From NCBI GenBank assembly GCA_030765065.1, contig CM060983.1, positions 54,434,067 to 54,498,066 of the forward strand: 64,000 nt of DNA, written 5' to 3'. Under the pieces are notes generated by a model. That model worked only from the letters and a program-made list of their open reading frames with translations, searched no databases and was not told where the DNA came from. This DNA comes from Deroplatys truncata. Its lineage: Eukaryota > Arthropoda > Insecta > Mantodea > Mantidae. The stretch's first letter is position 1. Every line of letters starts with the position of its first letter. This document shows, piece by piece, positions 1 through 64,000 of the stretch. The translations under genes and the position numbers were made by a program.

Positions 1-235
1 CACTACGTGAATACGCAGGCGCATACTGTGGTACTGCCCCACCCTCACCCATGAATTCCTCTTTTTCCTTCTTTTCCTTCCGTTGGAGGAGTTTATAGTG
101 GGTATGACGGCTATTGGTGAGTCCAACACTCTCAGTCCCGACTCCCTTCAGGGATGGAGAAGTGATTAAGTCATTTTCTCCTCCGCTCGAAAAAATCATA
201 ATTGCAATTACAATTACGATGATAATAACAGGCAC
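1..235. other. Unassigned, possible SINE-like sequence
   Basis: No reading frame of note. The first 190 bases are GC-richer than what follows and loosely resemble the 3' ends of the tRNA-derived SINEs at 5.4 and 45.7 kb (phrases ending in GAGTCC). The resemblance is too weak for a firm call. Confidence 0.3.
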
Positions 236-376
236 ATATTTATTATAACAGATGCTGGAAATGTTCTTCTTCTCTATCCACATATATTTGGTATCTTCTC
301 AGGAAATTTGCATTCACACTCGAGAGTTGAATATTCGAAATTGAGTGAATTTCTCATCCGAAGTTTTCTTTTAGGT

Positions 377-2435
377 TGAGGCAGTATTTTTAACACTTAA
401 ATAATTTCAGTCAAATTATATAATATGTAAATTTAATAACAGCCCGCCTTGAAGCAATATGTGTATGTAGTAATTTGTAAAATGTATGTAACAGTCATTG
501 CAAATGCTTATATTATTGTAAACATGTTCAATAATGTTATATGAATGCATTACGTAATTTAATAATGTAGGAGCTGTGAGAATAATAAGTTAAAAGTTGC
601 TAACAATGAGGTAACAATGAAGCAACCTTGAGGCAATAATGAGTTTGAAAGTTTAACAATACTACTTATGATTCTTGGAAGCAATAATGTAATTTTAGTG
701 GCAGTTTAAAAAATAGCCAATCAACAACCAGAAAAAGCTTTATTTAAATAAAGGTATTCTATTGAATTAGGAATAGCCAATCAGAGACTTCAAATACAGA
801 AATTTTCAACTTCAGACCTGCAGACAGTGCTCATAACTGGATGCGTTGCTTGTGCGTCCTCGAGAGATTTAATACGTATTCTTGTGAGACGAAAAATAAG
901 TTTACGTATTAAAAATGTAATTAATGAATAGCTCTCCATATCAGTAAAGTGTTATTTAAATCGCATCAAGCATTAATAAAAGGAGTGAAATAAAATTATA
1001 ACCTGTGTAAGCCTACATTGTTGTCGCATCACAACCTACTAAGTGAAACGTGTCTCTAAAATAAATACTGATGCAGCCGAGGCAACCATAAATATATAAT
1101 GCTTAAAGAAGCAGTTAAATTACAAAGTTAATATTTTTTTAAAACTTGGGGCAAAGGCCACCTGAAAGTACATTTGGGGCAAAGGCCACCTGAAAGTACA
1201 TTTGGAGCGAAGGCTACCCGAAAGTGGGTACTATACGTGCGGTTGCAACTACTACAAGTTCGGCTCCCCAACACTTAAATATAATACAACTCCTTCAATA
1301 CACCTACTTCAAATTGACGCCCAAAGCGTGGTGCAAATTGAAGTAGTTCAAATTCTTCAACCGTTTTAGTTTATTGTTGTTGAAGTTTTGCTGTTGATGT
1401 TAGCCACACGTTTGGGAAACCAACTTGAAGTAGTTATTGTCTTGGAGTTTATTTATTTAATCAGCTCCATGTATGAACGTCAATTTTGAAGTGGATTATT
1501 TGTTACGTAATATGCTACTACGTATGAGAAGCTGATATTTGAAGATGTATTTTTGTTGTTACGCTCCAAGTTTTAAAATATTATATTAACATTGTTATTA
1601 AACTGCTTCTATAGGTAGTATTTATGTATATGTTTGCCTCGGCTGCGTCAGTCTTACTTTAGAGACATGTTTCTCTTAATCAGGGCGTGGTACGACAAGA
1701 ATGTAGGCTTACACAGATTTAAGGTTTAAATTCACTTCTTTTTATTAATCCTTGAAACAAACTAAATAGCACTACACTGATATCAAGAGCTGTGAGATTC
1801 GTTTAATACTTGCACTTCGTTAACGCGTGCACTTAATTTTCGTTTCACACGAATACGTAATATTACTTTAGAGAACACATCTTCCATCCGGTCACTACCA
1901 AGGTCTGCAGGCAACTGAACATATTTCAACCGTGTAAACTTATAATTTTTTGTATTTCAGGTCTCTGATTAGCTATTCCTAGTCCAATAGAGTACCTGCA
2001 ATTTACTAAAGCTTATTCTGGCTGTTGATTGGCTATTTTAAACTGTCACAAATTTACATTATTGCTGCCCTAATCATGACTAGTAGTATTCAAACTCTCA
2101 AACTCATTATTGCCTCAAGGTTACCTCATTGTTACCTCATTGTTAGCAACCTTAAACTTATTATACTCACAGCTCTTACGTTATTAAATTACATAATGCA
2201 TTCACATAACATTATTGAACATGTTTACAATAATATAAGCATATGAAATGACTGTTACATCCATTTTACAAATTATTACATACATATTGCTTCAAGGCGG
2301 GCTGTTATTGAAAGTATGTATTATATAGTTCAAGTGTTAAAAATACTGCCTCAAAATAACGCAAAGATAACATCTTCTTCAAACTGGCTTTCCATATGTA
2401 GCAACAACAACGTAAAGACAATACAAACTACTTCA
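377..2435 (+). mobile_element. Solo LTR, family A copy 1, interrupted by copy 2
   Basis: Begins TGAGGCAG and ends ACTTCA. The 4-bp duplication AGGT is at 373-376 and 2436-2439. Net length without the inserted copy 2 and its extra AAAT is about 1,040 bp. U3-like CCAAT boxes (near 717 and 776) and AATAAA (near 975) fit a retroelement LTR. From about 1146 the 3' end is an array of units starting TTGGGGC, TTGGAGC, TTCGGCTC and TTGACGCCC; it resumes after copy 2 at 2358-2435. No internal retroelement coding sequence is attached. Confidence 0.88.
1339..2353 (-). mobile_element. Solo LTR, family A copy 2, nested in copy 1
   Basis: Inverted relative to copy 1: starts TGAAGTAG (the reverse of the ...ACTTCA terminus) and ends CTGCCTCA. 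The duplication AAAT is at 1335-1338 and 2354-2357. It is 1,015 bp long and landed inside the tandem array of copy 1. The pair looks superficially like a foldback element, but the two separate target duplications show two sequential solo-LTR loci. Confidence 0.88.
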
Positions 2436-2671
2436 AGGTCTTACAGTGTATGGGGATTTGTTGCATACACATTATTTTCATGTGATCACCAGAGCCGTGT
2501 CTAAATTAACGTAACTGCATTTGGCGAAATGATACAGAGTAATTGATCCACACTTAATTCATTACTCTGACGATGCATGGTTCCACTTTATGACTGTTTC
2601 GTCCCAAAATAACAGATTTTAGAGTACAGAGAAACCCGATTTTGAATGACGCGGAAATTGGTGTGTATTTT

Positions 2672-3494
2672 TACTTTCTCTATTACGTATAGTAGGGGAA
2701 GTATAGCAATCCACCCAAAAATTCGTTACGGAGATTTCACCGGAAATACATTTTTTGAGGCCCCCTGAATCCTAAAAAATGCATTTTTGGAAACATGTCC
2801 GTGTGTGTGTCTGTGAACAGCATAACTCAGAAACGAACAGTCGGATAAACACTAAACTTGGTATTTAGGTTCATTATCTTCCAGAGATGCGACACGAAGG
2901 TTTTCAAGAAAATACCTCCACCCCATATTACCCTTTACATGCAACATTTTTCGAAAATTTTAATTTTTTCTAAAATGGCTCTAAAGATTTTGATTAATAT
3001 ATCATATGTTTAAGATATTTTCATGACAAATGAAATGCATATCTCGAATTTTCTAGGAATGTCTGCAAAAGTATTCTTCATTGTGAACGACTTATGCATA
3101 ACTGGTAAACCGTAACAGATAGACAAAATTTTACTGCACAAAGAAATGTAGATCGCGTTAAAATACACAATTTATGTCATATACATTTTTTTGTTGGGTG
3201 AACCATTTTCGAGATATTGCTTGTTATTCCCTTAAATATTCTAACACATTTTCTCAAATTCGTGATTCAATTTTTTTGTCCTGGATACAAGAGAATGAAA
3301 TACTTTACATAGCAACCAGTGCTTCAAATATTTGACTATCGCTTAAAGGCTAGCGATTCCCTTGCATCTACAAGAAAATTAGTAATAAGATTGTCATCTC
3401 GATATCTCGATTAACATGAAGCATATGGAGAATAAGCGTTTGTAAAAATAGTTTGTACAAGAGTGGAGGAAGTCATGTGTGTGTAACACATCAG
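2672..3494 (+). mobile_element. Family B element copy, inserted in a T run
   Basis: Starts ACTTTCTCTA and ends near GTAACACATCAG. A short GT tract sits near 2803, followed by the family hallmark CATAACTCAGAAACGAACAG. It is inserted where the host transposase has a run of Ts, with about five Ts on each side. It has no coding capacity. Confidence 0.82.
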
Positions 3495-3748
3495 AGTTTT
3501 TGAGCAAACAGTACATACAGAGAGGTGCAGGAATTTCCTACTGACACAATTTTTTGAACAGTTGACTGAGTTGAATGTATGTCTGGATTTTTCCCACGTC
3601 TCTTTTATCGCGCATACAGCCGATGGGTCGTTAAATTTAATTCAGGAAGTTTTTGAAGATAGGATAATTAGTAAAGGCTTATGTCTCTTGCGATCCTCTA
3701 ATTTAGCTCTATGCGATTTTTGTCTATGGGGCAACTTGAAAAAAAAGT

Positions 3749-4687
3749 TCTGATGTGTTACTCACATGACTTTCTCTACTCTTGTACAAATTATTTTTCA
3801 TATTAATCGAGATAAACATTTGCGGAAACGGCCTTTGACATGCAAAGAGAATTACATTTTACAAATAGCGACCAGTTCTAAAAATATTTGACTATCACTT
3901 AAGGCCTACTATGTTCCCCTTGTTTTGTATTTGTAAGGGCAATATAGAAATATAGTAGCCTTTAAGCACATACATATCTCTTAATAGCTGGTTGCTAGGT
4001 GCAGCACCATTTCCTTTGCCACAGATTAATACTCTTTGCATATCCAAGACATAAAAATGAATAACGAATTCCCATTTGAGAAAATAAGTATTGAAAAATT
4101 TAAGGGAATAACAAGCAATATCTGGAAAATGGTTCACTCAACAAAAAAATGTATATGACATAAATTGTCTATTTGAACGCGATCTACATTTTTTGTGCAC
4201 TAAAAGTTTGTCTATCTCTTATGGTTTACCAGTTATGCAAAGTTCATTCACAATGAAGATCACTATTGAAGATATTCCCAGAAAATTCAAGATATACATT
4301 TTATTTGTCATGAAAACATCTTAAACATATGATATTTTAATCAAAATCGCTAGAACCATCTTTGATAAAATTAAAATTTTCGAAAAATGTTCCATGTAAA
4401 GCGTAATCTGCGATGGGGGGATTTTCTTGAAAACCTTCGTGTCGCATCTCTGGAAGATACTGATCCTAAATACCAGTGTTTAGTGTGTTTATCCGACTGT
4501 TCGTTTCTGAATTATGCTGTTCACAGACACACACACACACACACACACTCACACGGACATGTTTCCAAAAATGTTTTTTTTAGATTCAGAGGACCTCAAA
4601 ACATATATTTCCCGTGAAATCTCGGTATCGAATTTTTGGGTGGAATACAATACTTCCCCTACTTACTATACGTATTAGAGAAAGTAA
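3749..4687 (-). mobile_element. Family B element copy, inverted
   Basis: Reverse-oriented copy from TCTGATGTG to TAGAGAAAGT. It includes an (AC)n tract at about 4530-4551 and the block before ACTTTCTCTAC seen in all copies. Short reading frames rich in THTHTH come from the microsatellite and are not genes. Confidence 0.82.
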
Positions 4688-4835
4688 TAACGTGCATCCG
4701 ACAAACCCCCATACATTGGCAGTGCTAAAATCACTCAGGCTACAAAATCACTCAGTTTGGATAATGAACCGTCAAATGTAAACAGAAATTTCCTGAGAAG
4801 ATGCCGGAAGGTCGTCATTTTGTGATAAGCTATGT

Positions 4836-5065
4836 GATTATCATTGTGATTGTAACTATAACTAAGAGAACGTGAAGCGGTTGTGGGGATTTTATAGTTA
4901 CCTGTTTTAGAGGTAGATCGAGCCGAGGCGGCCGGTGCCCGAGCGGCGTTGCGGCGGCCACAATGTGAGGGAAAAGCACTGTAAATGGTGATCCTGAATC
5001 ACTTTCCTCTTTGTTCGAATAGGCAACTACAGTGACATCAGGGGTGGCAAAATATCTCTGCTGTT
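4836..5065. other. Unassigned
   Basis: Sequence between the transposase relic and a SINE. A GC-rich stretch at 4910-4970 has no feature I can name. Confidence 0.4.
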
Positions 5066-5080
5066 TTATCATTATGTTAC

Positions 5081-5519
5081 CGAACGGGATGGTTCAGGCG
5101 GCAACATCAGGAGGTCGTGGGTTCGATTTCCGGGGCCGACCTTCCTGGTTTTTTCGAGGTTTCTTCGGGTCTCTAGGCGAATTTGAGAAGGTTAATTACA
5201 TTTTCCCAATTTCCTGTCGCTCCATTTCAGCTCCATTCTCATTTTACTTCACCTTTCATCTGCTGGGGTTACAAGTGTCGGCGGAGGTCTCGGCGTAGCA
5301 TGGCAGGGAAAAAGGATGCTTTCTGGAATATTTCGACCCAAAATGAGGATGATTTCCGAGTTCCGGGTCCCCCATAGGATGTGCAAGCCCGCAGGGGGGA
5401 AGGGCACTCTGTCTCCTCTCATCTCCACCTCCCTCTCCGGGGCTCCCCGTTACTGACCTAGACACAAAAGATCTCCATATGTGGAGCTGCTAAGTCCCCC
5501 ACCGCTCCTAGTCCTAGCC
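5081..5519 (+). repeat. tRNA-derived SINE (SINE1)
   Basis: The head contains a box-A-like GATGGTTCAGGCGGC and a box-B-like GGGTTCGATTT, the internal polymerase III promoter elements. A C/T-rich body follows, ending in the family tail (GGAGCTGCTAAGTCC). Imperfect 15-bp flanking repeats TTATCATTATGTTAC (5066-5080) and TTATCAATACATTAC (5520-5534) delimit about 439 bp. Overlapping open frames run through non-coding SINE sequence. Confidence 0.75.
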
Positions 5520-5534
5520 TTATCAATACATTAC

Positions 5535-6051
5535 GTGGGCCTACTTGCTTCTCTTTCATTTATTTTATTTTAAAGCGTTTTGGTATTGCCTGAGACTATT
5601 ATTGCGTACGAGACAAGTGTATATGGTATACTATCCCTTTAGCTTCGATTGTTACATTGATCTGACGTAGTGTTTGAGTATTGTTAATTGTATACTTGGT
5701 ATTGTATTAAAGTGTTTATAATATGAATACTGATGTAATATTCTGTAATACATTACAGTATAATTATAGTAATATTACTGCATCAGACATCTGAAGAGTA
5801 CCAGTTAGGTTGCTGCTTTCACCTAAATATCCACAGTGTGCTTTGTGTAAGGGTGGTTAGGGCGGCGGGTTCATAACGAAGAGGTTCCGAGTGTGAATCT
5901 CGCTCCGGATAACGGTTTTATATCTGGAATACGTACCCTACTATATGTATACAGAGCCACAATTCGTAACTGATTGAAATATGTACTACCCTTGAAACAC
6001 CTGCATTATAAAACCATTATTACCGGCGCACCTTGCTAAACAACGAGGTAT
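5535..6051. other. Unassigned, with a SINE2-like head near 5847-5920
   Basis: No coding evidence. At 5847-5920 a tRNA-like stretch (GGTTAGGGCGGCGGG, then GAGGTTCCGAGTGTGAATCTC) resembles the head of the SINE2 copies at 13.8 and 17.1 kb, but no SINE body follows clearly. Confidence 0.4.
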
Positions 6052-6055
6052 GTAT

Positions 6056-6996
6056 TCAGGGCAGTATTTTTAACACTTAAATAATATCAGTCTAATTATA
6101 TAATATATAAATTGAATAACAGCCCGCCTTAAAGCAATATGTGTATAAATAATACATAAAATGTATGTAACAGTCATTGTATTATGTTTATATTATTATG
6201 TACATGTATAATAATGTTATGTGAATGTATTGCGTAATTTAATAATGTAGGAGCTGTGAGAATAGAAGCCGAAAGTTTCTAACAATGAGGTAACAATCAG
6301 ATAACCTTGAGGCGATAATGAATTAGTAAGTTTAATAATGCTACTAGTAATTCTTGGAACAATAGTGTAATATATAAAACAGTTTATAAATATCCAATCA
6401 AAAACTAGAAGAAGCTTAAGTTAAATAAAAGTATTCTATTGGAGTAGGATTAGACAATCAGAGACTTGAAATAGAGAAATTCACAAATTTAAGCGGTAAA
6501 CGCCAGACGCTAGACGGCAGCGTACATGAGTAGTTCATTCGCTCGGTACGTATCCAGTGTGAGACGAAAATTCATTGCGGCGAGAAATTTAAAAAGTTTA
6601 CGTGTTAAAAAGTGCAAGTAAATATTAAATAATATCTCAGCTCTCTATATCAGTGATGTGTTATTTAATCGTGTGGAGGATTAATAAAAGGAATGAAGTA
6701 AAAATTATATTTTGTGTAAGCCTATATTCTTTAGCCGCATCACCCCCTGCTAAGAGATACATGTTTCTACAAATTAATATTGACGCAGCCGAGGCAAACG
6801 TAAGTATATGTAATATTTAAAGAAACATTAAAACACAAAGTTGATTCCTAAACGTTGGGGCGAAGGCCACCGAAAAGTGAACGTTGGGTTGAAGGTCACC
6901 GAAAACGTTGTACCATACGTGGAACAATACAATACAACCTACTCCAATTTGGCGCCTAAACGTGGCGCTAATAAAGTAAACAATATTACTTTCTCA
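6056..6996 (+). mobile_element. Solo LTR, family A copy 3
   Basis: Length 941 bp. The 5' terminus is mutated (TCAGGGCAG instead of TGAGGCAG); the 3' end is TTTCTCA. The 4-bp duplication GTAT is at 6052-6055 and 6997-7000. The 3' array (from about 6853) has two TTGGG-type units, an ACGTGG unit, and one unit, TTGGCGCCTAAACGTGGCGC, that is very close to a tRNA-Lys PBS. Confidence 0.85.
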
Positions 6997-7005
6997 GTAT
7001 GCAGT

Positions 7006-8183
7006 CCCAGAAATACCCGACCTGACGTATACATAGCGGTTGTTGTTTCAAACAAATGACTATGGTAGAAAGTACCACGCTTAGAAAGCTCAAGTTTGAA
7101 GTTTGGCGATGCTACGTTGTTTAGTAATTGTTTGGCAGCCATTAATAGAGAACTCTCTCAGCGAATTTGTAAACATGAATAAAACTGGCCATCGTTATGT
7201 GATACAATACTTTCATTTGAAAGGTCTTAGTCCAACTAATATTAAAGCTGAGCTAGATTCTACTCAGGGGAAGTCTGCTCCTTCGTTTACAACAGTAAAA
7301 TTTTGGGTGGCAGAGTTTAAGCGAGGCCGTACGAGCTGCCAAGACGAACATTGCAGTGGTCGACCAAATGAGGTGACCACGCCAGAAATTGTGAAGAAAA
7401 TCCACAAAATGGTATTGGATGACCGTCGACTGAAAGTGCGCGGGCTAGCAGACATTGTAGACATTTCAAAAAGTGCTATACATAACACACTAACTGAGAA
7501 TTTAGACTTGAGAAACCTGTGCGCAAGATGGGTGCCGTGTTTACTCACAATGGAACAAAAGCAGCGTCGTGAGGATGTTTCAGTCGAGTGTTTGGCGATG
7601 TTTCGCTGCAATACAAGATTTTTTGCGTCGATGTATAAACATGGATCAAACATGCGTCCATCACTTCACACCTGAGACGAAGGAACAGAAAAACAGTGGA
7701 TTGAAAGGGGAGAATCGGCTCCAAAGAAGGGGAAGGCTTCCATCTGAAGGCAAGGTCATGGCGTCAATGGCAAGTATTATACAAACTTATTGCAGCGTTT
7801 GAATGATGAAATCAAGCATAAACGTCCACATTTAGCGAAAAAGAAAGTTTTGTTCATCAAGACAATGCACCAGTTCACACATGCATTATCGCCATGGCCA
7901 AAATCAGTGAGTTACAGTTCTAATTGCTTCCTCGTGCATCATATTTGCCAGATTTAGCCCCCTCTGATTATTTTCTGTTTCCAAAGCTGGTGGTAAAAGA
8001 TTTGCCAACAATGAGTTGATGGCTATTTTGCAGAACTCGACGGTTCTCACTATAAGCACGGTATCGAAGATATTGAACATCGCTGGGAAAAATGTATAGA
8101 GCTGAAAGGTGACTATGTAAAGAAATAAATATGTTTTTTCACCAAAATGTTTGTGTTTTCTTAGTTAGGTCGGGTACTTCTGG
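7006..8183 (+). mobile_element. mariner transposon, inactive
   Basis: About 1.18 kb bounded by inverted repeats: left CCAGAAATACCCGACCTGAC (7007-7026), right GTTAGGTCGGGTACTTCTGG (8164-8183), with two differences. A TA follows the right end, but the left flank reads TC, so the TA target duplication is not perfect. It lies a few bases downstream of LTR-A copy 3. Length and terminal structure fit arthropod mariner elements. Confidence 0.85.
7175..8128 (+). pseudogene. mariner transposase pseudogene
   Basis: The open N-terminal part runs from MNKTGHRYVIQYF through the helix-turn-helix region (SPTNIKAELD, FTTVKFWVAEFKRGR) and the linker WVPCLLTMEQK, a mariner-family hallmark, before a frameshift near 7610. 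The first catalytic Asp block survives as NMDQTCVHHFTPET in the next frame. About 90 bp around 7770-7795 look deleted. The second Asp (HQDNAP) near 7857 follows another frameshift. The third is in YLPDLAPSDYFLF near 7950. The frame ends at a TAA after KGDYVKK (about 8113-8128). A DD34D transposase, clearly non-functional. Confidence 0.87.
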
Positions 8184-8658
8184 TACAGCCGTCGTACATC
8201 TCCAAGGAGTGGAATGGGATTTGGGAAAATCATGTATTACTTTAGACATTAAGTAGAGCTAAAACATTCGTAATAGGCTTTCCTTGCTGAGGAGAACCTA
8301 AGGAAAACATGGCCTGCAGGCATTTGTGAATTTTCAGTATTCACAGTCGTCTACAGTTAGAGGGAAGGTATTTGCATTCGTCATATCAATCAACGGGTTG
8401 CCAACGTATTCCTCATAGTGTTCTGTCTTGGTCCCAAAACACTGAGGACGACGTCGCGCAATTTTTCCAAGCGTATACTTGGTGCTGAGGAATGGGAAAT
8501 TTGGTCTCCCTGTGGATTATATAACGCAGCTGATATGCTCAAACAACCTGACAGTCACTGATGAAAAAATCGATGAAAGACACAGCAAACTTAGCACGAA
8601 GTCTAACCAGGAATAGAAATTTATAAGCTGTCCTACCCAGTATTCTACTGTGCATTTA
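8184..8658. other. Unassigned
   Basis: No open frame longer than background, no repeat termini and no tRNA-like boxes seen. Confidence 0.4.
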
Positions 8659-8778
8659 TACTTTCCCTACTACCTACGTATTGTATTGCATTCCACCCAA
8701 AAATTCTATACAGACATTTGACCGGAGTTACATGTTTGAAGCTCCCAGAATTATATAAAGCATTTTTGAAAAAAAAAA
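8659..8778 (+). mobile_element. Family B head fragment
   Basis: About 120 bp of the B start (ACTTTCCCTACTAC, the CCACCCAAAAATTC block) ending at an A run. It abuts the tail end of an inverted B copy, giving a head-to-opposite-tail junction like the one at 18.99 kb. Confidence 0.7.
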
Positions 8779-8836
8779 TCTTGATGTGTTACGTTCACAT
8801 GACTTTCTCTACGCTCTATTGCTTTAGTGAATATAC

Positions 8837-9886
8837 TGAGGCAGTATTTTTAATACTTGGATAATTTCAATTGTATTATATAATATGTAAATTGAATAAC
8901 AGCCCGCCTTGAAGCACTATGTATATAATATTTTTTTAAAATGTATGTAACAGTGATTGCAAATGCTTATATTATTGTAAACATGTTTAATAATGTTATG
9001 TGAATACATTACATACTTTAATAATGTAAGAGCTGTGAGAATAATAAGTTTAACGTTGCTAACAATGAGGTAACCTTGAGGCAATAATGAGTTTGAGAGT
9101 TTAAATGTTACTAGTCATGATTAGAGCAACAATAATGTAAATATTGTGACAGTTTAAAAATAGCCAATCAACAGCTAGAAGAAGCTTTAGTAAAATGCAG
9201 ATATTCTATTGCACTAGGATTAGCCGATCCGAGACTTGAAATACAGGAGCTTACGGGTTTTGACGGTTGAAATATGTTCAGTTGCCTGCAGACCTTGGTA
9301 GTGTCCGAATGGAAGATGTGTTCTCTAAAGAAATATTACGTATTCGTGTGAATCGTAAAATATGCATACACGTTAACTAAGTGCAAGTATTAAGAATCTC
9401 TTAATATCAGTGTAGTGCTATTTAATTTGTGTCAAGGAATAATAAAAAGAAGTGAATTCTTGTCGCATCACGCCCTGATTAAGAGAAACGTGTCTCTAAA
9501 GTAAGACTGAAGCAACCGAGGCAAATACAAACAAATAATATCTATAGAAGCAATTTAATAATAGTAAAGTTAAATATATTTTTTAAACTTGGAGCGTAAC
9601 AACAAAAATACATCTTCAAATCAGCTTCTCATATGTAGCAGCATATTACCTAACAACAGTAACTATTACGTAAAAAACAATCTTCTTCAAATTAACGCCC
9701 AAAGCGTAGTGCAAACTTCAACAATAAAACACTTTCTTAAATTGGTTTCCCAAGTGTGGAAATAAATAAATAACTCCAACAACAATAAACTACAACAGTT
9801 GAAGAACAATACTTCTTCAAGTTGGCTTCCCAAGCGTGAGGCTAATAACTTAAGTAAATAAACAACGTAAAGATACTACAACTTCA
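8837..9886 (+). mobile_element. Solo LTR, family A copy 4 (best-preserved array)
   Basis: 1,050 bp, TGAGGCAG...ACTTCA, with ATAC at 8833-8836 and 9887-9890. CCAAT is at about 9164 and AATAAA at 9441. The 3' array has unit starts at about 9589, 9621, 9692, 9742 and 9822. Most units begin near TTGGCTTCCCAAGCGTG and are preceded by CTTCAAA or a close variant, so the LTR terminus ACTTCA recurs inside the array. The empty site reads as continuous family B sequence, independent proof of both boundaries. Confidence 0.92.
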
Positions 9887-10319
9887 ATACAAACTATTTC
9901 TACCTAAGCCTATTTCCTATCTACTTCATTTTAATCTAAATAAACCTTTACTGAAAGAGCTACATCACACATTTCGTTATAGATACAAAGCGAACAGCAA
10001 TATTCAAATGTTTAAGAACTGGACGCTAAATGCTGGCCTTAAAATTCCATACTGTTTCCATGCAATCGCGAGAAACAAGAAGTATAGGAGTGTAAAGGAA
10101 TGACAAGGAATTGAACAGTTTTATTTGAACCATTAATAACCAATATCTCGGAAACAGCTTATGCCACGAAAAAGTTATTTGAAGTAATTTGTGTGTTTTA
10201 AAGAGACCTAAATTTTTTCGTGATGTACGTTTCTGTCTATCGCTTAACGTTTACCAGTTAAACTTTGCACAAAATTTCATCCGAATGAAGAGGACTTTAC
10301 AGACTGTTCCTTGAAAATT

Positions 10320-11310
10320 TGTGACGGTTTTATGTTTAAGTTCCACGTTGTGGTAGCCAATTTGTGGCGGTATTAGTGTTTGTTTGAAAGAATGCTACTG
10401 TTTATTTGCCGCACGTATAAAAGACAATTTGTCGCGGTCACTTCGTGTTATCTTTTACTGAGCGCCTGTTATTGTATTTAATTTTTGGGTTCACTGTCCT
10501 CCGGCTAGCTATGATCTCTCGGTCCAGCAAATCTCTTAATCAAGGTGTGTAAACGGAAAGAAGTTTTTATCCAAAGATAACACTGATAAAAGAATTTTTT
10601 ATACTTTTATTGTCGTAACACATTATGCACTTTCACATATTAATCTTGACACTCACCAAATTGAAACTGTTATAATAACTTCTTTACTGCACATTATTAA
10701 TTCGCGAACTTCAACTTTTTGTGTAATTAACTTTACGACACTTGAGATTTTTCATAACATTGCTACGCGTAACCTGCGAATCGATAAACTATGCTAGGTA
10801 TTCACCATGACTGTTTTTGTTAAACTCGACGACGTATAATGTACAAATGTTTCCGATGGACTGGAGCCGACGTGTAATGTACAAATGTTTCCGATGGACT
10901 GGGAGGGATCTACCTCTGACTTAGCTCTTTTTATACTCCTACACCCCGATATTCCTAAAGATTATAACTGAGCTGCTATTGGTTAAGAAAAATACGCGCC
11001 AACATTAGCGTCTATATTTATATCCAATGAAAATTACGAAAGCATATGCTCTAGGGAAAATGTTCCAGCAAATTCTAAGAAAAACGCGCCAATATTACGT
11101 CATTTGCTCGTCTCTAATAATGATAAACAGCTCACCCCCTCGCTACATTATTGCACGCTATTATTGTCAGTTTCAGTAAGGCCGTTAAAACTTACTTCTC
11201 GACAATAATTACAATCAACAAACATCTCAAATCAATGTCACATAACAATGCATATTCACACTACAATCACTCTGACATTTACATAATTTGTGATACAAAT
11301 TACTGCGTCA
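10320..11310 (-). mobile_element. Solo LTR, family E
   Basis: 991 bp with TG...CA ends. AATT duplications are at 10316-10319 and 11311-11314, where the host B copy is broken. Minus-strand promoter logic: CCAAT near 10980, TATA box (GTATAAAAAGAGC, about 10924-10938), then AATAAA (about 10606-10611). The last 43 bp of its own 3' end (10320-10362) hold a PBS-like unit, TTGGCTACCACAACGTGG, preceded by CACAAA. It is unrelated to family A in U3. The 4-bp duplication suggests Ty3/gypsy type. Confidence 0.85.
10830..10902 (-). repeat. 38-bp tandem duplication downstream of the LTR-E TATA box
   Basis: Two copies (10830-10864 and 10868-10902) of a 35-bp sequence with one mismatch, period 38 bp. On the LTR's own strand they lie just after the TATA box and each contains CCAGTC, so the probable transcription start region is duplicated. 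Confidence 0.85.
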
Positions 11311-11690
11311 AATTCAAGATATACATTTTATTTGCCATATAAATATATTTAATATATGGTATATTAATCAAAATCGTCAGCGCCATTTTTCAAAAAAATT
11401 AAAAAATTTGAAATATGTTCCGTGTAAAGGGCAGTTTTGGTGGCGGGATTTTCTTGAAAATCTTCGTGTATCATTTTTGGAATATACTGAATTTAAACAC
11501 CAAGTTTGGAATCTGGCTGTCTTTTCGTTTTATGCTGTATGCAGACACGCACACACGTACACACACACACACCTTTTTAAAAGTGTTTTTTTATGCAGGG
11601 GATATCAAAACGTGTGTTTCTTGTGAGATTTCCGTATTGAATTTTTGGGTGGAACGAAATACTTTCTCTACCTACATGTACAGTCGGGTA

Positions 11691-11895
11691 CAAAAAAAAG
11701 TGCCAATATGAGGAACCGCGGTTTAAGTTGGCAATCAATAATAATTAACACATCTCTGCCGCGCCCTATTTCCATCCCTTGTTCGTTTACAGATGTTAGA
11801 ACCAATAAGTACCGGACTCATTTAGGGGCTAGTATGGGCAGTCTATACGAGCCATATTATTTCAACCATTCAGGTGAAATATATCGATTCTCCAC
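11691..11895. other. Unassigned flank of LTR-A copy 5
   Basis: No gene seen. Together with 12924-13120 it forms the pre-insertion locus of copy 5. Confidence 0.4.
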
Positions 11896-11899
11896 CTCT

Positions 11900-12919
11900 T
11901 GAAGTAGATGGTTTGTTGTATTGTTATTTTTAAATTATTTGCACCACGCTTTGGGCGTCAATTTGAAGTAGGTTCTATTGAAGGAGTTGTATTACATTTC
12001 AACTGTTGGGAGCCAAACTTGAAGTTCGTTGCAACCGCACGTATAGTACCCGGTTTCCAGTAGCCTTCGCCCCAAATGTACTTTCCGGTGGCCTTTGCCC
12101 CCCCCAAAATATTTAAAAATATTAACTTTGTAATTTGACTGTTTGTTTAAATATGATATTTATGTTTGCCTCGGCTGCGTCAGTATTATTGTTAGAGACA
12201 TGTTTCTCTTTACAGGGTTGTGGTGCGACTGAAGTATGTAGGCTTACACAGATTATAATTTTACTTCACTACATTTATTAATCCTTGACACAAATTAAAT
12301 ATCACTTCTCTGATATAGAGAGAGAGCTGTGAGACTTTTTTTTTAATCACTTGCACTTTTTAACACGTAAAACTATTTTCGTCTCACACGAATACGTATT
12401 AAATCTCTCCAGGACGTGTCTCGCGTCCGGTTAGGAATACTGTCTACAACCAACGCGTCCAGTTAGGAGCACTGATTTCTACCGCCTAAATTTGTAAATT
12501 TATGTATTTCAAGCCTCTGATTTGCTAATCCTACTACAATGGAATACCTTCATTTAACTAAAGCTTTTTTCTGGTTGTTGATTGGCTATTTATTAAACTG
12601 TCTCAAAATTTACATTATTGTTGCTCCAATAATAGCTAGCAGCACTACTAAACCTTCCTACTCATTATTGCCTCAAGGTTACCTCATTGTTAGCAACTTT
12701 TAACCTATTATTCTCACAGCTCCTACATTATTAAATTACGTAATGCATTCACATAACTTTATTGAACATGTACATAATAATATAAATATTAATACAATGA
12801 CTGTTACATGCATTTCACATACTATACAACACACACACACTGCTTTAAGGCGGGCTGTTATTGAGTTATGTATTATATAATTAGACTGAAATCATTTAAG
12901 TGTTAAAAATACTGCCTCA
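11900..12919 (-). mobile_element. Solo LTR, family A copy 5
   Basis: 1,020 bp, TGAAGTAG...CTGCCTCA, with CTCT at 11896-11899 and 12920-12923. The array occupies about 11900-12107, with reversed units such as CACCACGCTTTGGGCGTCAA and blocks of GGCCTTTGCCCC. The minus-strand U3 carries a CCAAT box near 12592. Confidence 0.9.
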
Positions 12920-12923
12920 CTCT

Positions 12924-13120
12924 TTCATCACCCAACTAGGCCTGACCTTTGTTCATAGGGTAATGCTAGCGTATCGGACTTCAGCTAAAACCAATTAGAG
13001 GATGGCTCATCTAAGATAGACGCGGAACACAAATAATGAGGAGATTCTGCCAACATTCAAGAATGGAAAACACTAAAAGTAACCAAAAGCATTGACACGT
13101 TCATTTGCACTCGGCTTTAC
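12924..13120. other. Unassigned
   Basis: Short non-repetitive-looking stretch between LTR-A copy 5 and a B copy. No gene seen. Confidence 0.35.
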
Positions 13121-13124
13121 ATTT

Positions 13125-14089
13125 GTGGGAGAGAAAGTAATATTGAGTGAGTGTGTTTGTGAACGGCATAACTCAATAACGAAAAGTCGGTTAAATATCA
13201 AATTCAGTATTTAAATTCAGTGCCTCCCGAGGATGCAACCCAAAGATTTTCAAGTAAATCTCCCCACCTCAAGCTATCCTTTACATGGAAAAGGTTTTGT
13301 TCTTTTTTATTAAAAAAATGGCTCTAACGATTTGTATTAAAGTACTACCATATGTTTAAGATCTTTGCATGACAAATAAAATATACATCTGGATTTTCTA
13401 CAAATATCTGTGAAGTCGTCTTTATTCTGAATGATTTTTGTATAACTGGACATTCTTTCTTAAAAGGTAGATAAAAACTTACTACACAAAAAGTTTAGAT
13501 CTGATAAAGCAGTCATTTTATGTCAAATAAATTGTTTGTGGCTTTGGCCGTTTCCGAGATATTCTTTGTTATTGGTTTAAATTTTGAAATACTTACACTA
13601 TTTATACTATTTATTTTTTCTCGTGGTAAAACAAAGAGCACAGAATTTCATAGAATTTCTCGCATAGTAATCAGCTTTTTAAAAATCTCCCTATCGCATT
13701 AGCCTACTGTATTCTTCTTATGCTTACAACGAAATGTGTAAATGAAAGTTTATCTTGATTAACAAGCAGCAGAGAGCCCACATTTGTCGTTTGGGGTTAG
13801 CGTGTCTGCTTCACATTCAAGAGGTCCCGATTTCGAATATCGTTAGAGTAAGTTACCTCTAGAAGATTTTTTTTCAGGGTTTGCTCTTATCCTGAGAAGA
13901 CGAATGTGGATAACTCTAAGCTCAAGGAACTCCGGGCCCATTTGAGCAGAATTTCAACCATTTCGTTCATTCACCATTCGACATGTCCTAATCCGGATAA
14001 AGGACGTTAAACTACAACAACAAAAAATAGAACATTTTTAAGGAATTGTTTTAGAGGAATGTGTAGAAAAATCATGTGAATGTAACACA
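13125..14089 (+). mobile_element. Family B copy, 5'-truncated, with SINE2 insert
   Basis: Joins the family after the AC tract (GTTTGTGAACGGCATAACTC) and continues to GTGAATGTAACACA at 14089, where LTR-A copy 6 begins. A SINE2 interrupts it at about 13780-14026. It belongs to a more diverged B subfamily that shares features with the copies at 9.9, 19 and 43 kb. Confidence 0.7.
13780..14026 (+). repeat. tRNA-derived SINE (SINE2)
   Basis: The head has box-A-like TTAGCGTGTCTGCTTCACATTC and box-B-like GAGGTCCCGATTTCGAAT; the body has CTCTTATCCTGAGAAGACGAATG; the end is A-rich (CAACAACAAAAAA). It matches the copy at 17.1 kb along its length. Target duplication is weak (ACATTT on both sides). Confidence 0.7.
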
Positions 14090-14965
14090 TGAGGCAGTAT
14101 TTTTAACACTTAAATGATTTCAGTCAAATTATATAAATATAAATTCAATAACAGCCCACCTTGAAGCAATATGTGTATGTAATAATTTGTAAAATGTATG
14201 TAACAGTCATTGTATATGCTTATATTATTGTATCCATGTGTAATAATGTTATGTGAATATATTATGTAATTCAATAATGTAGGAACTGTGAGAAATAGTA
14301 AAAAATTGATAACATAGAGGTAACAATGAGGTAACTTTGAGGCAATAATGAGTAAGAAGGTGTAATAATGCTACTAGTCATAATTGGAGCAACAATAATG
14401 TAATTTTTCTGACAGTTTATAAAATAGCCAATCAACAGCCAGAAAAAGCTTTAGTTAAATGAAGGTATTCTATTGGATTAGGAATAGCCAATCAGAAACT
14501 CAAATATAGCAAAATTTGCAAATCTAGAAGTCAGTTACTTGTAGACAGTGCTCATAACTGGACGCGTTGGTGTTACTAATCAGACGCGAGATGCGTCCTC
14601 AAGAAATTTTATACATATTCGTGTCAAACAAAAATAGTTTATGTGTTTAAAAAGTGCAGGCAATTAACAAAAGAATCTCACAGCTCTCTATATCAGTGAA
14701 GTGTCATTTAAATCGTGTCAAACATTAATAAATGGAGTGAAGAAAAACTTAAAATCTGTGTAAGCCTACATTCTTCAGCCGCACCACGCCTGCTAAGACA
14801 TTCATGTCTCTAAAAATAAATACTGACGCAGCCGAGGCAAACATAAATATTTAATACTTAAAGAAACAGTCAAATTACAAAGTTAATATTTTTTTTAAAC
14901 TTGGGGCTAATAAAATATCTTACTCAAATTGGCGTCCATACGTGGGACTAATAAATTACTTCTCA
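14090..14965 (+). mobile_element. Solo LTR, family A copy 6 (short array)
   Basis: 876 bp, TGAGGCAG...TTCTCA, with CACA at 14086-14089 and 14966-14969. After the U5 it keeps only about two units (TTGGGGCTAATAAAATATC and TTGGCGTCCATACGTGGGAC), so it is 140-170 bp shorter than copies 2, 4 and 5. Confidence 0.87.
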
Positions 14966-14969
14966 CACA

Positions 14970-15099
14970 CAGCTAGGTGAGCAGCAGAGAAAGTAATGTG
15001 TTGAAAACACATACCTCTAATAAAAGTTGAATATCAAAATGAATATGACTGAATACATGAAATAGCTATACACAATGGATTCAAAACTCATTTCATAGT
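14970..15099. other. Unassigned
   Basis: Short stretch between LTR-A copy 6 and the Penelope-like relic. No clear feature. Confidence 0.3.
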
Positions 15100-16530
15100 T
15101 AAGATGATTATAAAACATAACCAACAAAAATATTGAAATAAACTGCTACTCTGTCCATTCTTAAGAAATCTCCTAGCTGTAGTAAATTTACCTTTCATCC
15201 TAAATTGTTTTACAAATTTGAAAATATATTTAAAGAATTCAATATAAAGTTGGCACCACATACTAGATATCATTTAAGAAAACTATTGAATGATCCTTTA
15301 AAAAATCTGATTTGTTACACTCACATGACATTCTCCACTCTTGTACAAACTATTTTTACAAACGCTTATATGCTTCATGTTAATCGAGATGTTAATCTTA
15401 TTGCTAATTTTCTTGTAGATGCAAGGGGATTTGCTAGGCTTTAAGCGATAGTCAAATATTTTAAGAGCTGGTTGCTATGTGGAGTATTCCATTTTCTTTG
15501 TATTACCAGAACAACAAAAAATGTATATGACATAAATTGTGTATTTTAACGCGATCTACATTTTTTGTGTAGTAAAAGTTTGTCTATCTCTTATGGTTTA
15601 CCAGTTATGCAAAAGTCGTTCACAATGAAGAATACTTTTGGAGACATTCCCAGAAAATTCGAGATATACATTTCATTTGTCATGAAAATATCTTAAGCAT
15701 ATGATATTTTAATCAAAATCGTTAGAGCCATTTTTGAGAAAATTAAAATTTTCGAAAAATGTTCCATGTGAAGGGTAATCTGGGGTGGGGGATTTTCTTG
15801 AAAACCTTCGTGTCGCATCTCTTGAAGATACTGAACCTAAATACCAAGTTTGGTGTTTATCCGACTGTTCGTTTCTGAGTTATGCTGTTCACAGACACAC
15901 ACACGTACATGTTTCCAAAAATGCTTTTTTTGGATTCAGGGGGTGTCAAAACATGTATTTCCTGTGAAATCTCGGTATCGAATTTTTGGGTGGAATACAA
16001 TACTTCCCCTACTTACTATACGTAGTAGAGAAAGTAAAAAACAGTTTACCTAAAAATAAGATGGCTGGAATATATAAAATGGAATGTTTAGAGCGACATA
16101 AAATTTACATTGGAAAAACGAAACGGGTCCTGGAAATTAGAATGAACGAACATTTAGGGAACATAAAATTTAAACAAGTGGACAAGTCTGCAGTTTCGTC
16201 CCATTTTTGAAACTTTAATCATGAAATAAAATGGGAATTCGCATTGCTAAAACACATCAAGACCCCCTTAGCACTTGATACAAGGGGTAGAATTTTAATC
16301 ACCAAGAAGGTGCCTCGTCTTATGAATTTTGATACCCCGCCAGTTGACGATATTGTTGCAAGTAGCCATAGGACACAGAGGGCAGAACAGTCATAATGAC
16401 TTGGACGGGGATTTTCTGGCTGCAAGCTCCAGTCAACCAACTGACGATGCGGGTATGCTTCTCAAACGCGTTTTGACCAGTGTATGTGGAGTTCGTGTGT
16501 TTTTAATAAAATTGTGTTAATACTTAAGTA
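15100..16530 (+). pseudogene. Penelope-like element C-terminus with GIY-YIG domain, split by a B element
   Basis: Before the break, about 15140-15305 reads LLAVVNLPF, then YKFENIFKEFNIKLAPHTRYH, the connector after reverse transcriptase in Penelope-like elements. After the break (16036) the frame resumes with MAGIYKMECLERHKIYIGKT (the GIY...YIG core), the catalytic Arg in VLEIRMNEHL, and a later HEIKWEFALLKHIKTP. A stop occurs after SSHF and more follow. The tail NFDTPPVDDIVA resembles the relic at 54.1 kb. Reverse transcription followed by GIY-YIG endonuclease is known for this class; this copy is dead and lacks the RT core. Confidence 0.78.
15306..16035 (-). mobile_element. Family B copy inside the Penelope-like relic
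   Basis: TCTGATTTGTTAC...GTAGAGAAAGT, about 730 bp. An internal deletion near 15500-15515 removes about 115 bp. Six As flank it on each side and the uninterrupted ORF implies a single run of six As, so this B duplicated or split an A run on entry. A short AC tract is at about 15894-15903. Confidence 0.82.
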
Positions 16531-17090
16531 ATATGTTGTTAATGGCCTAATAAACGCCACCAGAATTAGATGTAATAATTACGTTTTTTAAATCGACTAA
16601 GCATTATTCACAGCATTCTGAAAGAATCAGCAGTAGAGTTGTTGAATAGAAAGCAAAAGAACTCGCAGACATGGATAATAGAGCCATTTGCTTCAGGGAT
16701 AGCAGGCAGATGCTTTAACCATGCAGACACGCAGCATCCCATTCATCAGGTACTGGGACCTCATTCGGTTTCCAGCATAAGCTGGCTGAGATGGTGTACT
16801 TCTCAGAAACTGAAATGGTTTAGAGCGCTGTAGGTTCTGTGTTCTGCACGTTTGGGATGCCACTTATCAGCGTACCATCATTCTCCCCGATGTTGCATCG
16901 ACACGCGTGACCGAGGTCGTTTAGGTTTGCACATACGCACCAATTTTCGCATCATGTAAGGAAATCTCTGTGTAAAATTTGGTTTCTCTGTGCTTCAGTA
17001 TATGTTATTTTACGACGGTACATAATCATGTAAATTGAACCATGCTTCTCATCAGGGAAGAATATTAATTGTGGTCCCGTGATATAAATA
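16531..17090. other. Unassigned
   Basis: The Penelope-like 3' flank (AATAAAATTG near 16506) passes into sequence with no gene or repeat I recognise. Confidence 0.4.
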
Positions 17091-17092
17091 CC

Positions 17093-17340
17093 GCCGTACC
17101 CGCCTTTGTGACATGGGGGTATCTTGTCTGCCTCACATTCAAGAGGTTCCGAGCTCGATTCTCGGTTAGTGTGAGTTACTAGATAAGGTTTTTGCGGGGG
17201 CTTTCTCTTATCCTGAAAAGATGAATGTCGGGTGACTTTAAATTCCATGGATCCCGGACTCATTTGAGGCATCATTTCACCTATTTCATTTATTCATCGT
17301 CTGATATGACCTAATCGGTTAAAGAACGGGCCAAAATTTA
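17093..17340 (+). repeat. tRNA-derived SINE (SINE2), second copy
   Basis: Box-A-like region at GGGTATCTTGTCTGCCTCACATTC and box-B-like GAGGTTCCGAGCTCGATTC near 17141-17162, then the CTCTTATCCTGAAAAGATGAATG body and an A-rich end. Same family as 13780-14026. Confidence 0.72.
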
Positions 17341-17501
17341 AAAAAAACAATAAAGAAATCCGCCGAGAATGTTCTCCCTGGCTGCAGATTTTGTTTCAGG
17401 TTTTTCAGTCCACGTAACTGCCAAATGCTGAGAAGGTACCCTAATCTTAGGCCTGGAACCTTTCCTTCCCAAATGTCCTTTCATTTCATGTAACATTAGC
17501 T

Positions 17502-18021
17502 GGCATAGGAATTTCCAAGTATTAACTCCAGGACGAAAGGAAACTAGGTTGAAGTGTTACTGGACTTTACGTCGCAGATAATAAACCACCCTCCACCTGT
17601 CATACAGTCTGTTAGCGTTTGCAGACAGCAAACCTGGTTTTAACTTCTTGTGAGTGGCCCTTGGCCGCTGTTGCTTTGCATTCTTTGTAGTGATAATGGT
17701 TTGAGTGTAGCTAACTTGAAGACAATTGTCGTCCTCCATGGTGTAGTGATTACCATGCTAGCCTCTAGCCAGTTCAAACCCGGCGGAAGGCGATGGATTT
17801 TTTCGGGCCTAAAACTCCTTAGCATGGCTTCCTTCGAAAGAGTAGTAAAGCCGGTAGTCCCATGTCGTAGAATTACGGCACGTAAAAGAACCTCAAGTCT
17901 GATAAAGAGGCCTCTGAGCAAAATTTCCGGTCTTTCACGCCCACGTAGAATGGGACGCTAAGGACCACAAAAGTTAAAGAGCGTCCATAAATAAAACTCA
18001 ACTTTTAAGAATTCCTATGCC
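17502..18021. repeat. Insert flanked by 12-bp inverted repeats
   Basis: GGCATAGGAATT at 17502-17513 and its exact reverse complement AATTCCTATGCC at 18010-18021. The enclosed 500 bp contains a separate SINE (17728-18000). It may be a small DNA element or a by-product of local inversion. No transposase. Confidence 0.5.
17728..18000 (+). repeat. tRNA-derived SINE (SINE4)
   Basis: Box-A-like TGGTGTAGTGATTACCATGC followed about 30 bp later by box-B-like CAGTTCAAACCC, then a body ending GTCCATAAATAAAACTC. The heading matches a tRNA with anticodon-arm-like spacing. Single copy in the window. Confidence 0.6.
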
Positions 18022-18078
18022 TTCATTTGTGGTCACCGCCTGTGTAGTAAGAACGGGCGTTAAACGCTATGTAGGTTC

Positions 18079-18836
18079 ATTAAGCGATGTTGCCGGGCGT
18101 ATATTTTTTATATTCTTTTTTAACTTTTTATTGTTCTTTTAGAGTTCTGTAAATAACTAAAAATGGTCCTCTACACTTCAATATAGTTGCACAGATGTAG
18201 ATTTTCTAAACATGAAATGCTGAAATACAAACTAACGTGACCTAATGGAAACAGGTGTGTGACGAAAAGATCCACTGCCAACGCTACTGGCGCTCTCATG
18301 GAATCAATTGAGCGTGATCATTTCAAAGGCCGTGACAATTAGCGAGCACAGAAAGCAGGTTTTGCTTAACAATAAATGTAATAACGCGAGTACAGTAGCA
18401 TGGTGTCTGTAAGCAAGTTTACGCTGAATGGGATCCTGTCTCTTTTTAACTCATTACAATTTCAAATCATCTGATCACCATTAAGAACTGCCAGCTATTG
18501 TGTATATGTTTTATGTGGTTGCTTCACTTTGAAGTTCCCATACTGAACTGTGTTCCAGATTCTTTGACGGCACACAATACCCGGTGACTCGAATGAAATT
18601 TAACTAGACTGAAAGAGTTCACGTCGGTAACGTTTGGACTGTATCCAGCAAACTGCTACGATGTGCAGTCTCTGTGAACCGAAAACTGCACTTTGGGAGT
18701 TGCAATCTCTCCGCCTCTTTTTACAGCTCTCAAATCAGGTTAAGTCTTTGCTTGAGTTTCACAAGAACAAATCAGAAATACCTCTCTTGTTTAATCTACG
18801 TGAAATGAATAGTTACATCCTTACCACAATCGTATA
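18079..18836. other. Unassigned
   Basis: No recognisable gene or repeat termini. The longest frame (from 18634) runs into the following B copy and is not credible. Confidence 0.4.
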
Positions 18837-18837
18837 C

Positions 18838-18992
18838 ATTTACTTTCTCTACCACCCAATGATAATAGGCAGAGGGTGTATTGTATTGCATCAAAAAATT
18901 CGACATGTTTTGAGGTACCCTGAATATTTGCCCCCCCCCAAAAAAAAATTAAGGTGCAATCTCATCGGTATCTGTAAATAGCATAACTCGAA
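18838..18992 (+). mobile_element. Family B head fragment
   Basis: ACTTTCTCTACCACCC start, then a C8A9 run, then CATAACTCG, joining directly to the tail end of an inverted B. The arrangement parallels 8659-8778. Confidence 0.65.
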
Positions 18993-20334
18993 AGTCTGAT
19001 GTGTTGTATTTCCGTGACTTTCTCTACTCACTTTTTGTTAATCAAGATAAACTTTAAACACACATTTCGTTTGTGTATAAGAAGGCGAAATCGAGTTAGA
19101 TTTTTAAAAAGCTAGTCGTTATTTGACTTTGAAATCCCACGCTCTATGAACACAAGAGAAAAGGAATACGAGCTTACCACTACAAAAAGATAAAATTATT
19201 TGAAAGTTTAAATTAATAAAAAATCTCCGAAATAGTTAACGCCACAAAAAATTTATTTGACATAAATGGTGTGCTTTAAAGAGATCTGCATATTTTTTTG
19301 AAGTAAGATATTATTTCTCTCTTACTGTTTACCAATTTCATTCAGAATGAAGAGGATTTCAGAGGCTTGCACAGAAAATTCAAAATACGTATTTTATCTA
19401 TCATGTAAATATCTTAACATATGGTAGTTCTTAAATAAAACCGTTCGAACCATTTTTGAAAAAATAAAAAATAAATAAACATTTTTCATATGAAGGATAG
19501 TTTGGGGCAGGGGCCCTGAAACCGGAGCAGCACACCGCACACACCTAGCCGGTCCCTTGTACTTCTATCGTGACTCCCGGGAGGGAGAAATGAGGGGAGA
19601 CACCCGAAGGGTGACCAGATCCGGATGACGAAGGCTGCAAGCTCGTACGGGGTCCCCAATGTTTCCAGATTGAGTACCTCCGACGCCACCCGAGCCCATC
19701 CATTGGGCCCTGAGCCTCCTAGGAGCGCCTTTCTGAAAGCACCCAGAGGCAGGCATTCAACCGAGAGGTCCTTGGACGATGTCAGGAAGAAACCTCTACA
19801 GAGGGCATAGGCACCGTCCATCCGCAACCCGCGAACACAGTCCCCTGGTCCTACAACCCTGAAACAGATGACAAGGAAGGAGATGGGCACTGAAAATGAG
19901 GTGCAGGAGAGTCGTGGTGCAACATGAATTACCCCAGTATTTGCCTACCGACCCGGGGAAACCATGAAAAACCCATGGGACAGAGTGAGCGTTCGCCGGG
20001 AATCGAAACCGACACCTCCCGAATGCGAGTCGCACATATTATCGCGGGGCCACCGAGCTCGGTTTAGGGTGGGGGACTTTTTTTAAATCTATGTTCATGT
20101 CGCAACCTTGGAATATATTAAACTTAAATACTAATTTTTATATTTAACTAGCTTTTCGTTTTAGAGTTATGCTTATCACACAAACACACACACACACACT
20201 GACCTTTTTCTGAAAATTCATTTTTTCTGGGTTCAGGTGACCGTAAAACCTTATTTTCAGTGAAATCTTGATTTCGAATTTTGGATGAAATACAATGCTC
20301 CCTCTACTTACTATAAGTCAGCAGTAGAGAAGGT
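18993..20334 (-). mobile_element. Family B copy (inverted) with SINE1 insert
   Basis: TCTGATGTGTTG...GCAGTAGAGAAGGT. Excluding the SINE at 19514-20063 leaves about 790 bp of diverged B sequence, including the AC tract at about 20180-20199. Confidence 0.72.
19514..20063 (-). repeat. SINE1 copy, long form, inverted
   Basis: On the minus strand it opens with GAGCTCGGTGGCCCCGCG, box B GTTTCGATTCCC, and a body of about 550 bp. Flanks TTTGGGGCAGGGG (19501-19513) and TTTAGGGTGGGGG (20064-20076) look like a decayed 13-bp target duplication inside the B copy. The GC-rich open frames on both strands here are SINE, not protein. Confidence 0.68.
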
Positions 20335-20586
20335 GAAAACGGAGTGTTCCCTAAATACCAACCTTAGCATTTAAGTTCAGCATCTTCCAGAATGCGACAC
20401 GAAACCTTTTAAGGAAATCTCACAATCCAAACTAACCTTTATATGAAAAGATTTTATTTATTTTTTAACTTACTAAAATGGCTCTAAGGGGTTTTTATTC
20501 CGAAGAAGTTTTAAATAATTTTGTATAACTGATAAAATTTAGATCATCTTAAGGGTACTAGACGCGAAAATGGCTAAAAAAAAGCA
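20335..20586 (+). mobile_element. Family B internal fragment
   Basis: A diverged central B piece (CTTCCAGAATGCGACACGAA, AAAATGGCTCTAAGG) lacking both ends and carrying an internal deletion. Confidence 0.6.
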
Positions 20587-21400
20587 TTTTTACTTTCTCT
20601 ACTACATATAGTAAGTAGGGGAAGTATTGCATTCCCCCCAAAATTTAATACCCAGATTCGATATCGGAAATACATGTTTCGAGGTGCCCCGAGTCCAAAT
20701 AAAGCATTTTTGGAAACATGTCCGAGTGTGTGTTTCTATCTGTGAACAACATAACTCAAAAACGAAAAGTCGGATAAATACCAAACTTGGTATTTGAATT
20801 TAGTATCTTCCAGGGATTTCACAAATAGATGTTCAAGAAAATTCCCCATCCCAGACTAATCCTTACATGAAACTTCTTTCGAATATTTTGATTTTCTCAA
20901 AAATGACTCTAACGATTATGGTTAAAATATCATATGTTTAAAATATATTCATGGCAAATGAAATGTATATCTTGAATTTTCGGTGAATACTCCTCTTCAT
21001 TCTGAATGACGGTTGCATAACTGGTAAACCGTAAAGGAAAGACAAAATTTTACTCCACAAACAATGTAGGTCTCACACAATCTATGTCATATACACTTCT
21101 TTTTTCCTTTCTTTTTAAGTGAACCATTTCCGACATATTAATTGCTATTTGTTTGAATTTTCCAATAGTTATACTTTTTCTCAAATGGGAATTCGTTATT
21201 CGTCTTTTTATGTCCTGGACATGCAAAGAGAATGGAATACTCCACATAGCAACCAGCTCTTAAAAGATTTGACTATCGCTTAAAGCCTACCATTTCCCAT
21301 TGAATCTACAAGAAAATTAGAAATAAGATGGAGAATAAGCGATTGTAAAAATAGCTTGTACAAGAGTAGAGAAACTCATATGAGTGCAAGACGTCATATT
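20587..21400 (+). mobile_element. Family B copy
   Basis: ACTTTCTCTACTACATATAG through GTAGAGAAACTCATATGAGTG, about 815 bp. All family blocks are in order, with a short GTGTGTG tract near 20724. Confidence 0.8.
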
Positions 21401-21545
21401 TTTTTGTTTTGGTGCTTTAAAAATTCTACGAGATTTTCTGAATCCAATGATGTGTCACAGTATAGGTATTCTCAATGTTTAAGCCCTTTAGACGAAGATT
21501 TAAATATGGGGTCACCTAGGCCACATCCCTAAAACGCTTAAATTT

Positions 21546-21735
21546 TACTTTCTCTACTACGTATAATAAGTAGGGGAAGTATTGTATTCCACCCAAAAAA
21601 TTCGATACCGAGATTTCACCGGAAATACATGTTTTGACGCCCCCTTAATCCAAAAAAAGCATTTTTGGAAACATGTCCGTGTGTGTGTGTGTGTGTGTGT
21701 GTCGGTGTCTGTGTCATGTGAGTGTAACAAATCAG
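21546..21735 (+). mobile_element. Family B copy with large internal deletion
   Basis: The normal start and CCACCCAAAAAATTC block run to a GT tract (about 21680-21702), then GTCATGTGAGTGTAAC, the normal end, follows at once. About 700 bp are missing between the microsatellite and the terminal inverted repeat. Confidence 0.78.
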
Positions 21736-22814
21736 AATTTTTTATTTTAATTGTTTTACAATTTTAAGTTATAGAACTTTAGGTGCACTTTACTCAGAAA
21801 CTACTAAAGTTAGAGGACTGAAACCTTTTGCGATGTTACGAACCAAACAGTTTAACAAACTCTGGTGCAAAATATTGAATTTTTAAAAAATTTAAATTAT
21901 TTATATTAATAATGAAGTACTTTCTCTCTATTGCCAATTGTTTTCTAGCTTATGCCTTTCTATATCAAACAAATAATCCACTTATTTTGTTCATCTTTAT
22001 CTCACTTAATAATCTGTCAACAAATTTGAGGCAGCTATGTGTACCTAAATACCAACATGGTTTTTAGAATTTTATTCATTCACCTGAATTTATGAGCATG
22101 CTGACTACAATTATGAACTGATAGTACATATTTTGCATTATCAGCATATTAAGAACCAGTTTTGGATAGTTGGTGCGATTTTCATTTCCCTACGACAGAA
22201 AAAAAAGTTGTGTTTTGCACACGCCCTAGTGTCCTTAAGATATCTGTTAAAGTACACAATTTATGTCAAATAATATTTTCTGAGGCAGTAGAGATTTCTG
22301 TGATACGCGTTGTTATTTGTTTGAATTTTTCATTAAAATGTTTTGACGTGGTCACCCTTCTTTTGTTTGTTGTGATGTAATGTTTCTACTTTATTTTTAT
22401 TCAGTGTACTTCAAAACGCTATTTCCGGCTGAAATCTCTGTACTAAATTTTTGTGCGGTTCTGAAAATGTGTGTCAGAGCAGTGTTTTTGTGTTAACCGG
22501 CCGCAAAGAGGTGAAATGAAACTGTTATTTAAGAAGACCCTTTGCGTTAATCGGTTCCGGTGATGGCTGCTCCAAATGCTGGAGTGCTGTGTAGCAAAAT
22601 TCCAGAGAAGCTTGGTGTGAAACATACACAGCAACACAAATATTTGTGTAACACAAAGGGACAAAGTCTCGCTTCGCCTGACTCGTTTACAACACCCACC
22701 CATGCTCTAACATATTTCCATACCACTTCTGCGTCACAGATTCACTTCCCTCAACTAATATCACCCATTTTGTGTTAATGCCTTTCTATGCAGAAAGCTT
22801 CTGAAATTCTAATC
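21736..22814. other. No gene; scattered decayed B pieces
   Basis: 22195-22360 and 22400-22460 hold weak B similarity (AAAGTACACAATTTATGTC; CCGGCTGAAATCTCTGTAC). The rest is unassigned. Confidence 0.4.
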
Positions 22815-22902
22815 TTAAAAAGCCTGTGTGTAAATTCACATGGCTTTCTCTATACCCTCTATCGTTTATTTTTATATACGTTTTACAAACTCTTCTTAAG
22901 AA

Positions 22903-23729
22903 GAAAGGTACTGGAAAGGATATTAATATTTTGGTTTAGATGCCTGAGAAAAGATGAAGAGGAAATATTAAAGATATGCATGGAACAACAAATGAGTATG
23001 AAAAATAAAAATAGCTGGTGGACAGGGGTAGAAAAATTATGGAGAAGATAGGAATGGGAGATATTTGGAGAACAGGAGCAATGGCTTTTGGAGAACATAG
23101 AAAGACAAGAGATTTGGGGAAGCTTAGGGAATAAAAAGTCACTAGGGTTCTATAGATTAGTAAAAAAGGAAATGGGGAAGAGAAGGGTATGTGGATTACT
23201 GTAATAGAGCAGAAAAAGAAGTGTTTGCATGGACGAGAACAGAATCAATGTATCTGAGAGGGCTAAGAGGCAAAAAAAATGGAATTTGTGAATTATGCGG
23301 AGGTAGTGAAAGCACAGAGCATTATATGACAGAATTTAAAGAATTAGCAGAATGAAGACAAGAAGTATGGGAGGAAAATTGGGAAAAAATGGATGGAAAA
23401 ATAGTAGGAATTAAAATGTTAACAAGAAAAAAAAGAAAAGCAAAATAAGAATATGGAGGAGTTCTTAAAGAAAGTAAAAGAGAAATGGATTAGAAAAATA
23501 AGAGAGATAAGAAAGGTAGAAAGACAAACGGAGGAAGGAGAAGATGGGCGATAGGGATTAGGGGTAGCAAGGGATGCTCAGATGAGGCAGAAGGCCAGGG
23601 TGCCAGGCAAAAAGAGCAGCATAGCTGGCAAGGAAATTTGTACGTAGGTTAAGTTAGTTTATAAGTGGAATATTGTAAAAAGAATTGTGTAAAAATGTAC
23701 AAATAAAGCTATCTATCTACTAAAAAATA
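22903..23729 (+). pseudogene. 5'-truncated LINE, ORF2 C-terminal remnant
   Basis: An exact 14-bp target duplication ACTCTTCTTAAGAA (22889-22902, 23730-23743) bounds 827 bp. Translation starts KVLERILIFWFRCLRKDEEE and includes a CELCGG zinc-knuckle-like motif with a downstream ESTEH near 23300, typical of ORF2 C-termini in insect LINEs. Several stops. AATAAA is at about 23702 and the tail is A-rich. It shares layout with the LINE at 52.6-53.7 kb. Confidence 0.8.
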
Positions 23730-24289
23730 ACTCTTCTTAAGAAAGCTTATTGTTCTGTCTAACTATATTTCATGTTAAACGAGATAAACCTGTGCAGAAA
23801 TAGTTTCATTACACGTTTCATTGTTGGAAACCGAATCGAGAGTCAAATGTTTAAAAGCGGGTCGCTATATACTGGCCTTGAAATTTCATAATACTCTTCC
23901 ATGACATTGCGAGAAACAATTAAATAGTATTGAAACATTGAAACCAAATAGTACTGAATATCCCGGAAATGGCTGGTGTCCCCCCCCCCAAAAAAATTAT
24001 TTAAAATAAACTGTGTTTTAAAGAGATTCGCAAGTAAGGGTTTGTCTATCGTTTTTGGTTTACCGGTTATGCAAGATTATCAGAATTTGCTCCGAATGAA
24101 ATGGACTTCACAAGCTATTTCAAAAAAATTCAAAATAACATTTTATTTGTTGTGTAAATATATTAAATATATGGTATTTTAATCAGAATCGATACAGTCA
24201 GTTTTAGGAAAATAAAAATATCAAAAAATTAAATATATAAAGAGTAGCTTTGAATAAGGAGGATTTTCAAGGATGGTGTTTATCCGAAC

Positions 24290-24608
24290 CAAGAGGGATG
24301 GCTCAGGCAAAAACGTCTATTGCTCGCATTTGAGACCCCGGGGCCGACCAACCTGACCGAAGGCGTTTTTTTCGCATTTTTCCTCGGTAGCTTGGCGAAT
24401 ACCGCGAACTGATCCGCGAATTGTCCGTCCTGTCAACCCTTTTATCACTATATTTCATTTCCTTCTTCTTCACCGCTATATCAGGCATTGGGCTGATCAC
24501 CCATATTGGATATGCTATGAACCAGAGTTCGGCTAGTGGCCAAAGGCATTGGCTTTTAAGTCTTTGGGGGTGTAAGTCCTACAAAGAGGAGGGTAATCAC
24601 TTAAAGAA
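24290..24608 (+). repeat. SINE with SINE1 head and a second type of tail
   Basis: Head GGGATGGCTCAGGC with box-B region GAGACCCCGGGGCCGACC. The tail holds CATTGGGCTGATCACCC and GGGGGTGTAAGTCCTACA, shared with the SINE at 57.6 kb, which has a different head. Flanks GTGTTTATCCGAAC and GTATTTATCCAAC are a decayed target duplication in B. Confidence 0.72.
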
Positions 24609-24773
24609 GTATTTATCCAACATTTCGTTTTTTGGTTATACTTTTGAGTTTCACAGATACGTACGCATGAGCTTTTCTAAAAAAGATTTTGTTTTTGATT
24701 CAGAGGGCCACAAAACGTGTATTTCCGGATGAATACAATAATGCTCTACCTACCAGGTATCTGGTAGAGAAAG

Positions 24774-25080
24774 TAAAAATATAAAATCCCTTATATTACA
24801 ATCCTACCACTTTCTCTATCACTATAATTTTATTTTCATGTTCATTCTGCGAATTAATATAAAAGAGTGTTTTTTATATACGCTCAATACTGAATAATTA
24901 TTAATGTTTGGTGGAAATTACTACAGTATATGCCTTGATACTACATGCTATTACATCTTCAGTAGAAACAATAAAACGCCGCTAAAGCTGCATTGTTTAA
25001 AACGCTGGAAAGTTCAAAGGAACAACAGCTAGTATTTCGGAATGGTACCTCCAAATATTTAACACCAGGTTAAAATCTTT
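24774..25080. other. Unassigned AT-rich stretch
   Basis: No gene or known repeat recognised. Confidence 0.35.
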
Positions 25081-26075
25081 TCCGGATATATGAATTAGGT
25101 GAGAAAAGTTAATGCGTATACACCTATCTTTGCATTATGTCACGAGAAACAAAAGAATACTGACCTAGCTGTGTTCTTTATATATTGGAGAATTCTAAAT
25201 GACAATAGCAAACATCTCGGAAATGATTAATGTAACAGCATGAATTTCTATTTGACAAGTTATATATTGTGACCTGATTTTCATTTTTTCTTTTTTAAGT
25301 TTCTGTCTATGTCTGGTGGCTTTTGTTTAATTTCTCTACCACATATATAAGATAGGGGAAGTATTGTAGTGCACCCAAAAATATGATGTTGAAATTTCAC
25401 GGAAGTATATGTTTTGAGACCCCTAACCCCGCAAAAAAAGCTATTTTTAAAAAAAGGTGTGTATATGTGTGTGTGTGCGTGTCTGTGAACAGCATAACTC
25501 AAAGCACGGAATGTCGGATAAATACCAATGATGCGACAAGATGATTTTCAAGAAAATCCCCTACCCCAACTACCCTTTATATGGAAAATTTTTTGAACTT
25601 TTTATTTTTATAAAAATGGCTCTAACGATTTTAATTAAAATGCCATATATTAATGGAATTTATATGACAAAATGGATATCTTGAATGTTCTGGAAATAGC
25701 CTATGAAATTCTCTTCATTTCAGAAGGAATTTGTATAATCTTATATTAACTAGTAAACGTTAAGCGATAAACGAAAACGTACTAGAAAAATTATAGATCT
25801 CTTTAAAACACACAATTTGTTTCAAATAAGTCTTTCTTGTGGCATAAGCCATTCCTGAAATATCCGTTATTTAATGTTCAAATTGTTCATTACTTTATCG
25901 TTCTTTTTAAGCTCCGTCGATTTTCGGTTTTTTCTCGAGATTGCATGGCAGGAATTTTAAGGGCAGCGTAATGTAGTAGAAAGAAGAATAAGCTTGCGAA
26001 GAATAGTTTATATGTCCAACAGTAAACAATAGAGGGAGGAGAAAGTCATGTGAATGCAACGCATCCGATTTTTTA
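25081..26075 (+). mobile_element. Family B copy preceded by an inverted B piece
   Basis: 25081-25325 is an inverted central B fragment (GAAACAAAAGAATACTG). 25330-26075 is a forward copy from ATTTCTCTACCACATATA to GAGAAAGTCATGTGAATG, with a GT tract at about 25455-25482. Confidence 0.68.
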
Positions 26076-26211
26076 ACCGGAACTACCTGGCTTACACAGC
26101 ATTGTATGAATGGCTGACCTCGGATGCCGATTCATTTACCTCCCTCCTTATTCGTTTTAAAATTATTGTCCGTGATCCAGAAGTATTTAAAGTAAATTCT
26201 CCTTATTATCC

Positions 26212-29200
26212 TTATTACTTTCTCTACTACGTATAGTAAGTAGGGGAAGTATTGTATTCCACCCAAAAATTCGATACCGAGATTTCACAGGAAATACATG
26301 TTTTGACACCCCCTGAATCCAAAAAAGCATTTTTGGAAACATGTCCGTGTGTGTGTCTGTGTGTGTGTCTGTGAACAGCATAACTCAGAAACGAACAGTC
26401 AATAAACACCAAACTTGGTATTTAAGTTCAGTATCTTCCAGATATGCGACACGAAGGTTTTCAAGAAAATCCCCCCACCCCAGACTACCCTTTACGTGGA
26501 AGATTTTTCGAAAACTTTAATTTTCTCAAAAATGGCTAAAACGATTTTGATTAAAATATCATAGGTTTAAGATATTTTCATGACAAATAAAATGTATATC
26601 TTGAATTTTCTGAGAATGTCTCGAAAAGTATTCTCCATTGTGAACGACTTTTGCATATCTGGTAAACCATAAGAGATAGACAAAATTTTACTACACAAAG
26701 AATGTAGATCGCGTTAAAATACACAACTTATGTCATATACATTTTTTTTTGTTGAGTGAACCATTTTCGAGATATTGCTTGTTATTCCCTTAAATTTTTC
26801 AATACTTATTTTCTAAAATGGGAATTCGTTATTCATTTTTACTTTCTCTATTACGTATAGTAAGTAGGGGAAGTATGTATTCCACCCAAAAATTCGATAC
26901 CGAGATTTCACCGGAAATACATGTTTTGAGATCCCCTGAATGCAAAAAAAGCATTTTTGGAAACATGTCCGTGTGGGTCTGTGTGTCTGTCTGTGAACAG
27001 CATAACTCAGAAACGAACAGTCGGATAAACACCAAACTTGGTATTTAGGTTTAGGATCTTCCAGAGATGCGACACGAAGGTTTTCAAGAAAATCCCCCCA
27101 CCCCAGACTACCCTTTACATGGAAGATATTTCGAAAATTTTAATTTTCTCAAAAATGGCTCTAACGATCTTTAGTAAAATATCATATGTTTAAGATATTG
27201 TCAGGACAAATGAAATGTATATCTCGAATTTTCTGGGAATGTCTCCAAAAGTATTCTTCATTGTGAACGACTATTGCATAACTGGTAAACCATAAGAGAT
27301 AGACAAAATTTTACTACACAAAACATGTAGATCTACACAATTTATGTCATATACATTTTTTTTATTGAGTGAACAGTTTTCGAGATATTGCTTGTTATTC
27401 CCTTAAAGTTTCCAATACTTATACTTTTCTCAAACTCGTTATTCATTTTTACCTTCTCTACTACGTATAGTAAGTAGGGGAAGTATTGCATTCCACCCAA
27501 AAATTCGATACCGAGATTTCACCGGAAATACATGTTTTGAGACCTGCTGAATCCAAAAAAAGCATTTTTGGAAACATGTCCGTGTGTGTGTCTGTGTGTC
27601 TGTGTGTGTGTGTGTCTGTGTGTGTGTCTGTGTGTGTGTGAACAGCATAACTCAAAAACGAACAGTCGGATAAACACCAAACTTGGTATTTAGGTTCAGT
27701 ATCTTCCAGAGATGAGACACGAAGGTTTTCAAGAAAATCCCCCCACCCCAGACTACCCTTTACATGGAACATTTTTCGAAAATTTTAATTTTCTCAAAAA
27801 TGGCTCTAACGATTTTGTTTAAAATATCATATGTTTAAGATAATGCCATGAGAAATGAAATGTATATCTCGAATTTTCTGGGAATGTCTCCAAAAGTATT
27901 CTTCATTGTGAATGACTTTTGCATAACTGGTAAACCATAAGAGATAGACAAAATTTTACTACACAAAAAATGTTGATCTCGTTAAAATACACAACTTATG
28001 TTATATACATTTCTTTTGTTGAGTGAACCGTTTTCGAGATATTGCTTGTTATTCCCTTAAATTTTCCAATACTTATACTTTTTCTCAAATTCGTTATTCA
28101 TTTTTTTATGTCCTGGACTTGCAAAGAGAATGGAATTCGACACATAGCAACCAGCGTTAAAATATTTGACCATCGCTTAAAAGCTACCATATTCCCCTTG
28201 CATCTACAAGAAAATTAGCAATAAGATTGACATCTCGATATCTCGATTAACATAAAGCATATGGAGAATAGGCGTTTGTAAAAATAGATTGTACAAGAGT
28301 AGAGAAAGTCATGTGAGTGTAACACATCAGATTTTTTACTTTCTCTACTACGTATAGTAAGTAGGGGAAGTATTGCATTCCACCCAAAAATTCGATACCG
28401 AGATTTCACCGGAAATACATGTTTTGAGACCTCCTGAATCCACAAAATGCATTTTTGGAAACATGTCCGTGTGTGTGTGTGTCTGTGTGTGTGTGTGTGT
28501 ATGTGTGTCTGTGAACAGCATAACTCAAAAACGAACAGTCGGATAAACACCAAACTTGGTATTTAGGTTCAGTATCTTCCAGAGATGCGACACGAAGGTT
28601 TTCAAGAAAATCCCCCGACCCCAGACTACCCTTACATGGAACATTTTTCGAAAATTTTAATTTTCTCAAAAATGGCTCTAACGATTTTGATGAAAATATC
28701 ATATGTTTAAGATAATGTCATGAGAAATGAAATGTATATCTCGAATTTTCTGGGAATGTCTCCAAAAGTATTCTTCGTTGTGAACGACTTTTGCATAACT
28801 GATAAACCATAAGAGATAGACAAAATTTTACTACACAAAAAATGTAGATCGCGTTAAAATACACAACTTATGTCATAAACATTTTTTTGAGTGAATCATT
28901 TTCGAGATATTCCTTGTTATTTCCTTAAATTTTCCAATACTTATACTTTTTCTCAAATTCGTTATTCATTTTTTATCTCCTGGACATGCAAAGAGAATGG
29001 AATGTGCCACATAGCAACCAACGTTAAAATATTTGACTATCGCTTAAAAGCTACCATATTCCTCTTGCATTTACAAGAAAATTAGCAATAAGATTGACAT
29101 CTCGATATCTCGATTAACATGAAGCATATGGAGAATAGGCGTTTGTAAAAATAGATTGTACAAGAGTAGAGAAAGTCATGTGAGTGTAACACATCAGATT

Positions 29201-30440
29201 TTTTTATGTCCTGGACATGCAAAGAGAATGGAATGCGCCACATAGCAATCAGCGCTTAAAATATTTGACTATCGCTTAAAACCTACCATATTCCCCTTGC
29301 ATCTACAAGAAAATTAGCAATAAGATTGACATTTCGATATCTCGATTAACATGAAGTATATGGAAAATAAGCGTTTGTAAAAATAGTTTGTACAAGAGTA
29401 GAGAAAGTCATGTGAGTGTAACACATCAGATTTTTTTGTCTTGGATATGCAAGGAGTTATAATCTGTGGCAAAGGGAATGGTGCTGCAGCTAGCAACCAG
29501 CTATTAAGAGATATGTATGTCCTTAAAGGCTACTGTTACTTTCTCTACTACGTATAGTAAGTAGGGGAAGTATTGTATTCCACCCAAAAATTCGATACCG
29601 AGATTTCACCGGAAATACATGTTTTGAGACTCCCTGAATCCAAAAAATGCATTTTTGGAAACATGTCTGTGTGTGTGTCTGTGTGTCTGTCTGTGAACAG
29701 CATAACTCAAGAACGAACAGTCAGATAAACACCAAACTTGGTATTTAGGTTTAGTATCTTCCAGAGATGCGACACGAAGGTTTGCAAGAAAATCCCCCGA
29801 CCCCAGACTACCCTTTACATGGAAGATTTTTCGAAAATGTTAATTTTCTCAAAAATGGCTCTAACGATTTTGATTAAAATATCATATGTTTAAGATATTT
29901 GAATGACAAATAAAATGTATATCTTGAATTTTCTGGGAATGTCTCCAAAAGTATTCTTCATTGTGAACGACTTTTGCACAACTGGTAAACCATAAGAGAT
30001 AAGACAAACTTTTACTACACAAAAAATGTAGATCGCGTTAAAATACACAATTTATGTCATATTACATTTTTTTTGTTGAGTGAACCATTTTCGAGATATT
30101 GCTTGTTATTCCCTTAAATTTTTCAATACTTATTTTCTCAAATGGGAGTTCGTTATTCGTTTTTATGTCTTGGATATGCAAAGAGCATTAATCTGCGGCA
30201 AAGGGAATGGTGCTGTACCTAGCAACCAGCTATTAAGAGTAATGTCTATGCTTAAAGGCTACTGTATTTTTATATTGCCGTTGTAAATATATATTCCCCT
30301 TACATCTACAAGAAAATTAGCAATAAGATAGAGTCTGCAAATGTATATCTCGATTAACATGAAGTAGATGGAGAATAAGCAATTGTAAAAATAGTTTGTA
30401 CAAGAGTAGAGAAAGTCATGTGAATGTAACACATCAGATT
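26212..30440 (+). repeat. Head-to-tail array of family B units
   Basis: Forward unit starts (ACTTTCTCTAC) at about 26217, 26840, 27449, 28336 and 29537. Spacings are about 620, 610, 890 and 1,200 bp. The first two units stop at the same internal T run (TTCGTTATTCATTTTT), where the next unit begins. Two further 5'-truncated ends lie at 29199-29432 and 29433-29535. Each full unit has its own (GT)n tract of different length. Complete junctions read CACATCAGATTTTTT then ACTTTCTC. No coding content. Confidence 0.85.
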
Positions 30441-31726
30441 TTTTTATTCCTCAAAAATGATTTAACTATATTGATTAAATACCGTATATTCATATATTTT
30501 AATTGCAAATATAATGTATATAAGAATACAACTTTCTGAGAATATTCTAAATTCCTCGTCTTTCGGAAGGAGTTTTCTATTATTTGACATAACTGGTAAA
30601 CTGAAACGTAGTATACAAAAAATGTGTATCTCGTTAAGATGAACAATATGTTTCAAATAGAATTAAAAGCAAACGCCATTAAAACAGAATGTATCGTAAT
30701 TGGTGGGTTCTCGGAAGGTTTACAAATAAATGATGTAGTAATTAAATGCGTGGAGCAATTTAAGTATCTAGAATCTATAATAGATAAATCTGGCACTTGT
30801 GAAAAATATATTACTTGTAGAGTAAATTGTGCAAGGAAGGCGATTAGATCCCTGAATAGTCTTTTATGGAATAGGAATTTCACCAGAAATACCAAACAAC
30901 AAATTTTACAACTAACAGAAAGTATACTTACATATGGGTCCGAAAGTTGGACATTAAAAGGAAGGATGCAGAGAAGAGTTTTAGCGACAGAAATGGACGG
31001 ACTTCGAAGAAGTATGAGAATATCCAGATTACATGTTAGAAACACCTACATCAGACAAGAAATGGATGCACAAGAAACTGTTAAAGACAGAATATCAAAA
31101 AGAGATTGTTAATGGAATGGACATGTACAACGGATGTCGGTGGCCTGGAGTGTGCCAGGTAGAGGAAAGCGGGGAAGAGCAAGAAGAACATGGTATGAGG
31201 GAATATATGGTGATATGATGAAAAGGGACAATGGGATGATAGGAATCTCTGGAAAGCGGGGATCGAGAGGAAACTGCTGTAACGTGGAAAACCTCTAAAA
31301 TAAAATAAATAAACATATCTATTTCAAATAAGTTTTTTGTAGCTGCAGCCATTTCGGAGATATCCATTGTTATCGATTTGAATGTTTTCAGTACATTATG
31401 ATTTTTTAAAATTGCTGTCGCTAGTCACTTGTTTCTCGAAATGTGTTAAAAAAGTATAGATTTTTTTAAGTTCCCTTGTTTATCATCACTGTGTTTTTAC
31501 TGTTTTTCATTATCGCTTATTACTGCAATTACACACACACAAACACCCATGCTCATGGGCAGCATATAACGTCTATATTTTAAACATGTGACTATCGATT
31601 CCGTGTACTGTATTCGCCGTGTAAGTACAATGAAATGTGTAATGGAACTATATCTGCCAAGGTTTATCTCTTTTGACATGAGGTAGGTAGAAAAATGATC
31701 CTTTGTAAGAATATTTTGTAAAAGCT
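30441..31726 (+). mobile_element. Family B copy, 5'-truncated, with LINE insert
   Basis: Begins in the middle of B (CCTCAAAAATGATTTAAC) right after the array and runs on to about 31726. A truncated LINE lies at 30660-31321, with TTTCAAATA on both sides. Confidence 0.7.
30660..31321 (+). pseudogene. 5'-truncated RTE-like LINE, reverse transcriptase C-terminus
   Basis: An open stretch (about 30660-31112) encodes KTECIVIGG, INDVVIKCVEQFKYLESIID (the FKYLG-type motif that follows the RT core), ESILTYGSESWTL and EMDGLRRSMRISR, characteristic of arthropod endonuclease/reverse-transcriptase ORFs. A frameshift after ISKRDC moves the rest (WNGHVQRM, GKRGRARRTWYEGI) to another frame. The tail is an AAATAAAATAAATAAAC run. 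Flanking TTTCAAATA at 30651-30659 and 31322-31330. Confidence 0.82.
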
Positions 31727-31738
31727 ATATAAAAAAAA

Positions 31739-32634
31739 TCTGATGTGTTACACTCACATGACTTTCTCTACTCTTGTACAATCTATTTTTACAAACGCCT
31801 ATTCTCCATATGCTTTATGTTAATCGAGATGTCAATCTTATTGGTAATTTTCTTGTAGATGCAAGGGGAATATTGTAGCTTTTAAGCGATGGTCAAATAT
31901 TTTAACGCTGGTTGCTATGCGGCGCATTCCATTCTCTTTGCAAGTCCAGGACATAAAAAAATGAATAACGAATTTGAGAAAAAGTATAAGTATTGGAAAA
32001 TTTAAGGGAATAACAAGCAATATCTCGAAAACGGTTCACTCAACAAAAGAAATGTATATGACATAAGTTGTGTATTTTAACGAGATCTACTTTTTTTGTG
32101 TAGTCAAATTTTGTCTATCTCTTATGGTTTACCAGTTATGCAAAAGTCGTTCACAATGAAGAATACTTTTGGAGACATTCCCAGAAAATTCGAGATATAC
32201 ATTTCATTTCTCATGACATTATCTTAAACATATGATATTTTAATCAAAATCGTTAGAGCCATTTTTGAGAAAATTAAAATTTTCGAAAAATGTTCCATGT
32301 AAAGGGTAGTCTGGGGTGGGGGGATTTTCTTGAAAACCTTCGTGTCGCATCTCCGGAAGATACTGAACCTAAATACCAAGTTTGGTGTTTATCCGACTGT
32401 TCGTTTTTGAGTTATGCTGTTCACAGACACACACACACACACACACAGACACACACACACACAGACACACACACAGACACACACACACACAGACACACAC
32501 ACGGAAATGTTTCCAAAAATGTTTTTTTTGGATTCAGGAGGTCTCAAAACATGTATTTCCGGTGAAATCTCGGTATCGAATTTTTGGGTGGAATGCAATA
32601 CTTCCCCTACTTACTATACGTAGTAGAGAAAGTA
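31739..32634 (-). mobile_element. Family B copy, inverted, long AC tract
   Basis: TCTGATGTGTTACACTCACATGAC through CGTAGTAGAGAAAGT, about 900 bp, near consensus. The compound (AC)n/AGAC tract spans about 32427-32503, the longest in this orientation. Confidence 0.85.
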
Positions 32635-32644
32635 ATAATGATGG

Positions 32645-32685
32645 TGAGTAGAGAAAGTCATGTTAATGTAACACCTCAGAAAAAC
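32645..32685 (+). repeat. Isolated 40-bp end of family B
   Basis: AGTAGAGAAAGTCATGTTAATG and ACACCTCAG only: a B 3' end without a body, next to the complete inverted copy. Confidence 0.65.
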
Positions 32686-32717
32686 ATTATTATTATTACA
32701 ATTATTATTTTGTTGTT

Positions 32718-33560
32718 TTTAATTTCTCTGCCACGCACATGGTATAAGTAGAGAAGGTGTTGAATTCCATCCATAAATATGGTACCGAGATTTTTTCGGA
32801 AAAACATGTTTTGAGGGCCAAGCATTTTTAGAAAAAGGTCCTTGCGTGTGCGTGTATTTGTGAACAGCATAACTCAAAAACGAAAACTCGGAAAAACACC
32901 GAACTTCGTATATAAGTTCAGTACCTTCCAAAGATGCGACACAAAGATTTTCAAGAAAACGCCTCCACCCCAAATTTCCATTTACGTGGAAGATATTTGG
33001 AAAGTTTTTATTTTTTAAAAAATGATTGTAACGATTTTGATTAGAACACCTATTTAAACATATTTACATGGCAAATGAAATGTATATTTTGAGCTTTCTG
33101 GAAATAGCCTTTGAAGTCCTCTTCATTCGGAAGGAAGAAAATCTTGTACAACTGGTAAACCTTAAGCAATAGACAAAAACGCACTATAAAAAAATATGGA
33201 TCTCTGTAAAACGCACAGTTTATTTTCCATAACATTTTTTTGTGGCATCAGCCATTTCCGAGATATACGTTACCAATGGTTAGAATTGTACAGTACCTAG
33301 CAATTCTTTTAAAGTCCTGTCGATTTTTAATTTTTCTGGCGATTGCATGGAAACAGTATGGAATTTTAAGGCCAGCATATAGCGTCCAGTTCTTAAACAT
33401 TTGACTATCGCTGTCCCTTTGTATCTATAACGAAATGTGTAATGTAGCTATTTCTGCAAATAAAAATGAATTAGACAGGAAAATAAACCTTCGTAAGAAT
33501 AATTTGTATACCCACTAATAAACGGTAGAAGATAGAGTCATGTGAATGTAACACATCATA
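32718..33560 (+). mobile_element. Family B copy, diverged
   Basis: ATTTCTCTGCCACGCACATG to GATAGAGTCATGTGAATGTAAC. All blocks are in order with many substitutions and a degenerate GT tract. An older subfamily member. Confidence 0.75.
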
Positions 33561-34844
33561 AGTTTTTTTTCTCTCTCTTAAATTGAATCAAGCATCATAA
33601 GCCGTTACTCACTCAAGAAGATTGTAATATCATAAACTGGCTTCGTAATTTACTGTTTTGTTTCACTGTGAGTTTCTGAAACTATAATGAGTGTACTTCA
33701 CATGGGTGGTAAGATTGCTTCCTGTTTCTCTGCTAAGACAGCACTGTGCGACATTGTTTGTGCAGCCCTATGTATTTCGAGGCAGACGGGCGCCGTGTCC
33801 AACTGGACGCCGTCCAACCAGTCTGCGAGTGAGTTCAATTTAGCTACAGAGCAGTAATCATCATTATCACCCATGATTTCGCTCGGTGAACCAACACAAA
33901 GCGTGTTCTTGACTTTCTTCTTCTATCAGCAGTTTGGGCCGAGGCCTATCTGATTTGGACCGTCTCAGCGTTAGATCCCCCACCCCAACCCGCTTTTGGG
34001 ACGCCATTGGAATGCTCCAGCGTTTCTTCGGATCAAACTCCTTTGTTAATTAGCAGTCCACTCTTTTGTCTTTTCTTAACTATAACAATTTAACGGTGGA
34101 GTCCACTGGAGGCAAGCGATTTTAAAACAAAACTTTAAGAGTCATATTTTAGATGCGTTCGCGATAGCGGAACTGCTACTTGTTCACCTTGTGTCTGTCT
34201 ATATGATTCACGGACGAGTTTCCTATAATGCCAATTTCTCTTTAAAACCATATTTCTAAACTCGAATTTCCAAAAAAAGGTTTCTAAAAGGTTTAATTTA
34301 CCAATCTAATAAACGATTTTTAGAATTCATATGGATGTAACAATTAGGTAAGTTCCGTGCTACATTTCGTATTATCTTTTCTTCTTATTCTTAACCATTT
34401 AGCACGTTTCTAGACATTCATTTAATTCCGAAATTTTACGACTTTTAGATGAACTGCCGTATGTACAAAGCTTAAATCCCATATACATAAGTTAAAAACT
34501 TCAAATTTGATGGATATTAGTTAAATAATATATTGCGATATGAGCATAGGAAGTATATTGTTACAGATTCGAGGAATATTTTGAAAAGCGCAACGAAGTC
34601 GAGTATTTTCTATTTCCGAGATTCTCTTATGCATTTTACACACTAATTGTAGAGTAGTTTTATTATTCTGAATTAGGTATTAATAAAGAAATTCTAATGA
34701 ACTTACCTAACGTTACCCCGGATTTTCGGTAACGCAATGTTGTTAATTCAACAGCAATGGCTATACTCGCTGCCAAAGAAGAAAGGAATTGACATTTCGC
34801 GGAGAGAGTGAGGCGACGTTGCCGCTTGTCGCTTGTATTTTAAT
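33561..34844. other. Unassigned, possibly unique sequence
   Basis: 1.3 kb with no family A or B similarity, no transposase motifs and no long frame. If host sequence is present in the window, this is one of the better candidates. Confidence 0.4.
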
Positions 34845-35026
34845 ATCTTTAGAGCCATTTTTTAGAAAATCAATACTTTGAAAAATGTTCCATATAAAGG
34901 GTGGTCTGGAATGGAGGGGATTATCTTGAAAATCTTTATGTCGCATCCTTGGAAGGTGCTGAACCTAAATACTAAGTTTGGTACTTATCCAACTTTTTGT
35001 CTTTGAGTTATGCTGTTCACAGGCAG

Positions 35027-35074
<48 letters not shown>

Positions 35075-35200
35075 ACACGGACATTTCTCTAAAAAAAATG
35101 CTTTATTTGAATTCAGGGTATCTCAAAATATGTATTTCTGGTGAAATCTCGATATCAAACTTTTGGGTGGAATACAATACTCCCTACTTCGTCTATTAGT
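34845..35200 (-). mobile_element. Family B fragment, inverted
   Basis: AGAGCCATTTTTTAGAAAATC through GGTGGAATACAATAC. It holds a pure (AC)n tract at about 35031-35069 and lacks the normal final ACTTTCTC complement. Confidence 0.72.
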
Positions 35201-35575
35201 AAGTTGTTGAGCGAATAAAAAACTGATAGTATAAAATAATTTGAATCAGATCGGATGGTTTGTTATATTGTTAAGAAATTGATGAAATAAAATCAGAAAC
35301 TTTAAAATAATTTTAGATTGGTCAAATACCTACACATTTTATTTCGTTTTATATGGATGAATGCCCTTCTCTGCAGGCAAGCTGGGTGCTTTTTCAGTTT
35401 GTTCGTTGAGAAAATAAATACTGCAATGTAATTTTAAAGCCATAAAATGAAACGTTTCTGTGTAATTTCATCCAAGTTTATTTAAAGTACTCCACTCCAC
35501 ATAATAATACTCTCATGACTAAAACTGATCCTCTAATTATAACTGACTTACCCCCAGAAGAGAGCCAAAGGCCTC
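35201..35575. other. Unassigned
   Basis: AT-rich, no recognised feature. Confidence 0.35.
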
Positions 35576-35579
35576 ATCT

Positions 35580-35740
35580 GCCCCCTTGTATCGTCTTCCC
35601 ACGCGTGTTTACCTCAAGGGATGCGGGTAATGGAACAAATATTATGTATGCTGGCGGCAAATCCCGAGAATCGAACCGTGTAATTTGAAGAGACGCATTG
35701 CGTAAGCCATCTGGCGTGGAATTTGGATGTGAATAATAAT
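35580..35740 (-). repeat. tRNA-like SINE head, inverted
   Basis: On the minus strand, box-A-like ATGGCTTACGCAATGCG and, 16 bp further on, a perfect box-B GGTTCGATTCTC. It continues as low-complexity body without a clear tail. Probably a SINE remnant rather than a tRNA gene. Confidence 0.5.
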
Positions 35741-36345
35741 GACCTCTGGATTGGGACGGATTCACATATTGGTGGGCGCGCGAAAAACAAATAGGCGGAT
35801 GGATAAGAGTTAATTGTATGCAAACAAGGGGAGTTCATTTTTTTTCTCTTTTTTTGTAGATGCCCTCGAATTCGATAAAGTCGTTTGTGACATTCACACT
35901 CCTCGGACGGCCGAGCGGCTCTTTCGGGTCAGATGATTGTATGAATAATTAATTGGAGTTCAGAGATTGGTTTTGGCCACAGTGCACCTGTTCCGCGCGG
36001 CTGTAAAGGGAACCTGGAATACAAATGGAGGCACCGTAATGGAGAAAAAGTTGAACTTTGCAGGGCCGCGAGAAATTGCGGGATATTTCTCAAAACGTCG
36101 ATCGTAATGTGACCTAGCCTTTGTTATAAACGCTTGCGGTTCAGCATCAATCCGACAACTTAAAGCCCTTCTCTTTCCAAGTCTACTAACCGTCCCAGTC
36201 GGTGCTATTATAGCGACTTTTGGAGCTCAAACTGTACCTCTGTGGATTTAATCAAACACAGGCATTGACGTATCATCCTGCATCTACATTTGATCAATGA
36301 AACTGAAGAAACGTTCAAGTTCAACCAAGCTATCAAGCGCCTTCT
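35741..36345. other. Unassigned
   Basis: GC content is higher than the surroundings and no repeat termini are visible. No frame with recognisable motifs. Confidence 0.35.
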
Positions 36346-36346
36346 A

Positions 36347-37172
36347 TTACTTTCTCTACTACGTATAGTAAGTAGGGGAAGTATTATATTCCACCCAAAA
36401 ATTCGATACCGAGATTTCACCGGAAATACATGTTTTGAGACCCCTGAATCCAAAAAAAGCATTTTTGGAAACATGTCCGTGTGTGTGTGTGTCTAAACAG
36501 CATAACTCAGAAACGAACAGTCGGATAAACAGCAAACTTGGTATTTAGGTTCAGTGTCTTTCAGAAATGCGACACAAAGGTTTTCAAGAAAATCCCCCCA
36601 CCCCAGATTACCTTTTACATGGAACATTTTTCGAAAATTTTAATTCTCTCAAAAATGGCTCTAACAATTTTGATTAAAATATCATATGTTTAAGATGTTT
36701 TCATGACAAATGAAATTTATATCTCGAATTTTCTGGGAAGGTCTCTAAAAGTATTCCTCATTGTGAACAACTTTTGCATAACTGATAAACCATAAGAGAT
36801 AGACAAAATTTTACTACACAAAAATGTAGATTCGCGTTAAAATACACAATTTATGTCATATACATTTTTGTTGTTGAGTGAACCATTTTCGAGATATTGC
36901 TTGTTATTCCCTTAAATTTTCCAATACTTATAATTTTTCTCAAATTCGTTATTCTTTTTTTTTTGTCCTGATAATGCCAACAGAATGCAATATAGCAACC
37001 AGCTCTTAAAATATTTGACTATCGCTTAAAGCCTACCAATTCCCCTTGCATCTACAAGAAAATTAGCAATAAGATTATCATCTCGATTAACATGAAGTAG
37101 ATGGAGAATAAGCGTTTGTAAAAATAGTTTGTACAAGGGTAGAAAAAGTCATGTGAGTGTAACACATCAGAA
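36347..37172 (+). mobile_element. Family B copy, near consensus
   Basis: TACTTTCTCTACTACGTATAG through GTGAGTGTAACACATCAG, about 825 bp. GTGTGTGTGTGT at about 36479-36492 is followed by CTAAACAGCATAACTCAG (GTGAACAG in most copies). Confidence 0.85.
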
Positions 37173-37599
37173 TTTTCTGACTGTAATCGAGAAACTCGCT
37201 CACGAAGCCTTTTCATTCTTCTGCAAATAACACAACATTCTATTCATCATCATTCACCGTAGGATTATGCTCGTCTTTGGAATTCCCCTCTGGAAGATAT
37301 AACGTACTGCTGAAACGTTATGCAGTTCAAGAGTCCAGCCTAATCTGCTGCTTCATTAGAGTGCAATACTTCCCCTACTTACTATACGTAGTAGAGAAAG
37401 TAAAAATATTTAATGCGAACATTTAGATAGTTTGGGATGCGGGAGCGAAGCATTTGGTGGAGAAGTGATAAAGAATGTGAATTTCTTCGTTCCCTAAGCT
37501 GAACCAATGCAGTAATTAATTTGGTGTAACATGATCAAATCGACGGAGATTGCATACAAAGTGTGCACACGTATTTTGAACCTGCTGAATGGAATGAAA
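37173..37599. other. Unassigned, with an isolated B end at 37356-37403
   Basis: Only 37356-37403 is assignable: the inverted B terminus (GCAATACTTCCCCTAC, TACGTAGTAGAGAAAGTAA) with no body. Confidence 0.6.
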
Positions 37600-38345
37600 T
37601 GCGTATAGAGGGGACCCAGTACCGGTCCAGTGAATTCGGATATTGTACCTACACCCCACGAGGGGGCGCGCCGGGAAGGAGCAGGTGAGAGGAGATACGG
37701 GTGGTCGGAACCAGGAGTGACAGCTCAGCAATGACAGGCTCCCTACAGTTTCCAGATATAGACCGATTACTTTAAATCGATTAATACTATTCTCATCTCA
37801 AATAAACAGATTTATTGAATGAATACACAATTGGAAAAAAATCAATAAAGGCTCAACATTTATTTTTATTTCAACATTTTCAATTATTCTATATAATAAT
37901 TTCATGGGATTATTTCCCTATATTTGGATCAAATAACCCTTTAGGAACAAATAGTAATATTGATAAAATTCCTTTTCACCAAGCTCCAACGCCCCCCGAG
38001 GCAGCGGTCCTTATACCCCGCAACAGGCCGAAGGCCGAGGGGCGGAGAAAGTTCACAGAGAGCATGCTTTTTCTTTGCCACGCTGCACCGAATTACCATC
38101 GCCGCCGACACTTCCTACCCCGAAATAGACCAAACGGGGTGTAGGCTGAATGGAATGATTAATGGAACGAAATAGAGGAACAGAAAATACGGGGGCTGAA
38201 AGAAATCACTCCAGCATTCGCTTGTCGACCCGGAAAAAGCTTGAAAAACCCCTGGATTAGAGTGGGCGTGGCCGGGGATCGAACTCAGGACGTCCCGAAT
38301 GCCGACCACAGACCTTGCCGCCAGAGCCATCCCGCTTGGGGAGCC
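37600..38345 (-). repeat. SINE1 copy, inverted, interrupted by mitochondrial-like DNA
   Basis: The minus-strand head at 38342-38250 has GGGATGGCTCTGGCGGC and box B GAGTTCGATCCCC, and the body to 37982 matches the SINE at 45.3 kb. The 3' third (about 37760-37605, ATATCTGGAAAC, CTCCTGGTTCCGACCACCCG) resumes after a 220-bp insert. The reading frames here are not protein genes. Confidence 0.7.
37761..37981 (+). other. NUMT-like insert with cytochrome b fragment
   Basis: 37929-37981 encodes [17 protein letters not shown], the highly conserved mitochondrial cytochrome b segment. The 170 bp before it are also very AT-rich and may come from other mitochondrial regions, but I could not place them. 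Inserted inside a SINE1 copy, with apparent loss of some SINE bases. Confidence 0.75.
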
Positions 38346-38689
38346 CACTGAAGTCTTAAGAGTCGTTTTAAAGGATACCAATTGAGAATACTTTTTTGCA
38401 TACATCTGAAACTTGCCTGTTCCTGTTTACATTTTGGTCCAATTAAACTCCAAAATTTTTACTGTATTGTGAAATGAGTTTCAGAATTATTTAATACAAG
38501 GTAAAGTGCAGTATGTATTACAGTCAGTTGCAAAACTTTGCAGACGGGAACGGGATTCAAATTCTTAACATCTTTGCCCTACCAATTGTGTGCACCAGTA
38601 CACAAAGCACGTCTAAGGATATATAGGTCAAAACAGTTAACCTATCAAGTAATCTTCAATATATGATTCAAAACGAGAGGACGTTTTAT
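38346..38689. other. Unassigned
   Basis: No gene or repeat termini seen. It could include the U3 start of LTR-D. Confidence 0.35.
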
Positions 38690-39235
38690 GAATATTATTA
38701 CCATGATGTGGCGTGAATGTGTGTGCATTGTCGCGTCGGACACGTTATTGCTTGTAGCGATGACATTGTTGGGTGCAATTATGTCGGCTGGGGTTTCAAT
38801 TCGTCCGACGTGATATCTCTCCCCACCTCCTGGCCACAGGTGGAGAGAGGAAGGGGGAGGGAAGTGAGCATTACCAATTTCTTGGTCTGGAAACGTAGTG
38901 TCAGTAGTAGTCAGGCAGTCGTAGTGTGTCTCTTGAGGGCGAGTGATGTAGCGTGTGTGGATCGTGTGAGTGTAAAACATCTCCCTCCAATGTCTGTTCT
39001 TTAATCTTTTTGTAAACGATGTAAAGGCACCAATTTTAATATTTAATAAACCACAGGTAATGTGTTAATGTGAAATTTTTGTGATAAATATCCCACGCCT
39101 GCTCTAAAAAGTGCAGTTAAGATCCTGGTCCTCTCGTTGCCTCTGAATCTACGTTTCCCAATGTTTATGCCCGGGGAACTGAATTTAATAACTAGCTGCA
39201 AACCTTTTGGTCTCACCCCGGTATACAACAATATT
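38690..39235 (+). mobile_element. LTR-D, R-U5 part of an LTR-like repeat
   Basis: Similar to the inverted copy near 63.4-63.9 kb: a CATCTCCCTCCAATG block, TTAATAAACCACAGGTAATGTG (AATAAA near 39045), then TCCTGGTCCTCTCG and a PBS-like block, TTCCCAATGTTTATGCCCGG, ending GGTCTCACCCCGGTATACA. The left boundary is uncertain. The frame at 38717-39004 is in this repeat and has no known domain. Confidence 0.62.
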
Positions 39236-40236
39236 GTAATGTATAATGGAATATTACATTACTATACTATTACAAACATTATAATACTACACCATGTATA
39301 CAATTAAGAATATCTAAAAATAGTATATCGGTTAGATCGATGTAACAATTAATTGGATTGCCTATTCGAACAATGTACACGAGTTTCGGTAACACCATGT
39401 ATATGCTTTAACATTTTTTTCAGAAAGCATAATAATAAACGAGATTTGATAATTGTGTGAAAGGCTGAATTCAAGCCACAAGATTTTCAACTTTCTGTGC
39501 CGATGCTCTTATGATTTGAGCTACCATGACAAAAATAAGTTAGATGGTGTAACGTAAGAATGTTCCACATAAGTTCCTAAGGGTTAAGGAACAATTGAGT
39601 TTAGCAGGCGTGTAATTATTTATTTTATTACTGAAACAAAAATCTGAGGAGTAGATGCCTTGCAGTATGTTACCTTCTTTTACCCTTCTCCGAATGTCCA
39701 CTCGAAGGGGTTAAATGTCACATCGGTTCTCGCCCAGCGACCTTGACTCACCCTTGTCTCCTGCAGACATCACCCCAATGTGTGTAGTTTCTCACCCCAT
39801 GTCGCGCTTTACGGTGCTTTGGTAGCCCTACCCCTGCTATATTCTACCAGTGTCACATCTAGCACCCAATGTTTCACCCTTGACCGGACCGCCGGAACTG
39901 ACGTCAACACTACCCCACTTTGAATTGTCACGAGGGAGAACTATAAACATGGTAACCGTCGTATGGTGCGATGCTTTAGTTAATAACGACAGGACGCATA
40001 TGAAAATCTGGTGTGTAAATCTCACATGAGGCATTCTTTACTTTTTTTCAGCAGTTCTACAGATATTCACCTAAAATTTATTTTTCTAAGTATGCTTTTA
40101 TTTCCACTCAGTCATATTCACACACTTTTCTGTTTTTCCGCCTTCCTCTTCATCCCCACGTTTCAAACGTTTATTTGTCATCTGGGATCTTCCTCTGCAC
40201 TAAAATATTTCCCCATTTACTAACTTTTTTCATTTT
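39236..40236. other. Unassigned
   Basis: About 1 kb without recognisable motifs. CACCCCA-rich stretches at 39680-39840 are mildly repetitive. Confidence 0.35.
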
Positions 40237-40510
40237 ATAGACATGGATAGCCGAGGTTATTAAAGCACAGACACGTGAGCGGGAGATCTACGGTTCAAAT
40301 CCCACCAGGACCGTCCTCTCTGACTAAGGTTTTTTATGTTTTCCTCATAACTACAAATGCCGGAAAGGTGCCCTAAAACTTCGGCCTGGCACGCTTCCTT
40401 CCCAAATTCCCTTTCCCAGTGGTTATTTCATTTCATGTATAATCAGTGTCTACCATCTGCGGTGCCGTATGCAGTAAGAACGGGCGTAAACTTTACTAAT
40501 AATAACATTT
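40237..40510 (+). repeat. tRNA-derived SINE (SINE3)
   Basis: Box-A-like GGATAGCCGAGGTTATTAAAGC, box-B CGGTTCAAATCCC near 40290, then a body with AAGGTGCCCTAAAAC, CGGCCTGGCACGC and a 3' end GCAGTAAGAACGGGCGTAAA. Collinear with the interrupted copy at 17.4-18.1 kb. Confidence 0.72.
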
Positions 40511-40944
40511 ATTCATTTTACTGCGTGTGGTATGTCCGAAACGTTGAAGCCATGCATGCAATGTGCGAGTGCGGCATGTGTGAAGCTAGGTTGACGGCTC
40601 TTCTTGATTCGACCTTTGCTGGAGTCGGATAGTCACAGCAGTCGGGATCTACCATCTGTTGGAGCTCTTAAGTTTGAATCAAACAAACTTGCTCTTAAAT
40701 GCGATATGTACTGCGTTCACCACGTACGGCTCCCAAGATCCACACATGAACATAAGAAATAATACCAGTAGTATTCAGGAAGCTGATGTAAATAAGTTCC
40801 TGGGCTTGCAAGATAATCTCTTAAACTAGAAATCATACTTTACATAAACTATATAAACTAAGCTTAAGCATATTATGCCAGAGGTCTGTGAGTAGTTTCA
40901 ATCAACAGAATTTTATAAGGTGGTGTGTTGTAATAAAGAATTGT

Positions 40945-41560
40945 TTTCTGAGACAGCTCTGTAGACATCAAAAGTATTTTTTATCTACACAAAAAAGCAA
41001 TGAGAATAATATCCAGAATTGGTTGCAGAGTTTCCTGAAGAGGCTTGTTTGTTAAACTGGGAATTTTAACTCCAACATGGGAATATATTTCCTCTCTCGT
41101 GATGTTTTATGCCAAAACTCCAGATGAATTCATAAGCAGTTTACTAGTACACAACTTCAGTAGCAGACAAAATGGATATTTACACAGATCAACAACAAAT
41201 TTAACTTATTATCAAAAGGGAATTTATTATGAGTGTATATAAAAGTATTCAATGCCTTACCAGACTGTTAGGCTACTGTCAGACTCAAAGAATAAATTCT
41301 TACCTGCTCTTAAAAGATATCTAGGAAAAGGGTATTTTACTCTGTAAGAGAATCCTTGGTGATGATTACTGTACCCAAGTATACGTTCAGAATGTTATAT
41401 TTGCTTGATACATATAATGTGCTCATATTAAGTCGAATTATATGCATGAAATGTACCTCTTCTGATCTATACTGTATTAGACATATATCATTGTTTTGCA
41501 CTGCATGGTCAATAACTATGGTAATGGATGAACATTTTGTGCTGCATGGTATTTCTGATT
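40945..41560 (+). pseudogene. CR1/Jockey-like LINE, ORF2 C-terminus
   Basis: Across frameshifts and stops: KKAMRIISRIGCRVS, GLFVKLGILTPTWEYI, LVHNFSSRQNGYLHR, TTNLTYYQKGIYYECI, then KKFLPALKRYL-like and GKGYF in another frame. This block order (KAxRII...LF..L.IL....EYI....HN..TR......L......YQKG) is typical of the C-terminus of CR1/Jockey-group LINE ORF2. The AT-rich region to 41560 is probably 3' UTR. Upstream 40511-40944 is unassigned. Confidence 0.75.
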
Positions 41561-41584
41561 AAATAATCGACGATGGTGTTTATA

Positions 41585-42187
41585 TGAGGGAAAAAGACTG
41601 TTGCAGATGTTTATTTTTTGTATATATTATTTGTCCCACGCTTTGGGAGCCAAATTTGATGAAGGTATTTTGTTGTATTATAATTCAACTGTTGGTAAGT
41701 CGAATTTGTAGTAGTTGCAACCGCACGTATGGTAAACAGCTTCCGGTAGCCTTCGCCCCAAATGTACTTTCAGGTGGCCTTTGTCCCAAGTTTAAAAAAA
41801 AATATTAACTTTGTAATTTGACTGTTTCTTTAAATATTATCTATTTATGTTTGCCTCGGCTGCGTCAGTATTATTGTTAGAGACACGTTTCTCTTAGCAG
41901 GATTGTGGTGCGACTAAGAATGTAGGCTTACACAGATTATAATTTTACTTCACTCCTTTTATTAATGCTTGATACGATTTAAATAGCACGTAAACTATTT
42001 TTGTCTCACACGAATACGTATTAAATCTCTCGAGGACACTTTCTGTGTCTAGTTAGCAACACTGTTTGCAGGGAACTGACTTCTGAAATTGTAAAATTTT
42101 CTCCTTTTCAGTTTCTGATTGGCTAATCCTACTCCAATAGAATAACTTCATTTAACTAAAGCTTTTTCTGGTTGTTGATTGGCTATT
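41585..42187 (-). mobile_element. LTR family A copy 7, truncated by a B element
   Basis: Begins TGAGGGAAAAAG, then reversed array units (CCCACGCTTTGGGAGCCAAA; CGCCCCAAATGTAC), GCCTCGGCTGCGTCAG, and U3 sequence up to the CCAAT region. At about 42187 it stops and an inverted B starts, so the U3 end and right target duplication are lost. Confidence 0.78.
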
Positions 42188-42653
42188 TTTATTGTATTGG
42201 AAAATTTAAGGAAATAACAAGCAATATCTCGAAAACGGTTCACTCAACAAAAGAAATGTATATGACATAAGTTGTGTATTTTAACGCGATCTACATTTTT
42301 TGTGTAGTAAAATTTTGTCTATCTCTTATGGTTTACCAGTTATGCAAAAGTCGTTCACAATGAAGAATACTTTTGGAGACATTCCCAGAAAATTGGAGAT
42401 ATACATTTCATTTCTCATGAAATTATCTTAAACATATGATATTTTCATCAAAATGGTTAGAGCCATTTTTGAGAAAATTAAAATTTTCGAAAACTCTTCC
42501 ATGTAAAGGGTAGTCTGGGGTGGGGGGATTTTCTTGAAAACCTTCGTGTCGCATCTCTGGAAGATACTGAACCTAAATACCAAGTTTGGTGATTATCCGA
42601 CTGTTCGTTTTTGAGTTATGCCGTCCACAGACACACACACACAGACACACACA

Positions 42654-42692
<39 letters not shown>

Positions 42693-42827
42693 ACACACGG
42701 ACATGTTTCCAAAAATGCTTTTTTTGGATTCAGTGGGTCTCAAAACATATATTTCCGGTGAAATCTCGGTATCGAATTTTTGGGTGGAGTGCAATACTTC
42801 CCCTACTTTACGTAGTAGAGAAAGTAA
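42188..42827 (-). mobile_element. Family B copy, inverted, tail-truncated
   Basis: Enters B at GGAAAATTTAAGGAAATAAC and runs to ACGTAGTAGAGAAAGT. Compound AC tract at about 42630-42695. Confidence 0.82.
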
Positions 42828-43059
42828 TAAATATAGCTTTCTATCTGCGCTTGCCGTCTCGTTGCCTCTCCTCTCCCAATGTAGCTCTCTTCATTTACTC
42901 ACTGCTCCTAAAGTCTGAAGACGTTAATGCCAAAGTTGTCAGGTAGCACCAATTAATTGCTTCATCTCTTTTCTGGAATGAATTTGTACCTGCTTATGTT
43001 ACGAAACGCAAGACCACTCTGCTTGATAGTCAGGCGGTAAAATGGGAAAAACATTTGAT
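42828..43059. other. Unassigned
   Basis: No recognised feature. Confidence 0.35.
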
Positions 43060-43660
43060 GGATTACATGACTTTCTCTACCCACTATCGTGTACTTTTGT
43101 ATTTATTCTACAGGCTATTCTCACAAAAATTAATTTTTTATCTTCTTTGTGTTAATCGAGATTAGCATTTGCAGAAATTATCTCAATATAGGTATAAGGG
43201 TGATACCAGAGGGTAAAACGATAGTCAAATCTTGGGAGTGCAAGTCTCTATATGTTAGCTTTGAAATGCTATCCTCTTTGCATGACATCGCAAGAAACAA
43301 AAGTATACTGATTTAGCACTTTAGAAAAGGTTTGATAACGTGTTGCAAAACTCATACCAATAGCAACGAATATCTAGGAAATGGTTAGGCCACAAAAAAG
43401 ACAAGGTGTATCAACATTTTTAGTTTGGTAACCTTTGCCTATCTCTTATGGTTTACCAGTTTTATACAAAATATAATATTTATTCAGAATAAAGAGGAAT
43501 ATAAGGACTTTTCATAGGAAATTCAAGACATCTCGTACAAATATCTTAAATCATGCATAATAGATAGTCTTGCTATAGAAATAGTGTAGAGCGCACTAAA
43601 ATATACAACCTTTTCTGCCGCATTGGCAGAATGTTGGTAAATATTTGTGTTTTTTTTCCC
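43060..43660 (-). mobile_element. Family B copy, inverted, diverged
   Basis: ACATGACTTTCTCTACCCAC start, then GCAAGAAACAAAAGTATACTG, GGTTTACCAGTTTTATAC. The distal half of B is missing. Confidence 0.65.
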
Positions 43661-43854
43661 ATGCGGTAACTATAGGGTTTCTCTTGAATGACGCGACTGG
43701 CACCCCTTCGCCCACGGCACTCTGTGTGAATCCTTTCCAGTGGTAGCAGCGGAGCGGCAGGCCGTTTCTCCCCTAAATAATTCTAACTATGCGAATTAAT
43801 ATGAATAGGTTATTAGGTTTCGTTATAAAAATGCCTCAAAATGATACCCCTGGG

Positions 43855-45135
43855 CGCCTAACCAATCCTGGCATCTGCTGAACGCATTATAGAACACTCG
43901 ATAAGTTTCTGCAGCAGAAATATTAGGAGAAAGTACTTTGTTGTTGAGGTAGTTTGCACCACGCTTTTGGGCGTCAATTTGAAGTAGTATTATTGTTTAT
44001 GTTTTGGTGTTAGCCCAACGTTTGGGAAGCCAATTTGAAGTAGTTGATATTGTCTTGGAGTTTATTTATTTCTCTCCACGTATGGATGTCAACTTTGAAG
44101 TAGTGTTACTGTTATTGGAGATTGTTTGTTTATGCAATATGCTGCTACGTATGAGAAGCCGATTTGAAGATGTATTTTTGTTGTTTCACTCCAATTTTAA
44201 AAAATATATTTTAACTTTGTTATTAAACTGCTTCTATAGATAGTGTTTATGTTTGTTTTTGCCTCGGCTGCTTCAGTATTACTTTAGAGACACGATTCTC
44301 TTAATCAGGGTGTGGTGCGACAAGAATGTAGGCTTACACAGACTTTAAAGTTTAAATTCACATCTTTTTATTAATCCTTGACACAAATTAAATAGCACTA
44401 CACTGATATTAAGAGCTGTGAGATTCTTTAATTTAATACTTGCACTTTGTTATCGCGTATACATATTTTACGATTCACACGAATACGTAATATTTCTTTA
44501 GAGAACACATCTTCCACCCGGTCACTATCAAGGTCTGCCAGCAACTAACATATTTAAACCGTCCAAACCCGTAAACGTCTGTATTTCAAGTCTCTGATTG
44601 GTTAATCCTTGTACAATAGAATACCTGCAGTTTACTAAAGCTTTGTCTAGCTGTTGATTGGCTATTTTTAAATTGTCTAAAATTTACATTCTCGTTGCTC
44701 TAATCATGACTAGTAGCATTTAAACTCTCAAAACTCATTATTGCCTCAAGGTTACCTCATTGTTACTTCATTATTAGCAACTTTAAACTTATTATTTTCA
44801 CAGCTCTTACATTATCAAACTACGTAATGCATTCACATAACATTATTAAACGTGTTTACAATTATATAAGCATATGCAATGACTGTTACATACATTTTAA
44901 AAATTATTACATACATATTGCTTCTAGGCGGACTGTTATTGATTTACATATTATATAATTTAATTGAAATTACTCAAGTGTTAAAAATACTGCCTCAAAG
45001 GCACTCTGGATATTGTTTTCTGTTTCATTAAGCGTATGGGAATTTGTTGTATAAACTTTAACTTTAAGTATTCCCCGCAGATAATAATAATCACATGGAT
45101 TTAGATTTGTAGATTGAGTAGGTCAGTTAGTTATT
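43855..45135 (-). pseudogene. IS630/Tc1-like transposase C-terminus split by an LTR
   Basis: On the minus strand, 45135-44998 reads NLNPCDYY (third acidic block), GILKVKVYTTNSHTLNETEN and NIQS. After the LTR it resumes at 43927-43855 with NISAAETYRVFYNAFSRCQD and ends GYHFEAFL with a stop. Apart from an L-to-R-like change after the DYY block and the insertion, the frame is well kept, so this copy is younger than those at 0.2-4.8 kb. Confidence 0.8.
43928..44997 (-). mobile_element. LTR family A copy 8, inside a transposase
   Basis: About 1,070 bp, ending CTGCCTCA at 44997. The left terminus is decayed (AGAAAGTACTTTG without the leading TG). Flanks TAGG (about 43924-43927) and AAGG (44998-45001) would be a 4-bp duplication with one mismatch. 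The array includes CACCACGCTTTTGGGCGTCA and CCCAACGTTTGGGAAGCCAA. Confidence 0.78.
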
Positions 45136-45285
45136 CTGTAATAGAGGCAGGCATTTTCTTGGACTTCTTTCCAAGACAGCCCCTATTTCGTCTAATCTTT
45201 CCTCGATTAAAGCTTTGTTTGTACACGTCCGTTCGAGCAAAACTTAATACAATAAACACACTGTGTTCGGTAGTATATACATACT
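45136..45285. other. Unassigned
   Basis: Short stretch between the transposase relic and SINE1. Confidence 0.3.
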
Positions 45286-45298
45286 ATGATAACTACAC

Positions 45299-45803
45299 TG
45301 AGCGGGATGGTTCAGGCGGCAACGTCTGTGGCCCGCATTCGGGAGGCCCCGGGATCGACCACTCTAACCTACGGGGGTTTTGGGGGGATTTTCCCGGCGA
45401 ATGCTGGAGGCCCCGAATTTCCTGTCCCTCCATTTCGTTCCATTCTTCATTCCGTTGGTCTCTTTCAGGGTCGGAAGTGTCGGCGATGGTGTTTAGGTGC
45501 AGCGTGGTAGGGGAAAGGGATGTTCTTTATAACTCTTTCCATCCCTCGGCTTTCGGCTTGCTGCCGGGGTACTCGAACCCTCCTCTTTGTGGGGTGAGGT
45601 TCTTGATCTAACTGTCCGTCTGCCGGGGTGTCTATATCTGGAAACTTAGGGACTCTGTCAGTGCTGTGCCATTACTCCTGGATTCGGCCACCCGGTGTCT
45701 CCTCTCACCTCATGCTTCCTCCCGGGGACGTTCCCTAGTGGGGTGTAAGTACAATACCCACTCTGGATCGCTGAGTCCCCTCCGTAACAGAAGATAATAT
45801 AAG
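45299..45803 (+). repeat. tRNA-derived SINE (SINE1), full copy
   Basis: 505 bp with flanks ATGATAACTACAC (45286-45298) and ATGATAAATACAC (45804-45816), one mismatch. GCGGGATGGTTCAGGCGGC head, box-B-like GGGATCGACC, GC-rich body, and the ATATCTGGAAACTTAGGGAC...CTGAGTCC tail. The best reference copy of SINE1 in the window; the 165-codon frame overlapping it is not a gene. Confidence 0.82.
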
Positions 45804-45816
45804 ATGATAAATACAC

Positions 45817-46790
45817 ACAATAAGCAAATCAACAGACAGCTTCACCCTATGTTATTCCCACTATATATAATGCCAAACAACGTTAGACTGAACTGCAAAT
45901 GCCGTTACCCTTCGTAGGCGCGAGAGCTAGACAAAGTAAGGTCATTCAAGATGAACTCGGTATATCTGAGTTTTATTTTTTCCTCCATGGGTTCGTTAGC
46001 AACAAAAACTGATATGTAATACACGAAAAGTTCTGTTTTATTTCTGTATCGCCATACCAAGTCCGAATTGTTTAATTGTGAGTAACGTAAAGTGAATAAA
46101 AGAATCATTTTTATATGAGTACTATAATATGTAAGGGATTGTGTAAAGCTGTAACGGGTAGAGAAAGTCGTATAATCTGTGTTTATGTCTTAAAATAGAA
46201 TGCAGCTAAAGATTTGTAATTATGAGGTAATTAAGATACATCAAGCATTAAAATGTTTATATCGTATACTTAAAATGAGGTTAAATGTTATCCTTTTTCC
46301 CAAGATTTTTTAAAGTCATCTTAAAACAGCGCACAGTTATGATTTTGCATTTAAGATAATCCGTTGATAACGTGTTCTTCATTAGCACAATATAAACAGC
46401 TGTATCATACGTATAGACATTACGTAATAAGGAAGTGAGAATCGAGTTCTCAGAAGAGAAGTTCAAACAGAATACAAGCCGAGTAAATGAGATTCATGCC
46501 CTCAGCTCATCTTGTAGCAAGATCTGATAGAATTATAAATGAAGAACTTGGGAAGTTACAGACGAAATGTCGAAGGGTACTTCAGAACATAATCTCAGCC
46601 TTAAAGGCAAACGAGATACAGACGTGAAGTAAAAGCTACACTGTATCAGTACATAGCAAGTTCTAGTAGGGATGATAAGGGTCAAACTGGCATATCGAGA
46701 ACGTTTTTTCTCAACAAAGTTCACATATTCATTGCTAAAGCAATACGTAAGATACAACATATTAATCTAAGTGGCGGAATGGAATAAGCT
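45817..46790. other. Unassigned
   Basis: No repeat termini or protein motifs seen; only short open frames. Confidence 0.4.
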
Positions 46791-46796
46791 CTCATT

Positions 46797-48235
46797 TTTG
46801 CTTTCTCTACTACGGATAGTAAGTAGGGAAAAGATTGCATTTCGCCTAAAAATTCTATACCTAACGAGATTTCACCAGAAATACATGTTCTGAGGAGCCC
46901 TGAATCCAAATAACACATTTTTGGAAATGTGTGTGTATGTGTGTGTGTCTGCCTGTCTGTAAGTTTGTGAACAGCATAACTCAAAAACAAAAAGTCGGAT
47001 AAATACCAAACTTGGTATTTAAGTTAAGTATCTTCCAAGAATTCGACACGAAGATTTACAAGAAAATCTCCCCATCCCAGACTGCCATTACATGGAACAT
47101 TTTTCGAAAAAAAATTTTGGCTCTAACGATTTTGATTAAAATATCATATGTTTAAAATATTTCCATGGCAAAAAAAATGTGCCAAAAGTCCTCTTCATTC
47201 TGAAAAACTTCTTAGTAACTGGTAAAGCATAAGAGCTAGACAAAAGTTTAGTACACAAAAAATGTAGATCTCGTTTTGTCGAGTGAGCTATTTCCGAGAT
47301 ATTCCTTGTTATTTGTTTGAATTTTCCAATAATTACATTTCTTCTGAAATGGGAGTTCTTTATTTTTTTTTACGTTCTCTACTACGTATAGAAGTAGGAG
47401 GAAGTGTTGTATTCCACCCAAAAGTTCTATACCAAGGTTTCACTGGAAATACCTATTTTGAGGGCCCCTGAATGCAAACAAAGCATTTTTGGAAACATGT
47501 TCGTGTGTGTGTCTGTGTGCCTGTGAACACTATAACTCAAAAACGAAAAGTCGTTTAAATGCCAAACTTGGTGTTTAGGTTCAATATCTTCCAAAGATGC
47601 TACACGAAGATTTTCAAAAAAATACCGACCTTAAACTACCCTTTACATGGAACAAACTTTGAAATGTTTGATTTTCTAAAATAATGGCTCTAATGATTTT
47701 GATTAAAACATCTACCATATATGAAAGATATTTTCATGGAAAATAAAATGCATATCTACAATTTTCTGGAAATAACCTAGGAAGCCCTGTTCATTCGAAA
47801 GGAATTTTTTATAATGTTGTACAACTGGTAAACTTTAAGCGATAGACGAAAACGTACTACACAAAAAATGTAGATCTCTTTAAAACACATACTTTACTTC
47901 AAATAAATCTTTTGTGCTATAAGCCTGTCTGATATATTCGTTATTAATGGTTTGAATTGTTCATAGTTAGCCATTGTTTTAAAGTTCTGTCGATTTTCAG
48001 TTGCTTCTCGCCATTGCATGGTAACAGCATGGAATTTTAAAGCACGTAAGCGTCCAGTTCTTAAACATTTGACTATCGCTGTTCCCTTTATATCTATAAC
48101 GGAGTGTGTAATGTAGCTAATCCCGGAAAAGTTTATCTGGATTAAAATGAAGTAGACAGGAAAATAAGCTTTTTTAAGAATAGCTTGTATAACCACTAAT
48201 AAACGATAAACTTCCTGTGAATATAACATAAGATT
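46797..48235 (+). repeat. Two family B units head to tail
   Basis: Unit 1 is 46797-47371, ending GAGTTCTTTATTTTTTTTT. Unit 2 begins TACGTTCTCTACTACG at about 47371 and runs to 48235 with a decayed end. The junction falls at the same internal T run used in the 26-kb array. GT tracts near 46928 and 47504. Confidence 0.8.
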
Positions 48236-48588
48236 TTTAAACTTAAACTGTTCGAACCATTAATAAGTATCTGTAACTCGACTGAAAGAATGCTTTAATT
48301 TAAATTTATTGCCATTAATTGTAGAACTTTTTAAAAAATCTTAGGTCCATTGGTATGCACCCGCAAATCCTACAAATTTAAACAATATTAAAGCTTTCGT
48401 TAAAGTAAATAAATCCATGGGGAATCTCATAGATTTACAAAGCACTCTGACACACAGCGTAACGGTAAGGCCGCACTCAAATAGGTAGTCTTGTAAAATA
48501 CAAACTATACACTAATGTGTGTAATAAAGCGATATATTACTTACTGCATATTTTAAATGACAAGAGAACAAGTGACCGTGCTAAAAAC
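48236..48588. other. Unassigned
   Basis: No recognised feature. Confidence 0.35.
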
Positions 48589-49405
48589 TGTTACATGCAA
48601 AGAGAATTACATTTTACACATAGCGACCAGTTCTAAAAATATTTGACTATCGCTTAAGGCGTATTATGTTCCCCTTGTTTTGTAATTGCAAGGGCAATAT
48701 AGAAATACAGTAGCCTTTAAGCATAGACATATCTCTTAATAGCTGGTTTCTAGGTGCAGCACCATTCCCTTTGTCACAGATTAATACTCTTTGCATATCC
48801 AAGACAAAAAAATGAATAACGAATTCCCATTTGAGAAAATAAGTATTGAAAAATTTAAGGGAATAACAAGCAATATCTCGAAAATGGTTCACTCAACAAC
48901 AAAAATGTATATGATATAAATTCTGTATTTTAACGCGATCTACATTTTTTGTGCAGTAAAATGTTGCCTATCTCTTATGGTTTACCAGTTATGCAAAAGT
49001 CGTTCACAATGAAGAATACTTTTGGAGACATTCTAAGAAAATTCAAGATATACATTTTATTTGTCATGAAAATATCTTAAACATATGATAAATTAATCAG
49101 AATTGTTAGAGCCATTTTTGAGAAAATTTCCCATGTAAAGGGTAATCTGGGGTTGGGGGGATTTTCTTGAAAACCTTCGTGTCACATCTCTGAAAGATAT
49201 TGAACCTAAATACCAAGTTTGGTGTTTATCCGACTGTTCGTTTCTGAGTTATGCTGTTCACAGATACGTACACGGACATGTTCCAAAAATGTTTTTATTG
49301 GATTCAGGGGGTCCCAAAACATATATTTCCGGTGAAATCTCGGTATCGAATTTTTGGGTGGAATACAATACTTCCCCTACTTACTATACGTAGTAGAGAA
49401 AGTAA
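48589..49405 (-). mobile_element. Family B copy, inverted, tail-truncated
   Basis: Starts inside B at CATGCAAAGAGAATTAC and ends TACGTAGTAGAGAAAGT. The AC tract has collapsed (ACAGATACGTACACGG). Confidence 0.8.
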
Positions 49406-49409
49406 AAAG

Positions 49410-50636
49410 GGAGAAAATATGAATATAAAAACTATAGAGGCGTTATAACAAATAGCACATTAAGTAGACTGCATAGTAAAATAATTAAGCATTTCTTTGA
49501 ACTAGAATACAAAAATTTGTAAGCAGAAGAACAGTCAGGCTTTAGAGCAGGTAAATCAATTATTGATCATATATTCTGTTTACAACAGATAATAGAGAAG
49601 AAACAGGAACACAATCCCTCCATCTGGGTTCATTGATATAGAAAAATAATTGAGGAAGTTACACATATTTGGATAAGAGGAATTCAAAATTTACACAAAA
49701 ACACACACGAAAAAGTAAAAATGGGAAAATACTTGTCAAGCGAATTTCATGTTAATAAAGGATTACGATAGAGATCTGTGTAACTCCCGCGTTATATGCA
49801 ATTTACACAGAAAAAGCTATGGAATTTTGGAAAAATAAGTGCAAAAATATGGGAATTCCCATAGATGGTTGCTCATCAATATACTCCCTGCAATTTGCGG
49901 CTGAACATTTAATTCTGGCCCAAGAATATGAAGACGTAGAATATCTTACAAGGAAAATGATTCTAAATACAATAAATGGAGCCTAAAAGTAAGTATGAAT
50001 AAATTAAAATATGTGACCATTGGAGATGTTCATCAAGATTTGGTACTGGAAGAGGAAATGGGGATAATTAAACACACAGGGGAATATAAATACCTGGGAG
50101 TAAAGATTACACAAGATGGGAAACAAGAAAATGAAGTAAGATCAAAGATAAACTCATAAAAGTATGCTATATCTACTTTGAATGGTATATTATGCGATAA
50201 ACAGGTCTCAAAAGTCTGAAAAAACTAAAACTACAATTTTTAAAACAATAGAAGTATTATAACCTATGGCTCCGATGTTCAGACTCTGAAAGATGAAAAG
50301 AAAATTATTGGCAACAGAAATAAATTATTGGAGAAGATCTGCTAGGATATCTAAAAGAGGACAAATTAGAAATTAGGCTATAAAAGAAAATATGAATTCT
50401 CAGAATTCAATTTTAGATCTTAATCGACAGAAACAATTAGAATGTCATGCTAAAAGAATGGCACATGAAAGATTACCCAAAAGAATAATGGAGCGGACGC
50501 CACCAGGAAGGAGGAGAAAAGGAAGACCGCATAGCACGTGGACTCAAGGAATTAGAGGGGCAATCATGGATTGGGTAATTGAGGAAGATTTATGATCCAA
50601 CAAGCAAGAATGGAGAAAAGTAATAAGATTCTAAAA
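49410..50636 (+). pseudogene. LINE reverse transcriptase relic
   Basis: Heavily broken. Successive frames give FFELEYKNL, AEEQSGFRAGKSIIDHIFCLQ (the RT motif before the palm), IWIRGIQNLH, YLSSEFHVNKGLR, then KTLKVSMNKLKYVTIG-like, EYKYLGVKITQDGK (post-catalytic YLG motif), ITYGSDVQTLK and the C-terminal LPKRIMERTPPGRRRKGRPH. A palm-like stretch near 49880 is frameshifted and the YxDD box is not intact. The motif order fits an RTE/Jockey-type ORF2 about 1.2 kb long. LTR-A copy 9 is inserted at its 3' end. Confidence 0.75.
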
Positions 50637-50639
50637 ACT

Positions 50640-51463
50640 TGAGGCAGTTTTTTTAACACTTAAATTATTTCAGTCTAATTATATAAATATAAATTCAATA
50701 ACAACCCACCTTAAAGCAATATATGTATGTAACAATATATAAAAATGTATGTAACAGTCATTGTATATGTTTGTATTATTGTATCCATGTGCAATAATGT
50801 TATGTGAATATATTACATAATTTAGTAATGTAGGAGCTGTGAGAATAATAGGTCAAAGGTTGCTAACAATGAGGTAACCTTGAGGCAATAATGAGTTTGA
50901 GAGTTTAAATGTTACTTGTGATTCTTGGAAGCAATAATGTAATTTTAGTGACAGTTTAAAAATATCCAATCAACAAACCAGAAAAAGCTTTAGTTAAATG
51001 AAGGTATTCTATTGGAGCAGGATTAGCCAATCAGATGCTTGAAATTCAGAAATTTACAAGTTTAGGCGGTTGAAATCAGTTCAGTTGGTTGCAGACAGCG
51101 TTACTAACCGGACCAGTTTACGTGTTAAAAAGTGTAGTTAATTAATAAAAAGAATCTCACAGCTCTCTATAGCAGTGAAGTGTTATTTAAATCGTATCAA
51201 GCATTGATAAAAGGAGTGAATTAAAATTATAATCTGTGTAAGCCTGCATTCTTGTCGCACCACTACCCTGCTAAGAGAAACGTGTCTCTAACAAATACTG
51301 ACGCAGCCGAGGCAAACATAAATATTTAAAGAAACAGTAAAAATACATTTGGGGCGAAGGCTACCGGAAACCGGATACCATACGTGCGGTTGTAACCAAC
51401 TTCAAGTTCGGTTCCCCAACAGTCGAAATACGATACAACTCCTTCTAAAATACTCCTTTCTCA
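50640..51463 (+). mobile_element. Solo LTR, family A copy 9 (shortest)
   Basis: 824 bp, TGAGGCAG...TTTCTCA, with AACT at 50636-50639 and 51464-51467. The array is reduced to about 115 bp (TTGGGGCGAAGGC and TTCGGTTCCCC units). CCAAT boxes and AATAAA positions are conserved. Confidence 0.87.
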
Positions 51464-51467
51464 AACT

Positions 51468-52105
51468 GTAGCCTTGGATGCCGGAAACATGTTTGTATAC
51501 TATAAAACCGGATATTATTATTGTTGTTATTATTATTATTACTATTATATTTCGTAGGTAAACGTACTTATCTCGGTTGTTAATGCGGCATCTCGTATAT
51601 TACAAGCTCATACCGAGCAGACACTCCCCATACACACCATATTTAGCGCTAGAGTACTCGCATGAATTGCCTACATGTGGAATTCAGAGCAGTCTGGCAG
51701 TAATCCCGCTGTGTGTGTGTGTATATTCCGGGATGAGAAGAAGCCATTACTGGAGGTCAAAGGCCGCCGCGGGAACGGCAATTTTCCGTTTGTTTGCGTT
51801 GATGAAATTAGCGACTGACGTCACCGCATTCTTTCCGTACCGGGGGCGGGTGTTCGTATAAGACGAGGAATGGAATTGCTCTCATTAACAGCAAGAGCAT
51901 GTGCTCCGGAACATGCCGGAAGTGAACTTCTTGCTCCCGTGCTCTGCAACGAGATTTCACCGCTCCAGCGATTTGAATTATGTAATGTGCATAAGCGTGC
52001 TGTAATTCAAAATGGTGATTTATATCTTGTTAGGCGCCGTCAAAACAAACATCGTAGGAAATTTTGCAGAAACAAACCACAAGCGACGAACCCATTTCAC
52101 AGGGT
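51468..52105. other. Unassigned, with two moderate open frames
   Basis: Frames 51577-51861 and 51870-52142 show no domain, and their codon use gives no support. An (ATT)n-like run is at about 51518-51548. GC is higher at 51750-51960. Confidence 0.4.
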
Positions 52106-52107
52106 TA

Positions 52108-52315
52108 AATATGTTTCTTTCCCTACCGCTTACCTATGGTAGGTAGAGGAATTCCATTCAAAAACTTGAATTTGAACTTAACCTAAAACATGCGTTTTGA
52201 GGTTCATTAAAGAAGCATTTTAGAAGAAAAAAATCGCCTGTGTGAGGCGGTGCGAGCATAAACAGCTTAACTTAAAAACAAAAACTCGGATGAATAACGA
52301 AATTTAGTGATTTTG
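52108..52315 (+). mobile_element. Family B fragment, diverged
   Basis: TTTCTTTCCCTACCGCTTACC start, a modified CCATTCAAAAACTTG block and AACAGCTTAACTTAAAAAC. It ends where the next B begins. Confidence 0.6.
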
Positions 52316-52317
52316 TT

Positions 52318-52647
52318 ACTATCCCCACTACGTAGAGTACGATAAGTACGGGAAGTATTGCATTCCACCAGAACATTCTGCACGATTTCACCGTAAATAC
52401 GTGTTTTGATGTCCCCAGGTTGCAAAAAAAGCATTTTTAGAAAAAAGGTCTATGTCCCTGTGAACAGCATAACTCAAAAATGAAGAGTCGGATAAATACC
52501 AAACTTGGTATTTAGGTTCAGTATCTTTCAAAGATGCGACATGAGGATTTTCAAGAAAATTCTCCAACCGAACTACCCTTTATTAGGAAAATTATTGGAA
52601 AGTTTGATTTTCTAAAAAGTGACTAACGATTTTGATTAAAATACCAT

Positions 52648-52686
<39 letters not shown>

Positions 52687-53990
52687 TGCTAGCAATCTTT
52701 CTTAGAATATGGCTATACATCAGTCCAAGCTGTTATCTTGCCATATTCTACCCATATTACACTCTTTAATTATAACATAAAAATGATGATAATAATAATA
52801 TTAATAATAATAATAATAAATAATAGTAATGATACCAAAAGAATAATCTTATAATACTAATATTATAATTCTATAATTACATAACTTAACATCACAGGAT
52901 GAAATTAATTTACATCTCTTTTTATTGTCCATAACCATTTATTTTCTACTTTGGACAGGTACTCTCCTACCTTTTTACTATCCTTGTTAAAACTCTTGCT
53001 TAAAGCTACTTTCCTGTCCAGTTTGAACCATTTCCCATTTACAGCTTGCTTTCTCCAATGCTGTGTACCTTTACAATAAAAAACGATATGTTCTAAATCT
53101 TCTCTTTCCCCACATATTGTACACTGGCTCTACGGGAACCCATTTCTCATTCCTATTAGTCTCCATACGCCTGCTCGTACCCAGGCTATACTTTCTCTTT
53201 GTTCCTTATTTGAGTTATCCACATACTGTTCTCAAGCCCATACATTTTTTTATTAAAATGTATGATTCCAAGAAACTTTTCTTCCAAATGTTACTAAATG
53301 AATGTTGTATCTCTATATCTTCAAACCTCCGCCTAGGTTCTTTCCAAAAACCCTTAACATTATTTTCCCTCCTCCAAATTTCTGCCAGACCACTATTTTC
53401 CAAATTAGTTTGTATACTATAACTCCACCCATTTTTCTTTAAGCTCCTATCTTGGAATTCCAAACACTGCCTCAACAAGTTCTTCTCTTCTAAATTTAAT
53501 AGTCTGTACCAATATTTAAGAGCTCTCTCCATTAATACCCCTTTCCCCCCACTCTCTGCATTTCAATTAGAGCAAATTCCTTAACTGTAGTATTTGGCAG
53601 GCCTAAAACGTCTCTACAAAAACTCCTATGTACCATATCTATCTCTTCCCAGCCTCGTTCTACTCCCCATATTTCACTTCCATATAACATTTTTGCAAAT
53701 ACCATATATAAACCATACAAATAAAATATATATCTCGAATTTTCTGGGAATAGCCTTTGAAGTCCTCCTCGTTAGGAAACAAAATTGTATAATCTTGTAT
53801 AACTGAGAAACGTTAAGTGATAAACGAAAACGTACTACACAAACAAATGTAGGTATATCTCTTTAAAACACACAATTTATTTCAATTGTTTTCTTTTAGC
53901 ATAAGCCATTTCTGAGATATCCGTTATTAATGGTTCGAAGTTTTCATTTATTCGTCAGCATTTAAGTCCTTTCAATATTCACTAAGGACC
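52318..53990 (+). mobile_element. Family B copy with LINE insert
   Basis: ACTATCCCCACTACG start to the TTCATTTATTCGTCAGCATT region. A LINE (52647-53696) splits it at TTAAAATACCAT. It lacks the GTAGAGAAAGT end. Confidence 0.72.
52647..53696 (-). pseudogene. 5'-truncated LINE, ORF2 C-terminus, TTTA tail
   Basis: An exact 9-bp target duplication AAATACCAT is at 52638-52646 and 53697-53705. On the minus strand it begins at KMLYGSEIWGVERGWEEID, MVHRSFCRDVLGLP and FALIEM; one base lost or gained in a G run near 53540 shifts the frame, and MERALKYWYRLLNLEEKNLL to FSNIWKKSFLE follow. The 3' UTR has an AAT microsatellite (about 52781-52835) and the element ends in (TAAA)n, read as TTTA repeats at 52647-52687. 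Typical 5'-truncated target-primed insertion. Confidence 0.87.
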
Positions 53991-54111
53991 AACCTCCAAA
54001 CTGTAACAGATGTAACATTCTCTAACCATTCAGCACATCCTTATAGAGTATCCACAGTATAGTAGATGTAGACAACTTTCCAATCTTCCCAGTGCAGTTA
54101 AGAGACCGAAT
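53991..54111. other. Unassigned; possible upstream part of the Penelope-like relic
   Basis: No intact frame. It may contain more of the element that follows. Confidence 0.35.
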
Positions 54112-54588
54112 ATGATCAAGAAGGCTAATCATTTTTGGAATAGCAACCATGAGATTGGACAAGAGATAAAACTACTCAAATTTATTCAGATACCATCACA
54201 TTTGGAAATATGGGAAAAGATCTTCATTCACTTCAACATTGAGAATGTTTTGAATTTTGAGATACCACCGACAGACCACTTAATGCAGTTGATCCATTTA
54301 AACAAGAGAAAAAATAGAAGTTCCCAAGGTTCTCCACAGATGGCAGCAAATTCAAGATCAAGTGTTTTCAAGACTTTTCAACAGAATGCAGACCAATTAC
54401 ATCATAAGAGAGAAGAAAGAAGCATGATGAGTGACCAACAGACAACACAGAGGGCAGCAACAGCTTTAGGTTCCAAGGTTTCCCAACAGAGGGCAGAAAT
54501 AACATTTAATGAAAAGCTTCTTGGGGAGAGGGGAGAGGGAGATCCGTCAGTTGGATTCTCAGCTGAAGATGGGAGAAACATCTCTTGA
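54112..54588 (+). pseudogene. Penelope-like element C-terminal remnant
   Basis: A 158-codon open frame whose first third (NHEIGQEIKLLKFIQIPSHL, then VLNFEIPPTDHLMQLI) matches in order the tail of the GIY-YIG relic at 16.2-16.4 kb (NHEIKWEFALLKHIKTP, MNFDTPPVDD). It then continues as a hydrophilic Q/S-rich extension to SAEDGRNIS. The GIY-YIG core itself is absent, so this is a truncated 3' piece, not a host gene. Confidence 0.65.
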
Positions 54589-54659
54589 AAGCGCTCCTGC
54601 GATAACATCTAGCGCACATATGTGATGGGAATTTACATTTTCGAACTCAAAAAATTTTA

Positions 54660-55897
54660 AATGTTACATAACGTCACTATAAATAATACTTCTGGTTTAT
54701 CATAAAATACAGCAATGTTTGAACTATTTTGCGACGTAGTCACCACAAGAATTGAGATATTTGTCTTATCATGGGACCAACGTTTGTATTCCCGTGTCGT
54801 AGAAGTCTGCCGCCTGTGAATGGAACCAGCACGTGACAGTCGTCTTTAGCTCTTCGTCGTTGTCAAAACGCTGACTGGGGGACAGGAATTTCTTGAGGTG
54901 CAAGAAAAGATGGAAATCGCTGGGAGCAAGATCAGGACTGTATGTAGTATGATCAAACAGCTCCCAGCCGAACCCCTGCAGAACAGATGCTCTTCGCTGA
55001 TCCGTATGTGGACGAGCATTGTTGTGGAGCAGACACCATTCCATTGTTTTGAATGGCACGTCGCAATTCCCGCAGTGTTTTACAGTAACAGTCAGCGTTC
55101 ATTGTTTCACCTCTGGGCAGGAAGTCAATGAGCAGAATGCCAATTGTGTCCCAGAACACGTGCGCATCATTTTCTGCACCGACACAGTCTATTTGAACAT
55201 TCTCCTTGACCAGAGATACACTGTGACGCCAATGCATTGACTGCTGCTTGGTTTCCGGAATGAAGTGCGAAAACCATGTCTTGTCGCCCGTGACCATCCT
55301 GTCGAGGAACTCTTAACCATCATCATAATACCGCTGCAGAAATGTCAGTGCTGCTCCTAAGCGTTTCGTTTGTGCTCGGGTGTCAGGTTTTTCGGCACCC
55401 ACCTGGCACACAATTGCCGGAACAGCAAGTGCTTGACAATTTTATGCAACAAGGATCGCGATATCTGCAGAAAACGGCTGCTGAGCTCCACAATCGTGAA
55501 GCAATGACGCACCAGCTTAACAAAGTCATCATTGATGAGGGATGGTCGCCCACTGCGCTCTCACCATAGACATTTGACGACCTTCGGAAAACTGCCTACA
55601 CCAAGGACGCACCATCTGCTTTCTCATCATGTTGAGCCCGTAGACCTGACAGAGCTGATGATGAATTTCGATCGGCGCTGTGTTTTGTGCAGTAAGGAAC
55701 TTTATCACTGACCGCACCTCGCAGGCGGCGGAAGAACGCCTATTCGGGTCACGCGCTACTGGCACCAGGCGGGATCTGTCCTGCCGGCATATGATTGATA
55801 CATCATAGATCTGTTACACATGAGCAATTTTCCCGGCTAAATACGTTTATTTTAAAGGAAACAAAATCGGGAAACTGACTTTCTGGATGCGCCTCGT
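54660..55897 (-). pseudogene. mariner transposase, inactive, minus strand
   Basis: The N-terminal frame 55765-55529 has EVRSVIKFLTAQNTAPIEI and VRPWCRQFSEGRQ. The middle frame 55297-54953 has VTGDKTWFSHFIPETKQQ (first Asp) and FLPRGETMNADCYCKTLREL. The last frame 55059-54769 has LLHNNARPHT, where Asn replaces the second catalytic Asp, and YSPDLAPSDFHLFLHLKKFL (third Asp). A C-terminal NSCGDYVAK with stop ends near 54690. The right terminus GGATGCGCCTCG plus TA (to 55897) is a mariner inverted repeat; the opposite repeat is not recognisable near 54640. Frameshifts plus the D-to-N change mean no activity. Confidence 0.85.
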
Positions 55898-56917
55898 ATA
55901 TGACGATATTGTATGCTAAAGTAAACGGGATTTTTGGCATTATAATAGCACTAAGACACTGTAACACAGAAACTCGTGGTCTCATAAGTATCAACCTCTG
56001 TGCAGCTTACACTTTGCGTCAACTGATTAGCCGGCACACGGAGAAGAGGGAAAGTGGAGGGGGAACGGAACCAATTACAAACAGCGCAATACAAGGCAAG
56101 CAGCTCCCGTAGTACGACACGTAGAAAAAAGGTTCTGTATTATGCAGTATTTTTGTTCTTTATCTTAATCTGCTTTCGACTTTAAAAGTTAACAAGATTA
56201 TTTCGCCATTTAAGCTCGTTAAAGCTGATAATAGAATTACTTTGTTAGAATAAGTAATCGTTAAAGAAAATTTCCTTTAGAAGCGAAAGTAGGAGAAAGA
56301 AAAGCGTCTAATTTAAGCGGCATATCTAACGTTTAAAAGCGACGGTTGAAGTATTAAAAAGTTACCACTTTAACAGGCTGTTTTGTAGCTGTTAATGAGT
56401 TAGAGAGATCCAAGAGGCTTTGAAAACAAATACAAGGGAGCACTTGATTACATTCTTGTTACACAAATGATCCACATAGATAGCTGGAACGTCTCCAAGA
56501 ATCCCTCCAACCCTCCTTGTTTCTATGGCAACCCCGGCCGGATGGCGCCCCTAGACTACAACTAAAATAATAAATAAGAGAGACGCACAGTGCAGGGGTG
56601 TCTGCCTTGCAATTAGCACGCTTACCAAGTAATTGGCTTGTAGCTTGCTTCTTTTCACCTCACCTTTCTTATCCAATTCTTCCTTTCATTTTCCTGCCGT
56701 TTATCTTCTGCCACTTCTTTTCTCGGTCTTTTTACTCTGTGTTTTCTGGTTTTGTTATGAAATCGTTTTACATCTTACTTAGACTAAGGGAAAATGTAAT
56801 ATAATTATTTTTTAATTATTTCATATAAACCTTGCTTTTGATATCAGGATGATGCTAAAACTGGTGTGTAAATGCCTTTTTAATCTAGATTTTTAGATTA
56901 CATTGATTTTATTTATT
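55898..56917. other. Unassigned; contains an X-box-like site
   Basis: 1 kb without repeat termini. GTTTCTATGGCAAC at 56519-56532 is close to the RFX X-box palindrome, next to a small GC-rich patch (56530-56560). No adjacent coding exon was found. Confidence 0.35.
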
Positions 56918-58042
56918 CTGCCACTTCGGTGTCTATAGTAAGTAGAGGAAGTATTGCAATTCTTCCAAAAATTGGTTACCGAGATTTGGCGGAAATACAC
57001 GATTTGATGTCCCCTGAATATAAAGACATAAAAGAAAGGATTTTTTAGAAAAAGGTCCGCGGGTGTTTATGAAGAATATAACTCAAAAACGAAAACCATA
57101 ATTTCGGCATCTTCCAATGATGCAACACGAAGATTTTCAAGAAAATCGTCCCCACCTCAAGCTACCCTTTACAGGAAAATATTTCGTTGTTTTTTTTATT
57201 TCCTCAAAAATGACTCTTAACGATTTTGTTTAAACGCTACACTTTTAAGATATGGATTTTCCATGAATACCCTGTGAAAACCTCTCCATTATGAATGGTT
57301 TTGTACAACGGATAACCGCAACACATAGACAAAATCTTAAGTAGAACACAACAAATGTATATCCCGTTAGAGCACGCAATAAAATTTATGTTAAATAATT
57401 TTTTTTTGCGTTAAGCATTTCTGAGATATTCTTTATTATAACTTTGAATTTTCAAATACTTATACTTTTTTCAAGTGGTAAATCGCCATTCGTTTTTTCT
57501 CGTGATCTTGCAAAGAGCATGGCATTTCAAAGCCATCACATAGCGATCCGCTTTTTAAAAGTCTGATTATTATCGCTTTGGCGGCGCCGTGGCCGAGTGG
57601 TTAGACCACTCGCCTCCCATCTAGGCGGCCCGGGTTCAATCCCAGGGACCTGCATGTGGGATTTGTGGTAGACGAAGCGGCGTCTGGGCGGGTTTTCTCC
57701 GGGTTCTCCGGTTTCCCCCGCCATTCATTCCACCAACTGCTCCATCATCACCTTTCCTTTCATCCATTTCACCAACATTTCGTTTCATCTACTTCCTTCA
57801 TCCCATACCAGGCATCGGGCTGATCACCCATCCTGGATGCTCTGTCTGATCCATGAGTATCTGCTCCTCGACGGGCCTCTGACCCCAGGCACCCGCTTGT
57901 AAGTCCTGGGGGGTGTAAGTCCTACATAAGCGGAGGGTAAACAGATAATGAATGAATGAATGAATGAATTATTATCGCTTTAAGCTTCACGTCGTAATGT
58001 GTAAATATGTAATGGAAGTTTATCTCCATTAACATTTTTTTT
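56918..58042 (+). mobile_element. Family B copy with SINE insert
   Basis: TTCTGCCACTTCGGTG start and TAGTAAGTAGAGGAAGTATTG, through the central blocks to ATTATTATCGCTTT, where a SINE enters; B resumes at 57982 (AAGCTTCACGTCG). An older diverged copy. Confidence 0.72.
57580..57967 (+). repeat. tRNA-Ser/Leu-derived SINE with exact target duplication
   Basis: The head has box A GTGGCCGAGTGGTTAG and box B GGGTTCAATCCC, 73 bp in tRNA-like layout. The body includes CGGGCTGATCACCC and GGGGGTGTAAGTCCTAC; the tail is (TGAA)n. The 14-bp duplication ATTATTATCGCTTT is exact at 57566-57579 and 57968-57981. A bona fide tRNA gene is unlikely because of the body, tail and duplications. Confidence 0.88.
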
Positions 58043-58490
58043 CCTTTACCTTCTTTACTGCTTACCTATAGTTAAGCAGTTAGTGTTCCGTTACGCCCAA
58101 TATTGAGATTGCAGCAGAAATACATGTTTTGAGTTCCCCTGAATAAAGTTGCTATTTAAGTTGACGATCCTCCTAAGATGTGACATAGAATTTTGAAGAA
58201 AATTCCCCACCATAAACTACAATTTACATGGAAAATGTTCGTTATTTCTGATTTACTCAAAACGTTCTTACGATTTTAATTGAAATACCATATTTGCATT
58301 AGAAATAAAATGTGTATCCTGGGTTTTTTGGGAATATCATTTGACTGAATTTTGTATAATTTGAATTGAATAAAACCTTAAAATATAGGCAAAACTTTAC
58401 TATAAAAAGTATACAGGGATCATTAAAATACACAATTTGTCTTAATAAAATTTTTAGATAGCATAGCCTAAAAGTAGAACTTTTTACATA
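58043..58490 (+). mobile_element. Family B fragment, diverged
   Basis: ACCTTCTTTACTGCTTACC start, GGAAAATGTTCG and AAATACCATATTTGC blocks, fading near 58490 without the normal end. Adjacent head to tail to the previous B. Confidence 0.62.
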
Positions 58491-58515
58491 GTGGGCACGA
58501 ACTAAAAGTTTTGCA

Positions 58516-58535
58516 TTATCGCACTAGTGCGATAA
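58516..58535. repeat. 20-bp perfect palindrome
   Basis: TTATCGCACTAGTGCGATAA, perfectly self-complementary, centred on ACTAGT. It lies between a B fragment and LTR-A copy 10. Confidence 0.85.
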
Positions 58536-58789
58536 AATTTTTATACCACTTCATTGTGACCAACTTTGGTTCAAGTACAATCATATGACAATTACCCTTT
58601 GTATTTGTACATTTTGAATAATTCCGGTTGGTTTGATTAGGTTTTGCTTTTCATTATGTAGTTTTACACGATTAATTTTTCATAGCGCTCTCATACTTCA
58701 ATTTATCGCAATTCGTTGTGGAGCTAACATATACCTTATATTGGAGCCTAGAGATTTCTTTGATCTAAACATTATTCATTTATGTAGTA

Positions 58790-59370
58790 TAACCTACATA
58801 AAGATTAAATGGCGGCAATTTGAAGTTGTTTTTATTGACGGAGTTCAATTGTTATTATTTATTACGTTATTTTTAGCACCACGCTTTGGGAGCCAATTTG
58901 AAGTAGGTAGTTGTTTCACTATGGAAAGCCGATTTGAAGTAGGAGTTGTATTATATTTCGACTGTTGGGGAGCCGAACTTGAAGTATGGTAAAAGGTTTC
59001 CGGTAGCCTTCACCCCAAGTTTAAAAATATTAACTTTGTAATCTGTTTCTTTAAATATTATGTATTTATGTTTGCCTCGGCTGCGTCAGTATTTACCTAT
59101 ATTTTTTAGAGACATGAATGTCTTAGCAGGGAGTGGTCCGACTGAAGAATGTAGGCTTACGCAGATTATAATTTGTACTTCACTCCATTTATTAATTCTT
59201 TAAACGATTAAATAACACTTCACTGATATAGAGAGCTGTGAGATTCTTTTATTAATTACTTGCTCTTTTTAACACGTAAACTATTTTCGTCTCACACGAA
59301 TACATATTAAATTTCTCGAGGACGCATCTCGCGTCCGGTTAGGAACACTGTCAACAACCAACACGTAAGC
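58790..59370 (-). mobile_element. LTR family A copy 10, truncated
   Basis: Reversed array (GGCGGCAATTTGAAGTTG; CACCACGCTTTGGGAGCCAA; ACTATGGAAAGCCGATTTG), GCCTCGGCTGCGTCAG, and R-U3 down to the CGTCTCACACGAATAC region. It stops near 59370 before the CCAAT and TGCCTCA terminus. The array start is not precisely defined. Confidence 0.75.
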
Positions 59371-60433
59371 ATTAGATTTTTTAAAATAATATATCTCACC
59401 TTAACTGAGATCACAACACAATAAATGCTGAAAACATAAATTGCAAAAGTTCAGTCGCATTCGGGTGTCTTGTCACGACAGCTCAGCGTTAGAACGTCGG
59501 CAAGTAAAGTCTAAAATATTACACAACTGCTAAGGAAGCGATTTCTTATGAAATTCCAAGCCGGATTATAGTTCAGCGTAAGGAAATGCAGCGCTTTCTT
59601 AAACAGTTACGTAAATATTAATTCTGTATTTGCTAACCGGAAACCGTAGCGCGATTAAATGATTCTGGCGTATGGCCAGAAGTGAAATTGGGGCCCGCTT
59701 TGGCAATATGATACATTCCAGTCAATAACCTAATGACTCACGGTTGATTAATTCATTTAAAATTACAAAATAATTCAGCATACGTTCAATGGCACCCAGG
59801 AATGACTGATGTGTTAGACGGCTGGGTTTATGTTTCATATATCGCTGCCGGTGGCCCTATAAATATAATTTATTTATATGGGGTTGGAGCACATCAGCAT
59901 TGCAAACTACATGTACATTCATATGAAACTCTGCGGTAATAAGGGATGGCTGCTCTCGAAATTTTTATTTCATTCCATAAAGTTCGCTTTCCCGTGGCGG
60001 AACACGATTAGAAAAGAAAATTACGTACATACGAAAGCAGGGTATTTCGAAGCGCGCATCATCAATGGAATGCCGTTAAAAATGTATTTGGTGGCGTACG
60101 GGCGTTCATTAGATTTGGATGTGACTGAAAAATGTGGTGCAAAATCTGTTAGTGTACGTTAATGGCGGGATCAACCCCAAAAAATACGTTATAATACGTT
60201 TAAAACAAACAGATATACTGCAGTTTGAAAATACTCCTGTATACGCTCAAATTAAAACGGAATCATGATGAGGTAGTGATATTCGCCCTATTGGATATGA
60301 AAAACGTTAGAAAACAAATAAACAGAGAATAAAAGGAAAACTAAATATCAAGCAAAAAAATGGGAAGATAAGGAAAGGATTCGCGTGAATTATTAAAAGA
60401 GAATGAGTGTTAATTCTACCGTGTTAAATATTA
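59371..60433. other. Unassigned
   Basis: About 1 kb. The open frame 59878-60162 has no recognisable domain. Confidence 0.4.
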
Positions 60434-61456
60434 CGAAGGTCCTCCAATAAGTAAGTTACCCTATTTTATAAAAAAACATTACACACGATTGATCATGTTT
60501 AGTTAATTTTATTTATACTGTACAATCCTTATGTTACTTTTCTACATAGTCAACATGTTTTTCCAAGCATTTTTAGGGACGTGATACAAGTTTTTCCAAG
60601 CCAGTGTTGTACCAGGTCGGGTCTTGTACTCGCAACCAGCTGTTCACTGATTTGACTTCATCATCGGTGTTAAAAGTGCTTACATTTCAGTTGGAGGAAC
60701 ATGTGAAAATCACTTGGGGCAAACTCCGGTGAATACGGAGGATACGAGAAAATTTCCAAGTTGAATCTTGACCCAGGCGGAGCTCAGAAGATTCAACTGG
60801 GAAGTTTTCTCGCACCCTCCATATTCACCGGATGTTTGATCAAGTGATTTTCACATGTTCCCCTGACTCAAGATCATCTTGGAGGTAAGCACTTTAACAC
60901 CGTGACGAAGATGAATCAGAAGGGAACCAGAAGTCGGGTCCTGTGCTCGTAACCAGCTGTTCACTTCTGATTGATCTTCGTCAGGGTGTTAAACTGCTTA
61001 CCTCCATGATGACATTTGAGTCAGGGGAATATGTGAAAATCACTTGGGAAAAGATCTGGTGAATATGGAGGATGCGAGAAAACTTCCCAGTTGAATCTTC
61101 TGAGCTCCGCCTGGGTCAAGATTCAACTTGGAAGTTTTCTCGTATCCTCCGTATTCACCGGAGCTTGTCCCAAGTGATTTTCACATGTTCCTCCAACTCA
61201 AAGGTAAGCGCTTTTAACACTGATGATGAAGTCAAATCAGTGAACAGCTGGTTGTGAGCACAGGACCCGACCTGGTACAATACTGGCTTGGAAAAGCTTG
61301 TGTCACGTCCCCAAAAATGCTTGGAAAAAAGTGTTGATTATGTAGAAAAGTAACAGAAGGATTGTACAATATACATAAAATGAATTCAACATGACCAATT
61401 GTGTGTAATGTTTTTTTTTTATAAAATAGTTAAGCTTACTTATTGTACGCCCCTCG
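60434..61456. mobile_element. mariner deletion derivative, nested palindrome
   Basis: TA-flanked (60432-60433, 61457-61458), with long inverted ends containing CAATAAGTAAG and CTATTTTATAAAA. Each outer arm encodes, pointing inward to outward, a transposase C-terminus: FNLEVFSHPPYSPEFAPSDF in split frames, DDEVKSVNSWL and KCLEKHVDYVEK plus stop. The left arm (minus strand) and right arm (plus strand) mirror each other about 60945, and each arm folds on itself near 60778 and 61110. N-terminal coding sequence is entirely absent, so it is non-autonomous. Confidence 0.87.
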
Positions 61457-61458
61457 TA

Positions 61459-63375
61459 TAGGCATTAATGAAAGCTATTTAGCTAGAAGCAGAATTCTGA
61501 CCCAGAACGGAACATTGTGCAGGTGCAAGCAGCTCTAGCTCTCAGGTAACTTAGAACAAAAGGATTCAGAACAAGGAAAACTTGTAGGTACGGAAGCTTA
61601 GATAATGCAGGGAAAAACCCAGTCACCAAAAATCAGTCAAGCGGAGAGAAAATAAAATCAAGGGACTGTGATAATTGCAGATGGTGTATGCCGCTTATTT
61701 TCTAGTATGTAGGAGACAAAGAATGGCTTATTATCTGTCATGTGAACCAATAAAAGCAATAAAAAACACGCGGCTAGGAAAGAATCTAGAGGAGCTAGAA
61801 ACTGGACGTGAAATTGAAAAACTATCTAACGTAGAAGCTCAACTTCTGACCGTGTTCACATCGTCATTCGGTGTCTTTATCATCGTCCTTAGAGACGCAA
61901 GTTCGTAATTCAGCTAGCGAGAATGTAATAGCAAATTTTACCGTAGGTGGGAAATCAGCTAAGTTAGATCTGGAAAAAACGGTTAAAATAAAGGAAAATA
62001 ACACTGAAATAGTGTTAAGATTGTAGTGTGTGATTGCGGGAGTGGTGTCACCAGGATATTGTCTTGAAAGAAACACTGTTTTTACTTTTCTAACTCTTTA
62101 TGCTAGAAATCCTGCAAGAATTATTGGTATTCCCTAACACGCGTGATTCTTTTAGAACTATTCTTCCCACTATTGTCTCTTAGCACACTGAAGTTTACTC
62201 GGCTAGTTATTTAATATCTCGATGCTCTATCACCGTTCTTTAGATTCGCGCGAACTTGAAGTAGTCACTTGTTTAACATTAACTCGTTTATGGGATTGGA
62301 TATAAGTATTACGAGGAATACAGTTAGTACATTATTTACATATTTCACCTACGTTACTTTGTAATTGCATAATTGCGCGGCACTTAGCAAATTTCGGAAC
62401 TTAGCGTCCTTTTCTGATCCGGAGTGCTACGTGTTACCTTAACGAAGAATCATGACAAAATCTCCTAAATCCACGCTCACGTTCACATATATCAGTCACT
62501 GCTCGCCTCCAAATTTTGTACGTCACTGCGTCTTCCTATCTTTCCATCGGTTCTAATACGTATCATCTACGTTTATTGGTTCCCTAGTTGAAAATTCAAA
62601 ACCTAACTGTAAGAAAAGTCCATTGCCTCATAGCGTCAGTTTACTCTTACAACTTGCCTCATCCCCACGAAGCACAAAATAAACTTTCAAATTGTTATGG
62701 CCTCACGCTCGGAAAACATAATGGACAGTCTAAAACGAAGCTACTCTTATTTTGTCTAAATATTGCAGTTTTTCTTAGTAAATTACGGCTTTATTTATTT
62801 AACAATATTATTGAAACTTAAAATAAATTTACAGCTTCAGAAGGGCTTAATTAATTATCAATAATTCCTAAATTATAATTATTACAGAGTTCCTTTTTGT
62901 GTATACTTAATCAGGCGGAAATATTGCTACAAAATGAATAAATTAGAAGTAACATTAATAATTTTTTTGAGCAACGTTTTTGGCGAATGCGAAGTCTTGT
63001 GCTAGGGAGCAAGAAAATGGTTATTCTTTGTGTGTAAAACCATAAAGGGACAGTTAATGAGTAAATTAACATGTTTTATTTACCTCTGATCCGCACATCC
63101 TCAGAAGAAAGACTTCAGTTCCCAGAAACACTCCCGAGGAGCGACCTGCCTTATCGAGGCCAGCCTAGGGCATAACACCTTTTTCCTTCAAAACTCCCTC
63201 CAAAAACCAAAAGATCAAAGCATCACACATAAGGTGGTGATACATCAGCAACTCCGGTTTCACTCACCTATCAGACTTATGTAACCTCGCATTTCCATCT
63301 CAAAAATGATTTTCCTAAATTTGCCATTCTTTGGTCTCTAAAAATAGCGGTTATCAGCATTTATTATATTTGTGC
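61459..63375. other. Unassigned
   Basis: Nearly 2 kb with no repeat termini or conserved motif recognised. Short frames at 61675, 61864 and 62588 have no supporting features. A candidate for low-copy sequence. Confidence 0.4.
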
Positions 63376-63379
63376 TTTA

Positions 63380-63880
63380 TCAACTATTGTTACATGCTGG
63401 GGTGAAGGCCAAAAGGTTCCCAGTAAATTATTAAATTTTAATCACCCCAACACGCACATGGGGAAGCGTAACTACAAACAGCGAGAGGACCAAGACCTTG
63501 GTGTCAACATCTCAGCTGAAGGAGTGGGGTTTTTAACAAATTTCACATCATTCACATTACCTGTGGTTTATTAATAACACAAATTAGTAGCCCTACATTA
63601 CACACAAGGAATAAAGGATTGAGGGGAGATGCCTCACACACACACACAGTCTACACCTTACACTCTTACTCAACAAGTGAGGCTTAAACACACAAAGAAG
63701 TAACACTAACATCTATCCCCCCTCTCCAACCCTGGCTAGGCACGCTAGCTAGAGCTGGCGAGTGTCCATATCAGACGGAATTTCCAACAAGCCGAAAGAA
63801 ATAACAAATCACCCCAATAATACCGTCTACAATGCGACGCTACAATGTGTCTGGTATGACAATACACACACATACGCCAC
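63380..63880 (-). mobile_element. LTR-D, second copy, inverted
   Basis: Reverse complement of the 38.7-39.2 kb repeat: TGCTGGGGTGAAGGCC end, CCATGTGCGTGTTGGGG PBS-like block, CGAGAGGACCAAGACC, ACCTGTGGTTTATTAATAAC (polyadenylation signal region), GGGGAGATGCC. A possible TG...CA with imperfect 4-bp flanks is seen, but boundaries are not secure. Confidence 0.6.
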
Positions 63881-63892
63881 ACTATTTAACCT

Positions 63893-64000
63893 ATAGTAGT
63901 AAAGGATGTTTTGTGTTCCATATAAGTTTCACCGCAAATACGCGTTGTAAAGTCCACTGAACCCAAGAATACATTATTAGAAAAGAGTTCACGCGGATGT
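63893..64000 (+). mobile_element. Family B start, cut by the window edge
   Basis: CTATAGTAGTAAAGGATG, then TTTCACCGCAAATACGCG and CACTGAACCCAAGAATAC, matching the early B blocks in order. Confidence 0.65.

Follow-up and report, generated by a model that had tools for sequence, protein, structure and literature searches.

The 3' ends of long terminal repeats (LTRs) in a retrotransposon family of Deroplatys truncata, here termed family A, and in its young relatives A' are built of tandem units resembling primer-binding sites (PBSs), and the outer LTR boundary differs between copies by whole units. Both LTRs of A' elements carry such units, a PBS adjoins the LTR, and some elements have a second PBS outside it. 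One and the same type of unit is located inside or outside the LTR depending on the copy, and the LTR end of relatives with no units at all is an internal position in longer ones. It is very likely that the elements contain tandem PBSs, that the PBS from which synthesis is primed sets the end of U5, and that the LTR becomes longer or shorter in steps of complete units. The analyzed window is a stretch of 64,000 nucleotides (C9:54434067-54498066), and the search was extended beyond it to the assembly (4.29 Gb, 818 contigs).

Self-comparison of the window revealed ten family A LTRs, eight of them complete at both ends and two left-truncated. Exact 4-bp target site duplications (TSDs) flank seven of the eight complete LTRs (AGGT, ATTT, GTAT, ATAC, AGAG, CACA, and AACT). 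Since each pair of TSDs encloses a single LTR and no two TSDs are alike, these copies were classified as solo LTRs. The LTRs with exact TSDs have TG..CA ends in six of seven cases, the exception being c6057, which starts with TC; the eighth complete LTR, c44997, has an imperfect TSD (CCTT/CCTA) and an end without CA. Additional CA|TSD-like sites at most 250 nt from the end were found once each in c2353, c8837, and c14090, the background being 0.25 per test using the flanks of other copies.

The solo LTR under study, c8837 (8837..9886, plus strand; TGAGGCAG...CAACTTCA, TG...CA), is flanked by the TSD ATAC (left 8833..8836, right 9887-9890) and includes four PBS-like units on the same strand: unit 0 at 9611..9644 (CATCTTCAAATCAGCTTCTC..., profile E 8.4e-5), unit 1 at 9682..9716 (TTAACGCCCAAAGCGTAGTGC), unit 2 at 9732..9765 (TTGGTTTCCCAAGTGTGG), and unit 3 at 9812..9846 (TTGGCTTCCCAAGCGTGAGGC). 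The plus-strand solo LTR c377 (377..2435, TSD AGGT) has three units detected by the profile (unit 1 at 1251..1280, unit 2 at 1304..1338, and unit 3 at 2374..2406), the last lying past the nested solo LTR c2353 (1339..2353, minus strand; TSD ATTT; units 1512-1547, 1460-1494, 1399-1433), which is inserted within the PBS array of c377; the c377 LTR continues past the nested copy to 2435. Solo LTRs were also identified for c6057 (6056..6996, plus; TSD GTAT; unit 6939-6972), c12919 (11900..12919, minus; TSD AGAG; units 11996-12028, 11937-11971), c14090 (14090..14965, plus; TSD CACA; unit 14919-14952), and c50640 (50640..51463, plus; TSD AACT; single unit 51397-51429). The LTR c44997 (43928..44997, minus) contains units at 44139-44172, 44068-44103, 44009-44043, and 43952-43987. 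The left-truncated copies are c59352 (58821..59352, minus; 3' end placed by motif alone; units 58955-58987, 58910-58942, 58872-58906) and c42190 (41629..42190, minus; units 41680-41711, 41629-41664), position 41629 being the edge of its last unit.

Two further features of the window are recorded. A second repeat family (2668-3501, 20587-21405, 26209-32638, 36347-37176, 42194-42830, 48593-49408) consists of copies of about 0.5-0.9 kb, often tandem or nested, which start near ACTTTCTCTACTACGTATAGTA; several of them end near AGTAGAGAAAGTCATGTGAGTG, and the ends form a short inverted match. An open frame at 7100-7675 (plus strand) appears to resemble the N-terminal part of a mariner-type transposase.

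The 24 units in the 3' parts of family A LTRs have the common layout [end motif ..CA]-AA-[PBS-like core]-[AT-rich spacer]. A 34-node profile built from these hand-collected units (10 LTR copies) recovers every one of them in the window (E<=0.0029), with the best other match at E 0.18, and none of 20 Markov-random control windows has a profile match at E<0.01; the tandem arrays described in the earlier note are real. Profiles built with one copy left out regained 22/24 units at E<0.05 (missed were c2353_0, E 0.089, and c2353_1, E 3.3), and at this threshold they also matched 10339-10364 (E 0.011 and 0.017) and 7072-7102 (E 0.046) outside the units. Viral contigs scanned for the LTR start and for the unit pattern gave 0 matches each. 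The 20-mer that had been quoted as the core of the unit occurs nowhere exactly in the window (2 mismatches at 6949, 3 at 14929), the closest window core being the unit of c6057, but has 317 exact copies in the assembly, the reversed control having 0. ACTTCA, formerly proposed as the LTR terminus, is not general: c6057 and c50640 end with CTTTCTCA and c14090 with CTTCTCA, and the terminus would be whatever precedes the chosen PBS.

The likeness of the core to tRNA-Lys was assessed using 25 reference tRNA sequences. The top mean score for the 24 units was obtained for tRNA-Lys(CTT) (15.5), followed by Glu-TTC (12.8), the shuffle maximum being 10.0. Nonetheless, Lys-CTT ranks first in just 11/24 units and the typed 24-unit consensus scores equally for Lys-CTT and Glu-TTC, and therefore the window data suggest, rather than prove, that the units are tRNA-Lys PBSs. 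ARAGORN (bacterial code) found no tRNA genes in the window.

Two-LTR elements of family A' were recognized from exact copies of the 20-mer 3.2-3.5 kb apart. All A' loci were found via this one 20-mer in the first 100 of its 317 places and constitute a biased sample. Exact 4-bp TSDs were observed for 9/12 candidate LTR pairs, the left end of L010 being placeable two ways; as for the other three pairs, the left end of L012 is beyond the retrieved stretch, L031 has no TSD, and L016 represents two single LTRs. The nine elements are 4.1-4.8 kb long, with LTRs of 0.96-1.24 kb and an interior of 2.15-2.34 kb, and in all of them LTR3 is preceded by TTTCTAGTGGGGCATA, which is not a long purine run. The longest interior open reading frame (ORF) comprises 236-346 aa as it stands. 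The two ORFs scanned, those of L014 and L019, contain no reverse transcriptase (RT) or integrase, the best Pfam match being Apolipoprotein, below the cut-off; only weak coiled-coil-like matches to the A' ORF were obtained from Pfam and PDB. With a short interior and no RT or integrase in the scanned ORFs, the A' elements look non-autonomous, and they were therefore not assigned to a superfamily. The 4-bp TSD of A' and window copies is found in Ty3/gypsy elements and is not peculiar to that superfamily.

The profile built from the window units gives 123 matches at E<1 in 34 retrieved loci (L008 and L009 overlap). Whether both LTRs of full-length elements carry the array had been proposed as a check, and in these A' relatives both LTR5 and LTR3 do, with identical lists of cores in 8/9 elements and a difference of one base in a core of L032. 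In L031, which has no TSD, the profile detects units in the LTR5 region and none in LTR3; this locus departs from the pattern of the others and is perhaps a recombinant. On visual inspection, the 28-bp repeats TTGGGGCAAAGGCCACCTGAAAGTACAT of family A LTRs (1146-1225 and homologous stretches) look similar to the repeats in the leader of A' (GGGGCGAAGGAACCAGGA), and might perhaps represent a leader once taken into the LTR.

In ten elements (the nine defined by TSDs and L012) the sequence next to LTR5 on its 3' side is AA-TTGGC..GTGGGGC. The PBS, which the note had asked to be located, thus lies directly after LTR5 in 10/10 of these A' relatives; it shares the unit layout and starts 3 nt past the CA of the LTR in every case. 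The used PBS is the exact 18-nt complement of the canonical tRNA-Lys(CTT) end in L009, L010, L013, and L014, so that the expected match of the units to a canonical tRNA-Lys end is borne out in 4/10 elements. L019, L020, and L030 have this complement with an additional A, L011 and L012 have the CAGAACG form, and L032 has a one-base variant. The extra base formerly ascribed to the core is thus found in variants of the unit, whereas used PBSs without it exist; where a used PBS contains an additional A or GA, priming would have to be bulged. For TGGCGCCCAACGTGGGGC, 18/18 complementarity to the 3' end of D. truncata tRNA-Lys is predicted. The degenerate cores of the window, with Lys first in fewer than half of the units and the consensus tied with Glu-TTC, might also be taken for sites bound by a protein of the host or of the element, or for an unrelated satellite captured once, but this is very improbable given that an A' unit occupies the required position of the PBS in all ten elements and in four of them agrees with the canonical tRNA-Lys(CTT) end at 18/18 positions.

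The PBS that follows the LTR is the outermost one in six elements (L009-L013 and L032), where it is succeeded by the shared leader ..ACCAGGAA or a close variant. The remaining elements (L014, L019, L020, and L030; 4/10) have a second PBS outside the LTR, 52-69 nt downstream and before the leader. The core with the extra A is the PBS in L019, L020, and L030 but lies inside the LTR in L011, L012, and L013, and the CAGAACG form of the PBS on the leader side is found inside the LTR of L015. Among 20 more loci, the exact 20-mer is followed, directly or one unit later, by the CAGAACG PBS and the leader in 8 (L036, L040-L044, L047, and L049), as counted by sequence order. Two of the 20, L053 and L054, belong to family A proper; L053 carries the exact 20-mer and is 78-89% identical to c8837 over two body blocks, and of its three CA|TSD-like sites that match the left flank, one is CA|AAAT at LTR length 1005. 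In L044, the region between offsets -61 and +266 from the 20-mer includes five PBS-type cores in a row, with a perfect one at +60 and CAGAACG-type PBSs at +123 and +266, each followed by leader sequence.

The set of single A'-type LTRs comprises 23 copies from L001-L034 (L002 and the pairs excluded, L014b and both L016 LTRs included). An accepted CA|TSD end was obtained for 18 of them (lengths 993-1271), whereas L001, L021, L024, L025, and L034 have either no usable start or a site far past the expected length. Additional CA|TSD-like sites within 1.1 kb are present in 6/18 (L005, L007, L016a, L016b, L017, and L028), for which the site at the expected length was chosen; the chance background estimated with other flanks averages 0.29-1.26 for single A' LTRs and is 0.16 per 500 bp in the window test. 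In total, 28 LTR ends display 14 distinct terminal 6-mers, and in 19/28 LTRs the terminal 6-mer recurs before units of other copies, compared with a background of 8.0% (13,660 NNNNCA words in retrieved loci). Unit D, characterized by a long spacer (~95-110 nt), is terminal in L010, L015, and L016b and internal, with more in-LTR units after it, in L005, L011, L012, L018, and L033.

Shifted ends are also observed in the window. The terminus of c50640 (TSD AACT) aligns at the junction of units 1 and 2 of c12919 and c377, so that relative to c50640 one unit is added in c12919 and two units are added in c377. The terminal spacer of c50640 resembles the spacer of unit 1 in c377 (0/300 mononucleotide shuffles) and, more weakly, the spacers of c59352 and c12919 (4/300 and 6/300 shuffles, respectively). 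The terminal spacers of c44997 and c2353 resemble two different internal spacers of c8837 (0/300 shuffles each), and those of c377 and c8837 are each other's best match; for the terminal spacers of c6057, c12919, and c14090 no good match was found elsewhere (16, 87, and 104 of 300 shuffles, respectively).

The 3' end of the LTR, as the earlier note had supposed, appears to relocate between units, stopping at a given unit in some copies and running through it in others. A different history, in which a single PBS was captured into U5 and then multiplied by ordinary minisatellite growth inside an LTR with a fixed outer end, could account for units that are tandem and for unit types that follow one another in differing order among copies. 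We consider it unlikely, as the outer end with its 14 terminal 6-mers is not fixed, a second PBS remains beyond the LTR in four of the ten elements, three copies terminate with unit D while five have more units after it, and c50640, c44997, and c2353 terminate in spacers that other copies contain internally.

The direction of the shift can be judged from relatives without units. L033A is a two-LTR element (TSD AATT; LTR 828 bp; LTRs 96.4% identical) with no units in its LTR and an ordinary layout, LTR..GACA|AATTGGTGCCCAGAATGTGGGGC, in which the PBS directly follows LTR5; its TSD coincides with the first four bases past the LTR. L002A, a solo LTR of 788 bp (AAGT), is likewise without a unit. 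The L033A LTR can be aligned over its entire length with L043 (88.3%) and as two blocks with L038, L045, L051, and L003, the comparisons of the last three with zero-unit relatives being based on BLAST rows. The position corresponding to the L033A end in L038 and L043 reads GCGACA, followed by a decayed PBS, which is internal in these longer relatives, a spacer, and a second PBS. The end of L002A falls at position 1424 in L003 and at 1400 in L045, 119 and 108 nt inside the respective LTR ends placed by TSDs. Judging from these alignments, the LTR end of the zero-unit relatives is an internal position in the longer ones. Outward movement of the end between L033A or L002A and L038, L043, L003, L045, and L051 is the simplest reading, because ordinary elements lack the array. 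The repeated outward movement formerly proposed gains support from these pairs, but the LTR end probably moves in both directions.

Perfect 18-nt complements of tRNA-Lys are found at 4/10 used PBSs, 0/64 units inside LTRs, and 0/4 outer unused PBSs (28 LTRs; Fisher 1.5e-4); the perfect core of L044 sits among other units and, if it lies inside the LTR, would break the 0/64 pattern. The computed duplexes with the canonical tRNA-Lys tail have a median energy of -38.2 kcal/mol at used sites vs. -32.4 kcal/mol for in-LTR units (p 0.002). This suggests that a unit persists in U5 only when its PBS is weakened. In retroviruses, the used PBS is rewritten by copying of the tRNA during plus-strand strong-stop synthesis, and the confinement of perfect complements to used sites fits such rewriting.

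From the structure of the elements we infer priming at these sites and the following mechanism. The leader RNA would contain at least two tandem PBSs of the tRNA-Lys(CTT) type, each with a usable LTR-end motif (..CA) in front of it. These PBSs would compete, and the one that primes minus-strand synthesis would set the end of U5, so that both LTRs receive the sequence 5' of that PBS and the sequence 3' of it remains in the leader. Priming from a downstream PBS would make the LTR longer and priming from an upstream one would make it shorter, in either case in whole-unit steps. The used PBS would be rewritten to a perfect tRNA complement via plus-strand copying of the primer, whereas PBS copies left in U5 would decay or carry one or two extra bases; units may be gained, lost, and shuffled via template switching at repeats. 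By analogy with A', family A of the window, represented by solo LTRs only, presumably works in the same way.

Instead of a choice between PBSs, read-through into the tRNA primer, or aberrant integration of a cDNA with the primer still attached, could have lengthened the LTR, considering that retroviral circle junctions may keep primer-derived sequence. The chances of this are very small: by eye, the AT-rich spacers between cores do not resemble the body of tRNA-Lys, the units are found in both LTRs, and a 3' LTR lengthened in this way would not pass on the change, because U5 is copied from the 5' LTR. Within the preferred reading, that of competing PBSs, we only tentatively raise the idea that the array is an adaptive store of spare cassettes, each with an LTR end and a primer site. 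The U5 end, the integrase end, and the PBS would then be reset in each round, the weakened PBSs of U5 might serve as decoys, for instance against 3' tRNA fragments that block PBSs, and the LTR length would be set by replication and not inherited.

No description of tandem PBSs inside LTRs was found in the open literature searched by title and start of abstract. LTR retrotransposons primed by tRNA-Lys, e.g., those of the Ty3/gypsy kind, are similar in having TG..CA LTRs, a 4-bp TSD, a PBS just past LTR5, and a conserved sequence before LTR3, whereas here tandem PBSs are present in and outside the LTR and its 3' end is unfixed. In MAL-type isolates of HIV-1, a 23-nt insertion originates from partial duplication of the PBS, a natural duplication of PBS sequence beside the functional PBS, although it lies downstream of the PBS, outside the LTR, and the part of the source consulted describes no LTR shift (PMC3185550). 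The LTR1 lentiviral vector has an additional PBS, so that, as proposed here, the extent of copying depends on two PBSs within the same RNA; according to the consulted part of its description, the vector is engineered and has no tandem array in U5 (PMC5542766). The non-autonomous element of the RLG_Quinta/RLG_Cereba pair in einkorn wheat shares the PBS and LTR ends with its autonomous partner, but in the consulted text a single PBS is described and the LTR termini are stated to be identical, unlike here (PMC11302176). Pao is similar in having tandem repeats within an insect LTR, which are described as R and not as PBSs.

Related elements have 3' LTR boundaries that lie whole units apart, apparently depending on primer choice. 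The annotation, dating, and classification of elements usually take LTR boundaries to be constant. The A and A' families provide natural material for the question of how reverse transcription picks among competing primer sites, and they offer a possible explanation of LTR length variation as well as a warning for LTR-based classification.
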